From the NCBI RefSeq assembly GCF_024339125.1, contig NZ_CP101417.1:4785001-4849000 (forward strand): a stretch of DNA of 64,000 nt, written 5' to 3'. The notes under the pieces are model-generated. The model saw nothing but the letters and a program-made list of their open reading frames with translations. It did not search any database and was not told the origin of the DNA. A program made the translations under genes and the position numbers. Shown in pieces: positions 1 through 64,000 of the stretch. The DNA is from Xanthomonas hortorum (lineage in GTDB: Bacteria > Pseudomonadota > Gammaproteobacteria > Xanthomonadales > Xanthomonadaceae). Every line of letters starts with the position of its first letter. Position 1 is the first letter of the stretch.

Positions 1-704
1 GGCATGAACTGCATCAGCCCGGCCGCGCCGGCACGCGAACTGGCGTGCACCTTGCCATTGGATTCCTTGGCCATGATGCCGAACAGCAGCGCTTCGGGCA
101 GGCCGCGCTTCTGCCATTCCGGCCACATCACCCCGCGCAGGTTGCTGTAGTTCTCGTAGCTGGTCAGCAGCGCCGGGCGCATGTCGGTGAGCCAGCGGCG
201 GATACCGGCCTGCACCGCCGGGTTGTACTGCACCATCTTGTCGAAATCGTGGCGCTGGTCGTTGAGCAGCGTGGCCGCACGTGCGGCTTCTGGCACGCCG
301 TTGTTCGCCGGGCCCAAATGGTCCGGGTCGGCCTGCAGCAAGCTGTCGTCGTCTTCCGGGTCTTCGGCGGCCGGGGCCTCGGCGTCTGCGCGCGCCTTCA
401 GCAGGCGCTTGTAGGTGGCCAGCTGATTGGCGACCAGGCAGCCGCGCTGCTTGATGCAGGCGTCGATGACGTCTTCCATGTCCTCCAACGCGGCATCGCC
501 TTCGGCAGTGCCCTTGGGGTCGGAGTTGTTCACCAGCACCAGCGCGTCGCGGTAGCGCTTTTCTGCGGCGGCCATGCGGGTATCGAGCACGGCGGCTTTC
601 TCCGTGTCGCGTTTGGAGATGGCATGGGCAGCGGGGACGACAGACATCAGCGCCACCAGTGCCAGGACCGGCCATGGGCGCAAAGCAAAATGAGCGAGCG
701 GCAT
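1..704 (-). CDS. Lytic transglycosylase (SLT domain), 3' end cut by window edge
   Basis: Reading the minus strand from an ATG at 704 gives an exported protein with an N-terminal hydrophobic signal segment ending near a PAAHA cleavage-like site. An acidic, Ala/Glu-rich linker follows, and then the start of a soluble lytic transglycosylase domain at about residues 205-234. The visible motif runs from the catalytic glutamate (AKESNG) through SRAGAAGLMQFM, which matches the Glu and the GLMQ motif of the Slt/MltC-like fold. Such enzymes cleave the MurNAc-GlcNAc bond of peptidoglycan in the periplasm with 1,6-anhydro product formation. The C-terminal half lies outside the window, so the exact subfamily cannot be named. 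The gene is divergent from the HerA-like ATPase gene at 999, and the 294 bp between them presumably hold both promoters. Confidence 0.85.
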   Translation of the reverse strand, partial: MPLAHFALRPWPVLALVALMSVVPAAHAISKRDTEKAAVLDTRMAAAEKRYRDALVLVNNSDPKGTAEGDAALEDMEDVIDACIKQRGCLVANQLATYKRLLKARADAEAPAAEDPEDDDSLLQADPDHLGPANNGVPEAARAATLLNDQRHDFDKMVQYNPAVQAGIRRWLTDMRPALLTSYENYSNLRGVMWPEWQKRGLPEALLFGIMAKESNGKVHASSRAGAAGLMQFM

Positions 705-998
705 CGTAGGCAGTACAGCGGAAAGGCAGGCAGGGTAGCCGCCGGGGCGACACCGGGGCAAGGCGGCACCGCCGGCAGGGTCAGTGGGCCGTTAGATTGA
801 TCGATGGATTAAGTGGTTGGAATGGCTGCTGGCTGGTTCCCGTGAGTCGCGCCCGTTGCTCCTGCGAGTTGCCCGGCGGCATGGCTCTTTGACGTCTCGC
901 GCCAGCATGCGGACTCGCTGTGCCACCACGATGCCCCACCGGGATTGCCGGCGAGCATTGCCAGATAGAATCGCGTTTTCCCCACCCGGATCTGCGCA

Positions 999-2504
999 AT
1001 GGCCTCGTTCCTGCTCGGCAAAGGCGTCACCGACGACATCGCGGTGATGCTGGAAGGACGCTTCGGCAACCGCCACGGCCTGGTCGCCGGCGCCACCGGT
1101 ACCGGCAAGACCGTCACCTTGATGACCCTGGCCGAAGGCTTCTCGCGGCTGGGCGTGCCGGTGTTCCTGGCCGACGTGAAAGGCGACGTGGCTGGTCTTG
1201 CAGTGGTAGGCGACGGCGCAGCCGGCGTGTTGCAGCGCGCCACGGAAGTGGGCATCACCGATTACGCGCCGGCCGCCAACCCGGTGGTGTTCTGGGATCT
1301 GTACGGCAAGCTAGGGCACCCGGTGCGTACCACCGTCAGCGAGATGGGCCCCACCCTGCTCGCGCGCATTCTGGAACTCAACGACATCCAGTCCGGCGTG
1401 CTGGACATCGTGTTCAAGCTGGCCGACGACCGTGGACTGCTGTTGCTGGATCTGGACGACCTACGCGCGCTGCTGGCGTTGGTGGTGGAAGAACGCAAGG
1501 AGCTGTCCACCAGTTACGGGCTGGTCTCCAGCCAATCGGTGGCCGCGATCCAGCGCTCCTTGCTGCGTCTGGCGCAGGACGGCGGCGAGCAGTTCTTTGG
1601 CGAACCCGCACTTGAGCTCGCCGAACTGATGCGCGTGGCACCGGACGGCCGCGGCGTGATCGGCATCCTGGCGGCCAACCAACTGGTACTCAAGCCGAAG
1701 CTGTATTCCACCTTTTTGCTGTGGCTGCTGTCGGAACTGTTCGAGCGTTTGCCCGAGGTGGGCGACCTGGAACAGCCCAAGCTGGTGTTCGTCTTCGACG
1801 AAGCGCATCTGCTGTTCGACGACGCGCCCGCCGCGCTGGTGCAGCGTATCGAACAGGTGGTGCGGCTGATCCGTTCCAAGGGCGTGGGCGTGTACTTCTG
1901 CTCGCAGTTTCCCGACGATATTCCGGACAACATCCTCGGCCAGCTCGGCAATCGCGTGCAGCACGCGCTGCGCGCCTACACCCCGCGCGACCAGCAGGCG
2001 GTCAGGACCGCGGCGCAGACCTTCGTCGCCAATCCCAAGCTCGACGTGGCAACCGCGATCTCCGGCCTGGGCACCGGCGAGGCGCTGGTGTCGCCGCTGC
2101 AAGGCAAGGGCGTGCCCGCGCCGGTGCAGCAGACCCTGATCGCCCCACCGCGCTGCCGCATGGGCACCATCAGCGAGACCGAACGCGCGCAGGTGCGTGC
2201 GGCCAGCCCAGTGGGCACCCGCTACGACACCGCCATCAACCGAGAATCGGCCGCCGAACTGCTCGCGCGCCGCGTCAAACAAGTGGCCGAGCACAACGCC
2301 GCACCACCGGCGCGCACCCGCGAGGATGACGACGCGCAAGACAGCGGCTTTGGCAAGGCGGTCAAGGACGCGGTGTTCGGCACCAGCCGCCGCCAGGGCA
2401 TGCTCGAAGCGATGGCCAAGCAGATCTCGCGCACGGTGGGCAACAAGATCGGCCAGCAGATCGTGCGCGGTATTTTCGGCAGTATTTTTGGTGGGAAGCG
2501 CTGA
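999..2504 (+). CDS. HerA-like/DUF853 (YjgR-type) P-loop ATPase
   Basis: This 501-aa protein has a Walker A loop GATGTGKT at residues 31-38 and a Walker B segment (VFVFDEAHLLF) near residue 263. It follows the layout of the DUF853/HerA-C-terminal family (E. coli YjgR), which are FtsK/HerA-like ATPases of unknown cellular role. The C-terminus is basic and Gly-rich (GxxIGxQIVRGIFGS), as is usual in the family. The ATG at 999 gives a full-length protein beginning MASFLLGKG, close to other family members. No partner nuclease gene (NurA type) lies alongside, so a HerA-NurA repair pair is not supported. The function beyond ATP hydrolysis is unknown. Confidence 0.88.
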   Translation: MASFLLGKGVTDDIAVMLEGRFGNRHGLVAGATGTGKTVTLMTLAEGFSRLGVPVFLADVKGDVAGLAVVGDGAAGVLQRATEVGITDYAPAANPVVFWDLYGKLGHPVRTTVSEMGPTLLARILELNDIQSGVLDIVFKLADDRGLLLLDLDDLRALLALVVEERKELSTSYGLVSSQSVAAIQRSLLRLAQDGGEQFFGEPALELAELMRVAPDGRGVIGILAANQLVLKPKLYSTFLLWLLSELFERLPEVGDLEQPKLVFVFDEAHLLFDDAPAALVQRIEQVVRLIRSKGVGVYFCSQFPDDIPDNILGQLGNRVQHALRAYTPRDQQAVRTAAQTFVANPKLDVATAISGLGTGEALVSPLQGKGVPAPVQQTLIAPPRCRMGTISETERAQVRAASPVGTRYDTAINRESAAELLARRVKQVAEHNAAPPARTREDDDAQDSGFGKAVKDAVFGTSRRQGMLEAMAKQISRTVGNKIGQQIVRGIFGSIFGGKR

Positions 2505-2538
2505 GGGGCCACACACACAAAAAGACAAGACAACACCA

Positions 2539-3066
2539 ATGAGCAAGGACGCAACAATACTGCTGTTCCGCTGTCTGACTGCAAGCACGGTTATTTGGGC
2601 GGCAACGGCCACTGCCCGGCAACCAGCTCCAACTGACGCGTGGCCGCTACAACAGCAGCACCTGCTTACCGGCCGCTATACCGGCAAACTGCAGCCCTAC
2701 ACGCAAGACTGCCAAGCCGTCCGCGCCGATCTTGTTCTCCACAAGACAGGAAAACCAAGCGACAACAGCCGACGCTACACATTGAAGACGACCTGCATCG
2801 CTGGCGCCGCGCGACATGCCGCACCCAAAACCATGGTCGGATCCTGGTGGGTTGACCAGATAGGCGGCAGCTGCCTAATGCTCAGCTTCGAAGACCCCAA
2901 TGATCCGATGATCGGACCCAATATCTACGGGTTTCGCATCGAACAAGACACCGTCTCCGATCGCCATGCGCATCGCACCGACTACGCCCTGGCCCAGGAT
3001 GGCCACAATTGCCACAGCGGTAATCCGCCAGAGGATCAGGACAAAGTGCTGCGACGTGTGCGCTGA
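2539..3066 (+). CDS. Exported NlpE-N-like protein
   Basis: A 175-aa protein starting at the ATG at 2539, 34 bp after the ATPase gene. It has a hydrophobic N-terminus (residues 6-24, ending ATATA) consistent with a signal peptide. The segment GRYTGKLQPYTQDCQAVRADLVL resembles the N-terminal domain of NlpE/DUF-type lipoproteins (GxYxGxLPCADCEGIxTxLxL): a Gly-Tyr-Thr-Gly strand, a Cys, then an alternating strand. No lipobox cysteine is obvious, so it is probably a periplasmic protein and not a lipoprotein. Four further cysteines could form disulfides. The relation to NlpE is by eye and weak; there is no sign of copper binding. Confidence 0.6.
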   Translation: MSKDATILLFRCLTASTVIWAATATARQPAPTDAWPLQQQHLLTGRYTGKLQPYTQDCQAVRADLVLHKTGKPSDNSRRYTLKTTCIAGAARHAAPKTMVGSWWVDQIGGSCLMLSFEDPNDPMIGPNIYGFRIEQDTVSDRHAHRTDYALAQDGHNCHSGNPPEDQDKVLRRVR

Positions 3067-3303
3067 TCTTTGAGCATGGATTCATGATGCGGTGAGTTGC
3101 GCGCCTTTGCACCCAGCACTACTCAAGAGCGGAACCTGCACTCGGCACGTTTTGCCACGCAAGCAACAAGAATCGCTTGCGTCGACCGCCGCAAAATTCA
3201 GGTCTGCGGCAGCGTCGTATCTGTGCGCAAGCGCATTGCATGCAAATAGCGACACGCTGAGGAACCGCCAAAGACAAACGTTCGCGCGGCGCACGAGATC
3301 GTG

Positions 3304-3903
3304 CTACGCCAACACGCCATGCAACTTGGCGTATTGCAGCAACATGATGGTCTTGGCATCGGCGATGTCGCCTGAACCGATCATCGCCAGGGCTGTATCG
3401 AGCGGCAGTTCCAGCACCTCGATCTCTTCGCCGTCTTCTTCGACACCGCCGCCGTCGCTGACCTTGTCGCCATCGAAGTATTCGCCGACGAAAAAGTACA
3501 GGCGCTCAGTGACTGAGCCAGGGCTCATGAACGCCTCGAACACCTTGCGCACGTTGTCGATGCGATATCCGGTCTCTTCTTCGGTTTCCTTGCGGATGCA
3601 GGTCAGCGCATCGTCCTGGTCAAGCAAGCCGGCGCAAGCTTCGATCAGCATGCCGTCCGCATTGCCGTTGAGTAGCGTCGGCAGGCGAAACTGGCGGGTC
3701 AGCATCACCGTCTGTTTGGCACGACTGTAGAGCAGGATCGTGGCGCCATTGCCGCGATCGTAGGCCTCGCGCGACAGGGTCTGCCAGCGGCCGTCCTTGC
3801 GCTGAAAATCAAAGGTGACCTTGCGCAGCACATACCAATTGTCCGACAGCACATCGATGCTGCGAATGCGAACCTGCGGGTTGCCGGTGGCGGATGGATT
3901 CAA
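3304..3903 (-). CDS. nudK: NudK-like GDP-mannose pyrophosphatase (Nudix hydrolase)
   Basis: The 199-aa product follows E. coli NudK along its length: SDNWYVL near the N-terminus, [32 protein letters not shown], then the Nudix box with the REx2EE core ([11 protein letters not shown]), [11 protein letters not shown], and [17 protein letters not shown] near the end. The family hydrolyses GDP-mannose and related sugar nucleotides to sugar-1-phosphate plus nucleotide monophosphate in the cytoplasm. I chose a TTG start at 3903, because an AAGGAG Shine-Dalgarno sits 7 nt upstream and homologues begin at this point. The longer reading frame upstream runs into the insertion sequence and is not real. 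The gene is convergent with the NlpE-like gene. The IS5-family insertion at 4285 lies about 380 bp upstream and could affect its promoter. Confidence 0.92.
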
Positions 3904-4284
3904 GCGACACTCCTTGTGATGCGAGCGACGGTGGTGCCACGAACGTGGCGCGTCTGGTCGCTCGAAAGATCCGCAGTGACTGCGGCGGGTCGACAGTCTA
4001 CCGATCACCAAGATCCGGAGCATTACGTCATCTACTAAAGCACTGCACGTGTCGCATATCGACATGTAAAGGCCTGCATTGCGATCAGTACGTACTAGGC
4101 CAATGATTCCACGCTGCCGGTCATTCAGACCGCGACGCGGCACTGTCGACTGAAGCACGGAAGTGCGTACGTCATCAGGATGACGAACCGCACGACCGCG
4201 ACGTCGGCAATGCTCGCGCGACCGGCAATGTGTCGCGACCACATATCCATACGCAACGCCGGCACCGCTTTGCAAACCCTCTAA
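3904..4284. other. Non-coding stretch between nudK and the IS element
   Basis: The 381 bp upstream of nudK hold no convincing gene on either strand. They presumably contain the nudK promoter. The last four bases (CTAA, 4281-4284) are the left copy of the IS target duplication. I see no other structure. Confidence 0.6.
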
Positions 4285-5443
4285 GGATGGTCTGATCAAC
4301 GGCATCGGAGGATGAGCCTAACCACATCGACCAGGCTGACGGCGCTCAGATCCTCGATTTTTTTGCCGTTTCCGGCGCGTTTGCAGGGTGTTGCCCGGGT
4401 TACAGGCGCACGTTCCCCATCGTCGGCAGTAACTGCTTTCGCTTCATCCACAGGTTCGATAGCGCAAACAAGGTCAGCACCTGCGCGGTGTTCTTGGCCA
4501 GGCCGCGATAGCGGACCTTGGTGTAGCCGAACTGGCGCTTGATCACCCGGAATGGATGCTCCACCTTCGCGCGCACGCTGGCCTTGAAGTGTTCCCAACG
4601 TCTTTCCCGAGCACGCTCGCGTTTGTTGCCGAGGGCTTGCATCGTCGAGGGCCTGGCGGCGATGAAGAATGCAGCCTTGCAGGCCTGCAGTTCTTCGCGT
4701 TTGTCCGCACCGGTGTAGCCGCTATCGCCGAACACGCTGTCTTCTTTGCCATGCAGCAACGTGTGCATCACCGTGACATCGGCGACGTTGGCGGCTGTGC
4801 AATGGACGTGGTGCACCAACCCGGAAAATTCATCCACGCCGATGTGCGCCTTCATCCCGAAATACCACTGATTGCCCTTCTTGGTCTGATGCATCTCAGG
4901 GTCGCGCGCGTTGTCGGCATTCTTGGTCGAACTGGGCGCCGCGATCAGCGTCGCATCGACGATCGTGCCCGACCGCAGGCTCTGGCCCTTGCGCGCCAGA
5001 TGCGCGTTGACCGCTTCCAGCATCCGCGCGGCAAGGCCATGGGTCTCCAGCAGGCGCCGAAAGTTGAGAATCGTGGTCTCGTCCGGAACGTTGTCCAAGC
5101 CACCGAGCTGGGCAAACCGCCGCAAGGTCGGGATCTCGTGCAGTGCTTCTTCCATCGCCGGATCGCTCAGCGCATACCACTGCTGCAGCAGATGAATCCG
5201 CAACATCGTCGCCAGTGCGTACGGCTGCCGACCTGGCCGGCCCGATACCGGATAGTGCGGCGCGATCAGACCGAGCAGTTGCTGCCACGGAACCACCTGC
5301 TCCATCTCGGCCAGAAAGATCTCGCGCCGGGTCTGCTTGCGCTTGCCCAGGCCCTCAGCGTCACCGAACGTCAGTTGCATGGATCACTCCTCAACATCAG
5401 GCGGGTAGTGTCGCGTATCTGTGGTGCGTTGTTCAGAGGTTCC
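4285..5443 (-). mobile_element. Complete IS5-family insertion sequence, 1159 bp, CTAA target duplication
   Basis: The left end reads GGATGGTCTGATCAACG (4285-4301). The complement of the right end reads GGAACCTCTGAACAACG (5443-5427); 13 of 17 positions agree, giving imperfect terminal inverted repeats. Both ends are flanked directly by CTAA (4281-4284 and 5444-5447), a 4-bp duplication of the YTAR type that is characteristic of IS5-family elements. One intact transposase gene fills the element. Intact ends, duplication and reading frame suggest a fairly recent, potentially active copy. Confidence 0.93.
4400..5380 (-). CDS. IS5-family DDE transposase
   Basis: A 326-aa transposase with an N-terminal DUF772-like domain (GRPGRQPYALATMLRIHLLQQWYALSD). 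The DDE catalytic core follows: TIVDATLIAAPSSTKN carries the first Asp, VFGDSGYTGADK the second, and the C-terminal Y(2)R(3)E(6)K-like region includes the VEHPFRVIKRQFGY segment with the glutamate. This layout is diagnostic of IS5-family transposases (IS1478-like in xanthomonads). The length is full and no frameshift is visible. The gene is transcribed toward nudK, so read-through could in principle act on it. It lies wholly inside the element bounded by the inverted repeats. Confidence 0.95.
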   Translation of the reverse strand: MQLTFGDAEGLGKRKQTRREIFLAEMEQVVPWQQLLGLIAPHYPVSGRPGRQPYALATMLRIHLLQQWYALSDPAMEEALHEIPTLRRFAQLGGLDNVPDETTILNFRRLLETHGLAARMLEAVNAHLARKGQSLRSGTIVDATLIAAPSSTKNADNARDPEMHQTKKGNQWYFGMKAHIGVDEFSGLVHHVHCTAANVADVTVMHTLLHGKEDSVFGDSGYTGADKREELQACKAAFFIAARPSTMQALGNKRERARERRWEHFKASVRAKVEHPFRVIKRQFGYTKVRYRGLAKNTAQVLTLFALSNLWMKRKQLLPTMGNVRL

Positions 5444-5682
5444 CTAATTGCCATCACGTGCTCCTCGAGCCAGCCGCTTTCTTCGATAGCGCACGGCCCA
5501 CTGAACCGTCGATACCGGCACCCAACCTTGGGCAGTTCGTGTCGTTCCGCATACGGCAACGCGCCAAGGCCCACCCGCTGCCGTGCATCACCGGACTCAA
5601 CAGGCAGGCGCCGTTACATCCCAATTGCACGGCGACGCGCACCACCGCACAATCCCTTCACATCACACGCTTTGGGAGCGTC

Positions 5683-6957
5683 ATGGAAGACCGTTTTCGC
5701 GCACGCAAGGTTGCAGTGCAGGCCGCGCCGGCACCGTTCTGGACCCGCATTCCCGCCATCGCCACCTACCCGCTGCGCGGTTCGGCGCTGTACGCGCTGA
5801 TTGCGCTGACCCTGTGCAGCGCGCTGCTGGTGTTGCCAGGCATCCTGAAACTGCTGATCGCCGGCGTGCTGGGCATGGCGACCTACACCTATGCCTTCGA
5901 CATCCTGCGCCACAGCGCAGATGGGCAAGCCGACGCACCGCGACTCGGCTACAACACGTTCGATAGCGCCGTACTCAGGCTGATTCTGCTGGCGCTTGCG
6001 CTGGGCATCGTCATTGGTGCCGCAGGCGTACTGGGCGGCAAGCCCGGCTTGACCATCGCGTATCTGGTGGTGCAGCTGTTGCTGCCCGGCATGATGATTG
6101 CGCTGGCCATCGACGGCAGCCTGCGCCGCGCACTCAACCCGGCAGTGTCGATCGACATGGCGCTGCGCATCGGCTGGCCGTACCTGGCCGCATACGGCCT
6201 GCTGTATGTGATCCAGGGCAGCGGCACGGCAGCGGTGTTCATTGCGGTGAAATATCTGCCGCCGGTCGTACGGGAAGCGACCGTTGTGATTGCCTCGATC
6301 TGGAGCCTGTTCGCCAGCTTCCATCTGATGGGCTATCTGGTGTACCAGTACCACGAAGAACTCGGCTATGTGCCCAGCAGTGGCGCGGCAGTCGAGCGCG
6401 AAGACCCGGATCAACGCCTGCTAGACGAAGCAGAGCAGTACCTGCGCGACGGACATGCCGACGAAGCCTTTCAAGCGTTGCGCGGCGCGGTGCGATCACG
6501 CGCGGTGAGCCTTGCCGTGCATGAGCTGTATCAGCGTCTGCTGCGCCAACATCATCGCAACGACGAACTGCACGAACACACGCGCCACTACATCAATCGC
6601 TTGCTGCAGGAAAAACAGGAGCGCCGTGCGCTCGCCTTGCAACGCGAAGCATTGGATAGCAATCCCGCATTTACACCGCTGACGCCTGAGCAAGCCACGC
6701 TGCTGGCCGAGCGCGCCAAGATGGCCGGGCAATTCCAGCTGGCGACCGACGGCCTGCTAGCAGCCATCGGCGCATGGCCGCGCGACGTGATGCTACCAAC
6801 GTGGTCGCTCGACGCAGGGTTGCTGCTGGCCGAACGTTTCGGCCGCGATGACCAGGCGCGTGCAGTGCTGCAAAACGCCCTTGATCAGTGCGAAAACGAT
6901 GCACTACGCGCGAAGCTGCAAGCGGCGCTGAAAGCGGTGGCGATTCAACCGGCTTGA
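5683..6957 (+). CDS. Membrane protein with cytosolic helical-repeat tail (DUF4013-like)
   Basis: A 424-aa protein from the ATG at 5683. The first roughly 230 residues hold several hydrophobic segments (about 32-70, 95-125, 130-150, 165-190, 205-225), typical of a DUF4013/BPSS1780-like membrane domain. The remaining 190 residues are soluble, helical and rich in Ala, Leu and Glu, and read as TPR-like repeats (EAEQYLRDGHADEAFQAL, ERFGRDDQARAVLQNALD). A longer upstream reading frame exists but extends into the IS and lacks family support. No enzyme motif is seen; the role is unknown. Confidence 0.75.
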   Translation: MEDRFRARKVAVQAAPAPFWTRIPAIATYPLRGSALYALIALTLCSALLVLPGILKLLIAGVLGMATYTYAFDILRHSADGQADAPRLGYNTFDSAVLRLILLALALGIVIGAAGVLGGKPGLTIAYLVVQLLLPGMMIALAIDGSLRRALNPAVSIDMALRIGWPYLAAYGLLYVIQGSGTAAVFIAVKYLPPVVREATVVIASIWSLFASFHLMGYLVYQYHEELGYVPSSGAAVEREDPDQRLLDEAEQYLRDGHADEAFQALRGAVRSRAVSLAVHELYQRLLRQHHRNDELHEHTRHYINRLLQEKQERRALALQREALDSNPAFTPLTPEQATLLAERAKMAGQFQLATDGLLAAIGAWPRDVMLPTWSLDAGLLLAERFGRDDQARAVLQNALDQCENDALRAKLQAALKAVAIQPA

Positions 6958-7048
6958 GTGGCTGGCAAATTTTTTGACGGAGCTAATCGGATCTTCCGTC
7001 ATCGGACAGTCTCGCGGCGTGTACTGCTCGCGACCATGCGGCCAAGGG

Positions 7049-7634
7049 CCCTGCAGCAAACCCGCATCACCGAGGGCGCGGTGCCCTCACCGCTCGCGGG
7101 ACACGCCGTGAATCCGTCCCTGGAGGCTCGGTGGCGGCATCCATGCCGCCACACGGTCCCGCAAGCGGCGAGGACACCGCACCAGAAAGTTAGTCGGCTG
7201 CTTTATTGAAAACATCCAAACCGACCATCTCCACTGGTCCTCGCCCGCCCACCGTCGCGGGACCTTACGCGGCATGGATGCCGCGTAAGAGCTTACAAGG
7301 ACGTACTTGCTGCGTGTCCTGCGATGGTGGGCGGGCAAGGGCCCTCCAGCAAACCCGCATCACCGAGGGCGCGGTGCCCTCACCGCTCGCGGGACACGCC
7401 GCAAGTACGTCCATGTAGGCTCGGTGGCGGCATCCATGCCGCCACACGGTCCCGCAATCGGTGAGGACACCGCACCAGAGAGTTGATCGGTTGCTTTGTT
7501 TAAGACCATGCATACCAACCATCCCGACTGGTCCTTGCCCGCCCACCGTCGCGGGACCTTACGCGGCATGGATGCCGCGTAAGAGCCTACACGGACGTAC
7601 TTGCGGCGTGTCCCGCGACGGTGGGCGGGCAAGG
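7049..7634. repeat. Tandem ~294-bp palindromic repeat units (two full copies plus start of a third)
   Basis: The block beginning GGGCCCT recurs at 7046, 7339 and 7633, giving units of 293-294 bp that differ by scattered substitutions. Each unit contains GCATCACCGAGGGCGCGGTG, then a small palindrome around GGCGGCATCCATGCCGCC. A large inverted repeat follows: arms at 7533-7557 and 7610-7634 are perfectly complementary over 25 bp, and the earlier copy (about 7238-7262 and 7317-7341) has a few mismatches. The array fills the 766-bp gap between convergent genes. It could fold into long hairpins and act as a bidirectional terminator. I found no gene in the region 6958-7723. Confidence 0.85.
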
Positions 7635-7723
7635 GCCCTCCAGCCAAACCGCAGAGCACCCGCTCTGCAATCGATAGGCGCTAATGGTCGGTTTGTCACA
7701 GCAAGCCAGCGAGCCAAACCGGC

Positions 7724-9190
7724 TCACCCATTGTCGAGCAGAAAGCGCGCCTTGTTGGCTTGGCCTTGCTCCGGAAACTGCTCCAGCACAAGCTGCAACA
7801 AGCGCGTACGTTGCGCGCCGTCCTGCAGCTCGCCGTGGCGCAAGGCCAGCACGAACCAGTGCTGCGCCAACTCCGCGCGCGACGCGCTGAGTTCGCATTC
7901 TTTCAACAGCCGCTCGGCGTCGGCCAGCAACCCATTGCGCATGCACGCACCGATCAAGGCCAGCCGTGCCGGCAGCGCGCAATCAATCTTGGCCTTGCTC
8001 AACTCGGCAGCGACCGCCAGCTGGATGCGCGTCTGCTCGGCGTGATGCGTCTGCAGCTGCAACAGCGTCTGCGCATGCCGCAAGCTGTCCTGGCGATGGC
8101 CCGCGTTGCGTGCGGTGCGATAACGCGCCAGTGCCACCTCCAGATTGTGCGGCTGCTCGCCAGCCAACTCGGCTAATAGGCGCTCAGCCTCCACGTTTTC
8201 CATGCGCCCCAGATGCCGCTGCGCACGCTCCCAGCGATCGTCCACCAGCACTGCATCGCTCTCTTCCATGAAGGCGGGACGAGTGCGCCGCAGCAGCACC
8301 AGCAAGGCACCGAGCAGCGCGCCACTGACCAACCCGCCGGCATGCGCCTCGAAGGCGACCGCGGCATTGTCGCTCGACAACAGGCTGTACAGCTCCCAGC
8401 CCAACCATAGCGGCAACAGCAGAATCGCCGGGCCGCGCACATAGTTGAACACCACGAAAAACCAGTAGAAAAACCGCACTTTGCGCCGGCCCCAGACCAC
8501 GCAGAACGCGCCCATCAATGCCGCGATCGCACCGGATGCGCCCAACCCGCCGCCTGGCTCGCCCCAGCGCCACCACAGGCTGGCCGCGCTGGCGCCGAAC
8601 CCGCCGAGCAGATACAGCAGCAGAAACCAGCCGCTGCCGATCGCCCCTTCCAGCAAGGTGCCAAGCGCCAGCAGGAACAGCATGTTGCCCAGCAGATGAT
8701 CGAAACTGCCATGCAGAAATGTCGCCGTCAGCATCCGTGCCGGCGACCACTCCGAGCTACGCTGCAGATGGCGCAGCGTAAATACCTTGGAAAGGCGCGC
8801 GTCGTAGGGCGCACGCAATACGCGCCATTCGCGCAAACGCTCCTCGTCCTTGAACAGCGTGCCGCTGCGCAATGCCTGCGCGAACGCCACATCGTTCATC
8901 GTCAGATGCGCCAGATACGCAATGCGTTGGCGTGTGGGCACGCTGTCCAATTTGGCTTTGCGCGCGGCGCGGAGCTTGGCGTCGCGGGTTTGCTCCAGAT
9001 AGCGCACATGGGCTTGCGCCTCCAACGCACCCAGCCCCGAGTCGACGTAATAGCGCACCGCATTTTCGACCAAAGCGTCGTCCTTGCGCTGATAGCCCAG
9101 GTAGACCGCCGCATTGATCAGCACCAGCAGCAGCGTCACCCAAGGAATGTTCTGGCGCGACCAGGTTTTGTGCAGCGGCATCAGTAGCAT
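7724..9190 (-). CDS. Rhomboid-family intramembrane serine protease
   Basis: A 488-aa protein with a short cytosolic N-terminus, a first membrane segment (about 15-32) and a roughly 120-residue insertion between helices 1 and 2. The rhomboid core then follows. HGSFDHLLGNM (residues 160-170) supplies the His/Asn of the HxxxHxxxN motif. GASG (217-220) carries the catalytic Ser219, and EAHAGG carries the catalytic His283. After the core a soluble helical region of about 180 residues contains TPR-like repeats. Such enzymes cleave transmembrane substrates within the membrane. The long soluble tail is common in xanthomonad homologues and may select substrates. The gene is divergent from greB. Confidence 0.9.
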   Translation of the reverse strand: MLLMPLHKTWSRQNIPWVTLLLVLINAAVYLGYQRKDDALVENAVRYYVDSGLGALEAQAHVRYLEQTRDAKLRAARKAKLDSVPTRQRIAYLAHLTMNDVAFAQALRSGTLFKDEERLREWRVLRAPYDARLSKVFTLRHLQRSSEWSPARMLTATFLHGSFDHLLGNMLFLLALGTLLEGAIGSGWFLLLYLLGGFGASAASLWWRWGEPGGGLGASGAIAALMGAFCVVWGRRKVRFFYWFFVVFNYVRGPAILLLPLWLGWELYSLLSSDNAAVAFEAHAGGLVSGALLGALLVLLRRTRPAFMEESDAVLVDDRWERAQRHLGRMENVEAERLLAELAGEQPHNLEVALARYRTARNAGHRQDSLRHAQTLLQLQTHHAEQTRIQLAVAAELSKAKIDCALPARLALIGACMRNGLLADAERLLKECELSASRAELAQHWFVLALRHGELQDGAQRTRLLQLVLEQFPEQGQANKARFLLDNG

Positions 9191-9294
9191 GACGGCGTCC
9201 GTGTCCGAGAACGCAAAGCTTCGCTGTGCGGCGGCAGATGCGCAAGCAGGTCATGCGCGCTAGCATCGCGTCCCCGCCGACCGACACACCGCCC

Positions 9295-9801
9295 ATGAGC
9301 CGCTGGCGCCCGCCTGCCGAAAAAAGCACTGCGCTGATCACGCCCGATGGCCATGCCCGGCTCAAGGCCGAGCTGGAAGATCTCTGGCGCGTGCGTCGGC
9401 CAGAGGTGGTGCGCGCGCTGGCTGCAGCCGCCGCAGAAGGCGACCGCTCGGAGAATGCCGAATACACCTATCGCAAGAAGCAGCTCGGCGAGATCGACCG
9501 CCGTGTGCGTTATCTGAGCAAACGGCTGGAAGCCCTGCGCGTGGTGGATACCGCGCCGACCGACCCGCGCGCGGTGTTCTTCGGCGCGCAGGTCGAGCTG
9601 GAAGACGCCGACAGCGGCGACCTGCTGCACTACCGCATCGTCGGTCCGGACGAAACCGACGCCGGACGCGGCTGGATCAGCATCGACTCGCCGCTGGCGC
9701 GCGCGTTGCTGAAAAAACGCGTGGATGACGAATTCGAAGCGCAGCTACCGTCCGGCAAGCACACCTTCGTGGTGGTGTCGGTGGATTACGCGAGCCAGTA
9801 G
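9295..9801 (+). CDS. greB: Transcription elongation factor GreB
   Basis: The 168-aa product matches GreB throughout: [25 protein letters not shown] in the coiled-coil domain, the acidic loop [24 protein letters not shown] helix 2, [11 protein letters not shown] and [14 protein letters not shown] in the FKBP-like C-terminal domain. GreB enters the RNA polymerase secondary channel and stimulates cleavage of backtracked transcripts. The tip acidic residues (Asp/Glu in GDRSENAE) needed to hold the second Mg ion are present. I chose the ATG at 9295 because it gives a normal-length N-terminus. In-frame ATGs at 9226 and 9256 would add an unusual extension. Confidence 0.95.
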
Positions 9802-9828
9802 CCGCGTGATCGCCATCCGCTGACGTGC

Positions 9829-9893
9829 AGGAGCGCACTTGTGCGCGATGGGGCGTTATCGATAACGCCTCTTCGCGCACAAAGTGCGCTCCT
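9829..9893. repeat. Long hairpin (REP-like) between greB and rimO
   Basis: Outer arms AGGAGCGCACTTGTGCGCGA and its near complement (TCGCGCACAAAGTGCGCTCCT) flank a perfect inner palindrome GGCGTTATCGATAACGCC (9852-9869). It lies between the convergent greB and rimO genes, so it probably ends transcription from both sides. The outer arm is of a kind dispersed widely in xanthomonad genomes. Confidence 0.75.
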
Positions 9894-9923
9894 ACGGACC
9901 GCGGTGTCCCGACACCTGACCGG

Positions 9924-11294
9924 TTACACCATCTGCAGATTCAACGACCGTCCTTGCTGGATCGGGGCATTGGCCGGCAATGCATCGCCGAACAGATCGT
10001 GCTCATCGCTGTCGGTGATCTCCACATCGACCAGGTCGCCGATCTTCAACTTGAGCTCGCCGCCGTTCTGGATATGCACCAGGCCGTCGATTTCCGGCGC
10101 GTCCGCGCGCGAACGGGCCACGGCGATATCGTCTTCAATCAGGTCGACCAGGCATTGCTGCACGCTGCCGATCTTGGCTTCCAGCCGCGCGGCGGAAATC
10201 TCTGCCTGCTTGGCCATGAAACGCGCCAGCCGCTCCTGCTTGAGCTCTTCCGGCACCGGATCCGGCAATGCGTTGGCGCTGGCCCCTTCCACTGGCGAAT
10301 ACGCGAACGCACCGACTCGATCGAGCTGGGCCTGATCCAGGAAGTCGAGCAGGGATTCGAACTCGGCATCGGTCTCGCCGGGGAAGCCGACGATAAAGGT
10401 CGAGCGTACGGTGATCTCGGGGCACATCGCCTTCCAGCGCTGCACGCGCTCCAAGGTCTTTTCCACCGCACCGGGCCGCTTCATCAGCTTGAGGATGCGC
10501 GGGCTGGCGTGCTGGAACGGGATGTCCAGGTACGGCAGCAGCTTGCCTTCGGCCATCAGCGGAATCACATCGTCCACGTGCGGGTACGGATAGACGTAAT
10601 GCAGGCGCGTCCACACGCCCAGCTCCGACAAACCTTCGCACAATGCCTTCATGCGGGTCTGGTACATGCGGTCGCGCCACGGGCGCTCGACGTACTTCAG
10701 ATCCACGCCATAGGCCGAGGTGTCCTGCGAGACCATCAGCAACTCCTTGACCCCGCCGCGCACCAGGCGCTCGGCTTCGCGCAGGACTTCATCGACCGGG
10801 CGCGAGGCCAGATCGCCGCGCATGGACGGAATGATGCAAAAGCTGCAACGGTGATTGCAGCCTTCGGAAATCTTCAAGTACGCGTAATGGCGCGGGGTCA
10901 GCTTGATGCCGTAGTCCGGCACCAGATCCACGAACGGGTCGTGGCGCGGCGGCAATGCCGCATGCACCGCTTCCATCACGCTTTGATAGTCCTGAGGGCC
11001 GGACACCGCCAGCACCTGCGGATAGGCCTCGCGGATCTGTTCCGGGCGCTTGCCCAGGCAGCCGGTGACGATCACCTTGCCGTTGGCGTTCATCGCCTCG
11101 CCGATCGCATCCAGCGACTCGGTTACTGCCGAATCGATGAAGCCGCAGGTGTTAACCACCACCACGTCGGCGGCGTCGTAACTGGGCACGATGTCGTAGC
11201 CCTCCACGCGCAGCTGGGTGAGGATGCGTTCGGAATCGACGAGCGCCTTCGGGCAGCCTAATGATATAAACCCTATACTTCTGCTATCCGACAC
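9924..11294 (-). CDS. rimO: Ribosomal protein S12 methylthiotransferase RimO, N-terminus re-made by the prophage
   Basis: A radical-SAM methylthiotransferase that modifies an Asp of ribosomal protein S12. The UPF0004 domain cysteines (about C14, C50, C79), the radical SAM cluster CNHRCSFC (C146, C150, C153) and a C-terminal TRAM domain are present, giving 456 aa. The prophage is inserted after the codons for the first ~16 residues. From GTG 11294 the phage side encodes [16 protein letters not shown], and the host side continues ALVDSERI. The displaced native start at 51182 encodes MSQLNPKVGFVSLGCPK. The GTG is preceded by AGGTG at a good distance. A TTG at 11327 is possible but less likely. 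The protein should be functional; its promoter has changed. Its start lies only 16 bp from the divergent integrase start. Confidence 0.93.
11248..11258. other. attL core (TTCGGGCAGCC)
   Basis: This 11-bp sequence occurs inside rimO at the left prophage boundary and again at 51133-51143. Left of it the sequence is host rimO; right of it the codon use changes sharply (ATA, TTA, TCA) and the integrase begins. The copy at the right end is flanked on its outer side by the missing native rimO start, which fixes the boundary. Confidence 0.93.
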
Positions 11295-11310
11295 GACGAC
11301 ACCTGGCGCT

Positions 11311-12972
11311 ATGGCTATAAAGGCCAAAGTTTACAGCTACTTGCGGTTTAGCGACCCGAAGCAGGCCGCCGGCAGCAGCGCTGATCGACAAATGGAATAT
11401 GCGAGGCGCTGGGCGGCCGAGCACAGCATGACGCTCGATTCCGAGTTGTCGATGCAAGACGCTGGACTGTCGGCATACCACCAGCGCCATGTAACACGTG
11501 GCGCCCTTGGCCTGTTCCTGCAGGCGATCGATGACAGGCGCATCCCCGCAGGGTCGGTGTTGGTGGTTGAAGGGCTAGACCGCCTCAGCCGCGCGGAGCC
11601 TATCCAGGCCCAAGCGCAACTCGCCCAGATCATCAACGCCGGCATCACCGTCGTGACCGCGAGCGACGGACGCGAGTACAACCGCGAAGGGCTCAAGGCC
11701 CAGCCCATGGATCTGGTGTACAGCCTCCTGATCATGATCCGTGCGCACGAGGAGTCCGATACAAAGAGCAAACGCGTGCGCGCAGCGATTCATCGGCAGT
11801 GCCAGGGCTGGATGGCCGGCACATGGCGAGGACTCGTGCGCAACGGCAAGGATCCGCATTGGCTTCGTCTGGTTGACCAGCACTTTGAAATTGCGCCTGA
11901 GCGCGGGGAAGCGGTGCGCATTGCAGTAAGGATGTTCCGCGAGGGACACGGTGCAGTGCGAATTATGCGAACCCTGACTGATATGGGGTTGCAGATCACA
12001 AACGGCGGCAACCCCTCGCAGCAGCTATACCGAATCGTGCGGAATAGAGCCTTGATTGGGGAAAAGGTGCTGGAGGTCGACGGGCAGGAATATCGTCTGG
12101 CGAACTACTACCCTGCCCTGCTTTCGCCTGCGGAGTTCGCCGACCTGCAGCACCTGACGGTGCAACGCTCACGCCGCAAGGGCACTGGTGAGATTCCAGG
12201 GCTCATCACTGGCATGCGGATTGCCTTCTGCGGCTACTGCGGAGCGGCGATGGTGGCTCAGAACTTGATGACGCGTGGTCGCCGGGAAGATGGACGCCCC
12301 CAAGATGGCCATCGGCGCTTGATCTGCGTCAGCAACTCCCAAGGAGGCGGCTGCCCCGTCGCCGGCAGCTGCAGCGTCGTCCCGATCGAGCACGCCCTGG
12401 TGACCTTCTGCGCCGACCAAATGAACCTGTCTAGGCTTCTAGACTTTGGGAATCGCGCAGACGGTATCGTCGGCCAGCTGACCGTTGCTCGTGTGCAGGT
12501 CTCGGATACCGCGACTCGGATAGATAAGATCACCGATGCCCTACTGGCTTCGGACGCCGGCCAGGCGCCGGCGGCATTCATGCGGCGCGCACGTGAGCTT
12601 GAGGCCGAGCTGGCAGAGCAGCAGAAGCGAGTAGAGGCGTTGGAGCACGAGTTGGCGGCCGTCGCCTTATCCCCAGAGCCAGCCGCCGCGAAGGCGTGGG
12701 CATGCCTCGTCGCAGGAGTCGAGGCACTCGACTATGACGCGCGCATCAAGGCCCGGCAGCTGGTCGCCGATACTTTCGACCGAATCGTAGTGTTCCATCG
12801 CGGCAGGAAGCCGGAACGTACGCGCTCGTGGAAAGGCACTATCGACCTGTTACTCATCGCGAAGCGCGGCGGCGCCCGACTGCTTCACATTGATCGTCAG
12901 ACCGGAGGTTGGCAGGCCGGCGAACAGATCGACACAACACAAATCCCGCTGCCCCCGAATATTGCGGACTGA
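11311..12972 (+). CDS. Large serine recombinase (phage integrase)
   Basis: A 553-aa protein. The N-terminal resolvase/invertase domain opens [20 protein letters not shown], with the nucleophile serine in FSDPKQ or SSADRQ and the helper motif [13 protein letters not shown] recombinase domain follows (about 185-300), then a zinc-ribbon region with FCGYCG and later Cys pairs ([16 protein letters not shown]). A long coiled-coil ([23 protein letters not shown]) completes the protein. This is the layout of phiC31/Bxb1-type integrases, which join short attP and attB sites directionally and need a directionality factor for excision. The ATG at 11311 was chosen because it lies just inside attL and homologues begin with a short lead to YSYxRFS. 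A -10-like TATACT is at 11274-11279. The gene is divergent from rimO. Confidence 0.95.
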
Positions 12973-12979
12973 AGCTTAG

Positions 12980-13204
12980 CTAGCGCGGCATCCGGGTGGC
13001 CACTTCAGCTCGGATCCTCGCCTCGTGCCGCGTGGCCCACATAACGGTGCCACGTCGCCCCTGATCGAAGCTACTGCAGTCGCGCTGGACAAAACGCGCG
13101 AAGGGCTCGCCGGGCGGCACCGGCCCCATCGCGCCCCGCCAAGGCCTGTCCCAGCGGAAGCCAGGCGGCAGCACAGGTTCATCGCCGGCATCGATCGCGC
13201 TCAT
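12980..13204 (-). CDS. Small phage protein of unknown function, coupled to its upstream neighbour
   Basis: A 74-aa protein from ATG 13204, convergent with the integrase (7 bp between stops). It contains PVLPPGFRWDRPWRGAMGP and a basic helical C-terminus (TRHEARIRAEVATRMPR). Its start overlaps the stop of the upstream small gene as ATGA, which is typical of translational coupling. No known domain is recognised. Such pairs beside an integrase gene may include a directionality factor, but nothing in the sequence proves that. Confidence 0.5.
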   Translation of the reverse strand: MSAIDAGDEPVLPPGFRWDRPWRGAMGPVPPGEPFARFVQRDCSSFDQGRRGTVMWATRHEARIRAEVATRMPR

Positions 13205-13374
13205 GCAGCAGTAACCGACATATATATGGTGTGCTGCTGACCACCGTGCTTGTTGGCCAACTGGCTTCCGCGCTCGAGCATGGCCACGGCCTGGTCTACC
13301 ACCCACCAGCGCTTCCCGCCCGCCGCGTCGACGGGATCGAGGTTTGCCTGCGGAGCATCGTGGGTCAGCGACAT
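13201..13374 (-). CDS. Small phage protein of unknown function
   Basis: A 57-aa protein from ATG 13374 (an in-frame start further up at 13434 is possible). The core KRWWVVDQAVAMLERGSQLANKHGGQ reads like one amphipathic helix followed by a short strand (HTIYMSVTA). It overlaps the downstream small gene by 4 bp. No Shine-Dalgarno is obvious. It faces the GGTAAT repeat array, which could carry its promoter and operators. Confidence 0.45.
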   Translation of the reverse strand: MSLTHDAPQANLDPVDAAGGKRWWVVDQAVAMLERGSQLANKHGGQQHTIYMSVTAA

Positions 13375-13458
13375 TGCGGGGAATCGGTCGTAGCGAGTGG
13401 TGTGGCAGCCCACTCTAGCGCGCTCCAATCTCAATTTTTCAGATGACCACGGGAAGGG

Positions 13459-13732
13459 GGTAATCTAGGTAATCCGCTTCCAGCAATGCACATATTTCCA
13501 TATTTATCAATTACTTATTAGAAAATATCAAAGGTAATTAAAGGGTAATTGAGAGGTAATGGGATTACCTTTTGGGGAGGTAATCCCATTCCCAAAAAAT
13601 ATCCTTCAATTTCAATCACATAACTTTTCCATGGGGTGCCGATTACCTTAAATCACCCCAAAAGGTAATCCCGAATTTCCCATTGACATCAGTCCCTTAG
13701 ACCCTGTTTCGGCTCGCGGATTACCGATTACC
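13459..13732. repeat. Iteron-like array: 11 copies of GGTAAT/ATTACC
   Basis: The hexamer GGTAAT starts at 13459, 13468, 13533, 13544, 13555, 13579 and 13664 on the plus strand. Its complement ATTACC occurs within GATTACC at 13563, 13641, 13719 and 13726. Most copies read GGTAATC or GGTAATT, and several sit in facing pairs (13555/13563, 13641/13664). The stretch is visibly AT-richer than the phage around it and has no long reading frame. It looks like a multi-site protein-binding region: replication origin, partition site or operator cluster. Confidence 0.7.
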
Positions 13733-14170
13733 TGGTTCCGATGGTCATTTGACGAAACGCACCGGGAGGCCTGGCCACGGAACGCGGCCGCGCCCCGCCC
13801 GCAGAGTCCTCGGGCGCGCAGGGATCTGCAGGGAAGAGAGGCCCCCTTGAATCCCACGGATCGGTAGCAGCAGCGCGGCCCAGGCCTACCCCGCAGGGGT
13901 GCAGCGAAAACCATGCATGAAGACCGCAGGCGTGGCGGGGCGACGATTGCGCGCGCCAGGGGCAGCACCATTTGCAGACGTCGGAGTTTTCCTACTGCGC
14001 CCGCTGTAGAAGCCGGGCAACATGAGGGCCTAGGGCCGGAGCGCCATCACGCCGGGGTGCCGTTGGACGGCCGCATTGAGCTTGGGCGTGGCTCAACACG
14101 GTAGGTGCAGGGTCCTACCTGACCGCGCTTCAAGCGGTGCCCGATGGATGAGAGAATTGAGGCCATGAAT
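13733..14170. other. GC-rich stretch without a convincing gene
   Basis: After the GGTAAT array the composition swings back to GC-rich. Short frames exist on both strands, but none has a good ribosome site or family resemblance. The segment presumably carries the promoter for the gene at 14171. A short palindrome GTAGGTGCAGGGTCCTAC lies at 14101-14118. Confidence 0.5.
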
Positions 14171-14815
14171 ATGAACGAAGCCAGAAAAGTCGCAGGGAGC
14201 AGGCCTCAGAAAGGCGAGTTCTACACCCTCGGTCCTGACATGCGTGGAAGCCAAGGCCACGGCGTAGTGTTCGAGAACAAAGCAGACTTCCCTCTGCCCA
14301 CACATTTAAGCCTTGAGCAATCAAGTAGCGGAATTAAAGGCTTTAGAGATATACCTCGCTTGCGCCAGGGTCAGCCGGATCAAATGGTCAATGATCTCGA
14401 CTCAAGTTTTCGAGGTTACTGGCTCGTATCCGACCCATTGAAAAAGCTTTTCGAGTCAATTGACTCAGAAGCGTTTTCCTTTGCGAAATGTGAATTCACT
14501 CTTTATGACGGATCGCAGGCCGCGCCACATTATTTCTGCGAGGTCGTTAGGGAGATTGATGCGCTTGACGAAGAAGCATCCACAGTCAAAATCCTAACCG
14601 AGGGCTACCCTAAAGGTAAGCACTATAGTTTGGTTGGGGGAGCCAGCCTCGCCTTTAGAAAAGAAGTTCTAGGCGCTACCCATGTCTTCCGGACACCCTA
14701 TAACGGCGGGCTTGTTATCTGTGATCGCTTGTTTCGAGACGCACTGATCGAACACGGATTTGGGAAGGGACGCAATTCGCGCGGCGTCTGGCTGAGCGAC
14801 GCTGCAGACTGTTAA
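14171..14815 (+). CDS. Imm11/DUF1629-like protein (putative immunity protein)
   Basis: A 214-aa protein with the course of the Imm11 (DUF1629) family: an N-terminal FYTLGPD strand, PLPTHLSLEQ, then a DxxxS.RGYWLVSDPLKKLFESID segment. Next come APHYFCEVVREIDALD and, near the end, HVFRTPYNGGLVICDRLFRDALIEHGFG. This family occurs as immunity proteins beside polymorphic toxins. I chose ATG 14171 because TGAGG lies 8 nt upstream; ATGs at 14144 and 14165 are alternatives. It is 38 bp upstream of the large nuclease-like gene, in the same direction. Base composition is AT-richer than the phage structural genes, which suggests separate acquisition. Confidence 0.72.
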   Translation: MNEARKVAGSRPQKGEFYTLGPDMRGSQGHGVVFENKADFPLPTHLSLEQSSSGIKGFRDIPRLRQGQPDQMVNDLDSSFRGYWLVSDPLKKLFESIDSEAFSFAKCEFTLYDGSQAAPHYFCEVVREIDALDEEASTVKILTEGYPKGKHYSLVGGASLAFRKEVLGATHVFRTPYNGGLVICDRLFRDALIEHGFGKGRNSRGVWLSDAADC

Positions 14816-14853
14816 GTCAATCGACTTTATACGCACCTTAAGGATCGAGGGAC

Positions 14854-17800
14854 ATGCCTGCCAACAGTGTCATCCTGCAAAGCCACCACGTTATTGAGCA
14901 GAGCCTTATACAACGACACCCTCTATTGGTGGAGTTGGTCAACCATGGACTGATTGACGAGCATACTTCGGTAAACCGCCTTTATTTGCCTGTGGACGGA
15001 AAGCTAGCTGAGGCTATTGAAACTTCGCCGCACCGAGGAAGGACACGCAGCTCATATACACGGGGTATCGTCGAAACGCTAAACAGCATCTCCGACACAA
15101 GTGATGGCTTAGCTGCACTCGATGGCGATCCAATAGCATTACAGAAAGTCGCCACTCAGGTCACCGAACTGCAAGACACCCTCAAGGTTGCTTTGATCAA
15201 CGGCGATGTCTTCACGACCACGCCGGATCGACTGACCAAGGTCGAGGCCAACGCGCAGAACCAGAGAACATTTTCCGATCTCAAGCAGTACAGCGCAGAG
15301 CATGCGGGACAGTTAAAAGCCTTGCGTTCGATGAGTGAGGTGGAATCCGAATGGGCCGCCATCACCCACTCGGAGCATCGGATTAGCGCGGTGATCGGCG
15401 CCGCAAAGGATACCTCGTCCAATCTAGTCGCAGCCCCAGGCGACCCGGTTGTCCGCGAGATCGCTGGGCGCGAGGAGTTCCGCTTGGCGATCGCCCACGC
15501 AGAACAGGCCGGCCGTGTGACGTTATCGCGGTCCAATGCGGCGTTGGTCCAGGAAGTGCTGGATGACACGCCGTCAAACATCGGCGGTGCTGCTCGCAGC
15601 ATTCGCCAAGTAGCAGGCGCCGCACCCCAGCCATACACCCCGCTGTCGCAGCGCGGCTTCGCCACTGCCGAGCTGCTCGCAGGCGACCTGTCGGCAGGCC
15701 AGGCACTGCGCGGCGCCGGCCTGCTCGCTACCGCTGCCGATACCGTCGTCACCGGTCAACGCGCCACACGCTTCCTCGGCCAGGACAACCCGCTCGCCGC
15801 GCAATCGGAGCTGGCGCATTTCGCCGGCCGCAATGTCGGTGGCTGGGCAGGCGGTACCGCTGCCGCCTACGCACTGGGTAGCTCGGGCGCCGGGCCGATG
15901 GTGCTGATCGCAGCCGATGCCTACTTCATGACCAAGGCTGGCGAGAAGGCTGCTGAGTTGCTCGACAACCGCGCCATCTACCAACAGACCGATCGCGACG
16001 GGACGCACTGGTCCTTCGATGGCCGCGCCTGGGCGCGCGAGGGAATAGCCGACACCACCCGCGACGGAGTGAACAACCCCACCTCCACGCCGATCGTTGC
16101 CAGTTACGAGAAGGCCCGCGAGCTCAACTACCAGGCCACCAATACCGCCGCAGCGTTGGCCCTCAAAGATGCGCCGGCGCCCGCTGATCCGTATCGCCAG
16201 CCTGCCAACGCCACAGACCGGCCAAGTCTGAGCACTGCCGACTGGCGGCGTGACGCATCGGACGGCCATTGGCATCGCCAGGTCAAGACCGAGATTTCCG
16301 GCGCCAACGATCGCGGCAGCTACGTACAGGAAACCGCCTTGCCGCCCCGCGCGGCTGAACTGGACGCGCAGGCCCAGGACATCATCGCGCGCAACATCGC
16401 CAACAGTCCGGGCGCGATCGCCGCGCGCTATGAGCTGGCACATCACCGCAGCGGCTGGGCCGCCGACGGGCTGCCGATGTCGCCAGCAGTGCTGCAGGCG
16501 TTGCCCGACCCGGATGCGTTGACCGCCTCGAACGGCCAGCACTACTACCGCGACATCGAGGGCCGATGGACCACCAACGGTGACCCGCCCGATGGCAATC
16601 GCGTGCTGGAACTGGACACCACGCGCGCGATGCTGCAGCCGGCGCTTGCCGAACAGACCCAGGCGATCGCTGCCATCCAGCAATCGCCGCAGGAGCTGCA
16701 GGGCGAGCAGACGCTGTACCGCTACCGCATCGTCGGAACGGAGTTGCAGCCGCAATGGCGCGAAGCGATCGAACTGGCGACCCAGCGCACCCGCGAGGCA
16801 GAGGGGCTTGCCGGCGATGGCGCGATGCAGTTGCAGCGCGGGCCGGGCGGTCAGTTCGGCGCCGATAGCCCGATTGCCCATCTGCAACGCGGCCCCGATG
16901 GTGTAGAGCGTGTTGCAGCGCTCACCAGCACCGAGGACATCCGCCAAGCGCTGCAGGAGGTGCAGGCGCGGCAGCAGCCCGGCGCCCCCACACAACAGCT
17001 GGCCTCTATGTCGCGCCCAACCGACGGATCGGCAGATAGCGACACCTCTAGCTCCAACGCATCCTCCAGCCCACAACTGGTGATGGATATGCAGGTGCGA
17101 ATGCAGGCAGCCAGCGCTGCCCAGGCGCGTCAAGAACGCGATCAGCAGGAACGCCAGACGCAAGACCAGCAGCTGGCCCAGGCACGCGCACACGCGCTGC
17201 AGGAGCAAACCTCACAGGAGGATCGGGCGCAGTCCTCTCAAGCGCTGCAGGCGCATGCATTGCAGGAGCTTCGCCAGCAAGAGTCGCAACAGCTGGAGCA
17301 GCAAGAACGCCAGGCACAGGATGCCCAGCAACGCGAACAGGCGCAGCGCCAAGTACACGACACCCAACAGCGCGAACAGTCGCAACAACAAGCCCAGGAG
17401 ACGCAACAGCGCGAGCAGGAAACACGCCAAGCCCAGGATGCCCAGCAGAGCCAGCAAGAACGTCTCCAGGCGCAGGATGTGCAACATCCAGAGCAACCGC
17501 CTCTGCAAGCCCAAGCGGCTCCACAACGCGAGCAGGAGCCGGCGAAGGACGGCGTCTTGCGCGAGCCGCCGCTCCATACTCAAGGCACATCGCCGCGTGA
17601 ACCCGAGCAACGGTCTACCCAGGATGACGTCGCCCAACAGCCCCAGAAGCAGCAGGCAGAGCATGGGCAAGCACATGCAACCGACGTAGCGCAGCAGCGG
17701 ATGCAAGGCCAACAAGCGCAGGAAGAGCGCTCGCACGAAGCCCCGCAACAGACAGCGCAGAGCGCGGCGATCGCGCCGACATCGCCGGCAGATCTGCAGC

Positions 17801-18840
17801 AGGTTGCGGACTTGCACAGCCGCGAGCAGCCGACCACGGCGCAAGCCTCGGATGCGCACCACGATGCGTCTGCGCACCAGCGTGAGGCGGTGCACGCGGA
17901 CCTGGCCCAGGTAGCGAATCCGCCTACCGCGCCACCACTCGCCACACCGGTTGCCGCAGAACGCAGCGACGACCAACTGGCGCGGATGCCGCAGGCACCA
18001 GCACAGGAAGCACCAGATACCCCTGCAGCGTTGCCATTGTCCGGCCACCTCGTGCAAGCGGCAGGGCCATCGCTGGACATGCCGGCCGCTGGCCGCTCCA
18101 CCGACACGGCCGGAGCGCGCCAGCCGCTTTCTGTGCCCCAGGCAGATGAGCAGGATTCTTCTGCCATCGCTGTACTCGCAGATCCGGACTCTTGGGAGGA
18201 AATAACGCGCTCCATGCGAGAGCTGCGCATCCAGATCGAACAGGATCTGGAAACAGAAACCCGCGTCGCAGAAGCACGGCAGGCGCGTATGGAGCGTGGT
18301 GAGCAGCCGTTTACCGAGTTGGAACTTCGTGATGGGTACGATCCGAATGGCCCCTCTGCGATGAGACAACCGGGGCTCGCACCGACACGCGCTGCGCCGC
18401 AACGCGATGCCGATAGCACTGTTGTGCAAACGGCTGGCGAGCAGGACGATCGGGCACCGCCTACGCGCAAGAACATCACCGGCGATCCCGATGTGGATGA
18501 TCTGCTGTACGCCCTCGATTCCAAGAACGATCTTGCGATCGAACAGGCATTGAGCCGGGTCGCCAACAGCGCGCATAGCAATGCCCTTGCACAGCAGGGC
18601 CACGAACATCTTGAAGCCAAGGCGCAGCAGGAAGCACAGGAGCAGGTGACTGCACGCCAGGCGCTGGGCATGGACGTCTCGACAGAGGTCCAGACCAGCC
18701 GTGGCCCGGTGATGGTAATGACGCTGCCGCAGTTCGCCAACAATCCCGCAATGCAAAGCGGGCCACAGGGTGACGGCGGTGGTGGCGGAGACGGCGGTGG
18801 GGGTGGAGGTGCTGGTGGCGGTGGTGGTGGCGGCGGATAG
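14854..18840 (+). CDS. 1328-aa protein with N-terminal AHH-type (HNH/Endo VII) nuclease signature and Gln-rich tail
   Basis: The first ~75 residues carry an AHH-like nuclease pattern: SHH (H11, H12), VSVNRLYLP-type loop (N41 to P46), then SPHRGRTRSSY (H60 R61 G62 Y68). A region of about 150 helical residues follows, then a Gly/Ala-rich hydrophobic segment (about 290-375, e.g. GGTAAAYALGSSGAGPMVLIAADAY) that could insert in a membrane. Two repeats around a WxxDG(R/H) motif follow (TDRDGTHWSFDGRAW; DWRRDASDGHWHRQ). A strongly Gln/Ala/Glu-rich, probably coiled-coil stretch spans about 745-930, and the protein ends in a poly-Gly tail. A GGATCGAGGG ribosome site precedes ATG 14854. The nuclease at the N-terminus is unusual, since polymorphic toxins normally carry it at the C-terminus. 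No XVIPCD type IV secretion signal is seen. A toxin role is inferred from the nuclease and the adjacent Imm11-like gene only. Confidence 0.7.
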   Translation: MPANSVILQSHHVIEQSLIQRHPLLVELVNHGLIDEHTSVNRLYLPVDGKLAEAIETSPHRGRTRSSYTRGIVETLNSISDTSDGLAALDGDPIALQKVATQVTELQDTLKVALINGDVFTTTPDRLTKVEANAQNQRTFSDLKQYSAEHAGQLKALRSMSEVESEWAAITHSEHRISAVIGAAKDTSSNLVAAPGDPVVREIAGREEFRLAIAHAEQAGRVTLSRSNAALVQEVLDDTPSNIGGAARSIRQVAGAAPQPYTPLSQRGFATAELLAGDLSAGQALRGAGLLATAADTVVTGQRATRFLGQDNPLAAQSELAHFAGRNVGGWAGGTAAAYALGSSGAGPMVLIAADAYFMTKAGEKAAELLDNRAIYQQTDRDGTHWSFDGRAWAREGIADTTRDGVNNPTSTPIVASYEKARELNYQATNTAAALALKDAPAPADPYRQPANATDRPSLSTADWRRDASDGHWHRQVKTEISGANDRGSYVQETALPPRAAELDAQAQDIIARNIANSPGAIAARYELAHHRSGWAADGLPMSPAVLQALPDPDALTASNGQHYYRDIEGRWTTNGDPPDGNRVLELDTTRAMLQPALAEQTQAIAAIQQSPQELQGEQTLYRYRIVGTELQPQWREAIELATQRTREAEGLAGDGAMQLQRGPGGQFGADSPIAHLQRGPDGVERVAALTSTEDIRQALQEVQARQQPGAPTQQLASMSRPTDGSADSDTSSSNASSSPQLVMDMQVRMQAASAAQARQERDQQERQTQDQQLAQARAHALQEQTSQEDRAQSSQALQAHALQELRQQESQQLEQQERQAQDAQQREQAQRQVHDTQQREQSQQQAQETQQREQETRQAQDAQQSQQERLQAQDVQHPEQPPLQAQAAPQREQEPAKDGVLREPPLHTQGTSPREPEQRSTQDDVAQQPQKQQAEHGQAHATDVAQQRMQGQQAQEERSHEAPQQTAQSAAIAPTSPADLQQVADLHSREQPTTAQASDAHHDASAHQREAVHADLAQVANPPTAPPLATPVAAERSDDQLARMPQAPAQEAPDTPAALPLSGHLVQAAGPSLDMPAAGRSTDTAGARQPLSVPQADEQDSSAIAVLADPDSWEEITRSMRELRIQIEQDLETETRVAEARQARMERGEQPFTELELRDGYDPNGPSAMRQPGLAPTRAAPQRDADSTVVQTAGEQDDRAPPTRKNITGDPDVDDLLYALDSKNDLAIEQALSRVANSAHSNALAQQGHEHLEAKAQQEAQEQVTARQALGMDVSTEVQTSRGPVMVMTLPQFANNPAMQSGPQGDGGGGGDGGGGGGAGGGGGGGG

Positions 18841-18880
18841 CCGGAACACGTGCAGCGAGTCGAATCATCAAGAGAACACT

Positions 18881-19516
18881 ATGGACATGCAGAACACCTC
18901 AGAGCTGCCCGATGCCAACGAGTCGGAACGCGCAATGAAAGAATCGATCAAGGCGATGGCAGCGGTGATCGGGGCGCTGCAGCGGCGAGAGCATGCACTG
19001 GAAGATCTAGTCCGGGAGCAGCTGCAGCTGCTTCAGATCGCGGTCAAAAACGCCGATCAGCGCGTCAATCGTGTGGTTGAGAACGCACTTCCCCGGCTGA
19101 CGCAATTGAGCAATCAGGCGCTGACGCAGACGCTGGAACCGGTGGCCGAGCGATTCAACAAGAAGATGGCAAATGCAGAGCAGGCGGTCCAGCAGGCCAC
19201 TCAGCGCTATACACAGGCACAGCACTCCCTGGAAACAACGACAACGCGGCGCATGTGGATCGCGTCACTTGCCCTGCTGGTGTCAGGCGTCATGAGTGTG
19301 ATCGTCGCAGGCTACGCGCTTTACAGCACGAAGGAGGCTATGACAGAGGCGGCACAGCGCCGGGCTGAAATCGCATTTCTGGATCGTCTCGCACGTGCCA
19401 ACCTCGTTGCCTGTGGCAAAGACAGGCTGTGCGCCGAGATCGACAAGAAAGGACCGCGCTATGGCGATGGCGGTCAATATCGTCTCATCACCTTGCGCAA
19501 TGCCGCGACGCGCTGA
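18881..19516 (+). CDS. Coiled-coil protein with one membrane segment
   Basis: A 211-aa protein starting 40 bp after the nuclease-like gene, with AAGAGA before the ATG. Residues 15-135 are a long helix of heptad character (RREHALEDLVREQLQLLQIAVKNADQR, then ANAEQAVQQATQRYTQAQ). One membrane segment (WIASLALLVSGVMSVIVAGYALY, about 148-170) and a short soluble C-terminus with two cysteines follow. No family is recognised. Shared direction and close spacing suggest co-expression with the nuclease-like gene, perhaps as a membrane partner. Confidence 0.7.
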   Translation: MDMQNTSELPDANESERAMKESIKAMAAVIGALQRREHALEDLVREQLQLLQIAVKNADQRVNRVVENALPRLTQLSNQALTQTLEPVAERFNKKMANAEQAVQQATQRYTQAQHSLETTTTRRMWIASLALLVSGVMSVIVAGYALYSTKEAMTEAAQRRAEIAFLDRLARANLVACGKDRLCAEIDKKGPRYGDGGQYRLITLRNAATR

Positions 19517-19588
19517 GCGACATAAGACCTACAACCATCACAACCCTTGTCACTAATGAGCTAGCCACGAAATCAGACGGATGAATCT

Positions 19589-20203
19589 ATGAGCGAACCT
19601 TTAACAATAGGCGTAATCGCGGCAGTCGCGTCGCTTGCAGGATCACTTGCCGGCGCAAGCATTCCCACCACACTCTCGTGGTGGCTTCATCGGCAACAGA
19701 AAAACGCGGACGTTGGGTACCTAGCTGTGACAGTTGGGGCGATCCTTGATCGATACATTGGCGGTTGTATTGATGTCATGTATGACGACGGCGTCTTTGA
19801 CGCTGACGGGCAATTAGTCGCAAGAGTTTCGTCACCCAAGTTGGAGCTTGGATCCTTAGACGTGAACTGGCGCTCCATTCCCGTCACGTTATTAGATCGC
19901 GTTTTTGCCATCCCAAATGCTCAGCTGTTGGTGCAAGATCGACTTGCCTGGGAGGCCGATTTCGATGATTATCCGATCCTCGTGCGACAAATCGAGTATG
20001 GAACCTTGGCCGAAACGGCCTTGCGCGTGGTCAATGCACTGCGAGAGCATGCACGACTACCGGTTAGCCCTGAAGGTCGGCTTGACTACTCAGGAATGAT
20101 TGCAAAACACATGCCCAAGCTAGTCGAGAAGCAACAAAAGATTGAGCAGCAGCAGTGGACTCCGATATTTCAGCAGAACGAAGCCGCCCCGGAGGGCGGC
20201 TAA
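19589..20203 (+). CDS. Membrane-anchored protein of unknown function
   Basis: A 204-aa protein with one N-terminal membrane segment (about 7-30, GVIAAVASLAGSLAGASIPTTLSWWL). A soluble domain rich in acidic and aromatic residues follows, with no motif I recognise. The gene closes the accessory block and ends in a hairpin that overlaps its last codons. It reads as a single-pass protein with a cytosolic domain. Confidence 0.65.
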   Translation: MSEPLTIGVIAAVASLAGSLAGASIPTTLSWWLHRQQKNADVGYLAVTVGAILDRYIGGCIDVMYDDGVFDADGQLVARVSSPKLELGSLDVNWRSIPVTLLDRVFAIPNAQLLVQDRLAWEADFDDYPILVRQIEYGTLAETALRVVNALREHARLPVSPEGRLDYSGMIAKHMPKLVEKQQKIEQQQWTPIFQQNEAAPEGG

Positions 20204-20222
20204 ATAATCATTACGATTTTTT
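20183..20222 (+). terminator. Rho-independent terminator closing the cargo block
   Basis: GCCGCCC-CGGA-GGGCGGC (20183-20200) is followed at a short distance by a T-run (20217-20222). The stem overlaps the final codons of the upstream gene. It separates the plus-strand cargo from the minus-strand methyltransferase. Confidence 0.7.
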
Positions 20223-20229
20223 GTAGTGC

Positions 20230-20940
20230 TTACATCTGAGAAATTCGGTTATTGGTGACCTCAGCATAGTGCTCAGTCTTCTCCACGCCGGTCCAGCAAT
20301 AGCCTTCCAGCTCAGCAGCCACCAACGTAGTGCCGCTGCCAGCAAACGGATCGAGCACGCGCCCACCCGTCTCGCAGATTCGTACCAGCTGCCGCATCAA
20401 CTCGGTGGGCTTACCGGTCAGGTGATGCTTGTCGGCCTTACGCACCGACTCACGGATGACACCCGGCAACACCGGCGCACGGCGATCCAACGGCATGTTG
20501 CCCTTGCTGCCCCACACGATGTATTCGGCTTGATTGCGGAAGCGCCCCAGTTGCGGCCGCACGCCCTCGGTCTTGTCCCAGACAGTGATGCCGCGCCAGG
20601 TGAAGCCGGCGATCTGGAGCGCGTCGGTGGTTAGCGGCAGCTGCCGCCAGTCGGTGAACAGCAGCACCGGCGCACCGTCCTTGAGCACGCGCGCGCACTC
20701 GGACAACCACAGGTGCATCCACTTCAGGTGCGAGCGTTGGTCGCGCTCGTCGCCAACAAAGTCGGCATGCAGTTGCGCGCCACCGCCCTGGACGTACTTC
20801 TGCGATGGCGGCTTGGCCCGTGCCGCAGCAGTGAGACCGCCGCTGGCATACGGCGGATCAGTGATCAGCGCGTCGAACGAATTGGCTTCGAGCGTGGGCA
20901 GGATGGTCAGGGCGTCGCCCTGTAGGAGCTGGTTTTTCAT
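20230..20940 (-). CDS. Phage DNA methyltransferase (beta-class, N6-adenine or N4-cytosine)
   Basis: A 236-aa enzyme with the catalytic motif IV DPPY (residues 28-31) before the AdoMet-binding motif I DPFAGSGTT (197-205), the beta-class order. TWRGITVWDK and NQAEYIVWGSKG are typical of phage-borne members. No restriction partner lies nearby, so it is a solitary enzyme likely to protect phage DNA. The start at 20940 lies inside the com-like gene (83-nt overlap in another frame), recalling the phage Mu com-mom arrangement. It is last in the minus-strand operon of packaging genes, so it should be made late. Confidence 0.9.
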   Translation of the reverse strand: MKNQLLQGDALTILPTLEANSFDALITDPPYASGGLTAAARAKPPSQKYVQGGGAQLHADFVGDERDQRSHLKWMHLWLSECARVLKDGAPVLLFTDWRQLPLTTDALQIAGFTWRGITVWDKTEGVRPQLGRFRNQAEYIVWGSKGNMPLDRRAPVLPGVIRESVRKADKHHLTGKPTELMRQLVRICETGGRVLDPFAGSGTTLVAAELEGYCWTGVEKTEHYAEVTNNRISQM

Positions 20941-21103
20941 GGTGAGAGCCTTCTTGGATTCGCTCGCGGCGATCGGAGGTGAGGCTCTCGGCCTTCAGGT
21001 GATTGAGCGTGCCGCAACGCGGGCACTTGATTTGGATTTCATCGAAGGCACCGGCCTTGCACAGCAGGCGGGCGCATTCACCACAACGGAGGTTCTTGAG
21101 CAT
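20858..21103 (-). CDS. Com-like zinc-finger regulator
   Basis: An 81-aa protein whose first 35 residues match phage Mu Com: LRCGECARLLCKAGAFDEIQ, then IKCPRCGTLN, with a zinc site made by C7, C10, C27 and C30. Mu Com binds the com-mom transcript and opens a hairpin that hides the mom ribosome site. Here the gene overlaps the start of a methyltransferase gene by 83 nt, so the same type of translational control is likely. The C-terminal half after residue 45 is read from the overlap and is probably unstructured. The ATG lies 25 bp after the portal gene. Confidence 0.88.
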   Translation of the reverse strand: MLKNLRCGECARLLCKAGAFDEIQIKCPRCGTLNHLKAESLTSDRRERIQEGSHHEKPAPTGRRPDHPAHARSQFVRRADH

Positions 21104-21128
21104 TGCGTGGTCTTGCGGTGGGAAAGGA

Positions 21129-22142
21129 TTACGCCGCCGCTGGCGGCGCGTAGGGGGTGAACGCGATCACCTCATCGCCCACCCAGTCATTGATCTTCAA
21201 CATGCGGGCCTGCAGAGGTTCCAGCTCGTTGGCGGCCCACACGGCAGCGGCCTCGCGGATCGACCCGAAACCGCCAGCGTTCTGCGGCACGATTCCCATG
21301 AGTTGCGGCGGGATCCGCAGCGCGGCCAGCATGTCGTCGCGGGTGATGCCCTTGATGCCGCTGAACTCGTCCTTGGCCGCCACCTCGCTGACCGGGATCA
21401 GCTTCAGGCCATCCTTGTTGCCGCCGGGCGAGTACAGGAACAGATTGCGGAAGTTGCCCGGCCCCTTGGCGCCCTTCATGGCGTTGCGTAGCGCATCGAC
21501 GTCTTCCTGGCTCTGCTGCGGGTCGGTCAGGTACAGGATGAAACCGGCGTGCGAGCCGTTGTTGTAGTACTTGCGGCGGAACAGCGTGGCCGACTCATTG
21601 AGCAGCGCGGACTGCATGGCCGGCATCCACTCGGGCAGGCCGTAGAGTTCTTGATCGACATCGGCTTCGCGCAGCTGGAACACGCTGCCCGGCTCGAACA
21701 CGTGTTCGTCGTGCCAAGTGCGCACTTGGAAGTACTCGCCCTCGGTGATGCCGCGCCGCATGTACTTGGACAGCGGCGCAGCCAGCGACAACGCACCGCC
21801 CATGCGGTTGCGCCGCCGCTCAAGGTAGCCATTGCCCAGGGTGATCCAGTCCAGCGACAGCTGCTCGAAGGCCTCGCGCGTGAGCAACCGGTGCGGCTTG
21901 AAGGTGCGCGCCAGCATATTGCGCTTGAAGATCAGCCCGGACTGCAGGAACGGATTGCTGCGCGTGGTCTTGGACAGACCATCCAGCGCCACGGGCGGCT
22001 CGTACCAACGCCCGTTCTGCCAGCACTCCAGATAGTCCAGCACGCCGCGCCCATCGAGCACCGGCGTCGGGTCACCAAAGGTGAACGCCTCGGTGCGTGC
22101 GGGCACTGCTGGCGCGGTGGCGGGCAGCTGGTCGGTCAACAT
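21129..22142 (-). CDS. Q: Phage portal protein (P2 gpQ type)
   Basis: A 337-aa portal protein of the P2/PBSX family: FGDPTPVLDGRGVLDYLECW at the N-terminus, NPFLQSGLIFKRNML, ERRRNRMG, HVFEPGSVFQLREADVDQELYGLPEWMPAMQS, FRRKYYNNGSHAGFILYL, and KDEFSGIKGITRDDMLAALRIPPQLMGI. Twelve copies form the ring at the head vertex through which DNA passes. The start ATG 22142 overlaps the terminase stop as TGATG, and GGAGATCTCTTG precedes it. It is part of the minus-strand P-Q-com-methyltransferase operon. Confidence 0.95.
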   Translation of the reverse strand: MLTDQLPATAPAVPARTEAFTFGDPTPVLDGRGVLDYLECWQNGRWYEPPVALDGLSKTTRSNPFLQSGLIFKRNMLARTFKPHRLLTREAFEQLSLDWITLGNGYLERRRNRMGGALSLAAPLSKYMRRGITEGEYFQVRTWHDEHVFEPGSVFQLREADVDQELYGLPEWMPAMQSALLNESATLFRRKYYNNGSHAGFILYLTDPQQSQEDVDALRNAMKGAKGPGNFRNLFLYSPGGNKDGLKLIPVSEVAAKDEFSGIKGITRDDMLAALRIPPQLMGIVPQNAGGFGSIREAAAVWAANELEPLQARMLKINDWVGDEVIAFTPYAPPAAA

Positions 22143-23905
22143 CAAGAGATCTCCATGAAGCCGGAATTGCGCGCGGTGCGCCCTTCCAGCGGTTCGTTCT
22201 GCAGCGCGTGGAACAGTGCCCACGCCAGGTCCGCGTGGCCGGTCTCTTCCGAGCGGCCAGCGGTGAAGGTGGATTGCCGGCCGCTGGCCGTCATGGTCTT
22301 GCGGATGGCCATCAACGACTGCGCCACGTCGGTCCAGCCGGCGTCGAACTCCAGTCGCCCGTTGTGGATCACATCGAACGCCTTGAGCACCAGGCGCGTC
22401 TTGACCTCGGGCGAGTAGCTGAAGGTGACCAGATTCGGGAAGAACTGCTTCACCAGCTGCGCCACGCCGCTGCCCATGCCGGTGGTGTCGATGCCGATGT
22501 AGGTCACCCAGTACCGGCGCGTGATGCGCTCGATCTCGGCGGCCTGCTTGGCAAAGTCCATGCCCCGGAACTGGATGCGCTCCAGCAGCCGGAACTTGCC
22601 GCCAGGCTGCTGCGGTGGCGCCAGCACGACCAGGCCGGCGGTGTCGCCCGTCTCGGCCGGGTCATAGCCGATCCACACCGCGCGATCGCCGTAGGGGCGC
22701 GCGGCGAACGGTTTGTAGTCCTGGCCCCACTCGACCCAGCTGTCGACCATGCACGGCTGCAGCATCGCCAGCGGGAAGATGCTGGCACCGTCGTCGACGA
22801 ACTCGCACATCAACAGGTTGGCGAACGCGTCCGGGCTGTATTCCTCGCGCAGCTCGTCGATGTCGAACAGGTCGCAGCCACGGCGCTGAGCGTCGAGGAT
22901 GTTGACGATCTGCCGCCACGCCCGGTCCTGGCAACGGCGCCCGCCGGCCAGCGCATCGTGCGAGACATCGATCTGGATCCGCTGCGCGGCGGGCTTGCCC
23001 TTGTTGCGGCGCTCGCCGGTCCAGAATGTGTAGGCCTCATGGGCCATGCTCGACGGCGTGCTGAAGTAGGTCTTGCGCCACTTCTTGTGCATCGCCATGC
23101 CGCTGGCGACCTTGTTCAACTCGTTGAAGCCGTAGGTCCAGAAGAATTCGTCGAAGTAGAAATTGCCGTGGTAGCCCTGCGCGGTGCGCGCATTGGTGCC
23201 CAGGAAGAACAGTTCGGCGCCGTTGGGGAACACGATGCTGTCGCCGCCGGACAGCGTCTCGTCGATCGTCTCGCGCACGAACTGCTGCATGTAGCCGCGA
23301 AACAGATGCGCCTGCGCCTTGGACGCACTGAGAAAGATCTGATTGCGTCCGGTGGTGAGCGCATCGATCAGCGCCTCGCGGGCGAAGTAGAACGTTGCAC
23401 CGATCTGGCGCGATTTAAGGATGATGCGGGTGCGCTCGTTGCTGGCCCGGTACCAGTCGCGCTGGTAATCGAAGCAGCCGTCGATGAACGCGGTGGTCAG
23501 CTGCTCGACCTGTTCCTCAGTGAAATCGTTGCGCTTGGGCTTCTTCTTCGGCGCGGCGTTGCGGTTCGCCACAGCGGGATTTAAGTCGGCCTCGTTGCCG
23601 CCGCTCTGATAGCGCTGGATGCGCGCCTGGCGCTCCAGCTGCCGATGCAGCAGATCGATTTCTTTGAAGTCGCCGCCGGACTTTTCCGGCTTCATGATCA
23701 GCACAACCAAGCGCGCTTCCAGTGCACCACCGATGCGCTCAACGTTGTCTGCGCGATCCCACTCGTCACGCGACTTCCAGCTGTGTACAGTCTTCTCGTT
23801 CTCGCCGATGGCCTGCGCAATTTCGGTCACGCGCCATCCCATCCAGTACAGGAACTTGGCCTGTCTGCGGGTATCCATCGGGAGCTGGGTGGCAACGCTT
23901 TGCAT
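22142..23905 (-). CDS. P: Terminase large subunit, ATPase (P2 gpP type)
   Basis: A 587-aa protein. The N-terminus MDTRRQAKFLYWMGWRVTEIAQAIGENEKTVHSWKSRDEW is the gpP-type helix-turn-helix. The motor domain has an adenine-binding and Walker A-like segment ILKSRQIGATF (about 161-172), a Walker B region NFYFDEFFW, and the nuclease-fold acidic motif GYDPAETGD later. It pumps DNA into the capsid. I prefer ATG 23905 over the upstream GTG at 23926, because P2 gpP has the same short lead before its RRQ motif. It is divergent from the scaffold gene O, as in P2. Confidence 0.95.
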   Translation of the reverse strand: MQSVATQLPMDTRRQAKFLYWMGWRVTEIAQAIGENEKTVHSWKSRDEWDRADNVERIGGALEARLVVLIMKPEKSGGDFKEIDLLHRQLERQARIQRYQSGGNEADLNPAVANRNAAPKKKPKRNDFTEEQVEQLTTAFIDGCFDYQRDWYRASNERTRIILKSRQIGATFYFAREALIDALTTGRNQIFLSASKAQAHLFRGYMQQFVRETIDETLSGGDSIVFPNGAELFFLGTNARTAQGYHGNFYFDEFFWTYGFNELNKVASGMAMHKKWRKTYFSTPSSMAHEAYTFWTGERRNKGKPAAQRIQIDVSHDALAGGRRCQDRAWRQIVNILDAQRRGCDLFDIDELREEYSPDAFANLLMCEFVDDGASIFPLAMLQPCMVDSWVEWGQDYKPFAARPYGDRAVWIGYDPAETGDTAGLVVLAPPQQPGGKFRLLERIQFRGMDFAKQAAEIERITRRYWVTYIGIDTTGMGSGVAQLVKQFFPNLVTFSYSPEVKTRLVLKAFDVIHNGRLEFDAGWTDVAQSLMAIRKTMTASGRQSTFTAGRSEETGHADLAWALFHALQNEPLEGRTARNSGFMEIS

Positions 23906-24047
23906 GCCGACCAGGGTGCAGCCCACCTCTTAATCCCGACAGTTCAACGACGCGTAATCGCCTTGTTTACACGGTGATTGCGTTGCTGCGTTGTGCCTCG
24001 CGTTTGACCATGGGTCATCGCAAACGCATCCAGCGCAGAGGACACCC

Positions 24048-24890
24048 ATGTCGGGCAAGACCAAGAAGTTCCGTTCCAACTGGTTCCGTGTAGCCGTCGA
24101 AGGTGCCACCACCGATGGCCGCACAATTCAGCGCAGCTGGATCGACGACATGGCCGCGACCTACAACCGCGAGACCTACAACGCCCGCATCTGGATCGAG
24201 CACATGCGCAGCCTGCTGCCGGACTCGCCGTTCCGTGCGTATGGCGATGTCACCGCGGTCAAGGCGGAAGAGGTGGAGATCGATGGTGCCAAGCGTCTCG
24301 CGTTGTTTGCCCAGATCGAGCCGACCGCCGACCTGATCACCATCAACAAGTCCAAGCAGAAGCTCTACACCAGCATCGAAGTGCAGGAGAAGTTCGCCAA
24401 CACCGGCAAGGCGTATCTGGTCGGCCTGGCCGTGACCGATTCGCCGGCCAGCCTGGGCACCTCCATGCTCAGCTTCGCCAGCCAGAACCCCGACGCCAAC
24501 CCGCTGGCCGATCGCAAGCAGTCACCAGGCAACCTGTTCACCGTCGCCGAGGAAACCGCGCTGGAATTTAGCGAGGTCAGCGAAGGTCCGGTCGCCAACC
24601 TGCTCAGCCGGATCCGCACCGCGCTCAAGAGCGAGGACGCCACCAGCATCACCGCCGAGCAGTTCGCAGAGCTTGGCGAAGGCGTCGAAGAGATCGCCGA
24701 GCACGTGCGCGGCCAGGACGAACGCTTCAACCGCCTGCAGGCCGAACACGCCGAGCAGAAGACCAAGCACGAACAGCTGGCAAACGACCTGGCGCAGCTG
24801 CGCGAGTCGCTGTCGCAACAGCCGGACCCTGCACAGCCCGCACGCCCGGTGGTCACTGGCGGCGGCGCGGCCGTGCTGACCGACTGCTGA
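24048..24890 (+). CDS. O: Capsid scaffolding protein/protease (P2 gpO type)
   Basis: A 280-aa protein from ATG 24048 with AGAGGA upstream. The N-terminal domain (KFRSNWFRVAVEGATTDGRTIQRSWIDDMAATYN, IEHMRSLLPDSPFRAYGDVTAV) is the gpO serine-protease part. SPASLGTSMLSFA carries a likely catalytic Ser. The C-terminal part is a long acidic helix (VEEIAEHVRGQDERFNRLQAEHAEQKTKHEQL) that acts as scaffold. It guides assembly of the major capsid protein and is then cleaved. Confidence 0.95.
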   Translation: MSGKTKKFRSNWFRVAVEGATTDGRTIQRSWIDDMAATYNRETYNARIWIEHMRSLLPDSPFRAYGDVTAVKAEEVEIDGAKRLALFAQIEPTADLITINKSKQKLYTSIEVQEKFANTGKAYLVGLAVTDSPASLGTSMLSFASQNPDANPLADRKQSPGNLFTVAEETALEFSEVSEGPVANLLSRIRTALKSEDATSITAEQFAELGEGVEEIAEHVRGQDERFNRLQAEHAEQKTKHEQLANDLAQLRESLSQQPDPAQPARPVVTGGGAAVLTDC

Positions 24891-24942
24891 TCCCACACCA
24901 CCACACGCACACGCAGCCAGCGCCACACCCTTCGGAGCCACC

Positions 24943-25959
24943 ATGCAAAACGCCACCCGCCTGCAGTTCAATCAGTTCGCCGATCAGATCGCCAAGCTCA
25001 ACGGCATCACCTCCGCCTTCCATTCCTTCGCTGTCGATCCGACCGTGCAGCAGAAGCTGGAAACGCGCATGCAGGAATCCAGCGAGTTCCTGTCCAAGAT
25101 CAACATCATCCCGGTGGACGAATTGTCCGGCCAGAAAGTTGGCATTGGCGTCACCGGCAGCATTGCCAGCCGCACCGACACCGGCGCCGGCAAGACCCGC
25201 ACCCCGCGCAACGTGGCCGCGCTCGACAAGAACGAATACGTCGCCAAGAAGACCGACTTCGACACCGCCATTCCGTATGCGCTGCTCGATGCGTGGGCCA
25301 AATTCCCGGACTTCCAGGCGCGCTTGCGCGATGCCATCGTCAAGCGCCAGGCGCTGGACCGTCTGCAGATCGGCTTCAACGGCACCCATGCCGCTGCCGA
25401 CACCGACCGCGCTGCGTTCCCGCTGCTGGAGGACGTCAACATCGGTTGGATGCAGCAGTACCGCACCAACGCTGCCCAGCGCGTGCTGGCGAGCGGCAAG
25501 ACGGCTGGCAAGATGGTCATCGGCGCCGGCGATGGCGCGGACTACCGCAACCTCGATGCGCTGGTGTTCGATGTAGTGAGCAACCTGCTGGATCCGTGGC
25601 ACCGCAAGGATCCGAGCCTGGTGGTGGTGCTCGGTCGCGATCTGATGCACGACAAGTATTTCCCGATGGTCAACAAGGACCAGGCGGCCAGCGAGAAGAT
25701 CGCCACCGACCTGATCTTGAGCCAGCGCCGCGTCGGCGGCCTGCAGGTGGCCGAGGTGCCCTACCTGCCGGACGGCGCGCTGATGGTCACCTCGCTGGCG
25801 AACCTGTCGATCTACTACCAGACCGGCGGCCGTCGCCGTTACATCCAGGAAGTACCCGCACGCGATCGCATCGAGAACTACGAGTCCTCCAACGATGCCT
25901 ACGTGGTCGAGGACTACGGCCTGGGCTGCGTGGTCGAGCACATCGAGATCGAGGCCTAA
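24943..25959 (+). CDS. N: Major capsid protein (P2 gpN type)
   Basis: A 338-aa capsid protein of the P2 family: TRLQFNQFADQIAKLNGI at the N-terminus, INIIPVDELSGQKVGIGVTGSIASRTDT, YVAKKTDFDTAIPYALLDAWAKFPDF, RQALDRLQIGFNGTHAA, DPSLVVVLGRDLMHDKYFPMVN and a C-terminal YVVEDYGLGCVVEHIEIE. It forms the icosahedral shell with the HK97 fold. A GGAG ribosome site lies 7 nt before the ATG. It follows O by 52 bp. Confidence 0.96.
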   Translation: MQNATRLQFNQFADQIAKLNGITSAFHSFAVDPTVQQKLETRMQESSEFLSKINIIPVDELSGQKVGIGVTGSIASRTDTGAGKTRTPRNVAALDKNEYVAKKTDFDTAIPYALLDAWAKFPDFQARLRDAIVKRQALDRLQIGFNGTHAAADTDRAAFPLLEDVNIGWMQQYRTNAAQRVLASGKTAGKMVIGAGDGADYRNLDALVFDVVSNLLDPWHRKDPSLVVVLGRDLMHDKYFPMVNKDQAASEKIATDLILSQRRVGGLQVAEVPYLPDGALMVTSLANLSIYYQTGGRRRYIQEVPARDRIENYESSNDAYVVEDYGLGCVVEHIEIEA

Positions 25960-25962
25960 ACC

Positions 25963-26682
25963 ATGGCCGACAGTCCCGCCAAGCGTCACCACAGCCGCGT
26001 GCTGGCCGAGCTGGAGGCGGCGCAACGGGCTCCGCACCAGCTGATGGCCGGCGCAACGGCCTACGAGCAGCACATGGCGCAGCTGCAGAGCGATCGCCTG
26101 CGGCTGAAGCAGATCCAGTCCACCCAAGGCAAGGCTGCGCTCAAGGTGCAGCTGCTGCCGACCTACGTGCCGTATCTGGCCGGCGTGCTGGCCGGCGGCC
26201 AGGGCGCGCAGGACGAGATCGTCATGACGTGCATGGTGTGGCGCATTGATGCCGGCGACTATGCCGGCGCGCTGGAGCTGGGCGCCTATGTGCTCAAGCA
26301 CGGCCTGCAGATGCCCGACCGCTTCTCCCGCACGGTGGGCTGCGTACTGGCAGAGGAAGTCGCCGAGGCGGCGTTGTCGGCGCAGAAGACCGGCCAGCCG
26401 TTCGATGCGGCCGTGCTAGCCGACACCGCAGCGCTGACCGCCGAACAGGACATGCCCGATGAGGTGCGCGCCAAGCTGCACCTGGCGCTGGCCCGCGCCT
26501 CGCTGGCAGACATCACCGACGAGACGCCGGCCGACCAGGCGCAGCCCATCGCCGCCGCCGCTGTGGCCGACCTGAAGCGCGCCATCGCACTGCACGGCAG
26601 CTGCGGCGGCAAGAAGGATCTAGAGCGCGCCGAGCGGCTCTTGAAGAAGTTCAGCGTTGAGCCTGCGGGCACCAACGCATAA
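25963..26682 (+). CDS. M: Terminase small subunit, endonuclease (P2 gpM type)
   Basis: A 239-aa protein starting 3 bp after N. SPAKRHHSRVLAELEAAQ, DRLRLKQIQSTQGKAALKVQLLPTYVPYLAGVLA and QDEIVMTCMVWRIDAGDYAGALELGAYVLKHGL follow the gpM family, which cuts cos DNA with gpP. The C-terminal ~100 residues are more variable, as usual. Its place after N and before L is that of P2. Confidence 0.93.
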   Translation: MADSPAKRHHSRVLAELEAAQRAPHQLMAGATAYEQHMAQLQSDRLRLKQIQSTQGKAALKVQLLPTYVPYLAGVLAGGQGAQDEIVMTCMVWRIDAGDYAGALELGAYVLKHGLQMPDRFSRTVGCVLAEEVAEAALSAQKTGQPFDAAVLADTAALTAEQDMPDEVRAKLHLALARASLADITDETPADQAQPIAAAAVADLKRAIALHGSCGGKKDLERAERLLKKFSVEPAGTNA

Positions 26683-26780
26683 CCGAGCGTCCCCGCAACC
26701 CTCGCCGGCTCGGGGCTGATCCACAGCACTCCATCGCTGCGGTGACGCCCCGACCACCGGCGATCTCTTCCGAGCCATCC

Positions 26781-27248
26781 ATGAGCGGATTCACTGCCAC
26801 CGGCACCACCAGCGCCACGCCCGATGCGATCGCCAATGCGCCGTTCTGGCCGGCGATCGCACCGGGTGCCGTGCGCGCGAGCATGCGCCTGGATGGCACC
26901 GTGACCGATGCGCGTCTGCGCCACGCCATCGTGGCCGCAATGCTCGCGGTGAACGATGAGTTGCAGACCTGGGCGCAGACGCAGCAGGCGGCCGGCTACG
27001 CGGCGTTGGCCGATGTGCCCAGCACAACGGTCGACGGCATCTCGCGCCGCGTGCAGCTGTACCTGCGCGCCGTCGCGTGTGCCACCGCCGTCGAGGTGGC
27101 AGAGCGTTACCGCAGCTTCGATGCGACCGACAGCGCCAACCAGCGCGCCGATGACTTGTCACCCAGCATCACCGAGCTACGCCGCGACCAGCGCTGGGCC
27201 GTGCGTGACCTGCAGAACCTGCCGCGAAGCACGGTGGAGCTCATCTGA
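26781..27248 (+). CDS. L: Head completion protein (P2 gpL type)
   Basis: A 155-aa protein starting at ATG 26781. FWPAIAPGAVRASMRLDGTVTDARLRHAIVAAMLAVNDEL and YLRAVACATAVEVAERYRSFDAT match gpL, which closes the portal vertex after packaging. The upstream in-frame ATG at 26742 would add 13 residues not found in relatives. It overlaps X by one base (TGATG). Confidence 0.93.
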   Translation: MSGFTATGTTSATPDAIANAPFWPAIAPGAVRASMRLDGTVTDARLRHAIVAAMLAVNDELQTWAQTQQAAGYAALADVPSTTVDGISRRVQLYLRAVACATAVEVAERYRSFDATDSANQRADDLSPSITELRRDQRWAVRDLQNLPRSTVELI

Positions 27249-27457
27249 TGCGCGTGCACGCCATGCAAGGCGACACCGTCGACCTGCTGTGCTGGCGCCA
27301 CCTGGGCAGCACGGCCGGCCTGGTCGAGCGCACCTATCTCCTCAATCCCGGCCTGGCCGAACTGGGCGCCGTGCTTCCGCATGGCACGCCGGTGGAGTTG
27401 CCCGAGGTAACCACCACCACAGCGGCGATGACGCCGCTTGTGCAGCTATGGGACTGA
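27248..27457 (+). CDS. X: Tail protein gpX
   Basis: A 69-aa protein of the P2 gpX family, with a LysM-like course: MQGDTVDLLCWRHLGSTAGLVERTYLLNPGLAELGAVLPHGTPVELPE. It is needed for tail assembly. Position and overlap with L are as in P2 relatives. Confidence 0.92.
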   Translation: MRVHAMQGDTVDLLCWRHLGSTAGLVERTYLLNPGLAELGAVLPHGTPVELPEVTTTTAAMTPLVQLWD

Positions 27458-27461
27458 TCTG

Positions 27462-27818
27462 ATGACCGAACCCACTTCCGTATCGAGCGGCTTTTTGATC
27501 GCCACCGGTGTGGGCCTTGCCTCCGTGCTGCCTGGCATCGACGGCGATGCGCTGATCGGCGCCTTCGCGGGTGGCGCGCTGTTCGTGGTGTCCGCCGCCA
27601 AGCAACCGCTGCTGGCGCGGCTGATCTATTTTCCGGTGAGCGTGATCGCCGGCTACCAGCTGGCGCCGGAAATCCTGCGCTGGTTACCGATCAAGTCCAG
27701 CGGTGTGGCCGCCTTCGCCAGTGCCGCGTGCGCCATCACGGTCACGCTGGGCCTGATCGAAAAGAGCAAGTCCTTCGACTTTTCCTTCCTACGTCGTGGA
27801 GGTCCGCCCAGTGCATAG
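27462..27818 (+). CDS. Putative holin
   Basis: A 118-aa protein with three hydrophobic segments (about 10-30, 34-60 with a charged break, 78-100) and a short charged C-terminus. It sits directly before the second membrane gene and the endolysin. This matches the putative-holin family of P2-like xanthomonad phages; holins form the inner-membrane lesion that times lysis. Assignment rests on topology and position. Confidence 0.7.
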   Translation: MTEPTSVSSGFLIATGVGLASVLPGIDGDALIGAFAGGALFVVSAAKQPLLARLIYFPVSVIAGYQLAPEILRWLPIKSSGVAAFASAACAITVTLGLIEKSKSFDFSFLRRGGPPSA

Positions 27819-28086
27819 CCTGGTCACCGTCCTGACGTTGATGGCCTCGCTCGCCATCTGCGTCCGCCTGCTTACCTACCACCGGCCCGTCGATGCACGC
27901 CACCGGCGTGGTGCGGGCTGGTGCGCGTGGCTGCTGATCGCCAGCACCGGCGGCCAGGCGCTGCACATCCTGCTGGCCGGCGCCGGCTCGCAAGTCAGTC
28001 TCTGGCACCTGGGCACGTTGATCGTGCTGGCGGTGCTCACCTACCGCGCCCAGGGCAATGTGGCGCGCATCCTGAAGGTCGATTGA
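27811..28086 (+). CDS. Second small membrane protein of the lysis cassette (holin/antiholin-like)
   Basis: A 91-aa protein with a GTG start at 27811, chosen for the GGAGG ribosome site about 8 nt upstream. It overlaps the previous gene by 8 nt. It has two to three hydrophobic segments (SLVTVLTLMASLAICVRLL; GWCAWLLIASTGGQALHILLAG; LWHLGTLIVLAVLTY). Its place between the putative holin and the endolysin suggests a holin partner or antiholin. The stop overlaps the endolysin start (TGATG). Confidence 0.7.
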   Translation: MHSLVTVLTLMASLAICVRLLTYHRPVDARHRRGAGWCAWLLIASTGGQALHILLAGAGSQVSLWHLGTLIVLAVLTYRAQGNVARILKVD

Positions 28087-28724
28087 TGTTCACCGATACC
28101 CAGCTCGCCTCGATCATGCAGTGCTCGCCCCAACGCGCACAGCGCTGGCATGGCCCACTGCTCGCCGCTGCCAACCGATTTGGCATCACCACCAAGCGCC
28201 GCGCCGCACACTGGCTCGGCCAGGTCGGCCACGAAAGCCTGAGCCTGTCGCGCATGGAAGAAGGGCTGACCTACACCACCAGCGCACGGCTGCTGGAAGT
28301 GTTTGGCGCACGCATCACGCCGGCCCAGGCGCCCAAGTTCCTGCGCAACCCGGTCGGTTTGGCCAACTTCGTCTACGCCGACCGCCTGGGCAACGGCAAC
28401 GAAGCCAGCGGCGATGGCTATCGCCACCGGGGCCGTGGTCCGATGCAGCACACCTTCCGGGGCAACTACCGCCGCATCGGTGTGCTGATCGGCTTGCCGG
28501 TAGAAGAGCAGCCAGATCTGCTGCTGCAGGTCGAACCCAGCGCACTGGGCGCGGCAGCGTACTGGCAAGACAACGGCCTCAGCGCGCTGGCCGATACGGG
28601 CGACGTGCTTGGCCTGGGCCGCAAGATCAACCTGGGCAATGTGCGCGCCAAGCGCTTGCCCGAGGGCCACAGCGATCGCGTCACGCGCACGCAGCGCGCC
28701 CTGCAGATCCTGGGCGTCAGCTGA
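28086..28724 (+). CDS. Endolysin, glycoside hydrolase family 19
   Basis: A 212-aa muramidase/chitinase-fold enzyme. LGQVGHESLSLSRMEEGLTYT carries the likely catalytic glutamates E50 and E59. YRHRGRGPMQHTFRGNYRRIGV is the GH19 signature region. It degrades peptidoglycan at the end of infection once the holin opens the membrane. No signal sequence is seen, consistent with holin-dependent release. It overlaps both neighbours by one base. Confidence 0.93.
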   Translation: MFTDTQLASIMQCSPQRAQRWHGPLLAAANRFGITTKRRAAHWLGQVGHESLSLSRMEEGLTYTTSARLLEVFGARITPAQAPKFLRNPVGLANFVYADRLGNGNEASGDGYRHRGRGPMQHTFRGNYRRIGVLIGLPVEEQPDLLLQVEPSALGAAAYWQDNGLSALADTGDVLGLGRKINLGNVRAKRLPEGHSDRVTRTQRALQILGVS

Positions 28725-29212
28725 TGGTCACGCGCCTGATCATCCTGCTGGCGCTGATTGCAGTGCTTGTCGGTGGCTGCGTGTGGCAGGAGCAGCGAGT
28801 CAGCGCCGCGCAGAAAGACCGCGATGCAGCGTTGCTCGCCAAGCGCCAGGCCGAAGCGGAACGCGACAGCGCCAAAGGCTCCACCACCGTCGTGACGCAG
28901 TACGTCGACCGCGTGCAGATCGTGCGCGAAGTCGGCGCCACCATCACCCGCGAGATCCCGATCTATGTCACCCAGAAAGCTGACGCCGCTTGCGCTATCC
29001 CTGCTGGCTTTGTGCGGCTGCATGACGCCGCCGCCTCGGGCAACCCTGCCGGGCCGCCCACCGGAGATCCTGATGCGCCGGCCGCCGGCATTACGCTCTC
29101 TGGCATTGCCGGCACCGTCGCCGACAACTACACCAGCTGCCACGCCACCGCCGCGCAGCTGAGCGCACTGCAGGACTGGATCGACCTGCATCTGCCGGCA
29201 GCGACGCCATGA
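28724..29212 (+). CDS. i-spanin (Rz-like)
   Basis: A 162-aa protein with an N-terminal membrane anchor (about 4-20, LIILLALIAVLVGGC). A periplasmic helix rich in Ala, Glu and Arg follows (SAAQKDRDAALLAKRQAEAERDSAK), then a C-terminal region ending CHATAAQLSALQDWI. This is the layout of Rz i-spanins, which with the o-spanin fuse inner and outer membranes. The o-spanin gene lies entirely inside it in another frame (28965-29162). Confidence 0.85.
   Translation: MVTRLIILLALIAVLVGGCVWQEQRVSAAQKDRDAALLAKRQAEAERDSAKGSTTVVTQYVDRVQIVREVGATITREIPIYVTQKADAACAIPAGFVRLHDAAASGNPAGPPTGDPDAPAAGITLSGIAGTVADNYTSCHATAAQLSALQDWIDLHLPAATP
28965..29162 (+). CDS. o-spanin (Rz1-like lipoprotein) nested in the Rz gene
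   Basis: A 65-aa protein in the +1 frame inside the Rz-like gene. It has a signal peptide MSPRKLTPLALSLLALCGC with a lipobox cysteine at C19, and the mature part is Pro-rich (MTPPPRATLPGRPP). A short Pro-rich lipoprotein nested in an i-spanin gene is the hallmark of Rz1. The -2 residue of the lipobox is Cys, which is unusual but tolerated. Confidence 0.85.
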   Translation: MSPRKLTPLALSLLALCGCMTPPPRATLPGRPPEILMRRPPALRSLALPAPSPTTTPAATPPPRS

Positions 29213-29628
29213 TCAAGCCCGCCAGCCTGCGTGCGCATCTGGTGGCGGCCTTGCCGGATCTGGCACGTGATGCCGACCGGCTGCTGGTGTTTATCGACGC
29301 CGGCAGCCTGGTCAGCACGTTCCAGCCGGGGCTGTCGTTCGAGTACCAGTACACGCTCAACCTCATCGTGACCGACTACGCCGGCCACCCGGACAGCGTG
29401 ATGCTGCCGCTGCTGGAATGGGTGCAGGTCAACCAGTCCGAACTGCTGTCCAATCCAGCGCGGCGCGGCGACATCGCCTTCGAGGCCGACATCCTCGCCA
29501 ACGATGCGGTGGATCTGTCGATCAAGTTGCCACTGACCGAACGCGTGGTCGTGACGGCGAAAGATGGTGGCGGCTACGACATGACGCATGCGCCTGAGCC
29601 CGTGATCGATCCGACATGGATGAGCTGA
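29209..29628 (+). CDS. R: Tail completion protein gpR
   Basis: A 139-aa protein of the P2 gpR family: LVAALPDLARDADRLLVFIDAGSLVSTFQPGLSFEYQYTLNLIVTDYAGHPDSVMLPLLEW. It helps finish the tail before joining to the head. It overlaps the Rz-like gene by 4 nt and S by 13 nt. Confidence 0.92.
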   Translation: MIKPASLRAHLVAALPDLARDADRLLVFIDAGSLVSTFQPGLSFEYQYTLNLIVTDYAGHPDSVMLPLLEWVQVNQSELLSNPARRGDIAFEADILANDAVDLSIKLPLTERVVVTAKDGGGYDMTHAPEPVIDPTWMS

Positions 29629-30065
29629 CCGCGCTGGAGAACTGGGCCGCGCCGCTGCTGGCGAGCCTGCAGCCGGGCGAACGCCGCACGTTGGCCCGCA
29701 AGATCGGAACGGAACTGAGGCGCTCGCAGAGCCAGCGCATCGGCAAGCAGCAAGCGCCCGATGGCACGCCGTACGCACCACGCAAGCAGCAGCTACGGCA
29801 GAAGTCAGGGCGCGTTAAACGCGCCAAGATGTTTGCCAAACTACGGCAACCCAAGTACTTCAAAATCAGCGCCAGCCCCAACGCGGTGAGCGTGGGATTC
29901 GTGGGGCGCGTGTCGCGCATTGCGCGCGTGCATCAAGAAGGTCTGGCCGAGAAAATTCGGCCAGACGGGCCTAGAGTTAGCTATGAGAAACGCACCTTAC
30001 TAGGGCTGGCGAAGGCTGACTACGCACGTATTCGTGACATGCTAATTAGTCGTTTAGCCCCTTAA
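29616..30065 (+). CDS. S: Tail completion/virion morphogenesis protein gpS
   Basis: A 149-aa basic protein of the gpS family: LASLQPGERRTLARKIGTELRRSQSQRIGKQQAPDGTPYAPRK and VGFVGRVSRIARVHQEGL. It acts with gpR in tail completion. A short hairpin AGCCCCTTAAGGGCT (30056-30070) overlaps its stop. The oppositely directed type III effector begins right behind, so this marks the insertion point of foreign DNA in the tail operon. Confidence 0.92.
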   Translation: MDELTALENWAAPLLASLQPGERRTLARKIGTELRRSQSQRIGKQQAPDGTPYAPRKQQLRQKSGRVKRAKMFAKLRQPKYFKISASPNAVSVGFVGRVSRIARVHQEGLAEKIRPDGPRVSYEKRTLLGLAKADYARIRDMLISRLAP

Positions 30066-30072
30066 GGGCTTA

Positions 30073-31152
30073 TTAGCTACGACTCAACGCATGACGAATT
30101 TTTGTGGCGCGAGAGGCTTCTATTGAAATATTTCTCGGCCGATAACCACGACTGTCTGTAAAAGCATCCATCCGCTCAGAAAGTGATTCATCCTGCTCTC
30201 TATTCCCTCCCGTACTAACATTTGTATCCAAACTTCCTGGCTGTCTCTTCTCCACTCCTTGAAGAACTTCGCGAGACTGACAATGCTTGTAAAATATAGG
30301 AGGAAGCACTCCCCACCCTTTAATCAGAAAGACTCCGTAATTACGAAAAAGTCCGGAGTCAAACGGACCATATTTTTTATGTCTTTCGCCTTGGTCAGCA
30401 ATTGATCCGTGGTGTGCCAAATTGTCATGCCACCCCTCAAATACACTATTACGCTTCTGATACGCCGCCAAAGCGAAATCCAAAGCAAAAATCACACAGT
30501 CATTCAAGGACTTTTGGGCCTCTGCCTCAATCACCACCATGCGTGCACTGCCGCCAAACCTTGACCGGAGCATGGATGCGAGTTTTGTATATCCTGGCAA
30601 GGCCTTCTCGTTCGCGGCTGATGCAGATTCAAGCACAATCAAAGTAGATGCCCCATCCTCATGGTGTTTAACATCAACGGCGAAGTGGTGAACGTTAGGA
30701 TAATCGCGCACGATAGCGCGCTGCCGACCTTGCGAACTACGTCCGGCCTCAAGGGAATCAATAAAATCGCCTACAGAATCGAATGCGCGGAGATTTAAAT
30801 CTTCGTAGCGATAAGATGCAACCACCTCATGCAAATTGTCGATATCAATCATAGTGTCGCTATGAGTTGGCTGAATCCCACTGGCTAGGTTATCCAATGT
30901 ATTCCTAGCATATTGGTGCAGGCTAGAATTATTGGCGCTAGACGATTGCGAATTCTGCAACTCGCTAGCCAGTAACTCAGCTTTACGACGCGGACGACTT
31001 GCCAACCCAGAAAAAGTTGCAGGCCTAGCAGGTGATGATCGCTCCGGCGATGATTGCGGAGAGTTCTCAGAAGATGATGGAGCTTGATAGCTTGGCTCCG
31101 GAACACTGCTTCTACTTGACTTGAAACCAAGAGATTTTAATATGCCTTTCAT
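30073..31152 (-). CDS. XopJ/YopJ-family type III effector (Ser/Thr/Lys acetyltransferase or cysteine protease fold)
   Basis: A 359-aa protein. The N-terminal ~95 residues are Ser/Pro/Gln-rich and basic, as expected of a type III secretion signal. The YopJ C55 core follows: VHHFAVDVKHHEDG with H156, STLIVLESASA with E175, and KSLNDCVIFALDFA with C219. The H-E and E-C spacings (19 and 44 residues) equal those of YopJ (H109/E128/C172). Family members act inside host cells as acetyltransferases on kinases and other proteins. The composition is clearly AT-richer than the phage. A perfect PIP box and -10 lie upstream. Length resembles AvrXv4, but I cannot fix which XopJ member it is. No Gly2 myristoylation site is present. 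It sits reversed between S and J. Confidence 0.93.
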   Translation of the reverse strand: MKGILKSLGFKSSRSSVPEPSYQAPSSSENSPQSSPERSSPARPATFSGLASRPRRKAELLASELQNSQSSSANNSSLHQYARNTLDNLASGIQPTHSDTMIDIDNLHEVVASYRYEDLNLRAFDSVGDFIDSLEAGRSSQGRQRAIVRDYPNVHHFAVDVKHHEDGASTLIVLESASAANEKALPGYTKLASMLRSRFGGSARMVVIEAEAQKSLNDCVIFALDFALAAYQKRNSVFEGWHDNLAHHGSIADQGERHKKYGPFDSGLFRNYGVFLIKGWGVLPPIFYKHCQSREVLQGVEKRQPGSLDTNVSTGGNREQDESLSERMDAFTDSRGYRPRNISIEASRATKIRHALSRS

Positions 31153-31180
31153 TAAATAAGACCTGTATAAACCAATATAG

Positions 31181-31186
31181 ATCCTA
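31181..31186 (-). promoter_or_regulatory. -10 box of the effector promoter (TAGGAT)
   Basis: On the minus strand TAGGAT fits the YANNNT -10 consensus of HrpX-dependent promoters. It lies 31 bp after the PIP box, within the 30-32 bp rule. A transcript starting a few bases on would have a leader of about 20 nt before the ATG at 31152. Confidence 0.88.
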
Positions 31187-31217
31187 CCCGATCAAAAAGT
31201 GGCAAGCATTGCCGCTA

Positions 31218-31242
31218 GCGAAAGCCGTTTGACATAAGCGAA
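31218..31242 (-). promoter_or_regulatory. Perfect PIP box (TTCGC-N15-TTCGC)
   Basis: Reading the minus strand, TTCGC (31242-31238) and TTCGC (31222-31218) are separated by exactly 15 bases. This is the binding site of HrpX, the activator of type III secretion genes in Xanthomonas. It puts a phage-borne gene under host virulence control. Confidence 0.93.
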
Positions 31243-31576
31243 GCATCGACCCTCAATGAACCTTAATCAAATATTATATATTTTTAAGTTAGTTATATCG
31301 TATTTTTATTTATAGTGAAAGGAGGCTGCGAGTGCAGACAGGATCGCCCGATAAATTTAATGCCACTGGGTGGCGGATATGCAGACACCTCTGAAAATCG
31401 TTACTTGTTGTGAATTCTATTAAATATATTTATTGCATGAACCTGCATCAGATCGGCCCAGGACTAGAAGGCCCGATACGTGCGGCACAACTTGTAGCGC
31501 GTCGCTCTACAGGACATTTGTTTTGGTCTAAAGGCATCGATGGGGAAATCTACAAAGGTTTCCTATCGGTGCCATC
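31243..31576. other. AT-rich non-coding stretch between effector promoter and baseplate gene J
   Basis: About 334 bp, very AT-rich at 31260-31330, with no convincing gene. A 72-codon frame at 31410 runs into the start of J in another phase and is rejected. The far end should hold the ribosome site of J. The composition suggests it came in with the effector gene. Confidence 0.55.
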
Positions 31577-32467
31577 ATGGCTTCTTTCACTGCAGTCGAC
31601 CTGTCTAAACTTCAGGCTCCGGATCTGATCGAGGTACTGGACTTCGAAACGATATTTACCCAGGCGCTTGCTCAGTTTCGCCGCCTGATGCCGGAATTCT
31701 CCGCGCTCACCGAATCAGATCCGGTCTACAAGCTCCTGCAGCTGTTCGCGGCCCGCGAGCTACTGATCCGCCAGCGCGCCAACGACAAGGCGCAGCAGAC
31801 CATGCTGGCCTTCGCCACCGGCACCAACCTCGATCACCTCGGCGCGCTGTTCGGCGTTGCGCGTCTGGTGCTCGATCCGGGCCAACCGGAGAACGGCGTT
31901 GCACCGACCTACGAATCGGACGTGGACTTCCGCCGGCGGATCCAGCTGGCGCCGGAGGGCTTCAGTGTTGCGGGCCCCGAGGGCGCCTACATCTATCACG
32001 CGCTCAGCGCGGCGGCCGATGTCATGGACGCCAGTGCCACCAGCCCCGCACCTGGGCAAGTGCTGGTCACCGTGCAATCGCGCACCGGCGATGGCACCGC
32101 GCCGCAGGCACTGCTCGATCAAGTGGCCGCCATGCTCACCGATGACGACGTGCGGCCCATGACAGACGAAGTCGCGGTGCAGAGCGCTCAGATCGTCCTA
32201 TACGCCATTCGCGGGCGCGTCTATACCTACGCTGGCCCAGACTCGGCGGTGGTCATGCGCGAGGCGCTGCGCAGCCTGCAGGCCTATCTTGCCGAGGCGC
32301 ACCGCATCGGCCGCGACGTCCCCGAGTCGGCCATCAAGGCCAAGCTGTTCGCTGATGGCGTGCAGCGTGTTGAGTTGGACTCGCCTGCAGCCGACATCCG
32401 CATTAGCCGCACGCAGGCTGCGTACTGCACTGCGATCGACATCGTGCACGCCGGCATCGATGAGTAG
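31577..32467 (+). CDS. J: Baseplate assembly protein gpJ
   Basis: A 296-aa protein of the P2 gpJ family: DLSKLQAPDLIEVLDFETIFTQALAQFRRLMPEFSALTESDPVYKLLQLFAARELLIRQRANDKAQQTMLAFATGTNLDHLGALFGV, then VAGPEGAYIYHALSA and RTGDGTAPQALLDQV. It forms baseplate wedges. In P2, J follows W; here it follows S and the effector. Confidence 0.95.
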   Translation: MASFTAVDLSKLQAPDLIEVLDFETIFTQALAQFRRLMPEFSALTESDPVYKLLQLFAARELLIRQRANDKAQQTMLAFATGTNLDHLGALFGVARLVLDPGQPENGVAPTYESDVDFRRRIQLAPEGFSVAGPEGAYIYHALSAAADVMDASATSPAPGQVLVTVQSRTGDGTAPQALLDQVAAMLTDDDVRPMTDEVAVQSAQIVLYAIRGRVYTYAGPDSAVVMREALRSLQAYLAEAHRIGRDVPESAIKAKLFADGVQRVELDSPAADIRISRTQAAYCTAIDIVHAGIDE

Positions 32468-33005
32468 TTCACCGCTGCCGCCCAATGCCACGCCGATGGA
32501 GCGCGCCCTGGCCGCCGTCACCGAGCGCCTGGAGGCGATCCCGCTGCCGTATCCAGACCTGTGGAATCCGGACACATGCCCGGCCGGCCATTTGCCGTGG
32601 CTGGCGTGGACGCTATCGGTCGACGACTGGAAGGCCGACTGGAGCGATGCGGTCAAGCGCTCGCGCCTGCGCAGCGCTATGGCAATCCAGCGCCGCAAAG
32701 GCACGGCCAACAGCGTGCGGATGGTGGTCGAGTCGTTCGGCGGCGCGGTGGCCATCCGCGAGTGGTGGCAGCAGGAACCGCGCGGCCTGCCGCACACCTT
32801 CGAGTTGGCACTGACGCTGACCGGTGCCGATGGGCAGAGCGCCAGCGCCAGGTTCGTCGAGGAAGTCATCGCAGAGGTCGAGCGCACCAAGCCTGTGCGT
32901 TCGCATTTCAGCTTCACCCAAGGATTCCAGGCCGAGGCCCGACTCAATGTCGTGGCGCGCGGCAGAACCACTTTGTTCCTGCGCCTGCAGGGCGAGGCGA
33001 GCTAG
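32460..33005 (+). CDS. I: Baseplate/tail protein gpI
   Basis: A 181-aa protein of the gpI family: LPPNATPMERALAAVTERLEAIPLPYPDLWNPDTCPAGHLPWLAWTLSVDDWKADW, and RRKGTANSVRMVVESFGG. It overlaps J by 8 nt. It attaches the fibre to the baseplate. Confidence 0.94.
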   Translation: MSSSPLPPNATPMERALAAVTERLEAIPLPYPDLWNPDTCPAGHLPWLAWTLSVDDWKADWSDAVKRSRLRSAMAIQRRKGTANSVRMVVESFGGAVAIREWWQQEPRGLPHTFELALTLTGADGQSASARFVEEVIAEVERTKPVRSHFSFTQGFQAEARLNVVARGRTTLFLRLQGEAS

Positions 33006-33014
33006 AGAGCACAC

Positions 33015-34520
33015 ATGCCCGGACTCAAACTCAAGATCACCACCGCCGGCCGCCAAGCTTTGGTCAATGCCAAGCAAACTGGCACCCAGGCGGTGACCAT
33101 CGCCGCTGTCGGATTGACCAGCGTGGCGTTCGTGGCCGATGCCGCGCTCCCGGCGCTGCCGTCCGAGATAAAGCGCCTGACCACTATCGGTGGTTCGGTG
33201 ACGGCCAAGGACACGATCCACGTGTCGGTGCGCGACGAATCCAACGCCGTCTATAGCTGCTACGGGTTCGGCCTGTACCTGGCAGATGGCACCCTGTTTG
33301 CCGCTTACGGCCAGCCGGCATTGCTGGTGGAGAAGTCCGGTGCAGCCTCTGTGCTGCTGGCGATCGACGTGGTGCTGGCCGACGTAGACACCGCGCAGAT
33401 CACCTTTGGCGATACCAACTTCACCGATCCAGCGGCGACGGTGGACGTGCCGGGTGTGGTGCGCTTGTCCACCGACGCGCAAGCAATCGAAGGGCTGGAC
33501 AAAGAGCGGGCAGTGTCGCCGGCCAACCTGATTGCCGTATTGAATGCGCGCCTGGGCGATGCAGCGCCCACCGAATTCATCAAAGGGCTATTGGCACGTC
33601 CCACTGCGGCAGCGGCGCGCAACATGCTCGGCCTCCGCTCTGCGGCAACGTTTCATGTTGGCACTGGCAATAGCCTGGATGCTGACCTTTTGGACGGACA
33701 GGAGGGTGCGTGGTATCGCGACTTCCGCAACATGCTCAACGTCCCGCAGTCATTCATGCTGCCGGGCCAGATTGTGGTCATGGCCTCGCCCTATCCGCCG
33801 ACCGGTCTGCTCGTCTGCGATGGTGCGGCCATCTCGCGCACCAAATACGCGGCGCTTTTCGCTGCTATCGGCGGGATCTACGGTGCAGGCGACGGCAGCA
33901 CCACGTTCAACTTGCCCAAGATCAAGGACGGCACCGTCATTACCCACACCAGCGTCGCAGCGTCGGTGGGTTCGTATGGCGCCGGCCAGGTCATTTCCCA
34001 CACGCATGGTGCCAGCGCCGCAGCCGTGGGCGATCACGCGCATTACATCGCGCTGTACGGCGCCGGCAACCATTCCCACGGCGCGAGTGCCAGTGCTTCT
34101 GGCGATCACGCCCACGGCGCATGGACCGATGCACAGGGCTACCACGCCCACGGTGGTAGCACCAGCGCCTCCGGCGACCACCAACATCCGGGAGTGATTC
34201 CCTCCAATGCTATCAACGGCTACGGCATCTACCGCGAGCGCGACAACGATGCATCGCCCTCCGATGGCTGGACGGGTGCCGGCGGCAACCATGCCCATAG
34301 CATCGCAACCGAGGCTACAGGGAACCATGTCCACAACATCGGCATGAACGGCGCTGGCAACCACAGCCACAGCATTGGCATCGGCGAGGGAGGCAATCAC
34401 GCCCATGACGTAGATCATCGGGGTGCCGGTGCCCACAACCACGCGATCACCGTCAACGCAGCCGGCGGCACAGACAACCTGCCGGCCGGTTTGCGCATGA
34501 CCTACTGCATTGCCTACTGA
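33015..34520 (+). CDS. Tail fibre/collar protein with HxH metal-binding tip
   Basis: A 501-aa protein. The N-terminal ~180 residues are of the phage tail-fibre (DUF3751-like) type: LKLKITTAGRQALVNAKQTGT ... DVPGVVRLSTDAQAIEGLDKERAVSPANL. A tail-collar domain follows (about 250-320): MLPGQIVVMASPYPPTGLLVCDGAAISRTKYAALFAAIGGIYGAGDGSTTFNLP. The last ~170 residues carry eleven H-x-H motifs, the first six spaced 12 residues apart. In T4 gp37 such HxH repeats bind a column of iron ions in the receptor-binding needle. It probably determines host recognition. Confidence 0.9.
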   Translation: MPGLKLKITTAGRQALVNAKQTGTQAVTIAAVGLTSVAFVADAALPALPSEIKRLTTIGGSVTAKDTIHVSVRDESNAVYSCYGFGLYLADGTLFAAYGQPALLVEKSGAASVLLAIDVVLADVDTAQITFGDTNFTDPAATVDVPGVVRLSTDAQAIEGLDKERAVSPANLIAVLNARLGDAAPTEFIKGLLARPTAAAARNMLGLRSAATFHVGTGNSLDADLLDGQEGAWYRDFRNMLNVPQSFMLPGQIVVMASPYPPTGLLVCDGAAISRTKYAALFAAIGGIYGAGDGSTTFNLPKIKDGTVITHTSVAASVGSYGAGQVISHTHGASAAAVGDHAHYIALYGAGNHSHGASASASGDHAHGAWTDAQGYHAHGGSTSASGDHQHPGVIPSNAINGYGIYRERDNDASPSDGWTGAGGNHAHSIATEATGNHVHNIGMNGAGNHSHSIGIGEGGNHAHDVDHRGAGAHNHAITVNAAGGTDNLPAGLRMTYCIAY

Positions 34521-34529
34521 GAACTGACC

Positions 34530-35108
34530 ATGACCAACCCGTTGCCACGCACCAGCACTGCCTACGCCTTTGATCCCACCACCGGTGAGTACACCGGCCC
34601 AGTGACGGTCTATCTCTCCGAGCTTGAAGGGCGCTACCCGCTACCGCCCAACACGGTTGCCATCGCGCCAGCGCCGCCAGCAGGGCTGTATCAACGGCAT
34701 CGCTTGTCGCCAGCGTCGGCGACATGGGAGCTGGTCCCGGACTATCGCGGCGTGATGCTCTACAGCATTGACATCGCCGTGCCAGTCGCCAACACGCTTG
34801 CCTTGGGCGATGCACTGCCGCAGGGTTACACCACCTCGCAGCCGATCGCGTTCCTCCCCAGCGACTACCGCCGCAACGTCTGGGACGAGACACGCGCGAG
34901 CTGGCGTGCAGATCCGGACTACAGCACAGCGCTGGTCTGGGAGAAGTCCACCGGTACGATCGTGCCGCGCCTGGCCGCTGGCGTCGCGTTGCCAGGGCAA
35001 CTGACCACGGTCGCACCACCGATTTCCGTTGACGGCACGCTGGTGTGGGATGAAGGTGGACAGGCCTGGTCGGTTCAACCCAGCACGCCCGATGCAGCCG
35101 CCGTGTAG
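34530..35108 (+). CDS. Tail fibre assembly-like protein
   Basis: A 192-aa protein directly after the fibre gene. TSTAYAFDPTTGEYTGPVTVYLSE and PPNTVAIAPAPPAGLYQRHRLSPASATWELVPDYRG are tfa-like. It probably acts as a chaperone or stays bound to the fibre tip. Assignment rests on local motifs and position. Confidence 0.75.
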   Translation: MTNPLPRTSTAYAFDPTTGEYTGPVTVYLSELEGRYPLPPNTVAIAPAPPAGLYQRHRLSPASATWELVPDYRGVMLYSIDIAVPVANTLALGDALPQGYTTSQPIAFLPSDYRRNVWDETRASWRADPDYSTALVWEKSTGTIVPRLAAGVALPGQLTTVAPPISVDGTLVWDEGGQAWSVQPSTPDAAAV

Positions 35109-35168
35109 CTAAGCGCTTTACGCACCAATTGCAGTGCGCAAGACGCTGCAGCCACTGACCATGGCTGC

Positions 35169-35714
35169 ATGGGTAACGCATCCTCCGCACTAAGTAACGC
35201 CATTCGCCTCGGCACCGTTGCCGAGGTGAATCTCGCCACCGCGCGATGCCGCGTGCAAGTCGGCGAAATGCTGACCGACTATCTGCCCTGGGTGGTCACC
35301 TTAGCCGGCACCACCATCATCTGGTCGGCGCCGGCGATCGGTGAACAAGTCGTGGTGCTATCGCCGGCCGGCGACCTGGCCGATGGCCTGGTACTACGCG
35401 GCCTGTATTCCGACCAATTCGCAGCGCCTGCTGCTTCCGATACGTTGCACGTGCTGCGCTTCGCCGATGGCGCGCAGATCCACTACGACACCGAGGCGCA
35501 TGCGCTGCAGGCCACGCTGCCCAGTGGTGGCACCGCGACAATTACGGCCGATGGCGGCATCACACTCAACGGGCCGCTGACGGTCAACGGCGATGTGCAC
35601 GTAGTCGGCACCGCTACCGCAACCACCGACGTACTCGGCGGCGGGATAAGCCTCAAGAATCACAAGACGACCGGCGTGACCGCCGGTAGTGCGCTGAGCG
35701 GTGGCCCGCAGTGA
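35169..35714 (+). CDS. V: Baseplate spike protein gpV
   Basis: A 181-aa protein with an OB-fold: RLGTVAEVNLATARCRVQVGEMLTDYLPWVV, and PAIGEQVVVLSPAGDLADGLVLRGLYS. A beta-helical C-terminal spike follows (TLPSGGTATITADGGITLNGPLTVNGDVHVVGTATATTDVLGGGISLKNHKTTGV). It is the membrane-piercing tip. In P2 V opens this operon; here it follows the fibre genes. Confidence 0.94.
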   Translation: MGNASSALSNAIRLGTVAEVNLATARCRVQVGEMLTDYLPWVVTLAGTTIIWSAPAIGEQVVVLSPAGDLADGLVLRGLYSDQFAAPAASDTLHVLRFADGAQIHYDTEAHALQATLPSGGTATITADGGITLNGPLTVNGDVHVVGTATATTDVLGGGISLKNHKTTGVTAGSALSGGPQ

Positions 35715-36070
35715 TCGGCGTCGATGCCACCACCGGCCGTGTGATCGAGGGCGAGCAGCATCTGGCCCAGTCGATCGCCTGCATCCTCACCACGCCCATC
35801 GGCACGCGCGAGCAGCGCCGCGACTTTGGCTCGCTGCTGCCCGAGCTGATCGACCAGCCGTTCAATGGCGCCACCCGCACGCTGCTCTACGGCGCTACGG
35901 CCACCGCATTGATGCGCTGGGAGCCGCGCCTGCGCCTGACTCGCGTCGACCTGGTCGTCGGCGATGCCCCTGGCCGCTTTGTGCTGACGATCGAAGGCGA
36001 ACGCACCGACGTTGCCCCCGCCAATGCGCGCTCGCGCATGACCATCCCGCTCCGCTTCCGCTCGTCCTGA
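35711..36070 (+). CDS. W: Baseplate protein gpW (gp25-like)
   Basis: A 119-aa protein of the GPW/gp25 family: GVDATTGRVIEGEQHLAQSIACILTTPIGTREQRRDFGSLLPELIDQP. It has a GTG start overlapping the V stop (GTGA). It is a lysozyme-like-fold baseplate wedge component. Confidence 0.93.
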   Translation: MIGVDATTGRVIEGEQHLAQSIACILTTPIGTREQRRDFGSLLPELIDQPFNGATRTLLYGATATALMRWEPRLRLTRVDLVVGDAPGRFVLTIEGERTDVAPANARSRMTIPLRFRSS

Positions 36071-36081
36071 TCGAGGAACCT

Positions 36082-37248
36082 ATGTCTACTGCCTACCACC
36101 ACGGCGTCCGCGTCATCGAAGTCAGCGCGGGCACGCGCACCATCCGCACCGTCTCCACTGCTGTCGTCGGCCTGGTCGCAACGGCCGCCGATGCGGATGA
36201 GAAAGTCTTTCCACTCAACAAGGCAGTGCTGATCACCGATGTGCTCGGTGCCATCGCCAGTGCCGGCACCAAGGGCACGTTGCGCGCCACGCTGCAGGGC
36301 ATTGCCGACCAGACCAACCCGGTGACCATCGTCGTGCGTGTGGCCGAGGACGCAGATGCGGCCAAGACGTCCACCAACGTCATCGGCGAGGCCAAGTCCA
36401 GCGGTTACACCGGCCTGTATGCGCTGCTCGCCGCGCAAGCGCAGCTGGGCGTTCGCCCGCGCATCCTGGGCGCGCCGGGCCTGGACACGCTGCCGGTGGC
36501 CAAGGCATTGGCGACCATCGCCAAGAAGCTGCGCGCCATGGCGTATGCGCGGCCTGTCGCAGACACCGTGGCCGAGGCGGTCACCTACCGTGGGCAGTTC
36601 AGCGATCGCGAGTTGATGCTGATCTGGCCGGACTTCCTGGCTTTCGACACCGCTACCAGCACCACGACGGCGGCATATGCCACTGCGCGTGCGCTCGGCC
36701 TGCGCGCCAAGATCGACACCGAACAGGGCTGGCACAAGAGCCTGTCCAACGTGCCCGTGGCTGGCGTCACCGGCATCTCCAAGGATGTGCATTGGGATCT
36801 GCAGGATCCGGCCACCGATGCCGGCATCCTCAACGAGGGCGACATCACCACGCTGGTGACGTTCAACGGCCAGCGCTTCTGGGGATCGCGCACGTGCGCG
36901 GAGGACAACATGTTCGCCTTCGAGACGGCCACGCGCACCGCGCAGATCCTGGCCGACACCATCGCCGAAGGCGTGGCGTTCTACGTCGACAAACCGATGC
37001 ACCCCTCGCTGGTCAGGGATCTGATCGAAACGATCAACGCCAAGTTCCGCGACCTGAAGTCGTCGGGCTACTTGATCGATGCCAACGCCTGGTACGACGG
37101 CATGGTCAACAGCGCCACCACGCTCGCCGATGGCGCGCTGCGCATCGATTACGACTACACGCCGGTGCCACCGCTGGAGAACTTGCAGCTGTACAAGAAG
37201 ATCACCACCAGCTACCTGGCCGACTTCGCCGAACGCGTCAACGCGTAA
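36082..37248 (+). CDS. FI: Tail sheath protein FI
   Basis: A 388-aa contractile sheath protein of the P2 FI family: YHHGVRVIEVSAGTRTIRTVSTAVVGLVATAADAD, KAVLITDVLGAIASAGTKGTLRATLQGIADQ, FWGSRTCAED and AFYVDKPMHPSLVRDLIETINAKFRDL. A GAGGA ribosome site lies before ATG 36082. It contracts to drive the tube into the cell. Confidence 0.96.
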   Translation: MSTAYHHGVRVIEVSAGTRTIRTVSTAVVGLVATAADADEKVFPLNKAVLITDVLGAIASAGTKGTLRATLQGIADQTNPVTIVVRVAEDADAAKTSTNVIGEAKSSGYTGLYALLAAQAQLGVRPRILGAPGLDTLPVAKALATIAKKLRAMAYARPVADTVAEAVTYRGQFSDRELMLIWPDFLAFDTATSTTTAAYATARALGLRAKIDTEQGWHKSLSNVPVAGVTGISKDVHWDLQDPATDAGILNEGDITTLVTFNGQRFWGSRTCAEDNMFAFETATRTAQILADTIAEGVAFYVDKPMHPSLVRDLIETINAKFRDLKSSGYLIDANAWYDGMVNSATTLADGALRIDYDYTPVPPLENLQLYKKITTSYLADFAERVNA

Positions 37249-37278
37249 CGCACCCGCCTCAGATTCCCGGAGAACCCC

Positions 37279-37788
37279 ATGGCTTTGCCCAAGAAACTCA
37301 AAGCGCTCAACCTGTTCAACGACGGTGAGAGCTATCTCGGCCAGGTGGTCGAAGTGAAGCTGCCCACGCTGTCCCGCAAGATGGAGGAGTATCGCGGCGG
37401 CGGTATGAATGGCCCGGTCGACATCGACTTCGGCCAGGAGAAGATCGAGCTCGAATGGAAGTGCGGCGGCCTGATGCGCAGCGTACTGAATCAGTACGGC
37501 GCCACCACGCACAACGCCGTGCAGCTGCGCTTTGCCGGCGCCTATCAGCGCGACGACAGCGGCGATGTGGACGCGGTGGAAGTGGTGGTGCGCGGCCGCC
37601 ACAAAGAGATTGATCCGGGTAACGCCAAGTCAGGCGATGACACCGAGTTTTCGGTCAAGACCTCGGCCAGCTACTACAAGCTGAGTATCAATGGCGTGCC
37701 CGTAATCGAGATCGATCTGATGAACATGATCGAGATCGTCAACGGCGTGGATCTGCTCGCCCCTCACCGCCGCGCCATCGGCGCCTGA
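37279..37788 (+). CDS. FII: Tail tube protein FII
   Basis: A 169-aa tube protein of the FII family: LPKKLKALNLFNDGESYLGQVVEVKLPTLSRKMEEYRGGGMNGPVDIDFGQEKIELEWKCGG. It follows the sheath gene by 30 bp, and both should be made in large amounts. Confidence 0.95.
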   Translation: MALPKKLKALNLFNDGESYLGQVVEVKLPTLSRKMEEYRGGGMNGPVDIDFGQEKIELEWKCGGLMRSVLNQYGATTHNAVQLRFAGAYQRDDSGDVDAVEVVVRGRHKEIDPGNAKSGDDTEFSVKTSASYYKLSINGVPVIEIDLMNMIEIVNGVDLLAPHRRAIGA

Positions 37789-37833
37789 CCCTTCCGGCCT
37801 GGCGCCGCCGGGCCTCCGCCTTGAGACCTTCCG

Positions 37834-38136
37834 ATGACCCCGACCTTTTCCCCAGCCATTCCCCTCGACCAGCCCATCGCGCGCGGCGAGCAAACCATCA
37901 CCGACCTCAAGGTGCGCAAGCCCGGCGCAGGCGAACTGCGCGGCCTCAAGCTCACCGACGTGCTGCAGCTGGATGTCACCGCGCTGGCAACACTGCTGCC
38001 GCGCATTTCCTCGCCCACGCTGACCACCGCCGACGTCAATGCGATGGATCCGGCCGACCTGCTGGCGGTAGGCCAAGAGGTGCAGGTTTTTTTCTTGCCG
38101 AAGGCCCAGAGGGAAGCGGATTTCCCGACTGCGTAG
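37834..38136 (+). CDS. E: Tail assembly chaperone gpE
   Basis: A 100-aa protein, the unshifted product of the E gene: EQTITDLKVRKPGAGELRGLKLTDVLQLDVTALATLLPRIS. It helps load the tape-measure protein. A slippery T-run lies at 38087-38093, near its end. Confidence 0.92.
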   Translation: MTPTFSPAIPLDQPIARGEQTITDLKVRKPGAGELRGLKLTDVLQLDVTALATLLPRISSPTLTTADVNAMDPADLLAVGQEVQVFFLPKAQREADFPTA

Positions 38137-38258
38137 AGGATGCGATGGCCGACATCGCGGCCATCTTCCACTGGCCGCCGTCTGAAATGAACGGCTGGTC
38201 GCTGCACGAACTCACGGCGTGGCGCGAGCGTGCCCGCCTAAGAAGCGGAGCCGAATGA
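37834..38258 (+). CDS. Frameshift product gpE+E' (-1 ribosomal shift)
   Basis: The -1 frame relative to E stays open to 38258 and reads FLAEGPEGSGFPDCVEDAMADIAAIFHWPPSEMNGWSLHELTAWRERARLRSGAE. This is the E' part known in P2 relatives. The zero-frame codons at the T-run make the heptamer T-TTT-TTC (38088-38094), a canonical slip site. The ratio of E to E+E' sets tail assembly in this phage group. Confidence 0.88.
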
Positions 38259-38287
38259 TGCATCACCCAACGAACGAGGCCGCCTAA

Positions 38288-41158
38288 ATGGCGGCCTCCG
38301 ACAATCTGCGCCTGCAGGTCATCCTGGCCGCCGTCGATCGCGCCACCGGCCCGTTCCGCCGTGTGCTCAATGGCAGCCGTGGCGTTGCCACCGCACTGCG
38401 CAGTCAGCGCGACGCGTTGCGGCAGCTCAACAGCCAGCACCGCGACATCGGCGCCTATCGCGAACAGGTGGCGTTGGCACAGCGGGCCAAGACCGCGCTC
38501 GATGCGCAGCGCCAATCGGTGCGCACGCTTGCTCAGCAGATCAAGGCCACCGGCACGCCCACCGCTGCCATGAATGCCGAGTTCGAACGCGCCGTGCGCA
38601 CCGCACGCGAACTCAAGACCGTCCACGGCGCGCAGGAAGCTGGCCTACAGCGACTGCGTGGTCGTTTGGAGACGGCCGGGATCAGCACGCGCGAGCTGGT
38701 CACACATGAGCGCCGCCTGCGCACTGAGATCGAGAGCACCAACACTGCGATGCGCGCCCAGCAGCAGCGCCTGGCGGCGATCGATGCTGCGCAACGGCGC
38801 AGCGCCCGGATCCAGAGCGCTGGCCTGCAGGCGAGCGCCTACGGCGCCGGCATGGCATTCGCCGGCCAGCGCGCACTGGGTGCCACTGCGCTGCCGATCA
38901 GCGATGCGATGGAGTTCGAGTCGGCCATGGCGGACGTGCGCAAGGTCGTGGACTTCAAGACGCCGCAGCAGTTCTTGCAGATGGGGCGAGATGTCGAAAA
39001 CCTCTCCATGCGCCTGCCGATGCTTCCGGCCGAGATTGCCAAGATCGTGGCGGCCGCCGGCCAGGCCGCCATCCCGCGCCAGGAGCTGGTCCGCTTCGCC
39101 GAGGACGCGGCCAAGATGGGCGTGGCCTTCGACAGCAGCGCCGAGGACGCCGGCCAGACCATGGCCACCTGGCGCACAGCGTTTCGCATGGGCCAGGCCG
39201 AAGTCGTCGTGCTGGCCGACAAGATCAACTACCTCGGCAATACCGGCCCGGCCAGCGTCAACAAGATCAGCGCGGTGGTGAACCGCATTGGTGCCCTCGG
39301 CGAGGTCGCCGGCCTGCAGAGCGGGCCGCTGGCGGCCCTGGGCGCCACTGTCGCCGGCATGGGCATCGAGTCGGAAGTCTCGGCCACCGGCATCAAGAAC
39401 ATGCTACTCACCCTGGCATCGGGCGAATCGGCCACCAAGAGCCAGCGCGAGGCCTTTGACAAGCTCAGCATCAAGGCCACCACCATGGCCGAGGTCATGC
39501 AGAAGGATGCAGGCGGGGCGATCATGTCGGTGCTGCAGAAGCTGCGCGCACTGCCCAAGGCCGAGCAGGCCGCGACCATGACGCAGCTGTTCGGGCGCGA
39601 GTCGATCGGCGCGATCGCGCCGCTGCTGACTAATTTGGAGCTGCTGCAGGGCAACTTCGCCAAGGTGGCTGACGCACAGCGCTATGGCGGATCGATGTCG
39701 GCCGAGTACGCATCGCGGGTGGCCACCTCGGCCAACTCGCTGCAGTTGCTGAAGAACACCGCTGTGGTGGTGTCGCAATCGATCGGCCAGACCCTGCTGC
39801 CGCAGTTCAAGCAACTGACAGAGCGCACGGCTGCGGTGGTCGGCCAGGTCACGACGTGGATCCGCGCCAATCCGGTGCTGGTGGGTGCGATCGCCAAGAC
39901 GGCGATCGCCGGCGCCGCGCTGGTCACGATTCTGGGCGGGCTGCTGGTGGCCGGCGGCGTGGCCGCGATGGCGTTCTCGCAGATCCACGGTGCGGTAGCA
40001 CTGCTGTCCGGCGGTGGCGGCTTGGGTGCGCTGCTGCGGCAGGGGCTGGCGTTCGGCGGCCGTGTGCTGCCGATGCTCGCCAATGGCGCGCGCCTGCTGC
40101 TGCCGCTGCTCGGCGGCGTCAGCCTGCCGGTGCTGGCGATCGGCGCGGCCGTCGCTGCGGTGGCGCTGCTGGTGTGGAAATACTGGGGGCCGATCAAGGC
40201 GTTCGCCATCGGTGTGTGGCAAGGCATCGTTGATGTTGCCGCGCCGGTGCTCGCCGAGCTGAAGACCGCGCTCGCGCCACTGGCGCCGGTGTGGGACACC
40301 GTGGCCGCTGCGATGGGCCAAGCCTGGGCGTGGGTCAAGCAGCTGCTGACGCCGTTCGAGGCCACCACCGCGCAGTTGCACGGTGCAACGCAGGCAGGTC
40401 GCGGCTTCGGGCAGATCATTGGCGCGGTGCTGGTCACCCAGCTGCAGCTAGCCGTCAAGGCGATCGGCTGGCTGGTGCAGGCGTTTGTGTTTGTGCTGCC
40501 AGTGATCAAGCAGATCCTCGGCGGCGTGTGGCAAACCGTCCAGGGCACGTGGTCGCTGATCGTGGGCGTGTTCACCGGCAACGGCGATCGCATCCGCCAA
40601 GGGCTGCTGCAGCTGTGGGCCGGCATCAACCTGCAGCTGGCCAACTGGCCGGCCCGGATGCTGCAGGCCGGCGCCGACATGATCAGCGGTCTTGTCCAGG
40701 GCATCCGCTCCAAGCTCGGCGCCGCCAGCAATGCGATCGCCAGCGTCGGCACCGGCGTGGTCGATCGCTTCAAGGGCCTGCTGGGCATCCACAGCCCCTC
40801 GCGCGTGTTCGCCCAGCTGGGCGACTTCACCATGCAGGGCCTGAGCGTGGGTCTGCAGCGCGGCCAGGGCGCGCCTGTGCAGGCCGTCATGGCGCTTGGC
40901 AACCGGATGCGTGCGGTGGGCGCCGGCCTGGCCCTGGCAACTGCCACAGCGCCGGTGACGGCGATCGACAGCCGGGCGCCGCTGTCGGCCCCTACGCGCG
41001 CCGCCAGCGCGCATGCAGGCGGCAACAGCTACGTCATCCACGTCCATGCCGCACCGGGCATGGATGCGACTGCACTGGCGCGCGAAGTCGCCCGCCAGAT
41101 CGAAGAGCGCGAACGCCGCGCGGTGGCCACCCGCCGTTCCAGCCTGCGCGACGACTGA
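38288..41158 (+). CDS. T: Tail tape measure protein gpT
   Basis: A 956-aa protein. A long helical N-terminal part comes first (VILAAVDRATGPFRRVLNGSRGVATALRSQRDALRQLNSQHRD). The phage tail tape measure/TP901 core then opens at about residue 205 (EFESAMADVRKVVDFKTPQQFLQMGRDVENLSMRLPM). Hydrophobic segments lie at about 535-640, and GIHSPSRVFAQLGDFTMQGLSVGL is near the C-terminus. It sets tail length and forms the channel for DNA entry. Confidence 0.95.
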   Translation: MAASDNLRLQVILAAVDRATGPFRRVLNGSRGVATALRSQRDALRQLNSQHRDIGAYREQVALAQRAKTALDAQRQSVRTLAQQIKATGTPTAAMNAEFERAVRTARELKTVHGAQEAGLQRLRGRLETAGISTRELVTHERRLRTEIESTNTAMRAQQQRLAAIDAAQRRSARIQSAGLQASAYGAGMAFAGQRALGATALPISDAMEFESAMADVRKVVDFKTPQQFLQMGRDVENLSMRLPMLPAEIAKIVAAAGQAAIPRQELVRFAEDAAKMGVAFDSSAEDAGQTMATWRTAFRMGQAEVVVLADKINYLGNTGPASVNKISAVVNRIGALGEVAGLQSGPLAALGATVAGMGIESEVSATGIKNMLLTLASGESATKSQREAFDKLSIKATTMAEVMQKDAGGAIMSVLQKLRALPKAEQAATMTQLFGRESIGAIAPLLTNLELLQGNFAKVADAQRYGGSMSAEYASRVATSANSLQLLKNTAVVVSQSIGQTLLPQFKQLTERTAAVVGQVTTWIRANPVLVGAIAKTAIAGAALVTILGGLLVAGGVAAMAFSQIHGAVALLSGGGGLGALLRQGLAFGGRVLPMLANGARLLLPLLGGVSLPVLAIGAAVAAVALLVWKYWGPIKAFAIGVWQGIVDVAAPVLAELKTALAPLAPVWDTVAAAMGQAWAWVKQLLTPFEATTAQLHGATQAGRGFGQIIGAVLVTQLQLAVKAIGWLVQAFVFVLPVIKQILGGVWQTVQGTWSLIVGVFTGNGDRIRQGLLQLWAGINLQLANWPARMLQAGADMISGLVQGIRSKLGAASNAIASVGTGVVDRFKGLLGIHSPSRVFAQLGDFTMQGLSVGLQRGQGAPVQAVMALGNRMRAVGAGLALATATAPVTAIDSRAPLSAPTRAASAHAGGNSYVIHVHAAPGMDATALAREVARQIEERERRAVATRRSSLRDD

Positions 41159-41170
41159 GGATCCACCCCG

Positions 41171-41572
41171 ATGATGATGTCCTACGGCACGTTTGTGTTT
41201 GCCCTCGATAGCGCCGCGTATCTGCAGCTGCAGCGGCAGATGAGTTGGCGCCACCCCACCAGCGAGCGTGTCGGCGCGCGAGCGGCCAGCCAGTTCCTGG
41301 GTCCAGGCGATGAAACCATCGAGCTATCAGGCCTGATCGCGCCGGACCTGACCGGCTCGCGTGGATCGCTGACCACGCTGCGCAGACTCGCAGCCGCCGG
41401 CGAGCCGCTGCCGCTGGTCGACGGCACCGGCTGGGTGTATGGGCCGTATGTGTTGCTGGCGGTCAACGAGACGGCCTCGCTGTTCTTCCCGGATGGCACA
41501 CCGCGCCGCGTCGAGTTCCAACTGAGCCTGCGCCGCACCGACGACGTTGCGCCCGAGGCGACCGCCGCATGA
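41171..41572 (+). CDS. U: Tail protein gpU
   Basis: A 133-aa protein of the gpU family: MMSYGTFVFALDSAAYLQLQRQMSWRHPTSERVGARAASQFLGPGDETIELSGLIAPDLTGS. It overlaps D by 4 nt (ATGA). Confidence 0.94.
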   Translation: MMMSYGTFVFALDSAAYLQLQRQMSWRHPTSERVGARAASQFLGPGDETIELSGLIAPDLTGSRGSLTTLRRLAAAGEPLPLVDGTGWVYGPYVLLAVNETASLFFPDGTPRRVEFQLSLRRTDDVAPEATAA

Positions 41573-42555
41573 GCTACCCGATTCCGCAGTGGCGCGTAGT
41601 GCTCGACGGGACCGACCTCACCGAGCGCATCGCACCGCGCCTGCTCGATCTCACCCTCACTGAATGCCGTGGCGGCGAAGCCGACCAACTGGATCTGCGC
41701 ATCCACGACCACGACGGCAAGATGGCGCTGCCCAAACGCGGCGTGCGCCTGGCCGTGGCGCTGGGCTGGAAAGCTACCGGCCTGATCGACAAAGGCACCT
41801 TCATCGTGGACGAGGTGGAATACAGCGGTGCGCCCGACATCATCACCGTGCGCGCGCGTAGTGCGGATCTGACTGCAGACATGCGCACGCGGCGCGAACG
41901 CAGCTGGCACAACACCACGCTGGGTGCAGTGCTCAATACGCTCGCCGGCGAGCATGGGCTGACGCCGCGCGTGGCCGAGGCGCTCGCGCGCACAAAGCTG
42001 CCTCATCTCGACCAGGCCAACGAGAGCGATATGAATCTGCTTACACGTTTAGGGCAGCGCTTCGATGCGGTGGCCACAGTGAAGGCCGGTGCGTTGCTGT
42101 TTGCGCCGATCGGCGCCGGCACCACGGCGACCGGCAAACCGCTGCCGACTGTCACCCTGACGCGGCGCGACGGCGACCAACACCGCTACTCCGTGGCCGA
42201 CCGCGATGCCTACACCGGCGTGCGTGCGTACTGGGTAGACAAAGGCAAGGCGCGGCGGCAGTCGGTGCTAGTTGGCACGGATGACAACGCCAAGCGCCTG
42301 CGCGAGTCGTATGCAGATGAGGCGACGGCACGCCAGCATGCGCATGCGGAGCTGGAGCGGGTCAAGCGCGGCATGGCAAAGTTCGATTACACCCTCGCAG
42401 TCGGGCGCCCTGATCTCTTTCCAGAGCACATCGTCACGGTGAGCGGTTTCAAGCCGGAAATTGATCGGCAACGCTGGCTGATTGCGAAGACAACCCACGC
42501 CATCACCGGCTCAAGCGGCTTCAACACTTCACTTGAGTTGGAAAGTGCGTCGTGA
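41569..42555 (+). CDS. D: Late control/tail hub protein gpD
   Basis: A 328-aa protein of the gpD family: PQWRVVLDGTDLTERIAPRLLDLTLTECRGGEADQLDLRIHDHDGKMALPKRGVRLAVALGW, and HNTTLGAVLNTLAGEHGLTPRVAEAL. It is the baseplate hub related to T4 gp27. It ends the tail operon; transcription stops at the terminator at 43033. Confidence 0.95.
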   Translation: MSYPIPQWRVVLDGTDLTERIAPRLLDLTLTECRGGEADQLDLRIHDHDGKMALPKRGVRLAVALGWKATGLIDKGTFIVDEVEYSGAPDIITVRARSADLTADMRTRRERSWHNTTLGAVLNTLAGEHGLTPRVAEALARTKLPHLDQANESDMNLLTRLGQRFDAVATVKAGALLFAPIGAGTTATGKPLPTVTLTRRDGDQHRYSVADRDAYTGVRAYWVDKGKARRQSVLVGTDDNAKRLRESYADEATARQHAHAELERVKRGMAKFDYTLAVGRPDLFPEHIVTVSGFKPEIDRQRWLIAKTTHAITGSSGFNTSLELESAS

Positions 42556-42831
42556 GTGTTCGCGCAACTCTGTCACTGGCGTATCCTTCGATCCGGTGTG
42601 ACACATCAACAGCGAACCATCGCTCGATACTCCGCATCCCATCAGCTGATCCTGAGCATGCGCAACAGCACGGGCGTATGTGGCAAAACCCGACGTCGGC
42701 AACCAGTATTGGTGCAGCGTCAAACCACCAATTCTTGATACCAGTATTTCCGGAAAGAACATAGCGTCGACGGTAGCTGCGTGTGCCGTCAGAACGTAAT
42801 CACCAACCTGTCGAATCATGTCCGCATCCAT
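42529..42831 (-). CDS. Small protein of unknown function
   Basis: A 100-aa frame on the minus strand, overlapping the end of D by 27 nt in convergent direction. It has a mixed composition with plausible strands (GLTLHQYWLPTSGFATYARAVAHAQDQLMGCGV). No domain is recognised and no strong ribosome site is seen. It could be a lysogenic conversion gene or a chance frame. The ~200 bp to its right (42832-43030) hold nothing I can name. Confidence 0.45.
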   Translation of the reverse strand: MDADMIRQVGDYVLTAHAATVDAMFFPEILVSRIGGLTLHQYWLPTSGFATYARAVAHAQDQLMGCGVSSDGSLLMCHTGSKDTPVTELREHSRRTFQLK

Positions 42832-43032
42832 GCATCGTTAATCTAAGTGCTGCGAATTGTACGCCCGCTGCAGAGCCCGTTTCATCGGTGCATCACCTAC
42901 AGCTTGTGTAGGACTTCCCTGATATCCAGTCAGACATAGCCTCTGTAGCTTCGCTCATGGATGTCAGGTCATTTCGCGCTGCCAGGACGGCGGCGAATGG
43001 ATCGCAAGGAGCCGTGCGCCGACACCTTGAAA

Positions 43033-43063
43033 AGCCGCCGGCATATACCGGCGGCTTTTTTTT
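43033..43063 (+). terminator. Strong Rho-independent terminator after the tail operon
   Basis: GCCGCCGG-CATATA-CCGGCGGC followed by eight T on the plus strand and preceded by A residues. It serves the D operon. With the A-run on the other side it may also work for the minus-strand gene now separated from it by the cassette. Confidence 0.92.
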
Positions 43064-43066
43064 GAC

Positions 43067-43126
43067 GCCCTACGCCTGAATTAAGCCGACCCGCGAAGCG
43101 GATTCGGCCTGAATGAATTGTTAGGC
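43067..43126 (-). repeat. attC recombination site of an integron gene cassette
   Basis: On the minus strand the 60 bp open with GCCTAAC (43126-43120) and AATTCATTCAGGCCGAATCCGC. A TTC turn and the complementary GCGGGTCGGCTTAATTCAGGC follow, and the site ends GTAGGGC (43073-43067). This is the R"-L"-L'-R' layout of attC sites. It closely resembles the class 1 and Xanthomonas types (AACAATTCATTCA...CGGCTTAATTCAGGCG). The last core has A where GTTRRRY has T, which fits insertion at a secondary site. Confidence 0.88.
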
Positions 43127-43431
43127 CGCTTGCGCAAGGATGGCGTCTATATTGTCAATGACCTCGCGCGCACTCTCGACTCCGCTTGCGTAGTACTCAG
43201 GAGAAAAGAATGCAGTATCAGACTGCGCCTCTGATTGAAGATGCTCAACACGAGCTTCAAGAAGCCACAGGAAAGTGTCTCTGTCATACCTCGCGAGAGA
43301 ATCCGCAATTTCGCGACTCATAAGTCCCTGGTTGATGGCTACGACGTAGAGGTATTGCCCAAGAAAGGATTTTCGTATGTCCATCTGCCAAGATCCTGTA
43401 AGTTGCTAGAGAAAAAGGGAAAACGGCCTAA
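43073..43431 (-). mobile_element. Single integron gene cassette (~359 bp) inserted in the prophage
   Basis: On the minus strand the cassette starts inside GTTAGGC (43432-43426), contains one gene and ends at the attC site. Removing 43073-43431 rejoins GGTGCGGGTG to TAGGGCGTC and leaves the upstream gene (43483-43953) directly before the terminator. This is the signature of a cassette captured at a non-integron site by an integrase acting in trans; no intI gene is in the window. Confidence 0.78.
43121..43384 (-). CDS. Cassette-encoded protein of unknown function
   Basis: An 87-aa helical, acidic protein (GQYLYVVAINQGLMSREIADSLARYDRDTFLWLLEARVEHL). Its stop TAA overlaps the first attC core (GCCTAAC), as is typical for cassette genes. 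There is little space for a promoter upstream. No family is recognised. Composition is AT-richer than the flanking phage genes. Confidence 0.8.
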   Translation of the reverse strand: MDIRKSFLGQYLYVVAINQGLMSREIADSLARYDRDTFLWLLEARVEHLQSEAQSDTAFFSPEYYASGVESAREVIDNIDAILAQAA

Positions 43432-43482
43432 CACCCGCACCAGGCTGGATACCCAAGCGGCGTAGCAGGCATGCATGGTCTG

Positions 43483-43953
43483 CTATCCGCGCAAGAGCAC
43501 TCGGAGCCGCGCTTTTTCGCGAACTATCCGGTGATGCAAATCCGTCATGATCTGCGTCTCTGCATCGATCACATGCTGCCAATGATTTTTCTTTATCTTT
43601 AGGTGGTCAAGCATACAAAAGCGAGTGGTCAAGGGAATCAAAGCAAAGACCAGCACATAGACGAGAAGATCCAGCGAAGTGGAGCTTGGTGGCAGTTGGT
43701 GGGGCAGCGTCGCCCAGATAAACGCTGTCAGCGCCATCCACGGAAGCGAACACACTGCTGACCAAAAGCGCGCCTGCCTTAGCGTTTCTTCAGAAGTGCT
43801 GTAAGCAAACTGCAAAGCGGACAGCGACACCTCTGCGGGCGGTGCAGACTCAACGTGGTAATGCTGTTCGATGCGCTCAGCAACGTTGAGCTGTCCGACT
43901 TCTGAGTCGCTCACTCCGACATGCGTAGGCGCGTTGTGCGAATTGGTTCCCAT
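43483..43953 (-). CDS. Small membrane protein, lysogenic-module neighbour
   Basis: A 156-aa protein with two hydrophobic segments (FWSAVCSLPWMALTAFIWATL; LDLLVYVLVFALIPLTTRF) and a charged C-terminal helix (HWQHVIDAETQIMTDLHHRIVREKARLRVLL). I chose ATG 43953 because AAAGG lies 8 nt upstream; a GTG at 43962 is also possible. It lies behind the repressor in the same direction, so it is likely expressed in the lysogen. It may be a superinfection-exclusion protein, but nothing proves that. Confidence 0.7.
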   Translation of the reverse strand: MGTNSHNAPTHVGVSDSEVGQLNVAERIEQHYHVESAPPAEVSLSALQFAYSTSEETLRQARFWSAVCSLPWMALTAFIWATLPHQLPPSSTSLDLLVYVLVFALIPLTTRFCMLDHLKIKKNHWQHVIDAETQIMTDLHHRIVREKARLRVLLRG

Positions 43954-44048
43954 TCCTGACACCTTTGCAATTTAAAGCCTAAACGTCACCGGGTAACTGC
44001 CGATAACGCACTCTTTTGCGAGGACCAGCTGTCCGATCTGCAGTTCGA

Positions 44049-44480
44049 TCACGACTTCTTTTTTTTCCGGCCACCCATGTTGATCTGCATGTTGCTTTGA
44101 TTGATCGCAGCCGTGGTGGTCACCATATGACCCACCCGGCTGTTGTCGTTAAACGTCACCACAGGCGCAGCTCTCTCACTGACATTCCTTGCAAGTCCAA
44201 GGTTGTCCAGCATCGCAGCGCGCATCTCCTGCGGCGCCGCGCGGAACGCGGCCACCAGCGCCGCCTCGGAAGGGTCTAACTCCATCCGGTGCTCCAACAG
44301 CACGTACACGATGTCCACACCACGCGCGTGTGCAGCCAATAAATAAGCTCCTCCGGGCATGTTCTGGTCCTTCTCGAAGTAAAGCTGTGCCCACTTCGAG
44401 ATGCCACAAGCGTCGGCCATCTCCTGCTGCGTAAGGCGCAGGCGCTTCCGTTCTTCCTTCAGGCGTTTCCCTACAGTCAC
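44049..44480 (-). CDS. XRE-family repressor (CI-like)
   Basis: A 143-aa protein with an N-terminal helix-turn-helix: TVGKRLKEERKRLRLTQQEMADACGISKWAQLYFEKDQNMPGGAYLLAAHARGVDIVYVL. This is followed by a short C-terminal segment ending in a Lys-rich tail (GGRKKKKS). It lacks the LexA-type peptidase domain, so RecA-driven self-cleavage is not expected. It faces the Cro-like gene across a 73-bp region with a perfect palindrome. It most likely keeps lysogeny. Confidence 0.88.
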   Translation of the reverse strand: MTVGKRLKEERKRLRLTQQEMADACGISKWAQLYFEKDQNMPGGAYLLAAHARGVDIVYVLLEHRMELDPSEAALVAAFRAAPQEMRAAMLDNLGLARNVSERAAPVVTFNDNSRVGHMVTTTAAINQSNMQINMGGRKKKKS

Positions 44481-44497
44481 TAAGGTTTTTCCTCATA

Positions 44498-44526
44498 TTG
44501 ACAAAGTTGGTGTTAACACCAACAAT
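44498..44526 (+). promoter_or_regulatory. Lysis-lysogeny switch: promoter and 18-bp palindromic operator
   Basis: GTTGGTGTTAACACCAAC (44506-44523) is a perfect 18-bp palindrome between the divergent repressor and Cro-like genes. TTGACA (44498-44503) just before it is a consensus -35, and AACAAT (44521-44526) stands 17 bp on as a weak -10. The operator thus lies between -35 and -10 of the early rightward promoter, the right place for repression. Confidence 0.75.
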
Positions 44527-44553
44527 TTCCAAAACCACAGACGACCGCCACCG

Positions 44554-44814
44554 ATGCCCCGCAACGTGCAATCTCAGCAGCAGTTCCATCCTCGAACCAC
44601 AGCAGAGGCGCGGGAATGGTTGGTGTCCAACGGCATTACGGTCTCTGGATTCGCCCGGCAACTTGGGGTGAATCGCACTGTTGTCGACGATCTGCTCCGA
44701 GGCCGCTCGCAAGGCAAGTACGGAGATTCGCACACAGCTGCAATTGCACTCGGCCTCAAAGCACCGCCGAATTATGCCGCAAAAGTCCAAACTTCCAAGC
44801 ACTCTAGGGGGTGA
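44554..44814 (+). CDS. Cro/Ner-like DNA-binding protein (BcepMu gp16 type)
   Basis: An 86-aa protein: TTAEAREWLVSNGITVSGFARQLGVNRTVVDDLLRGRSQGKYGDSHTAAIALGLK. The motif WLVSNGITVSGFARQLGV-R..V.DLLRGR..G is that of the BcepMu gp16 group of phage regulators. It is first in the rightward early operon and divergent from the repressor, the position of Cro. Confidence 0.85.
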   Translation: MPRNVQSQQQFHPRTTAEAREWLVSNGITVSGFARQLGVNRTVVDDLLRGRSQGKYGDSHTAAIALGLKAPPNYAAKVQTSKHSRG

Positions 44815-44816
44815 GC

Positions 44817-45137
44817 ATGTTCGGTCGGAAAAAAATCGTCTTCCGCTGCGAGGCCTGTAGCGCAAGGCTCATCAAACGCACCAGCTTCCTCGCACATAAG
44901 TTCCTTCGGCATGACTCCTATGTGTGCGAGAACCCGATGTGTGGCGCTACTTACACAGGCCATTCGGAGTTGACCGGTATTGCCAGCCCCAGCGGCGTGC
45001 CCACCTCACACAGCGAGCTTCCACCGACACCGGCGCTCCAACGCGCCCAGGCGCTACAGGCCTACCGCGAGTCGCTCGGCGACCGTCAGCTGGATCTGAT
45101 TCCCGTGAGCGGCGAGCCGTTCTTCCCTCACATCTGA
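44817..45137 (+). CDS. ogr: Ogr/Delta-type zinc-finger late transcription activator
   Basis: A 106-aa protein with FRCEACSARLIKRTSFL...YVCENPMCGATYTGHSELTGIASPSG. The cysteines C11, C14, C37 and C42 give C-x2-C-x22-C-x4-C, the exact Ogr spacing. Ogr binds upstream of late promoters and contacts the RNA polymerase alpha subunit. ATG 44817 stands 6 nt after AGGGG; a GTG at 44811 overlaps the previous stop and is less likely. The C-terminal ~40 residues are an extension beyond P2 Ogr. Confidence 0.92.
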   Translation: MFGRKKIVFRCEACSARLIKRTSFLAHKFLRHDSYVCENPMCGATYTGHSELTGIASPSGVPTSHSELPPTPALQRAQALQAYRESLGDRQLDLIPVSGEPFFPHI

Positions 45138-45147
45138 GGCACCCCTA

Positions 45148-45426
45148 ATGCGAAAGACCCTTGATTGGGCGGCATTGCCGCCCACGGCGAAGCTTTGCCT
45201 GGAAGTCGCGCTAGTTCATGGCGGCCTGTTGAAAACCGAGCACGGTTACATCGGCCGCAATGCGCCTGCGCAGACCGCGCAGCGCTTCGGTGCGGTCGTG
45301 GTGGCCACCCTCATGCGCGAAGGACTTGCAACGTCTGACGGCACCAATGAGCGCCTTGTCGTGCTGACCGATGCCGCAGCCGTTTTGTTCCATCTCCAAC
45401 TCGCAAACAGTGAGGTCGGCTCGTGA
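45148..45426 (+). CDS. Small early phage protein, unknown
   Basis: A 92-aa protein (RKTLDWAALPPTAKLCLEVALVHGGLLKTEHGYIGRNAPAQTAQRFGAVVVATLMREGLATSD). Its alternating helices and strand look like a winged-helix, but I cannot name a family. It is joined to the next gene by overlap (GTGATG). Confidence 0.65.
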   Translation: MRKTLDWAALPPTAKLCLEVALVHGGLLKTEHGYIGRNAPAQTAQRFGAVVVATLMREGLATSDGTNERLVVLTDAAAVLFHLQLANSEVGS

Positions 45427-45635
45427 TGCACGCCAATAGCTGGTTCACCGCACAGGAGCCGCGATTCGTAGATGCGGCAAGCAATGTGCCGCAGCGCATC
45501 GCGCCGCACGCCAAACACGAAGAGGCGCGCCTTCTAGCTGCTGCCGTTGACGCGCACCGCCGTGCCGGCGGCGCTTATCTCGTGATCGACAACGCCACAG
45601 CTTCGCTCGCGCCTCAGCGCCGGCTCGGCGTCTAA
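45426..45635 (+). CDS. Small early phage protein, unknown
   Basis: A 69-aa protein starting at ATG 45426 (GTG 45423 possible), overlapping the previous stop. Sequence HAKHEEARLLAAAVDAHRRAGGAYLVIDNATASLAPQRRLG. No family is recognised. It precedes the replication gene by 10 bp. Confidence 0.6.
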   Translation: MHANSWFTAQEPRFVDAASNVPQRIAPHAKHEEARLLAAAVDAHRRAGGAYLVIDNATASLAPQRRLGV

Positions 45636-45645
45636 GGAAGTTTCG

Positions 45646-48342
45646 ATGCAAGAGGATCTGCGGCAACAGGTGCTGTCCCGACTAGAGCGGGATTACGGAC
45701 TCAAGCACCGGAGTGGTACCGAGTACATGCGCGGCGGCAAGTGCCCGTCGTGCAGCAAAAAAGAGCTCTACACCAACCATCTCAAGCCATGGGTGGTGAA
45801 GTGCGGCCGTCAATCCAAGTGCGGGCGCGAACTGCACGTCAAGGATCTGTATGACGACCTGTTCGACGACTGGTCCAAGCGCTTTCAGCCAACGCCTGCG
45901 GCTCCCAATGCTGCAGCCGATGCTTACCTGCAGTTCTCGCGTGGTTTCGACCTGGCGCCGCTGAAAGGTCTCTACACCCAGGACAGCCACTACGATCGCA
46001 AGATCAGCGCCGGCACCGCAACCGTGCGCTTTGCGCTGGTCAAGGGCGGCTGGTGGGAGCGCCTGATCGATCGCCCGCACCGCTTCGGCAAACAGAAGGC
46101 GCGCTTTGCTCCAGGCCAGAGCTATGCGGGTGTGTGGTGGGCGGCGCCTGCCGCGCTGACAGCCATGCAGACGGCACGCGAGGTGTGGATCGTTGAGGGC
46201 ATCTTCGATGCGATCGCGCTCCTGCAGCACGGCGTGTGCGCGGTATCGGCCATGTCTTCCAACGCATTCCCAGAGGAATCGCTGCGCGAGCTGTGCAAGG
46301 CACGCATGGCCGATCTTCCGACGCTTGTGTGGGCACTGGACAACGAGCCAGGCGCCCGTGCGTACACGCACAAGCACATCAAGCGTGCAGCAGCGTTGGG
46401 CTTCGACTCGCGGGCCGCGCAGATCGTCCAGCGCGATAGCAAGAAGACCGACTGGAACGACCTACATCTGCGCGCTATCGCGTCGGACGATCCCAAGCAG
46501 TGGGACAACGACGTCAAGGAAGCCCGCTACCAGGGCGACCTGCTCGTGGCCCGCTCGGCGGTAGACAAAGGCCTGCTGATGTTCGAGCACGACGGCCGCA
46601 ACGACTTCTGGCTGGAGTACCGCTCACGCCTGTACTGGTTCGATTTCGACACGCAGCGCTTCGACAAGCTGCGCAAGGAGAAGCTGGGGGACATCGATGC
46701 CGACGACGGCGACGAGGTTGCAGCCGAGGATCTGAAGAAGATCAAGCGCGCCGCCTGTTCAGTCCAGAAAATCGCCAACTGCTACCCCGAGGCGCTGTAC
46801 TTCCAACGCCAGGAAGTCACGGATGAGAGCTGGTACTACTTCCGCGTCGATTTTCCGCACGACGGCCCTAGCGTAAAGGGCACCTTTACCGGTGGTCATG
46901 TCTCCAGCGCGTCCGAGTTCAAAAAGCGTCTCATCTCGCTGGCCGCCGGCGCCATGTTCACCGGCACCGGCCACCAGTTGGACCGCCTGATCGAGGAGCA
47001 AACCGAGGCAATCAAGACGGTCGATGCCATCGACTTCGTGGGCTACAGCAAGGAACACCGCGCCTACCTGCTCGGCGATATGGCTGTGCGCGACGGAGAG
47101 CTGGTGACGGCCAACGAGGAGGACTACTTCGAGTTCGACAAGCTGCGCTTGAAGACCACGCAGAAGTCCATCCGATTGGAGATCCAGCGCGACGCCGAGG
47201 CTTTCCGCGTGGATTGGCTACCATGGCTGTGGCAGTGCTTCGGCACGCACGGCATGGTCGCCATGACGTTCTGGTTTGGCTCGTTGTTCGCCGAGCAGAT
47301 CCGCGCCGGGCACAAGAGCTTTCCGTTCCTTGAAGCCACCGGTGAAGCCGGCGCCGGCAAGACCACGCTGTTGACGTTCCTGTGGAAGCTGCTGGGCCGC
47401 TCGGACTACGAAGGCTTCGACCCGGCCAAGTCGTCCAAGGCCGGCCGTGCACGCGCCATGGGCCAGGTGTCCGGCATGCCGGTCGTCCTGCTGGAGGCCG
47501 ACCGCAGCGAGCCGGACAAAGCGCACTCCAAGACGTTCGAGTGGGATGAGCTGAAGGACTTCTTCGGCGGCGGCACCCTAGCAACGCGCGGCGTGCGCAA
47601 CGGCGGCAACGAGACCTACGAGCCACCGTTTCGCGGCACGATCGTGATCACACAGAACGCTGCGGTGGACGCCAGCGAGGCGATCCTCACGCGCATCGTG
47701 AAGTTGCACTTCAAGCGACCGCAGGTCACCACCGAAAGCCGTATCGCGGCCGACAACCTCAACGCGCTGCAGGTCGAAGAAGTCAGCCACTTCCTCGTGC
47801 GTGCCATTCGCCAAGAGCGCGCAATCCTCGATCTGTTCGCTGAGCGGGTGAAGGTATTTGAGGCCAAGCTTCGCGCTCAGCAAGATCTACGCCTTGAACG
47901 CGTCATCAAGAACCATGCGCAGATGCTGGCGCTGTTCGACTGTCTGCGCCTGGTTGTCGCTCTACCTGACGACATGGTCGAGCAGACGCGGCTCGCGTTG
48001 TTGGACATGGCGCTGGAACGACAAAAGGCGATCAGCGCAGACCACGCGATGGTCAACGAATTCTGGGAGGTCTACGAATACCTCGAGGCGACCGGCCACG
48101 GCAAAGCTGTGGTCAATCACAGCCGCGACGCGCAGCGCATTGCGATCAACCTCAATCACTTCGCTGCACGTGCTTCGCAATTCAGTCAGCCAGTACCCGA
48201 TCTCAAGGTGCTACGTGCGCTGCTCGGGGACTCGCGCCGGCACAAGTTCATGGGCGCAAACGTGGCCGTCAACAGCGCCGTCCTCAAGGACGATCTGACC
48301 GGCGTCGGCACCACCGTGAAGTGCTGGGTGTTTCAGAAATGA
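45646..48342 (+). CDS. Phage replication protein: zinc-ribbon/Toprim primase fused to P-loop ATPase
   Basis: An 898-aa protein. The N-terminal zinc ribbon CPSCSKKELYTNHLKPWVVKCGRQSKCG is CHC2-like. A Toprim core carries EVWIVEGIFDAIALLQHG (E184) and VWALDNEPGARAY. A central domain of unknown type follows, then a DUF927/helicase-like ATPase with GEAGAGKTT (566-574, Lys572) and PVVLLEADRSEPDKAHSKTFEWDELKDFFGG. The layout is that of primase-helicases that start phage DNA replication; it replaces the gpA rolling-circle nuclease of P2. AAGGAAG precedes the ATG at a good distance. Confidence 0.88.
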   Translation: MQEDLRQQVLSRLERDYGLKHRSGTEYMRGGKCPSCSKKELYTNHLKPWVVKCGRQSKCGRELHVKDLYDDLFDDWSKRFQPTPAAPNAAADAYLQFSRGFDLAPLKGLYTQDSHYDRKISAGTATVRFALVKGGWWERLIDRPHRFGKQKARFAPGQSYAGVWWAAPAALTAMQTAREVWIVEGIFDAIALLQHGVCAVSAMSSNAFPEESLRELCKARMADLPTLVWALDNEPGARAYTHKHIKRAAALGFDSRAAQIVQRDSKKTDWNDLHLRAIASDDPKQWDNDVKEARYQGDLLVARSAVDKGLLMFEHDGRNDFWLEYRSRLYWFDFDTQRFDKLRKEKLGDIDADDGDEVAAEDLKKIKRAACSVQKIANCYPEALYFQRQEVTDESWYYFRVDFPHDGPSVKGTFTGGHVSSASEFKKRLISLAAGAMFTGTGHQLDRLIEEQTEAIKTVDAIDFVGYSKEHRAYLLGDMAVRDGELVTANEEDYFEFDKLRLKTTQKSIRLEIQRDAEAFRVDWLPWLWQCFGTHGMVAMTFWFGSLFAEQIRAGHKSFPFLEATGEAGAGKTTLLTFLWKLLGRSDYEGFDPAKSSKAGRARAMGQVSGMPVVLLEADRSEPDKAHSKTFEWDELKDFFGGGTLATRGVRNGGNETYEPPFRGTIVITQNAAVDASEAILTRIVKLHFKRPQVTTESRIAADNLNALQVEEVSHFLVRAIRQERAILDLFAERVKVFEAKLRAQQDLRLERVIKNHAQMLALFDCLRLVVALPDDMVEQTRLALLDMALERQKAISADHAMVNEFWEVYEYLEATGHGKAVVNHSRDAQRIAINLNHFAARASQFSQPVPDLKVLRALLGDSRRHKFMGANVAVNSAVLKDDLTGVGTTVKCWVFQK

Positions 48343-48662
48343 GCGCGCTTTCTCATGTTGGAAATTTTGGGAAATTTTCGTTGACATCCGCCCAGGATCG
48401 GAGCAACCATTACTTCGTCGCCGCACAATCGGCGACCGGGCTTGGCAGCCCGATTACTCAGGCGCACCAGCGCCCATCGACCGATGCAAGGCGCTTTTTT
48501 GTTGCCCTGCATCGCGCCGGGCACGTGCTTGCCATCTTTATGGCGGGCGGTACGTGGAGGGCTTCGGCCCTGCCGGCTCCTGAGTCCGGTCTGCCAACCC
48601 GTGCCGTCCGCCACCCTGCTTGGCAGCGGGTTGGCGGACTCCAATCTACTCAGGAGTCCAGC
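48343..48662 (+). promoter_or_regulatory. Structured leader hiding a ribosome site
   Basis: There is no gene in these 320 bp. A TTGACA-like -35 is at about 48381. A near-perfect stem GATGCAAGGC/GCCCTGCATC (48483-48492, 48504-48513) surrounds a T-run. A larger two-part stem follows: CTCCTGAGT (48577-48585) with ACTCAGGAG (48648-48656), and GTCTGCCAACCCG (48589-48601) with CGGGTTGGCGGAC (48627-48639). The AGGAG of the next gene (48652-48656) lies in the stem, so folding would block its translation. Confidence 0.65.
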
Positions 48663-48881
48663 ATGTCCTACGACACCCAAGAAGCGCCCGCGTCTGCGGC
48701 GCGCCAGGTCGCACACTATTTCGGCCTGATCGCCAACACCCTCGAATGGAACCATGCCGCGTGGCTGAGCCTGATGGCGCGCCTCGAAGGCACTGGTAAG
48801 GCCATCCACGCCCTCACGCTTGCTGACGTTGCTGCAGCGATCGCTGTCGTCGATGCTGCGTATACGGAGGCGCAGCGATGA
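48663..48881 (+). CDS. Small early phage protein, unknown
   Basis: A 72-aa Ala-rich helical protein (AASARQVAHYFGLIANTLEWNHAAWLSLMARLEGTGKAIHALTLADVAAAIAVVDAAY). Its ribosome site AGGAG lies in a predicted hairpin. It overlaps the next gene by 4 nt (ATGA). Confidence 0.65.
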   Translation: MSYDTQEAPASAARQVAHYFGLIANTLEWNHAAWLSLMARLEGTGKAIHALTLADVAAAIAVVDAAYTEAQR

Positions 48882-49156
48882 GCGCCAACAAGCAATTTCG
48901 CGTCTGCGCAGGCGTCATCCTCAGCTTCGAGATGATGCAGGGCTATGTGCTGGCAATGCTGCATTCCGATGCGCAGCACGACGTGGCACCGGTGCTGATC
49001 GCCTGCGAAGCCACTGGCTTTGATGACGTGTTGCTGGGTGGCGATGCGCAGAGCGTGGTGCTGGGCCGGCTGCATGTCTGCATGCGTGTAGATCGTGCAG
49101 TCGAGGTGCTCACCTGGCTGCAGAAACAAGCAGGCGCCAACGGAACCGCACGATGA
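48878..49156 (+). CDS. Small early phage protein, unknown
   Basis: A 92-aa protein (NKQFRVCAGVILSFEMMQGYVLAMLHSDAQHDVAPVLIACEATGFDDVLLGG). No family is recognised. It is linked by 4-nt overlaps on both sides, so its translation is probably coupled. Confidence 0.65.
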   Translation: MSANKQFRVCAGVILSFEMMQGYVLAMLHSDAQHDVAPVLIACEATGFDDVLLGGDAQSVVLGRLHVCMRVDRAVEVLTWLQKQAGANGTAR

Positions 49157-49416
49157 ACACGGCGCAGGCACTCGCTTATCCAGAAGACGCCGATTACACG
49201 ATCAGCGAAGAAGAACACGACCGCCTATGGCGCGTGCAGCAAGCAGCCAGCTTGCTTGCCACTCTCAATCACAACATCGCCACACGTGCAGGAATCAGCC
49301 ACGACGGCATCGCCGCTGTTGCCGATTTCATGCGCGAAGAGTTGCTCGACATCGCCTGCGGCGCCAGGCACCTGCGTGAACCCACCAAGCCGCCAACCGG
49401 CGCCGATTTGATCTGA
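49153..49416 (+). CDS. Small early phage protein, unknown
   Basis: An 87-aa acidic helical protein (DADYTISEEEHDRLWRVQQAASLLATLNHNIATRAGISHDGIAAVADFMREELLDIA). No DNA-binding or enzyme motif is seen. It ends the first coupled trio. Confidence 0.65.
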   Translation: MNTAQALAYPEDADYTISEEEHDRLWRVQQAASLLATLNHNIATRAGISHDGIAAVADFMREELLDIACGARHLREPTKPPTGADLI

Positions 49417-49493
49417 CCGTTCCAGCGGGTCCGGCGGGCGGTGCGTCAACACCGCCCCTGGACCTTCCATCAACGAAGCTCGAGGAGAGCCAC

Positions 49494-49901
49494 ATGCAAC
49501 AGCACGCTGTCACACGCCCGCAGATTTCCAGTGCCGGACCCTACCAGGAGGCTACCACGCCCGTCGGAGCCGACTTCGACTTAGCCGCAGGCAAGGACTG
49601 CAGCGCGATCGCCACGCTCTACATCACCCACGACGCGGTAGTGGCGGTGGCCGCTCTGACCATGGGGCAGCACAGCAGTGCCGCCCAGCGCTGGGAGCGC
49701 CGCCGAGGCCCTGGCAAAGAATGGAAGCTGATCAGCGGCCCACGCCTAACCAGCGAGGCCGGCCGGATCAGCAATGCGTTGGCCGAATTTATGGACGATC
49801 TGGATTTTCCTTTCGACCTGGCCAACATGCTGCCGCGCCGCCCGACCGCTGCCGCCGAGGCGGCGATCGCTGCTGCCGCGCGGGAGGTGGCGCATGCTTA
49901 A
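49494..49901 (+). CDS. Phage protein, unknown
   Basis: A 135-aa protein with GAGGAGAG before the ATG. It contains PVGADFDLAAGKDCSAIATLYITHDAVVAVAALTMGQH and RTGPGKEW-like basic parts. The end is Ala-rich and overlaps the next start by 8 nt. No family is recognised. Confidence 0.65.
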   Translation: MQQHAVTRPQISSAGPYQEATTPVGADFDLAAGKDCSAIATLYITHDAVVAVAALTMGQHSSAAQRWERRRGPGKEWKLISGPRLTSEAGRISNALAEFMDDLDFPFDLANMLPRRPTAAAEAAIAAAAREVAHA

Positions 49902-50070
49902 TTTGGCCCTGATCATGATTGCGCCGACGATCGGCGGCGCGCTGCTCTACCGCCTGTGGATCTCGCGCCCGACGCATACCGCATATATCGGGCTGGCCGT
50001 AGGGCAGATCCCGCAGCGCCTGCGTCGCCGCACCCACATGGCTGTAAGGCGGGAGGCTGCTCATGGCTGA
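49894..50070 (+). CDS. Micro-membrane protein, 58 aa
   Basis: Starts at ATG 49894 with GGGAGG upstream. One membrane segment (LALIMIAPTIGGALLYRLWI) is followed by a strongly basic tail (PQRLRRRTHMAVRREAA). It could be a small inner-membrane regulator; function unknown. Confidence 0.6.
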   Translation: MLNLALIMIAPTIGGALLYRLWISRPTHTAYIGLAVGQIPQRLRRRTHMAVRREAAHG

Positions 50071-50335
50071 GTCGGTCATCCTTCTCGGCCCGCAGGGCAG
50101 CTGCAAATCTCTCAACGCCGAGGCTCTATGTCGAGAACTCGGCCTGCAGGAGGTCATCGAACTGGACGAAATGTTGTTCACGTTCCGCGCTGATCGCCTG
50201 GAGTCTTCCGGGCAACTGATCCTGACCTGCGACGATCAGCAAGCCAGTACCTTGTCGGTGCGCTGGGGGTTGCGCCTCATGCGTGTCGAGGAAGCACGCG
50301 CCCAGCTCGGCACCGCATGGAGGACGCAGCCATGA
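50063..50335 (+). CDS. 90-aa protein with Walker A-like loop
   Basis: The N-terminus MAESVILLGPQGSCKSLNAEALCREL fits a P-loop (GPQGSCKS, residues 9-16) after a beta strand. The rest (EVIELDEMLFTFRADRLESSGQLILTCDD) resembles the next strands of a shortened NTPase. There is no room for a full fold, so it may act only as a nucleotide binder or a decoy. It overlaps both neighbours. Confidence 0.65.
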   Translation: MAESVILLGPQGSCKSLNAEALCRELGLQEVIELDEMLFTFRADRLESSGQLILTCDDQQASTLSVRWGLRLMRVEEARAQLGTAWRTQP

Positions 50336-50556
50336 ACCTGCAGCGCACGATCGAGGTTGCTCGCGCGGCTGCGCGTATGGGAGAGCCTGGTCCTTTGTCT
50401 ACCGGAGAAGCGCTGACCGCCGCTCTGGTGCTGAATCGTGCCGATTGGCTGGCCGAGATGGACTACACCATCGCCGAGGCGCTGGACCGTATCGACTCCG
50501 ACACCGTGCAGCATCTGCGGGATGCCGAACGCGCATTGCGCCGGGAGGTACCGTGA
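50332..50556 (+). CDS. Small early phage protein, unknown
   Basis: A 74-aa helical protein from ATG 50332 (MNLQRTIEVARAAARMGEPGPLSTGEALTAALVLNRADWLAEMDYTIAEALDRI). It overlaps its neighbours by 4 nt on each side. No family is recognised. Confidence 0.6.
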   Translation: MNLQRTIEVARAAARMGEPGPLSTGEALTAALVLNRADWLAEMDYTIAEALDRIDSDTVQHLRDAERALRREVP

Positions 50557-50825
50557 CGCAACGTCAGGTCGACCACAACACACCACTGCCGGGCTGTAGG
50601 AACGGCCACACCGCGCGCCACATCCTCGACCTTCGCCGTCCTGAGGCTGGTGGCGGGCACTTCGTGGAGTGCGCCTGCGGGCGCACGCAGAAGCATCCCA
50701 GCTTCGAGCTGGCCATCGCCGAGTGGCGACGTGGCAACGGGATCCGCGCGGCGCGTCAGCCCCGTCCAGCAGCCAGCAACGTGGTGCAGATGGGGCTGCG
50801 ACTGACCGGAGGTACGGGGCGATGA
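50553..50825 (+). CDS. Small phage protein with zinc-knuckle-like cysteines
   Basis: A 90-aa protein with a GTG start at 50553 behind GGGAGG. It holds PGCRNGHTARHILDL and HFVECACGRTQKHPSFELAIAEWRRGN, with Cys and His residues that may bind zinc. It is typical of short phage proteins near the right arm; role unknown. Confidence 0.6.
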   Translation: MTQRQVDHNTPLPGCRNGHTARHILDLRRPEAGGGHFVECACGRTQKHPSFELAIAEWRRGNGIRAARQPRPAASNVVQMGLRLTGGTGR

Positions 50826-51097
50826 CGCAAAACCTGCAGCGCCATGCTAGCAACGACTGCATTACGGATACGAAGCGCACGGCGGTGATCGTCAGTGCGT
50901 TGAGTCATGAGGGATTGAGCGTCCAGACCGCTGACGGCAAACCAGCGAGGCTTGCAGTTGTCGATCAAGATGGACGCGTTATTGCAGTTGGCCAAGAGAT
51001 TGCTGCTGCGGCCTTCGATGCGTCCGTGAAGTCGTATCGCAACTTCTTAATCGGCAACGGCCACCTGCGTATCCTGTCGAAGCCAGTACCGACCTAA
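50822..51097 (+). CDS. Small phage protein at the right end
   Basis: A 91-aa protein (KRTAVIVSALSHEGLSVQTADGKPARLAVVDQDGRVIAVGQEIAAAAFDASVKSYRNFL). It is the last phage gene, ending 35 bp before attR. Overlap with the previous gene is 4 nt. No family is recognised. Confidence 0.6.
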   Translation: MTQNLQRHASNDCITDTKRTAVIVSALSHEGLSVQTADGKPARLAVVDQDGRVIAVGQEIAAAAFDASVKSYRNFLIGNGHLRILSKPVPT

Positions 51098-51132
51098 CGA
51101 AGCCTCTTACTCAAAGTTTACTTGAACTAACT

Positions 51133-51143
51133 TTCGGGCAGCC
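51133..51143. other. attR core (TTCGGGCAGCC)
   Basis: Second copy of the 11-bp core at 11248-11258. To its right the complement reads the native rimO start. To its left lies phage DNA. Confidence 0.93.
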
Positions 51144-51182
51144 AAGGCTGACGAAGCCGACTTTGGGGTTCAGCTGGGACAT
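51133..51182 (-). pseudogene. rimO: Displaced native 5' end of rimO
   Basis: On the minus strand ATG 51182 encodes MSQLNPKVGFVSLGCPK, the usual xanthomonad RimO N-terminus. It then runs into phage sequence (VSSSKL) and stops at 51113-51111. It is the part cut off from rimO by the prophage. Its promoter is presumably still in 51183-51364 and now drives only a 23-codon frame. Confidence 0.93.
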
Positions 51183-51364
51183 GGAAGCAGGAGCCTGGGG
51201 AACGGAGCGGCCTGGGGCCTGAGTGCAGCAATTATAGCGGCGTGCGGGCAACGCTCTGAACCGCCGGGCCTCGCCAGCCCGGCCGGCTTTGCGAAACCCT
51301 CACTTTTCACGATGCCGGTCCGGCCGATAATGCGCGCCTCCCTCGCTGCACATCAGGAATTCCC

Positions 51365-52027
51365 ATGGGTCACTGGACCACGCTCGACACCCCCGACGGC
51401 CAGGTCGCCGCCTGGCACGCCACTCCGACCACCAGCCCGCGCGGCGGCCTGGTGGTGATCCAGGAGATCTTCGGCGTCAACGAACATATCCGCGCGGTGG
51501 CCGATGATTACGCTGCACGCGGCTACGAAGTGCTGGCACCGGCCTTCTTCGATCTGGAAGAAAAGGACGTGCAGCTGCCCTACGACCAGGAAAGCCTGCA
51601 ACGCGGTCTGGCGCTGGCCAATGCGGTCGGCCTGGAGCGCGCGGTGGAGGTGGTCAAATCCGCCGCCACCCTGCTCAGCCGCGCCGGCAAGGTCGGCACC
51701 GTGGGCTATTGCTGGGGCGGCTCGGTGGCGCTGCTGTCGGCAATCCGCCTGGGCCTGCCCTCGGTCAGCTACTACGGCGGCCGCAACACCCAGTTGCTGG
51801 ACGAAACCCCCAAGGCGCCGGTGATGTTCCACTTCGGCGAGCGCGATACCAGCATTCCGCCCGAGGCGATCCAGGCCCACCGCGAGAAGCTGCCGCAGAT
51901 GGAAACCTTCGTATATCCGACTGGCCACGCCTTCAATCGCAGCATCGATCCCAACCACTACGACGCCGACAGCGCCGAGCGCGCGTTGGAGCGCACCCTG
52001 GGCTTCTTCGAAGCGCATCTGGGATGA
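51365..52027 (+). CDS. Dienelactone hydrolase family protein
   Basis: A 220-aa alpha/beta hydrolase: VVIQEIFGVNEHIRAVADDYAARGYEVLAPAFF, GYCWGG with nucleophile C116, FHFGERDTSIP with D161, and PTGHAFNR with H188. The Cys-Asp-His triad is that of dienelactone hydrolases, which open lactones in aromatic degradation, although many members have unknown substrates. It is coupled to the HIT gene by a 4-nt overlap. Confidence 0.93.
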   Translation: MGHWTTLDTPDGQVAAWHATPTTSPRGGLVVIQEIFGVNEHIRAVADDYAARGYEVLAPAFFDLEEKDVQLPYDQESLQRGLALANAVGLERAVEVVKSAATLLSRAGKVGTVGYCWGGSVALLSAIRLGLPSVSYYGGRNTQLLDETPKAPVMFHFGERDTSIPPEAIQAHREKLPQMETFVYPTGHAFNRSIDPNHYDADSAERALERTLGFFEAHLG

Positions 52028-52476
52028 GCGGGACCGCAGCGAACGAGCCTGCACAGACCATGTCCGCCGGCAGCGGCTTCGAACTCGATGCGCGTCTTGC
52101 GGCCGACAGCGTATTCGTCGCCGACGGACCGCTGTCGCAGGTGCGGCTGATGGACGACAGCCGCTTCCCGTGGATCGTGCTGGTGCCGCGGATGGCCGCG
52201 GTCAGCGAATGGATCGATCTGGAGGGTGGTCAGCAACGCTTGTTGCTGGCCGAGATCAATCAGCTCTCGCAGCTGCTGCGCGTCGAGCCCGAAGTGACCA
52301 AGCTCAACATCGGCGCGCTGGGCAACATCGTGCGGCAGCTGCACGTACATCTGGTCGGCCGGCATCCGGGCGATGCGGCCTGGCCTGGCCCGGTGTGGGG
52401 CAGCGGCAGCGCGCAGCGCTTCGCACCCGATGCATTGCAACACCGTGTCGCTGCGTGGGCGCAACGGCTACGATAG
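52024..52476 (+). CDS. HIT-family nucleotide hydrolase/transferase
   Basis: A 150-aa protein with FELDARLAADSVFVADGPLSQVRLMDDSRFPWIVLVPR and the histidine triad RQLHVHLVGRH (H-x-H-x3-H variant). HIT proteins hydrolyse nucleoside phosphoramidates or dinucleotides. The variant triad is typical of the proteobacterial HIT subgroup with this N-terminus. Confidence 0.9.
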   Translation: MSGTAANEPAQTMSAGSGFELDARLAADSVFVADGPLSQVRLMDDSRFPWIVLVPRMAAVSEWIDLEGGQQRLLLAEINQLSQLLRVEPEVTKLNIGALGNIVRQLHVHLVGRHPGDAAWPGPVWGSGSAQRFAPDALQHRVAAWAQRLR

Positions 52477-52503
52477 GCGCCCGTCTTTCAACCACCCTTC
52501 CGC

Positions 52504-52671
52504 ATGAAATCCAATGTCGTCGCCGCGCTGATCCTGATCCTCGTCGGCCTGCTGTTTCTGGCCAATAACCTGGGCTGGACCAATGTCAGCCTGGGCCGGC
52601 TGATCGCCACGTGGTGGCCGGCGGCATTGGTCGCTTGCGGCGTTGGCATGCTGTTTGGGCGGGGCAAGTAG
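52504..52671 (+). CDS. Micro-membrane protein, 55 aa (LiaF/DUF5668-like TM)
   Basis: MKSNVVAALILILVGLLFLANNLGW, a second hydrophobic part (RLIATWWPAALVACGVGMLF) and a short charged end. The LGWxxxxxxxLIxTWWPAxLVAxG pattern is that of the small LiaI/LiaF-type TM domain. A close paralogue lies at 53020. Function unknown. Confidence 0.75.
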   Translation: MKSNVVAALILILVGLLFLANNLGWTNVSLGRLIATWWPAALVACGVGMLFGRGK

Positions 52672-52733
52672 CCGGGAATTGGGACTGGGGTAAGCAGTCG
52701 ATCAGCCCCGCGCGTCATCAGATCGCCGAGATC

Positions 52734-52768
52734 CCTTCTCCCATCGGGAGAAGGTGCCCCTAAGGGGC
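52734..52768. repeat. Double hairpin (dispersed Xanthomonas repeat type)
   Basis: CCTTCTCCC-ATC-GGGAGAAGG (52734-52754) is followed by GCCCCTAAGGGGC (52756-52768). The CTCTCCC...GGGAGA motif is dispersed in these genomes. It lies in the 348-bp gap between the two micro-membrane genes, which otherwise holds nothing I can name. Confidence 0.65.
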
Positions 52769-53019
52769 GGATGAGGGTACGCGCGAAGCCTCATGCGCTA
52801 GCCAACTGCACCCGTAGGAACCAGGGTTCCAGCATCCCTGAAAATGTCGATGACCTGATGGCCAGCGATCAACCGCAGGCGACATGGCCACAGCAGCCAG
52901 TCAGCGAGCCTTGCGGCCCTGCCAACATGACCTTTGTCATCCGCGATTGTTGACTTCCGGCACCTGATCGGCGCGCGCATCCCGCGCAGCATGGCCTCAC
53001 ACCTACCGAGGACATCGCC

Positions 53020-53205
53020 ATGCGCTACCGCCTGATTCCTGCACTGTTTCTGATCACGTTGGGCAGCTTATTCCTGCTGGACAACCTAGGGCTGGCCCGT
53101 TTCGATCTTGGCAACCTGGTTTCAACCTGGTGGCCGGCGTTGCTGATCGCCGCTGGCGTGCGCCAACTGCTGCGCTACTGGGAGCGCGCGACCGCGACCT
53201 GCTGA
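53020..53205 (+). CDS. Micro-membrane protein, 61 aa, paralogue of 52504-52671
   Basis: MRYRLIPALFLITLGSLFLLDNLGL, then NLVSTWWPALLIAAGVRQLLRYW. It shares the two-segment layout and the (D/N)NLG...TWWPALL(I/V)AxGV motif with the gene 350 bp upstream, so a local duplication is likely. Confidence 0.75.
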   Translation: MRYRLIPALFLITLGSLFLLDNLGLARFDLGNLVSTWWPALLIAAGVRQLLRYWERATATC

Positions 53206-53231
53206 GGCAGGGTCACGGCCGCACCACCGCA

Positions 53232-53801
53232 TCAGGTGCGCGGCAGGGTCACGCCGGTCTGGCCCTGATACTTGCCGCCGCGGTCCTTGTACGAGGTCTC
53301 GCAGACTTCGTCGGACTGGAAGAACAGCATCTGCGCCACGCCTTCGTTGGCGTAGATGCGCGCCGGCAGCGGCGTGGTGTTGCTGAATTCCAACGTGACG
53401 TGGCCTTCCCACTCCGGCTCCAGCGGGGTCACGTTGACGATGATGCCGCAACGCGCGTAGGTGCTTTTGCCCAGGCACACCACCAGGGTGTCGCGCGGGA
53501 TGCGGAAATATTCCACCGTGCGGGCCAGTGCGAAGCTGTTCGGCGGGATGATGCAGACATCGGATTCGATATCGACAAAGCTGCCCGGATCGAAATGCTT
53601 CGGGTCGACGATCGTCGAGTTGATGTTGGTGAAGATCTTGAACTCGCGCGAGCAGCGCACGTCGTAGCCGTAGCTGGAGGTGCCGAAGCTGACGATGCGC
53701 TGGCCGGCGGCGTCGTGCTTGATCTGGCCAGGTTCGAACGGCTCGATCATCGCCTGCTGTTCGGCCATGCGCCTGATCCAGCGGTCGCTCTTGATGCTCA
53801 T
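53232..53801 (-). CDS. dcd: dCTP deaminase
   Basis: A 189-aa enzyme: [94 protein letters not shown] and [30 protein letters not shown]. It converts dCTP to dUTP for dTTP synthesis. The length is normal and the active-site Arg and Glu (Cx[15 protein letters not shown]) are present. Confidence 0.97.
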
Positions 53802-53897
53802 GTGATGTTCCTTGAAGACGGAAGGCGACGGCCCCAGCGGCCCGCGCGAAGACGGCGAATTCTAACAAGCGGCCGGCACTGCTGGCCGACCCGCGCG

Positions 53898-54749
53898 CTA
53901 CAGCAACGAGGCCGAAATCGGAATGCTGGCGCGCGGGCGCTTGCCCAGCTCTTCGGTCAGGCGCGCAGCGGCGGCCAGATAGGCCTTGGCTGCTGCCGAC
54001 TCGGGCGCGGCAACGACAATCGGCTGGCCGGCATCGCCCTGCTCGCGGATCGCAATCTCCAACGGCAACGACCCTAGCAAGGGCACGCCGTACTGCGCCG
54101 CCATGCGCTCGCCGCCGCCTTCGCCGAACAGATGCTCCCGGTGGCCGCAACTGGAACAGGTGTGCACTGCCATGTTCTCCACGATTCCAAGTACCGGCAC
54201 CTCTACCTTTTCGAACATCTTCAAGGCCTTGCGCGCATCCAGCGTGGCGATGTCCTGTGGCGTGGTGACGATCACCGCGCCGGCCACCGGAATCTTCTGC
54301 GACAGCGTCAGCTGGATGTCGCCGGTGCCTGGCGGCAGGTCGATCAGCAGATAGTCTAGGTCGTCCCACAGCGTGTCGTTGAACAGCTGTGTCAACGCCG
54401 AGGTCGCCATCGGCCCGCGCCAGATCATCGGCGTGTCCTGGTCGACCAGCAAGCCGATCGACATCGCTTCGATGCCGAATGCGCGCAGCGGCTCGATCGA
54501 CTTGTTGTCCGGGCTGTCCGGCCGCCCGCTCAGGCCCAGCATCGCCGGCACGCTCGGTCCGTAGATGTCCGCATCCAGCACGCCGACGCGCGCGCCCTGC
54601 TGGTGCAAGGCCAGCGCCAGATTCACCGCCGTGGTGGACTTGCCCACCCCGCCCTTGCCGGAGCCGACCGCGATCACATTGCGGATCCGCGGATGCGGCG
54701 CCAGTGCGCCCTGTACCGCATGCGCGGGGATTCTGCGCTCGCCGGTCAT
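53898..54749 (-). CDS. mrp: Iron-sulfur cluster carrier ATPase (Mrp/ApbC/NBP35)
   Basis: A 283-aa ParA-fold ATPase: VGSGKGGVGKST (deviant Walker A), DADIYGPSVPAMLG, DYLLIDLPPGTGD and ENMAVHTCSSCGH with the CxxC that bridges a 4Fe-4S cluster. The family carries iron-sulfur clusters to target enzymes. I prefer ATG 54749, because AGGTG is 8 nt upstream; a GTG 9 nt earlier is possible. The N-terminal MIP18-like domain of longer Mrp is missing, as usual in this genus. Confidence 0.94.
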   Translation of the reverse strand: MTGERRIPAHAVQGALAPHPRIRNVIAVGSGKGGVGKSTTAVNLALALHQQGARVGVLDADIYGPSVPAMLGLSGRPDSPDNKSIEPLRAFGIEAMSIGLLVDQDTPMIWRGPMATSALTQLFNDTLWDDLDYLLIDLPPGTGDIQLTLSQKIPVAGAVIVTTPQDIATLDARKALKMFEKVEVPVLGIVENMAVHTCSSCGHREHLFGEGGGERMAAQYGVPLLGSLPLEIAIREQGDAGQPIVVAAPESAAAKAYLAAAARLTEELGKRPRASIPISASLL

Positions 54750-55086
54750 GCGCGGCACACCTGCGCGGGGGCGATGGTCACGCTCACAACACTTTCCAAC
54801 ATCGTCGTCATTGCCTACCTGAATTCGTCGTGGGCGTAGCGGCAGCGGCGAAAAACGCCGCCGGGTACTGCGCCATGGAGGTGGTCAGTGTACCGGCTCG
54901 TCTATACACATCCGCATTGGCGACTTCGCTGAAGAAATTCACAAGCAGATACGAATATGTCAAGCGAAGACATATTTCACAAAGATAGACACATTCTTAA
55001 GGAATTGTTACGTTCGGGTTCCAGTTCAGCCAGCGCTCAGCGAGCACAGCTGTTTCGCCAAATTCCAGCGAGGAATCTGCAAGGTC
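54750..55086. promoter_or_regulatory. mrp/TonB-receptor intergenic region with shared 13-mer TTACGTTCGGGTT
   Basis: This 337-bp divergent gap holds both promoters. TTACGTTCGGGTT (55008-55020) recurs exactly at 58188-58200, the same kind of position (about 60-80 bp) before the next TonB-receptor gene. No gene is seen. Confidence 0.5.
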
Positions 55087-57886
55087 ATGTCGAGTCGTCT
55101 TCCGCACTACACACAGCGTCATCGTTTGAGCACCGCATTATTTGCCGTACTGGTCGCTTCTGCCGGACAAGCTGCAGCGCAATCAGAAAACGGTGTCGCG
55201 CCCGGCACCACCGATCTGGACAAGGTCACCGTTACCGGCTCGCGCATCGCGCGTACCGGCTTTGTGACGCCCTCGCCGGTCACGGCGATCAGCGCCGAAG
55301 AAATCCGCGCCACCGGCGCGACCACCATCAGCGACCTGATGGCACGCATGCCGGCGCTGGCGCCGAGCTACACGCTGGGCAATTCCACCCGCTTCATCGG
55401 GACCGCCGGCCTGGGCCTGCTCGACCTGCGCGGCATGGGCGTGGATCGCACCCTGGTACTGGTCAACGGGCGTCGCCATGTGGGTTCCAGCCCGGGCTCG
55501 ACCGCGGTGGACGTCAACACGATCCCGGTGGAATGGGTCGAACGTGTCGAAGTCATCACCGGTGGCGCCTCGGCCGTGTACGGCGCCGACGCAGTGGCCG
55601 GTGTGGTCAACTTCATCCTCAAGAAGAACTTCACCGGCTTCGAGACGCGCGCGCAGACCGGCCTGGCCGATGAGGGCAACTACAACCGCTCCTTTGCCAG
55701 CTTCTCGGCAGGCACCGACTTTGCGGACGGCCGCGGCAACATCGCAGTGTCCGGTGAATACAGCAAGCAGGACCGCTTCGGTCGCGGCAACCGCGCCATC
55801 GGTCGCGAGTACCTGGTGTCGGTGCAGAACCCCAATTTCGATCCCACCCGCCCTCCGAGCGAGAGCAATCCGCAGAACGTACTCAGCGGCCCGGGCGGCA
55901 ATCATTCCACGTCCTACGGTGGCACCTTCAACCTGGGCACGTTCGATTTCCGCAACCCGGCCAGCTACGGCAACCGCTACCTGTTCAACGACGACGGCAG
56001 CTTCCGCCGCAATCGCTACAACGGCACGGTAGTGAGCAACACCTCGTGCGTGGATTGCGATTTCGCCGATCTGAATGCGGTGGCCGACCTGCAGCCCGGC
56101 TTTGATCGCAAGAGCGTCAACACCATGATCAACTTCGAGATCAGCGAGAACCATCGCCTGTTCTTCGAAGGCAAGTACAGCGAGACCGATTCGGAATTCT
56201 TCGGCCAGCCGGCGTTCGACAGTTCGCTGCGCGTGCGTCGCCAGAATCCGTATGTCAGTCCCGAACTCGGTGCGTTGATGGATTCGCGCGGTGCCACGCA
56301 GATCCTGATGAACCGCTTCAACGTCGATGCCGGTCGTCGCGGCGAGAACATCGAGCGCAAGACCTATCGCGCCGTGCTCGGTGCCGAAGGCAACTTCACC
56401 GACAACTGGACCTACGACGTGTCTGCCAACTACGGTCGGCAATGGCGCGGTCACGCCGGAAGCCGCCGCCTGGTTCAACACCACCGCGCGCGCGCAGGCC
56501 AAGATCCAGCAAACCGTGTTCAGCGCATCGGTAGCCAACAGCAACCTGCTGTCGCTGCCGGCCGGCGACATCGGTTTTGCCGGTGGCGTGGAATACCGCA
56601 AGGAGCAGAGCGAGCAGATCACCGATTCGTTGGCAGCCTCGGGCGTGACCTTCCTCAACGCCATCCCCAACAGTGGCGGCGAGTACACCGTCAAGGAAAT
56701 CTTCGTCGAAAGCACCATTCCGTTGCTGGCCGGCCTGCCGGGCGTGGATCGACTGGCGCTGGATGTGGCAGGGCGCTATTCGGACTACGACAGCATCGGC
56801 TCGACCAAGACCTGGAACGTGGGCCTGGACTGGACCATCATCCCGTCGCTGCGTCTGCGCGGCACCGTGGCGCAGGCAGTGCGTGCACCCAGCATCGGCG
56901 AGTTGTACGACTCGCAGAGCGAGAACTTCGCGACCATCAACGATCCTTGCAACTACCTGCCGACCAATTCCAATCGTCCTGGTACTGCTGGCGACGTGGC
57001 ATTGCGCCAGGCCAACTGCAGCGCGCTGGGCGTGCCGGTCGGTTGGATCGACACCTTTACCTCGACCCGCCCGGGCGTGAGCGGCGGCAACCCGGAGTTG
57101 AAGCCGGAACGTGCGCGCAGCCTGTCGTATGGTCTGGTCTGGCAACCGGAGTTCTTCGAAGGCTTCGGCATGTCGATCGACTACTGGCGCATCGACTTGC
57201 AGGACGCGATCGGCACGGTGACTGCAGAGACCAACGCAACGCGCTGCGTGGACAATCCGGGTGGCATCGACAACAGCTTCTGCGGCTTCGTGCAGCGTGC
57301 CCCGCTGGGTGGATTCACCGACCCGCAGGGACGCATCTATCCCGAGCACAGCATCATCGGCTGGCAGGCGCTGAACGAAAACCTGTCACGCTCGCGGCGT
57401 GTGGGCGTGGATCTGGAAATGGAATACCGCTTCCAGATTGGCCAAGGCAATACGGTGCTGCGCTTTGTCGGCACGCGCCTGATCCAGTCGCGCGAATGGG
57501 TGTTCCAGGACTTCCCGGCCGAGTACGACGAGTACGTGACCTACGTGACCGACCCGCGCTGGCGCGCGCAGTTCCAGACCAAGTACAACTGGAACGAATG
57601 GCGCGCCTCGTGGGACATGAACTACGTGGACGGCAATCTGCGCGTGACCCCGGAGAGCTACAACAGCAACCCGGGCTCGGCCAGCCCGATCAAGAACGGC
57701 TCGTACACCTACCACAACGTCCAGTTCGGCTATCAGTTCCCCGGCTCGAAGATCGACGTCTACCTGGGCATCGACAACGCCTTCGACAAGGACCCGCCGC
57801 GCAACTACTTCGGCTCGGACTTCAATTCTGCGCTGTATGACAACGTCGGGCGGTTCTTTTACCTGGGCACGACAGTCCGGTTCTGA
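55087..57886 (+). pseudogene. TonB-dependent receptor broken by an out-of-frame internal deletion
   Basis: The first ~450 codons (55087 to about 56437) encode a signal peptide ending AGQAAAQ and a plug domain with TISDLMARMPALAPSY, GLLDLRGMGVDRTLVLVNGRRHVG and ITGGASAVYGADAVAGVVNFI, then the first barrel strands to VSANYGR. The rest of the barrel lies in the next frame from about 56440 (NGAVTPEAAAWFNTTARAQAKIQQ) to the proper C-terminus LGTTVRF at 57886. Relatives have a stretch of extracellular loop between these two points, so a deletion that is not a multiple of three is likely. The first frame stays open by chance to 57840. As read, no working receptor can be made. A sequencing error would give no lost loop, so a real deletion is favoured. 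Confidence 0.85.
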
Positions 57887-57910
57887 GGCCTGTTGGCGAT
57901 GCATCGAAAA

Positions 57911-57935
57911 GGCCCCGTTTGACGGGGTCTTTTTT
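57911..57935 (+). terminator. Rho-independent terminator after the broken receptor gene
   Basis: GGCCCCGT-TTG-ACGGGGTC followed by six T. It ends the receptor gene. The remaining ~325 bp to 58260 are a long leader with no gene; they hold the 13-mer at 58188. Confidence 0.88.
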
Positions 57936-58260
57936 GACTTCATGTTTCAGATGAAACCAACAAGACGCGACAATCAGTTACTGATATGGCGGCAAGGTAG
58001 TGTTCGGTTGAGCCGCTCCATGTCACGCCGCATCGCGCGCACTGACAAAAATGAATACTTGCGTGACCCAAGCCGGGCGGTATTCGCATGCCAGGCAATT
58101 TGTGCGCAGATCCGCATATTCGGTGCGGATCTCGCCCTTTTCATTAACGAATCATTCAAAAGGCTTGCGACTCAGCCCACAGATTCATTACGTTCGGGTT
58201 AAGGCCATCTGACTCTTCGATGACCGCCACTTCTCCCGATACCCAGTTGAAAGGTTAGGA

Positions 58261-61200
58261 ATGAGCAATCAATTTCGTCGCCACGCCCTCAAGCGCACCG
58301 CTCTGGCTGTTGTGCTGGGCGCGTGTCTCGCCAACGGTGCGGTCTATGCACAAAGCACGACCGGCAGCATCTACGGTAGCGCTCCCTCTGAAGCGGGCAG
58401 CACCATCGTCGTGCAGAGCGACACCGGCCTCAGCCGCACGATCACCATCGACGCCAATGGCCGTTACAACCTCGGCTCATTGCCGGTGGGCGCCTACACC
58501 GTCACCCTCAAGCGCGGCGATCAGGTCGTCGATACCCGCAAGAACGTGCAGCTGCGCGTAGGGTCCGGCACAGAGGTGTCGTTTGCTGGCGCAACTGCCA
58601 GCGGCAGCACCGATGCAACGACGCTCGGCGCGATCACGGTGACGGCCGCCAATGCGCCGAAGATCGATGTCAGCTCCACCAGCTCGCGCTCGGTGATCAC
58701 CTCAGAGCAGTTGGCAACCCTGCCGCTGGGACGCAGCGCCGAAGCGATTGCGTTGCTTGCACCAGGTGCGATTTCCGGAAGTGGCGCCTTCAACAATGGC
58801 TCGCGGTCCACCATCTCGTTCGGCGGCGCTGGTGTGACGGAGAATGCCTATTACATCAACGGCGTTAATGTCACTAATCCGTTCAACAACCTCGGCGGGC
58901 TCAGCCTCCCCTACGGCGCAATCGACCAACAGGAAACATATACGGGCGGCTACAGCGCGAAGTACGGCCGCTCGACCGGCGGCGTCATCAGCCAAGTGGG
59001 TAAGCGCGGCACCAACGAGTGGCATTTTGGTGCGCAAGCGGTATGGGAACCGAAATCGCTGGCGAGCTCACGCGGCGATGCTTGGTATCCGAATAGCGAA
59101 CTTCCGGAGAATTATGGTTATGAAGATGACGACCTGCCCGGGACGATCTATCGCCGCGGCAAGGGCGACGTGCAGAACAGGACCGTTTACAGCGCGTACG
59201 CGGGTGGCCCGCTGATTGAGGATCGCCTATTCCTGTTCGTGGCCGGCGAAACGGACAAGGTCGACGGAGCAACCACCAATATTGCGACGGCCGCCAGCGA
59301 CCAGGGACGCAGCCATTATGAGAACAGTTCGCCGAAGTTCTACGGCAAACTGGACTGGAATATCAACGACAGCAACATTCTCGAATACACACGCATCGAA
59401 AATAACGATCGACGTTCTGGCGTATACAACAACTACGACTATGCAACACTTACGGATCAGGGCCCTTCTGGCTTGTTCACGGATACGTACAAGCTCAAAG
59501 ACAGTGTCGATATCGTCAAGTTCACCAGTTACATCACAGACGACCTGACCCTCAATGCAACGTGGGGACGCGATACTCAGCACAACCAACAGTTCAACCC
59601 TGGTGCATCGGCATTGCCCAACATCGCCAGTTCGACTCTGCAGGACCCGGCAATCACCGGCGGCCGGCGTATTACCAACGGGCAGGCCACCACGACTGTC
59701 AAGGCATCAGACCCGATCAATAAGAGTCGCAATCTGCGTCTGGAGCTGAACTATCGTCTAGGCGATCATGACTTGACCGCCGGCGTGGACAATATGTACT
59801 TCAACGCCTACGACGAAGGCGTATTTACCAGTGGTCCAGGGTATCGCTGGATCTACGGCAGCCAGGACGATCCCAGCGAACCCATCAATGGTGCACTGGG
59901 CGTTGGCCCCTCCGGAGGTAATGGCTACTTCGTGAACCGCCGTATCTTGACCACAGTTACCAGCATGGCCGTCGAGCAGAAGGCCTACTACTTGGAAGAT
60001 CGGTGGCAGGTCAACGATAACTGGCTCCTCACGCTGGGTATCCGAAACGACAAGTTCACCAACTACAACAGCGATCATGTGGCTTACGTGGACAGTGGTG
60101 ACCAGTGGGCTCCGCGTGTCGGGGTGAGCTGGGATGTCTTTGGCGACTCTTCCTTTAAGGTGTTCGCTAACGTCGGTCGCTACTATCTTGCGCTGCCGAA
60201 TCAGGTCGCCATTCGCGGGGCATCGGCCTCGACGTTCACGAACGAATATTTCACCTACACCGGGATCGACGCCAACGGCGAACCAACTGGCCTGACTGCA
60301 CTCGGTCCCGGCCCGGTCTCCTCCAACGGTGAATATGGTGAGGCACCGGATCCGAACTCGTTCGCCCCAAGCGATCTGAAGTCGCAGTATCAAGACGAGT
60401 TCCTGATTGGCTTCGAAAAGACGCTCGGCGAGAAGTGGAATTCGGGCGCGAAAGTCACTTATCGCAAACTCCAGACTGCGATCGATGACGTCTGCGATCC
60501 CGGCCGTATGTCCGATGCGCTTACCGCAGCGGGCGGTGATGCCAGCAGCGTGAGTATTCCTGGTTGCGTGATGTTCAACCCGGGCGAGACCAACACCTAC
60601 AACCTTGCCAACACTGACGGCTCTGGCTATACCCAGCTGCGTATGTCGCAGTCCGATTGGGGCTTCACCGACAAAGCCAAGCGCAACTACGTTGCCGTGG
60701 ATCTCTTCATCGAGCATCCCTTCGATGAAAAGTGGTACGGCCGCGTCGATTACACCTGGTCGCACCTATACGGCAACACCGAAGGGCAGGTGAAGTCAGA
60801 TCTTGGGCAAGCCGACATCTCCAAGACTCAGGACTGGGATGCAGCCCAGCTTATGTACTACGCAGGTGGCAATCTGGCCAATGATCGTCGCCATCAGTTG
60901 AAGGCGTTCGGTGCCTACCAATTCACTCCAGAATGGCTGGCATCTGCCACGGTCAGGGTGATGTCGGGCACACCGAAGTCCTGCCTGGGTTATTACGCCG
61001 GCCCTGACGCTGCAGCGCTGAACTACGATCCGGTCGGTTATGGCTCGTCGTATCACTACTGCTATGGCCAACCTGTATCTGCCGGCGGCGCTGGGGAGAC
61101 TCCATGGATCAAAAATCTCGATCTAGGCGTCACGTATCGTCCAGGCTTCGCCGATCACAAGCTGGCATTTTCGCTGAATGTATTCAATGTACTGAATGAT

Positions 61201-61335
61201 CGTTCGGTCAATCGCATCTCCAGCACCAATGAAGTCACTCGCCGGACCGTGTCCAATACGTATGGGCTCGGTACCGAAGCCTGGAGCTACAACCAGCCGC
61301 GCTACATGCGTCTGACTGCGTCCTACGACTTCTGA
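58261..61335 (+). CDS. Oar-like TonB-dependent receptor
   Basis: A 1024-aa outer-membrane protein. Signal peptide ends GAVYAQS. A carboxypeptidase-regulatory-like/CNA-B domain follows (about 35-105: GSIYGSAPSEAGSTIVVQSDTGLSRTITIDANGRYNLGSLPVGAYTVTLKRG). The plug comes next (GAITVTAANAPKIDVSSTSSRSVITSEQLATLPLGRSAEAIALLAPG, NAYYINGVNVTNPF, TGGYSAKYGRSTGGVISQVGK). A large barrel ends in LTASYDF with C-terminal Phe. This is the Oar/MopA-type layout seen in xanthomonads. It imports an unknown substrate with TonB-ExbBD energy. A GGTTAGGA ribosome site precedes the ATG. Confidence 0.94.
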   Translation: MSNQFRRHALKRTALAVVLGACLANGAVYAQSTTGSIYGSAPSEAGSTIVVQSDTGLSRTITIDANGRYNLGSLPVGAYTVTLKRGDQVVDTRKNVQLRVGSGTEVSFAGATASGSTDATTLGAITVTAANAPKIDVSSTSSRSVITSEQLATLPLGRSAEAIALLAPGAISGSGAFNNGSRSTISFGGAGVTENAYYINGVNVTNPFNNLGGLSLPYGAIDQQETYTGGYSAKYGRSTGGVISQVGKRGTNEWHFGAQAVWEPKSLASSRGDAWYPNSELPENYGYEDDDLPGTIYRRGKGDVQNRTVYSAYAGGPLIEDRLFLFVAGETDKVDGATTNIATAASDQGRSHYENSSPKFYGKLDWNINDSNILEYTRIENNDRRSGVYNNYDYATLTDQGPSGLFTDTYKLKDSVDIVKFTSYITDDLTLNATWGRDTQHNQQFNPGASALPNIASSTLQDPAITGGRRITNGQATTTVKASDPINKSRNLRLELNYRLGDHDLTAGVDNMYFNAYDEGVFTSGPGYRWIYGSQDDPSEPINGALGVGPSGGNGYFVNRRILTTVTSMAVEQKAYYLEDRWQVNDNWLLTLGIRNDKFTNYNSDHVAYVDSGDQWAPRVGVSWDVFGDSSFKVFANVGRYYLALPNQVAIRGASASTFTNEYFTYTGIDANGEPTGLTALGPGPVSSNGEYGEAPDPNSFAPSDLKSQYQDEFLIGFEKTLGEKWNSGAKVTYRKLQTAIDDVCDPGRMSDALTAAGGDASSVSIPGCVMFNPGETNTYNLANTDGSGYTQLRMSQSDWGFTDKAKRNYVAVDLFIEHPFDEKWYGRVDYTWSHLYGNTEGQVKSDLGQADISKTQDWDAAQLMYYAGGNLANDRRHQLKAFGAYQFTPEWLASATVRVMSGTPKSCLGYYAGPDAAALNYDPVGYGSSYHYCYGQPVSAGGAGETPWIKNLDLGVTYRPGFADHKLAFSLNVFNVLNDRSVNRISSTNEVTRRTVSNTYGLGTEAWSYNQPRYMRLTASYDF

Positions 61336-61400
61336 TCGTTTGATCGCGTGCAAAGGCGGAGGTGGGATACTCACCTTCGCCCTGCAGACGTACTGTCTAT

Positions 61401-61427
61401 GGCCCCGGTCTTTCCGGGGCTTTTTTT
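61401..61427 (+). terminator. Rho-independent terminator after the Oar-like gene
   Basis: GGCCCCGG-TCTTT-CCGGGGC followed by seven to eight T. It stands 65 bp after the stop. Confidence 0.9.
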
Positions 61428-61448
61428 GGGCTGCCATCGCTGCCTGCG

Positions 61449-61614
61449 TCAGCCGGCCAAAATCACCTGCGCCGCATTATGCCCAGGCGCTCCACCACCG
61501 GGATGCGTGCCCGATCCGCATAGATACAGACCTGGCACCGCACCGCGATACGCGCCCTAGCCAGCATCGGGCGTGCGCTGAAGAGTTGATTGAGGCTGAC
61601 GGCGCCCTGAGCCC
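61449..61614 (-). pseudogene. Decayed duplicate of the 3' end of the oxidoreductase gene
   Basis: On the minus strand AVSLNQLFSARPML...GHNAAQVILAG* corresponds to the last ~55 codons of the gene at 62798. It has a 1-nt loss (frameshift after PML), a 9-nt loss and many substitutions. The complete copy reads GALSLNQLFSARPML...GHNAARVILGG. It is a remnant of an old duplication or exchange. Confidence 0.88.
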
Positions 61615-61716
61615 TTGGTGATCACCTCCGAGCAGCTCGCAACGCTGCAGCTTGGCCGTAACAATCGCGCTGTTGTTGTCACGCCCCCAACTCTGGAGCC
61701 ACTTGGGCGCAGCTGA
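61615..61716 (+). pseudogene. Fragment of an Oar-like receptor plug
   Basis: LVITSEQLATLQLGRNNRAVVVTPPTLEPLGRS* matches SVITSEQLATLPLGRSAEAIALLAPGAIS in the intact receptor (58690-58770). Only ~33 codons remain, joined directly to the oxidoreductase remnant. Together they show a recombined boundary. Confidence 0.82.
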
Positions 61717-61794
61717 CGCCCAGCTGGCTCGCCGGCTCAACCGCACCACGCTTGAACTCTGTGCTGAACCTCCTTCGCCTAACCTAAACACTTC

Positions 61795-62202
61795 TCAGGC
61801 CTCGATCGGCCTTTTTTTGTAAGTGTCTGTGATAAAGGGAGTGAACCCGATCTCTGATCGCAAGAAACACGGAGATGTCGTCGCGACGATTCCGACAGGT
61901 TTACCATTGCTCCAGAGACCGGTTATCCGGACCTCTTTTGAGGTTTTAAGAAACTGATCAGCGGCAGGACTAGACGCGGCGCGCGCTACCCGAACATGCA
62001 CCCCGAGGTTTCGAACCACTACAGGCATACCGGTCTGTAGCGAAGCAGACGGGTAGCAAGGACCTCGCAGTCCGCAGATCTTTTGGCAGCTAAACCTGCG
62101 AACGCAAGCAAAATCCTCCTTTGGAGGCACGACGATAATCGACGCAGGAGGCGCTGTACCGGTGTAAAAGAACCTATACCGCCAGCCCTGAAGTTGACTC
62201 AT
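61795..62202 (-). CDS. Unknown protein downstream of the broken small secreted gene
   Basis: A 135-aa frame starting directly after the previous stop (TAGATG). It has Cys-rich and Val-rich parts (CVRRFSCQKICGLRGPCYP; VRNLGVHVRVARAASS; SNGKPVGIVATTSPCFLRSEIGF). No signal peptide and no family are seen. Its last codons lie in a plus-strand terminator, so the end may be fortuitous. It may be a decayed or young gene. Confidence 0.45.
   Translation of the reverse strand: MSQLQGWRYRFFYTGTAPPASIIVVPPKEDFACVRRFSCQKICGLRGPCYPSASLQTGMPVVVRNLGVHVRVARAASSPAADQFLKTSKEVRITGLWSNGKPVGIVATTSPCFLRSEIGFTPFITDTYKKRPIEA
61797..61818 (+). terminator. Rho-independent terminator
   Basis: AGGCC-TCGATC-GGCCT followed by a T-run to 61818. 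It probably ended the receptor gene whose fragment lies at 61615. Confidence 0.8.
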
Positions 62203-62598
62203 CTAACCCCTTACAGGCGTCCATCCAAAATCCCACAGAAGTTCAGGCTCAGTTGTCTGGCACGGAAAGCGTCCGATCAGATCACATGCCTCTTCTTCTG
62301 TGAACGGGGCACTGCTTGGTACCGAATAAGTTACCGATGTATCGTTTTGAATGTTGCAAGTTCCACCGCCCGGCGGACAAATGACTTCACTATTGCAGCC
62401 GCCCTTAATCGTCAAACGATATGGCGCAGAAGTATCTCCTCAATGCCATCGGGCATTATTGCAGAAGTACGCCTGCTGACCAACGGGCACGCCCTCGGCA
62501 GTAAAATAGACGTAATTCATCGAGTTCTTACGGGCAGCCTGGACGTCTGCTCCAGCACATGCGAGGACAATCAACAACCCAGCAGAAGCAATCTTCAC
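62203..62598 (-). pseudogene. Small secreted protein gene split by an in-frame TGA
   Basis: From GTG 62598, with AAGGAG upstream, the frame reads a signal peptide (MKIASAGLLIVLACAGADVQA), then NYVYFTAEGVPVGQQAYFCNNARWH, then TGA at 62442-62440. It goes on in the same frame with GDTSAPYRLTIKGGCNSEVICPPGGGT and ends WTPVRG at 62203. The codon is most simply a changed TGG (Trp). The whole would be a 131-aa Cys-rich secreted protein. As read it is truncated at 52 residues. Confidence 0.82.
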
Positions 62599-62797
62599 CT
62601 GACATCTCCTTGTGAGTGAAATTCGCGCAATTACTGCGAGCGCACTCCATTATTATCATTTCCTAAAATATATTATAGATAAAGATCACATTTTAAGAAT
62701 AAAAAGCAATAAAGTTATTAGACTTTTCAGAGGAGTGCCTGCTTCAAACCAGCCCCGCCTCGGAAGCGAATTCGGTTCGACGCATTACAGCAAACCC

Positions 62798-64000
62798 TCA
62801 ACCACCCAAAATCACCCGCGCCGCATTATGCCCAGGCGCGCCGGTCACCCCGCCGCCGGGATGCGTCCCGGACCCGCATAGATACAGCCCGGGTATCGCA
62901 CCACGATAGGCGCCCTGCCCCAGCATGGGGCGTGCGCTGAAGAGTTGGTTGAGGCTGAGGGCGCCGTGGAAGATGTCGCCGCCGATCAAGCCGAAGATGC
63001 GCTCCAGATCGAGGGGGCTGAGGATCTGCCGGCCCAGCACCGATGCGGCGAATCCTGGCGCGTAGCGCTCCACCGTTGCAATCATCAAATCGGCGACTTC
63101 TTCGCGATGATCGTCCCAGTGCCGACCATCGGGAAGTTGAGGTGCCACGTGTTGGCAGAACAGGCTGGCCACATGCTGCCCAGGCGGCGCCAGGCTGTCG
63201 TCCAAGGTGCTGGGAATCAGCAGTTCGACCACCGGCTCGCGCGACCATCCGAATGCGCGCGCGTCCTGCCAGGCACGGTCCATGTAATCCAGACTCGGCG
63301 CGAGAATGATGCCGGCGGTGAGATGGTCGCCCGTACCTGGCAATGCGGTGAATTCCGGCAGGCGAGAGAGCGCCACGTTCATGCGGAACGTGCCTGATCC
63401 ACAGCGGTAATGCGCCATGCGTTCGTGTGTGGGCACAGGGACATCTTCTGGACGCATCAGGCGTTGATAGAGCAGTTTCGGATTGACGTTGGCAACCACT
63501 GCACGCGTTCGAATCGTCTCTCCGTGAGCGGTGAGGACACCAACCGCACGGCCCTGCTCCACCAGCACTCGCTCCACCGCACAGCCGGTGCGAATGTCCG
63601 CACCAGCTTCGCGCGCACTGGCGGCCATTGCCTGCGTAATGGCGCCCATGCCACCGATGGCATGGCCCCAGGCACCCTTGACGCCGTTGCTTTGCCCGAA
63701 CACGTGATGCAACAACACATAAGCCGTGCCCGGCGCGTACGGGCTGGCGTAATTGCCGACGATGCCGTCGAAGCCAAATAGCGCCTTGATTGGTGCGCTT
63801 TCGAACCAGCGATCCAGATACTCGGCTGCGGAAATCGTGAATAAATCGAGCAGATCCTGACGTAACGTAAGCGACAAGCCCTGCAGCTGCAGCCCCACCT
63901 TTCCCGCTCGCCACAACTGCGGCAACGCGCGTAGCCAGCCGCCCTCGGTGACATCGGGCGGCGGCTGTAATGCCAGCGCACGCAAGACATCGGCCAGTTG
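62798..64000 (-). CDS. Phytoene desaturase-like NAD(P)/FAD oxidoreductase, 5' end outside the window
   Basis: The visible ~400 residues hold the central and C-terminal parts of a CrtI-type amine-oxidase-fold enzyme: NYASPYAPGTAYVLLHHVFGQSNGVKGAWGHAIGGMGAITQAMAASAREAGADIRTGCAVERVLVE, then ILSPLDLERIFGLIGGDIFHGALSLNQLFSARP and the C-terminal FAD motif GLYLCGSGTHPGGGVTGAPGHNAARVILG. Relatives are annotated as phytoene dehydrogenases or pyridine-nucleotide-disulfide-like proteins; the substrate is not fixed by sequence. It stays open to the window end. Confidence 0.92.
   Translation of the reverse strand, partial: QLADVLRALALQPPPDVTEGGWLRALPQLWRAGKVGLQLQGLSLTLRQDLLDLFTISAAEYLDRWFESAPIKALFGFDGIVGNYASPYAPGTAYVLLHHVFGQSNGVKGAWGHAIGGMGAITQAMAASAREAGADIRTGCAVERVLVEQGRAVGVLTAHGETIRTRAVVANVNPKLLYQRLMRPEDVPVPTHERMAHYRCGSGTFRMNVALSRLPEFTALPGTGDHLTAGIILAPSLDYMDRAWQDARAFGWSREPVVELLIPSTLDDSLAPPGQHVASLFCQHVAPQLPDGRHWDDHREEVADLMIATVERYAPGFAASVLGRQILSPLDLERIFGLIGGDIFHGALSLNQLFSARPMLGQGAYRGAIPGLYLCGSGTHPGGGVTGAPGHNAARVILGG

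Follow-up and report, generated by a model that had tools for sequence, protein, structure and literature searches.

A phage attachment site that probably doubles as the start of rimO in a Xanthomonas lysogen and in related serine-recombinase phages

The prophage described here is inserted in the 5' end of the gene rimO, and the gene is nevertheless open from a start codon carried by the phage. The question raised by this locus is whether the short coding sequence provided by the phage is kept for the peptide which it encodes or results from the recognition of DNA by the integrase. Very probably, as judged from the comparison of the sequences, the attP arm of the phage replaces the rimO head, and the lysogens have been selected to keep the encoded peptide for a usable RimO.

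The lysogen and its two rimO heads

The window, i.e., the whole stretch of 64,000 nucleotides that was analysed (positions 4785001-4849000), belongs to a single-contig genome of 5.44 Mb of the genus Xanthomonas. The tail sheath, baseplate J-like and minor tail (tape-measure-like) genes are found between 11 and 51 kb, and, by its Resolvase and Recombinase domains, the product of the divergent gene is a large serine recombinase (LSR) (Table 1). The core repeats and the reading of the frame place the prophage in the 5' end of rimO, which accounts for one of the only two UPF0004 matches in the whole genome. The 11-bp core occurs in exactly two copies within the window, both on the minus strand, with 0.07 copies expected by chance. 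The same-genus match of the LSR was found at G360:C1:452152-453810, in the contig NZ_JZEF01000001.1 of X. arboricola CFBP 2528.

Table 1. Coordinates of the prophage, its attachment sites and the rimO parts in the window
Feature	Position	Strand	Description
Prophage	11248..51143		about 39.9 kb; tail sheath, baseplate J-like and minor tail/tape-measure-like genes (from domains and core repeats)
Large serine recombinase (LSR) gene	11311..12972	+	Resolvase and Recombinase domains and a weak zinc ribbon; oriented divergently from rimO
Chimeric rimO of the lysogen	9924..11294	-	456 aa; first codons, with the GTG start, from the phage and the rest from the host; UPF0004, Radical_SAM, TRAM_2
attL core GGCTGCCCGAA	11248..11258	-	one of two copies; its TG (11255-11254) probably marks the crossover
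attR core GGCTGCCCGAA	51133..51143	-	second of two copies
Phage-encoded RimO N-terminus up to the core	11259..11294	-	GTG start at 11294, V(M) first, 11 further residues
AGGTG, possible ribosome site	11300..11304	-	5 nt upstream of the GTG
GTATA	11274..11278	-	overlaps the S-I codons; has a counterpart on the other attP arm, equally far from the centre
GTTTA	51116..51120	+	counterpart of GTATA in the second attP arm, on the phage side of attR
Stranded native rimO head	51111..51182	-	ATG, MSQLNPKVGFVSLGCPKVSSSKL, stop in phage DNA

The native rimO head, starting with the ATG at 51182 and encoding MSQLNPKVGFVSLGCPK, is stranded at attR beside the host upstream sequence, where it would give a peptide of 23 aa, with the stop in phage DNA after VSSSKL. 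At attL, the phage head and the shared GCPK are read in frame through the rest of rimO (456 aa in total), and an in-frame TTG at 11327 is the second possible start of the chimeric gene. Thus, the first-pass annotation, which had described the native start and a phage GTG head joined in frame to rimO, was confirmed in this part, along with the 11 bp of common DNA at attL and attR and the AGGTG supplied by the phage. It had also claimed that GF(I/V)SLGCPK is kept by divergent codons, and for the 18 bases before the core this holds: they are identical in phage and host at 7/18 positions and encode IGFISL and VGFVSL, respectively. However, the first UPF0004 cysteine, which was counted in that claim, is encoded within the shared core and, therefore, does not illustrate a protein kept while its DNA diverges. 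With random codons for the same peptide, the mean identity is 10.3 (sd 1.6), and 2.8% of the draws are as low as 7/18. The BLOSUM62 score of the phage peptide against the native one is 26, the native self-score being 28; a score of 26 against VGFVSL was reached by none of the 79,734 other prophage 18-mers on both strands, by which a chance likeness of the phage head to RimO was ruled out.

The empty sites were compared within the genus: 34 other genomes were matched, and the loci were read for 29 of them (L135-L163). The native head at an empty site was found in 27 of these 29 Xanthomonas regions, as MSQLNPKVGFVSL in 26 and MSQLNHKVGFVSL in one, with the change of P to H as the sole leader difference; the 21 bases before the core are identical in DNA across all the 27 sites. 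Outside this count are L152, which was unparsed, and L157, where a second Xanthomonas lysogen has its attR. Seven genomes were also fetched in search of an attR; one was obtained for each of G1000, G1310 and G981, while none was found within the stretch taken from G085, G291, G1177 and G895. Accordingly, the phage and host heads were comparable in five genomes (the window's, G360, G1000, G1310 and G981), with 7, 7, 9, 11 and 8 of the 18 bases identical, respectively; the host head is KVGFVSL in all five and the phage head follows the pattern [SR]IG[FLIM][VI]SL.

Start codons and synonymous change in the arms of related phages

The relatives were gathered by integrase alone, at the E limits of 1e-30 to 1e-90, from overlapping draws at several ranks (family, 395 genomes; class, 369; genus, 35; order of the beta-proteobacterial hit, 399; family of the Dyella hit, 197), from the scans of genome contigs (5 loci) and viral contigs (14 loci, the second viral-contig scan being represented by the best 80 of 214), and from named phage records, of which 18 matched and the 4 covering at least 80% of the query were used, the other 14 being at 25-31% identity. 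Plasmid records (19 matched, best identity 38%) were left out of the analysis, and the class-level draw of 369 genomes at E 1e-90 held no relative except the window. After the loci had been dereplicated by identity over 1 kb of integrase, 58 with at least 70 bases upstream of this gene remained, 53 of them of at least 40% identity. The host RimO flank was judged from the residues downstream of the core only, and the test is, therefore, blind to the arm; such a flank lies beside the phage arm in 30 of the 58 distinct loci, the window included. The 53 loci comprise 30 RimO-flanked ones, 8 with a RimO-like attP, 6 at a repeat, and 9 without an assigned site; among the latter, L092, L108 and L117 are relatives of the LPPA36 group (Pseudomonas phage) with less than 1.1 kb upstream, too short to reach a distant site, and the remaining six are L029 of Bcep176, L119, L121, L123, L124 and L128.

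An in-frame phage-borne start with no stop was found in all the 30 RimO-flanked loci (27 ATG and 3 GTG); the search for other rimO prophages, with comparison of the codons left of the core, had been proposed by the first-pass annotation, and it gave an attL without a start in 0/30. The whole RimO frame (438-468 aa) is held in 12 of these loci, and in the other 18 it is open to the locus end. In modest contrast, the second attP arm, unconnected with the rimO body, runs into a stop no more than 14 codons from the core in 9/9 sites. Shine-Dalgarno-like words of at least 4 bases precede 14 of 27 phage starts, versus about 20% of random positions in the window's prophage, and the other 13 starts have no such word longer than 3 bases; this count covers 27 RimO-flanked loci, with L004, L118 and L130 left out. 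The scan of both strands at 11200-11700 for promoters of the sigma-70 type alone gave no match. This result, together with the severing of the native promoter from the gene, would agree with a regulatory lysogeny, in which the insertion lowers or switches off rimO and the excision switches it on, but the in-frame starts at every attL make such a role exceedingly improbable; disruption or an on/off switch was, therefore, rejected as the main reading, though the expression of rimO may be weaker. In two rimO-flanked elements, L125 with L129 (G981) and L132 (G1177), the integrases are broken (two frames; one TAG), and the rimO start and frame are intact.

Among the 20 distinct arms, Ser is present in all and is encoded by five codons (TCG, TCA, TCC, TCT and AGC), and so is Leu (TTA, TTG, CTA, CTC and CTT). 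The pairwise comparison of the Ser-Leu codons gave 281 synonymous and 0 non-synonymous differences, the ratios in the other two reading frames being 29:253 and 33:246; these counts are not independent, because the loci are related by descent. The joint p of the column shuffle for Ser and Leu is 0.0002, the floor of the method, as the observed value was reached in 0/5000 shuffles. The F/M column is also codon-linked (shuffle p 0.0002), the V/I column shows no codon linkage in the 20 arms (p 0.73), and the S/R, I/V and G columns (p 1) are unsuited to this method. The DNA of I-G is nearly fixed across the arms, which may reflect the integrase binding.

A quick integrase tree was used for 38 arms, i.e., the 30 RimO-flanked ones and 8 without host RimO (JC1, Rb1, LPPA36, L052, L083, L087, L103 and L116) that were picked by eye as RimO-like, five of the eight being viral contigs, whose status as free phages is not proven. 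This tree requires no fewer than 15 changes of the Leu codon, none of which alters the amino acid, and 13 of the Ser codon, one of which does (to Ala in L083 and L087); for the F/M/I/L codon, 9 codon and 9 amino-acid changes were counted, and for the V/I/T codon, 11 and 10, respectively. The arm of L083 and L087, contigs without a RimO flank, reads SISFIALGCP and may correspond to another host RimO head or another target. The in-frame starts at 30/30 RimO-flanked loci and the synonymous-only change of Ser-Leu in them are what selection for a usable RimO would be expected to produce.

Six sister LSR loci, four of the Dyella type and two in G1282 (L011-L013, L028, L131 and L133), sit in a multi-copy repeat, with 8, 12 and 46 copies at no more than 3 mismatches in the three genomes examined. 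The repeat (GGTTACTTT..TTTGGGC) ends like the rimO core, and the sister recombinases may have exchanged a single-gene target for a repeat; the site of L013, the only locus checked for genes, lies beyond the end of an upstream 449-aa gene. The Dyella-type arms read S-L-Y-(W/G)-I-S-(F/C)-GCP, with Leu lost and Ser kept in the RimO register in all four, and both G1282 arms read S-I-Y-R-T-S-F in the same register. As a control, the sister loci are set apart by Leu and the hydrophobic residues, whereas Ser does not separate them and the start does not do so cleanly. The arm may also be regarded as the relic of a once-captured piece of host rimO, on which selection has ended: the tree indicates a common descent of arm and integrase within the family, and the Dyella-type sisters retain S....S.GCP elsewhere than at rimO, three of the four having no stop and an in-frame GTG. 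However, all the six repeat sisters have Phe or Cys in place of Leu, the fourth Dyella-type arm has a stop and the two of G1282 encode no Cys in register, whereas 0 non-synonymous Ser/Leu differences have arisen at rimO down to 51% integrase identity to the window's copy; a mere relic is, hence, highly improbable, and selection on the encoded peptide is preferred.

The arm is farther from the integrase in the LPPA36 group, with an annotated gene between them in LPPA36 itself; the distance is 1.2-1.3 kb in L078, L081, L089, L097, L101 and L111, and 0.25 kb in L102 and L104. Being present though distant in this group, the arm is, therefore, not a by-product of the start region of the integrase gene. 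A RimO-type arm farther from the integrase was also found in L032. In L007 and L008, from the same bacterial family and with LSRs 29-31% identical, the recombinase genes adjoin the frame MLLVG.PGCGKTLLA.RLPGLLPEA, which we take to resemble the Mg-chelatase/ComM ATPase. A magnesium chelatase is a frequent LSR target according to a published work, in the main text of which rimO has 0 occurrences (PMC10083194).

Symmetry of attP, the likely crossover and the probable double use of the arm

The symmetry of attP was assessed in nine sites, of which eight were taken as found and that of the window was reconstructed by joining its halves. TG is the best dyad centre in eight of the nine, with one tie, and its margin in Rb1 is one base pair. 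The bases flanking TG differ on both sides between the attL and attR of G1000, and the only bases which L052 and L103 jointly have in common with the host core are GG and TG. The attR core of L157 is GGCTGGCCTAAA instead of GGCTGCCCGAA, the base after TG differing from the native one, which helps to place the crossover. From the dyad centres, the differing flanks of TG in G1000 and L157, and the bases of L052 and L103, TG is, therefore, taken as the most likely crossover, GG being the less likely candidate; the conserved Cys codon begins with this TG. The Cys of this codon aligns with the GCPK of RimO 4jc0. In RimO, this Cys holds an iron-sulfur cluster.

The rimO-side arm carries GTATA or GTGTA, which spans the S/R-I/V codons in 38/38 arms, and the other arm carries GTATA or GTTTA at an equal distance from the centre in 8/9 sites (GTTTG in Rb1); the G+C content of the arm is 24% vs 63% in the prophage. 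GTATA is probably the outer LSR half-site of the phage arm, and, because this is its simplest explanation, the constancy of S-I is not readable as protein selection. Both observations, the symmetry about TG and the motif over the S/R-I/V codons, would be accounted for if the RimO likeness as a whole were a by-product of DNA recognition by an integrase that binds both attP and attB. However, in the RimO-flanked loci the DNA of the Ser and Leu codons varies (e.g., AGC vs TCN) and their meaning never does, the window's phage and host differ at 11 of the 18 bases, and neither a start codon nor an open leader is demanded by DNA recognition. Pure integrase recognition is, thus, a very unlikely explanation of the whole arm; it was rejected for Ser-Leu because of the synonymous-only change and retained for GTATA. 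The selection for a working RimO, which the first-pass annotation had deduced from the protein-level conservation, is, accordingly, supported by the in-frame starts and by Ser-Leu, while the shared core and the probable integrase half-site account for the Cys and a part of S-I-G.

The preferred reading, in which lysogens keep the peptide for the sake of RimO, suggests the following course of events. The LSR would integrate the prophage into rimO at the native codons 14-17 (GCPK), where the strands are probably exchanged at the TG that opens the conserved Cys codon. The attP arm beside the integrase gene would serve as a coding cassette on the opposite strand, consisting of a start codon, a short leader and the residues up to Ser-Leu, so that the integration would exchange the native head for the phage head and leave rimO in frame. 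Selection on the lysogens would maintain the encoded peptide, and, as the symmetry suggests, the outer half-site GTATA and the core would be conserved as DNA for the sake of the integrase. For the lysogen, we infer that rimO is translated from the phage start into a working RimO, that a promoter exists on the phage side and that the lack of such a repair would carry a fitness cost.

Known systems and the meaning for temperate phages

The dusA-specific integrases are of the tyrosine type. The elements at dusA resemble the window's phage, which also supplies the start and N-terminus of its target, and differ from it by the target itself and by their own integrase family, the window's element having rimO as the target and the serine recombinase domains. 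In the works on the dusA islands and prophages, the 5' end of the gene is described as replaced by the coding sequence of the element, with a replacement beta strand proposed, and for IMEVchUSA3 at dusA a new promoter and a restored frame were reported with the use of a lacZ fusion (PMC4482086, PMC8409611).

The closest precedent is the Burkholderia phage JC1, which has a serine recombinase and integrates at the rimO 5' end; an ATG 15 bp upstream of its attP keeps rimO in frame, and the authors predict that RimO is likely functional (PMC9144972). The JC1 recombinase is 62% identical to the window's LSR over 99% of the query, and the window's element likewise lies inside the rimO 5' end with a phage-borne in-frame start. 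However, the JC1 account, in the part of the paper available, deals with one phage and contains no selection test, cross-phage codon comparison, attP symmetry or crossover codon (PMC9144972). The gene rimO is also the target of the Variovorax prophage J1_pp_2, which likewise has a serine recombinase there, and of the Acidithiobacillus rimO islands, though the available text of these reports makes no statement on the rimO frame or start (PMC9658991, PMC10322971). Thus, the restoration of a start at rimO by a phage is of a known kind, and the window's phage is a further case; the statement of the first-pass annotation that the restoration of a start and N-terminus by a serine-integrase phage is much less usual was too strong, because JC1 (PMC9144972) and the dusA cases (PMC4482086, PMC8409611) are already in print. 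The literature search, covering few subscription journals, revealed no family-wide selection test, no synonymous variation of the rimO attP arms and no crossover placed in a Cys codon. What appears to be new here is the family-wide signature of selection and the double-coded arm.

An entire family of LSR phages, represented here in Xanthomonadaceae, Rhodanobacteraceae, Burkholderiales and the LPPA36 group, is likely to possess such a double-coded attP arm, with an integrase half-site and the selected start and N-terminus of a host enzyme on the same bases and with the crossover in the codon of the invariant iron-sulfur Cys. A recombination site and a protein-coding start can, thus, occupy the same bases, which is useful for choosing serine integrases and landing sites. 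The synonymous-only change in a phage attachment site is a countable signature for the view that temperate phages are selected to spare a ribosome-modifying enzyme of the host. RimO is dispensable in the laboratory, and this signature makes its importance for the fitness of the lysogen testable.
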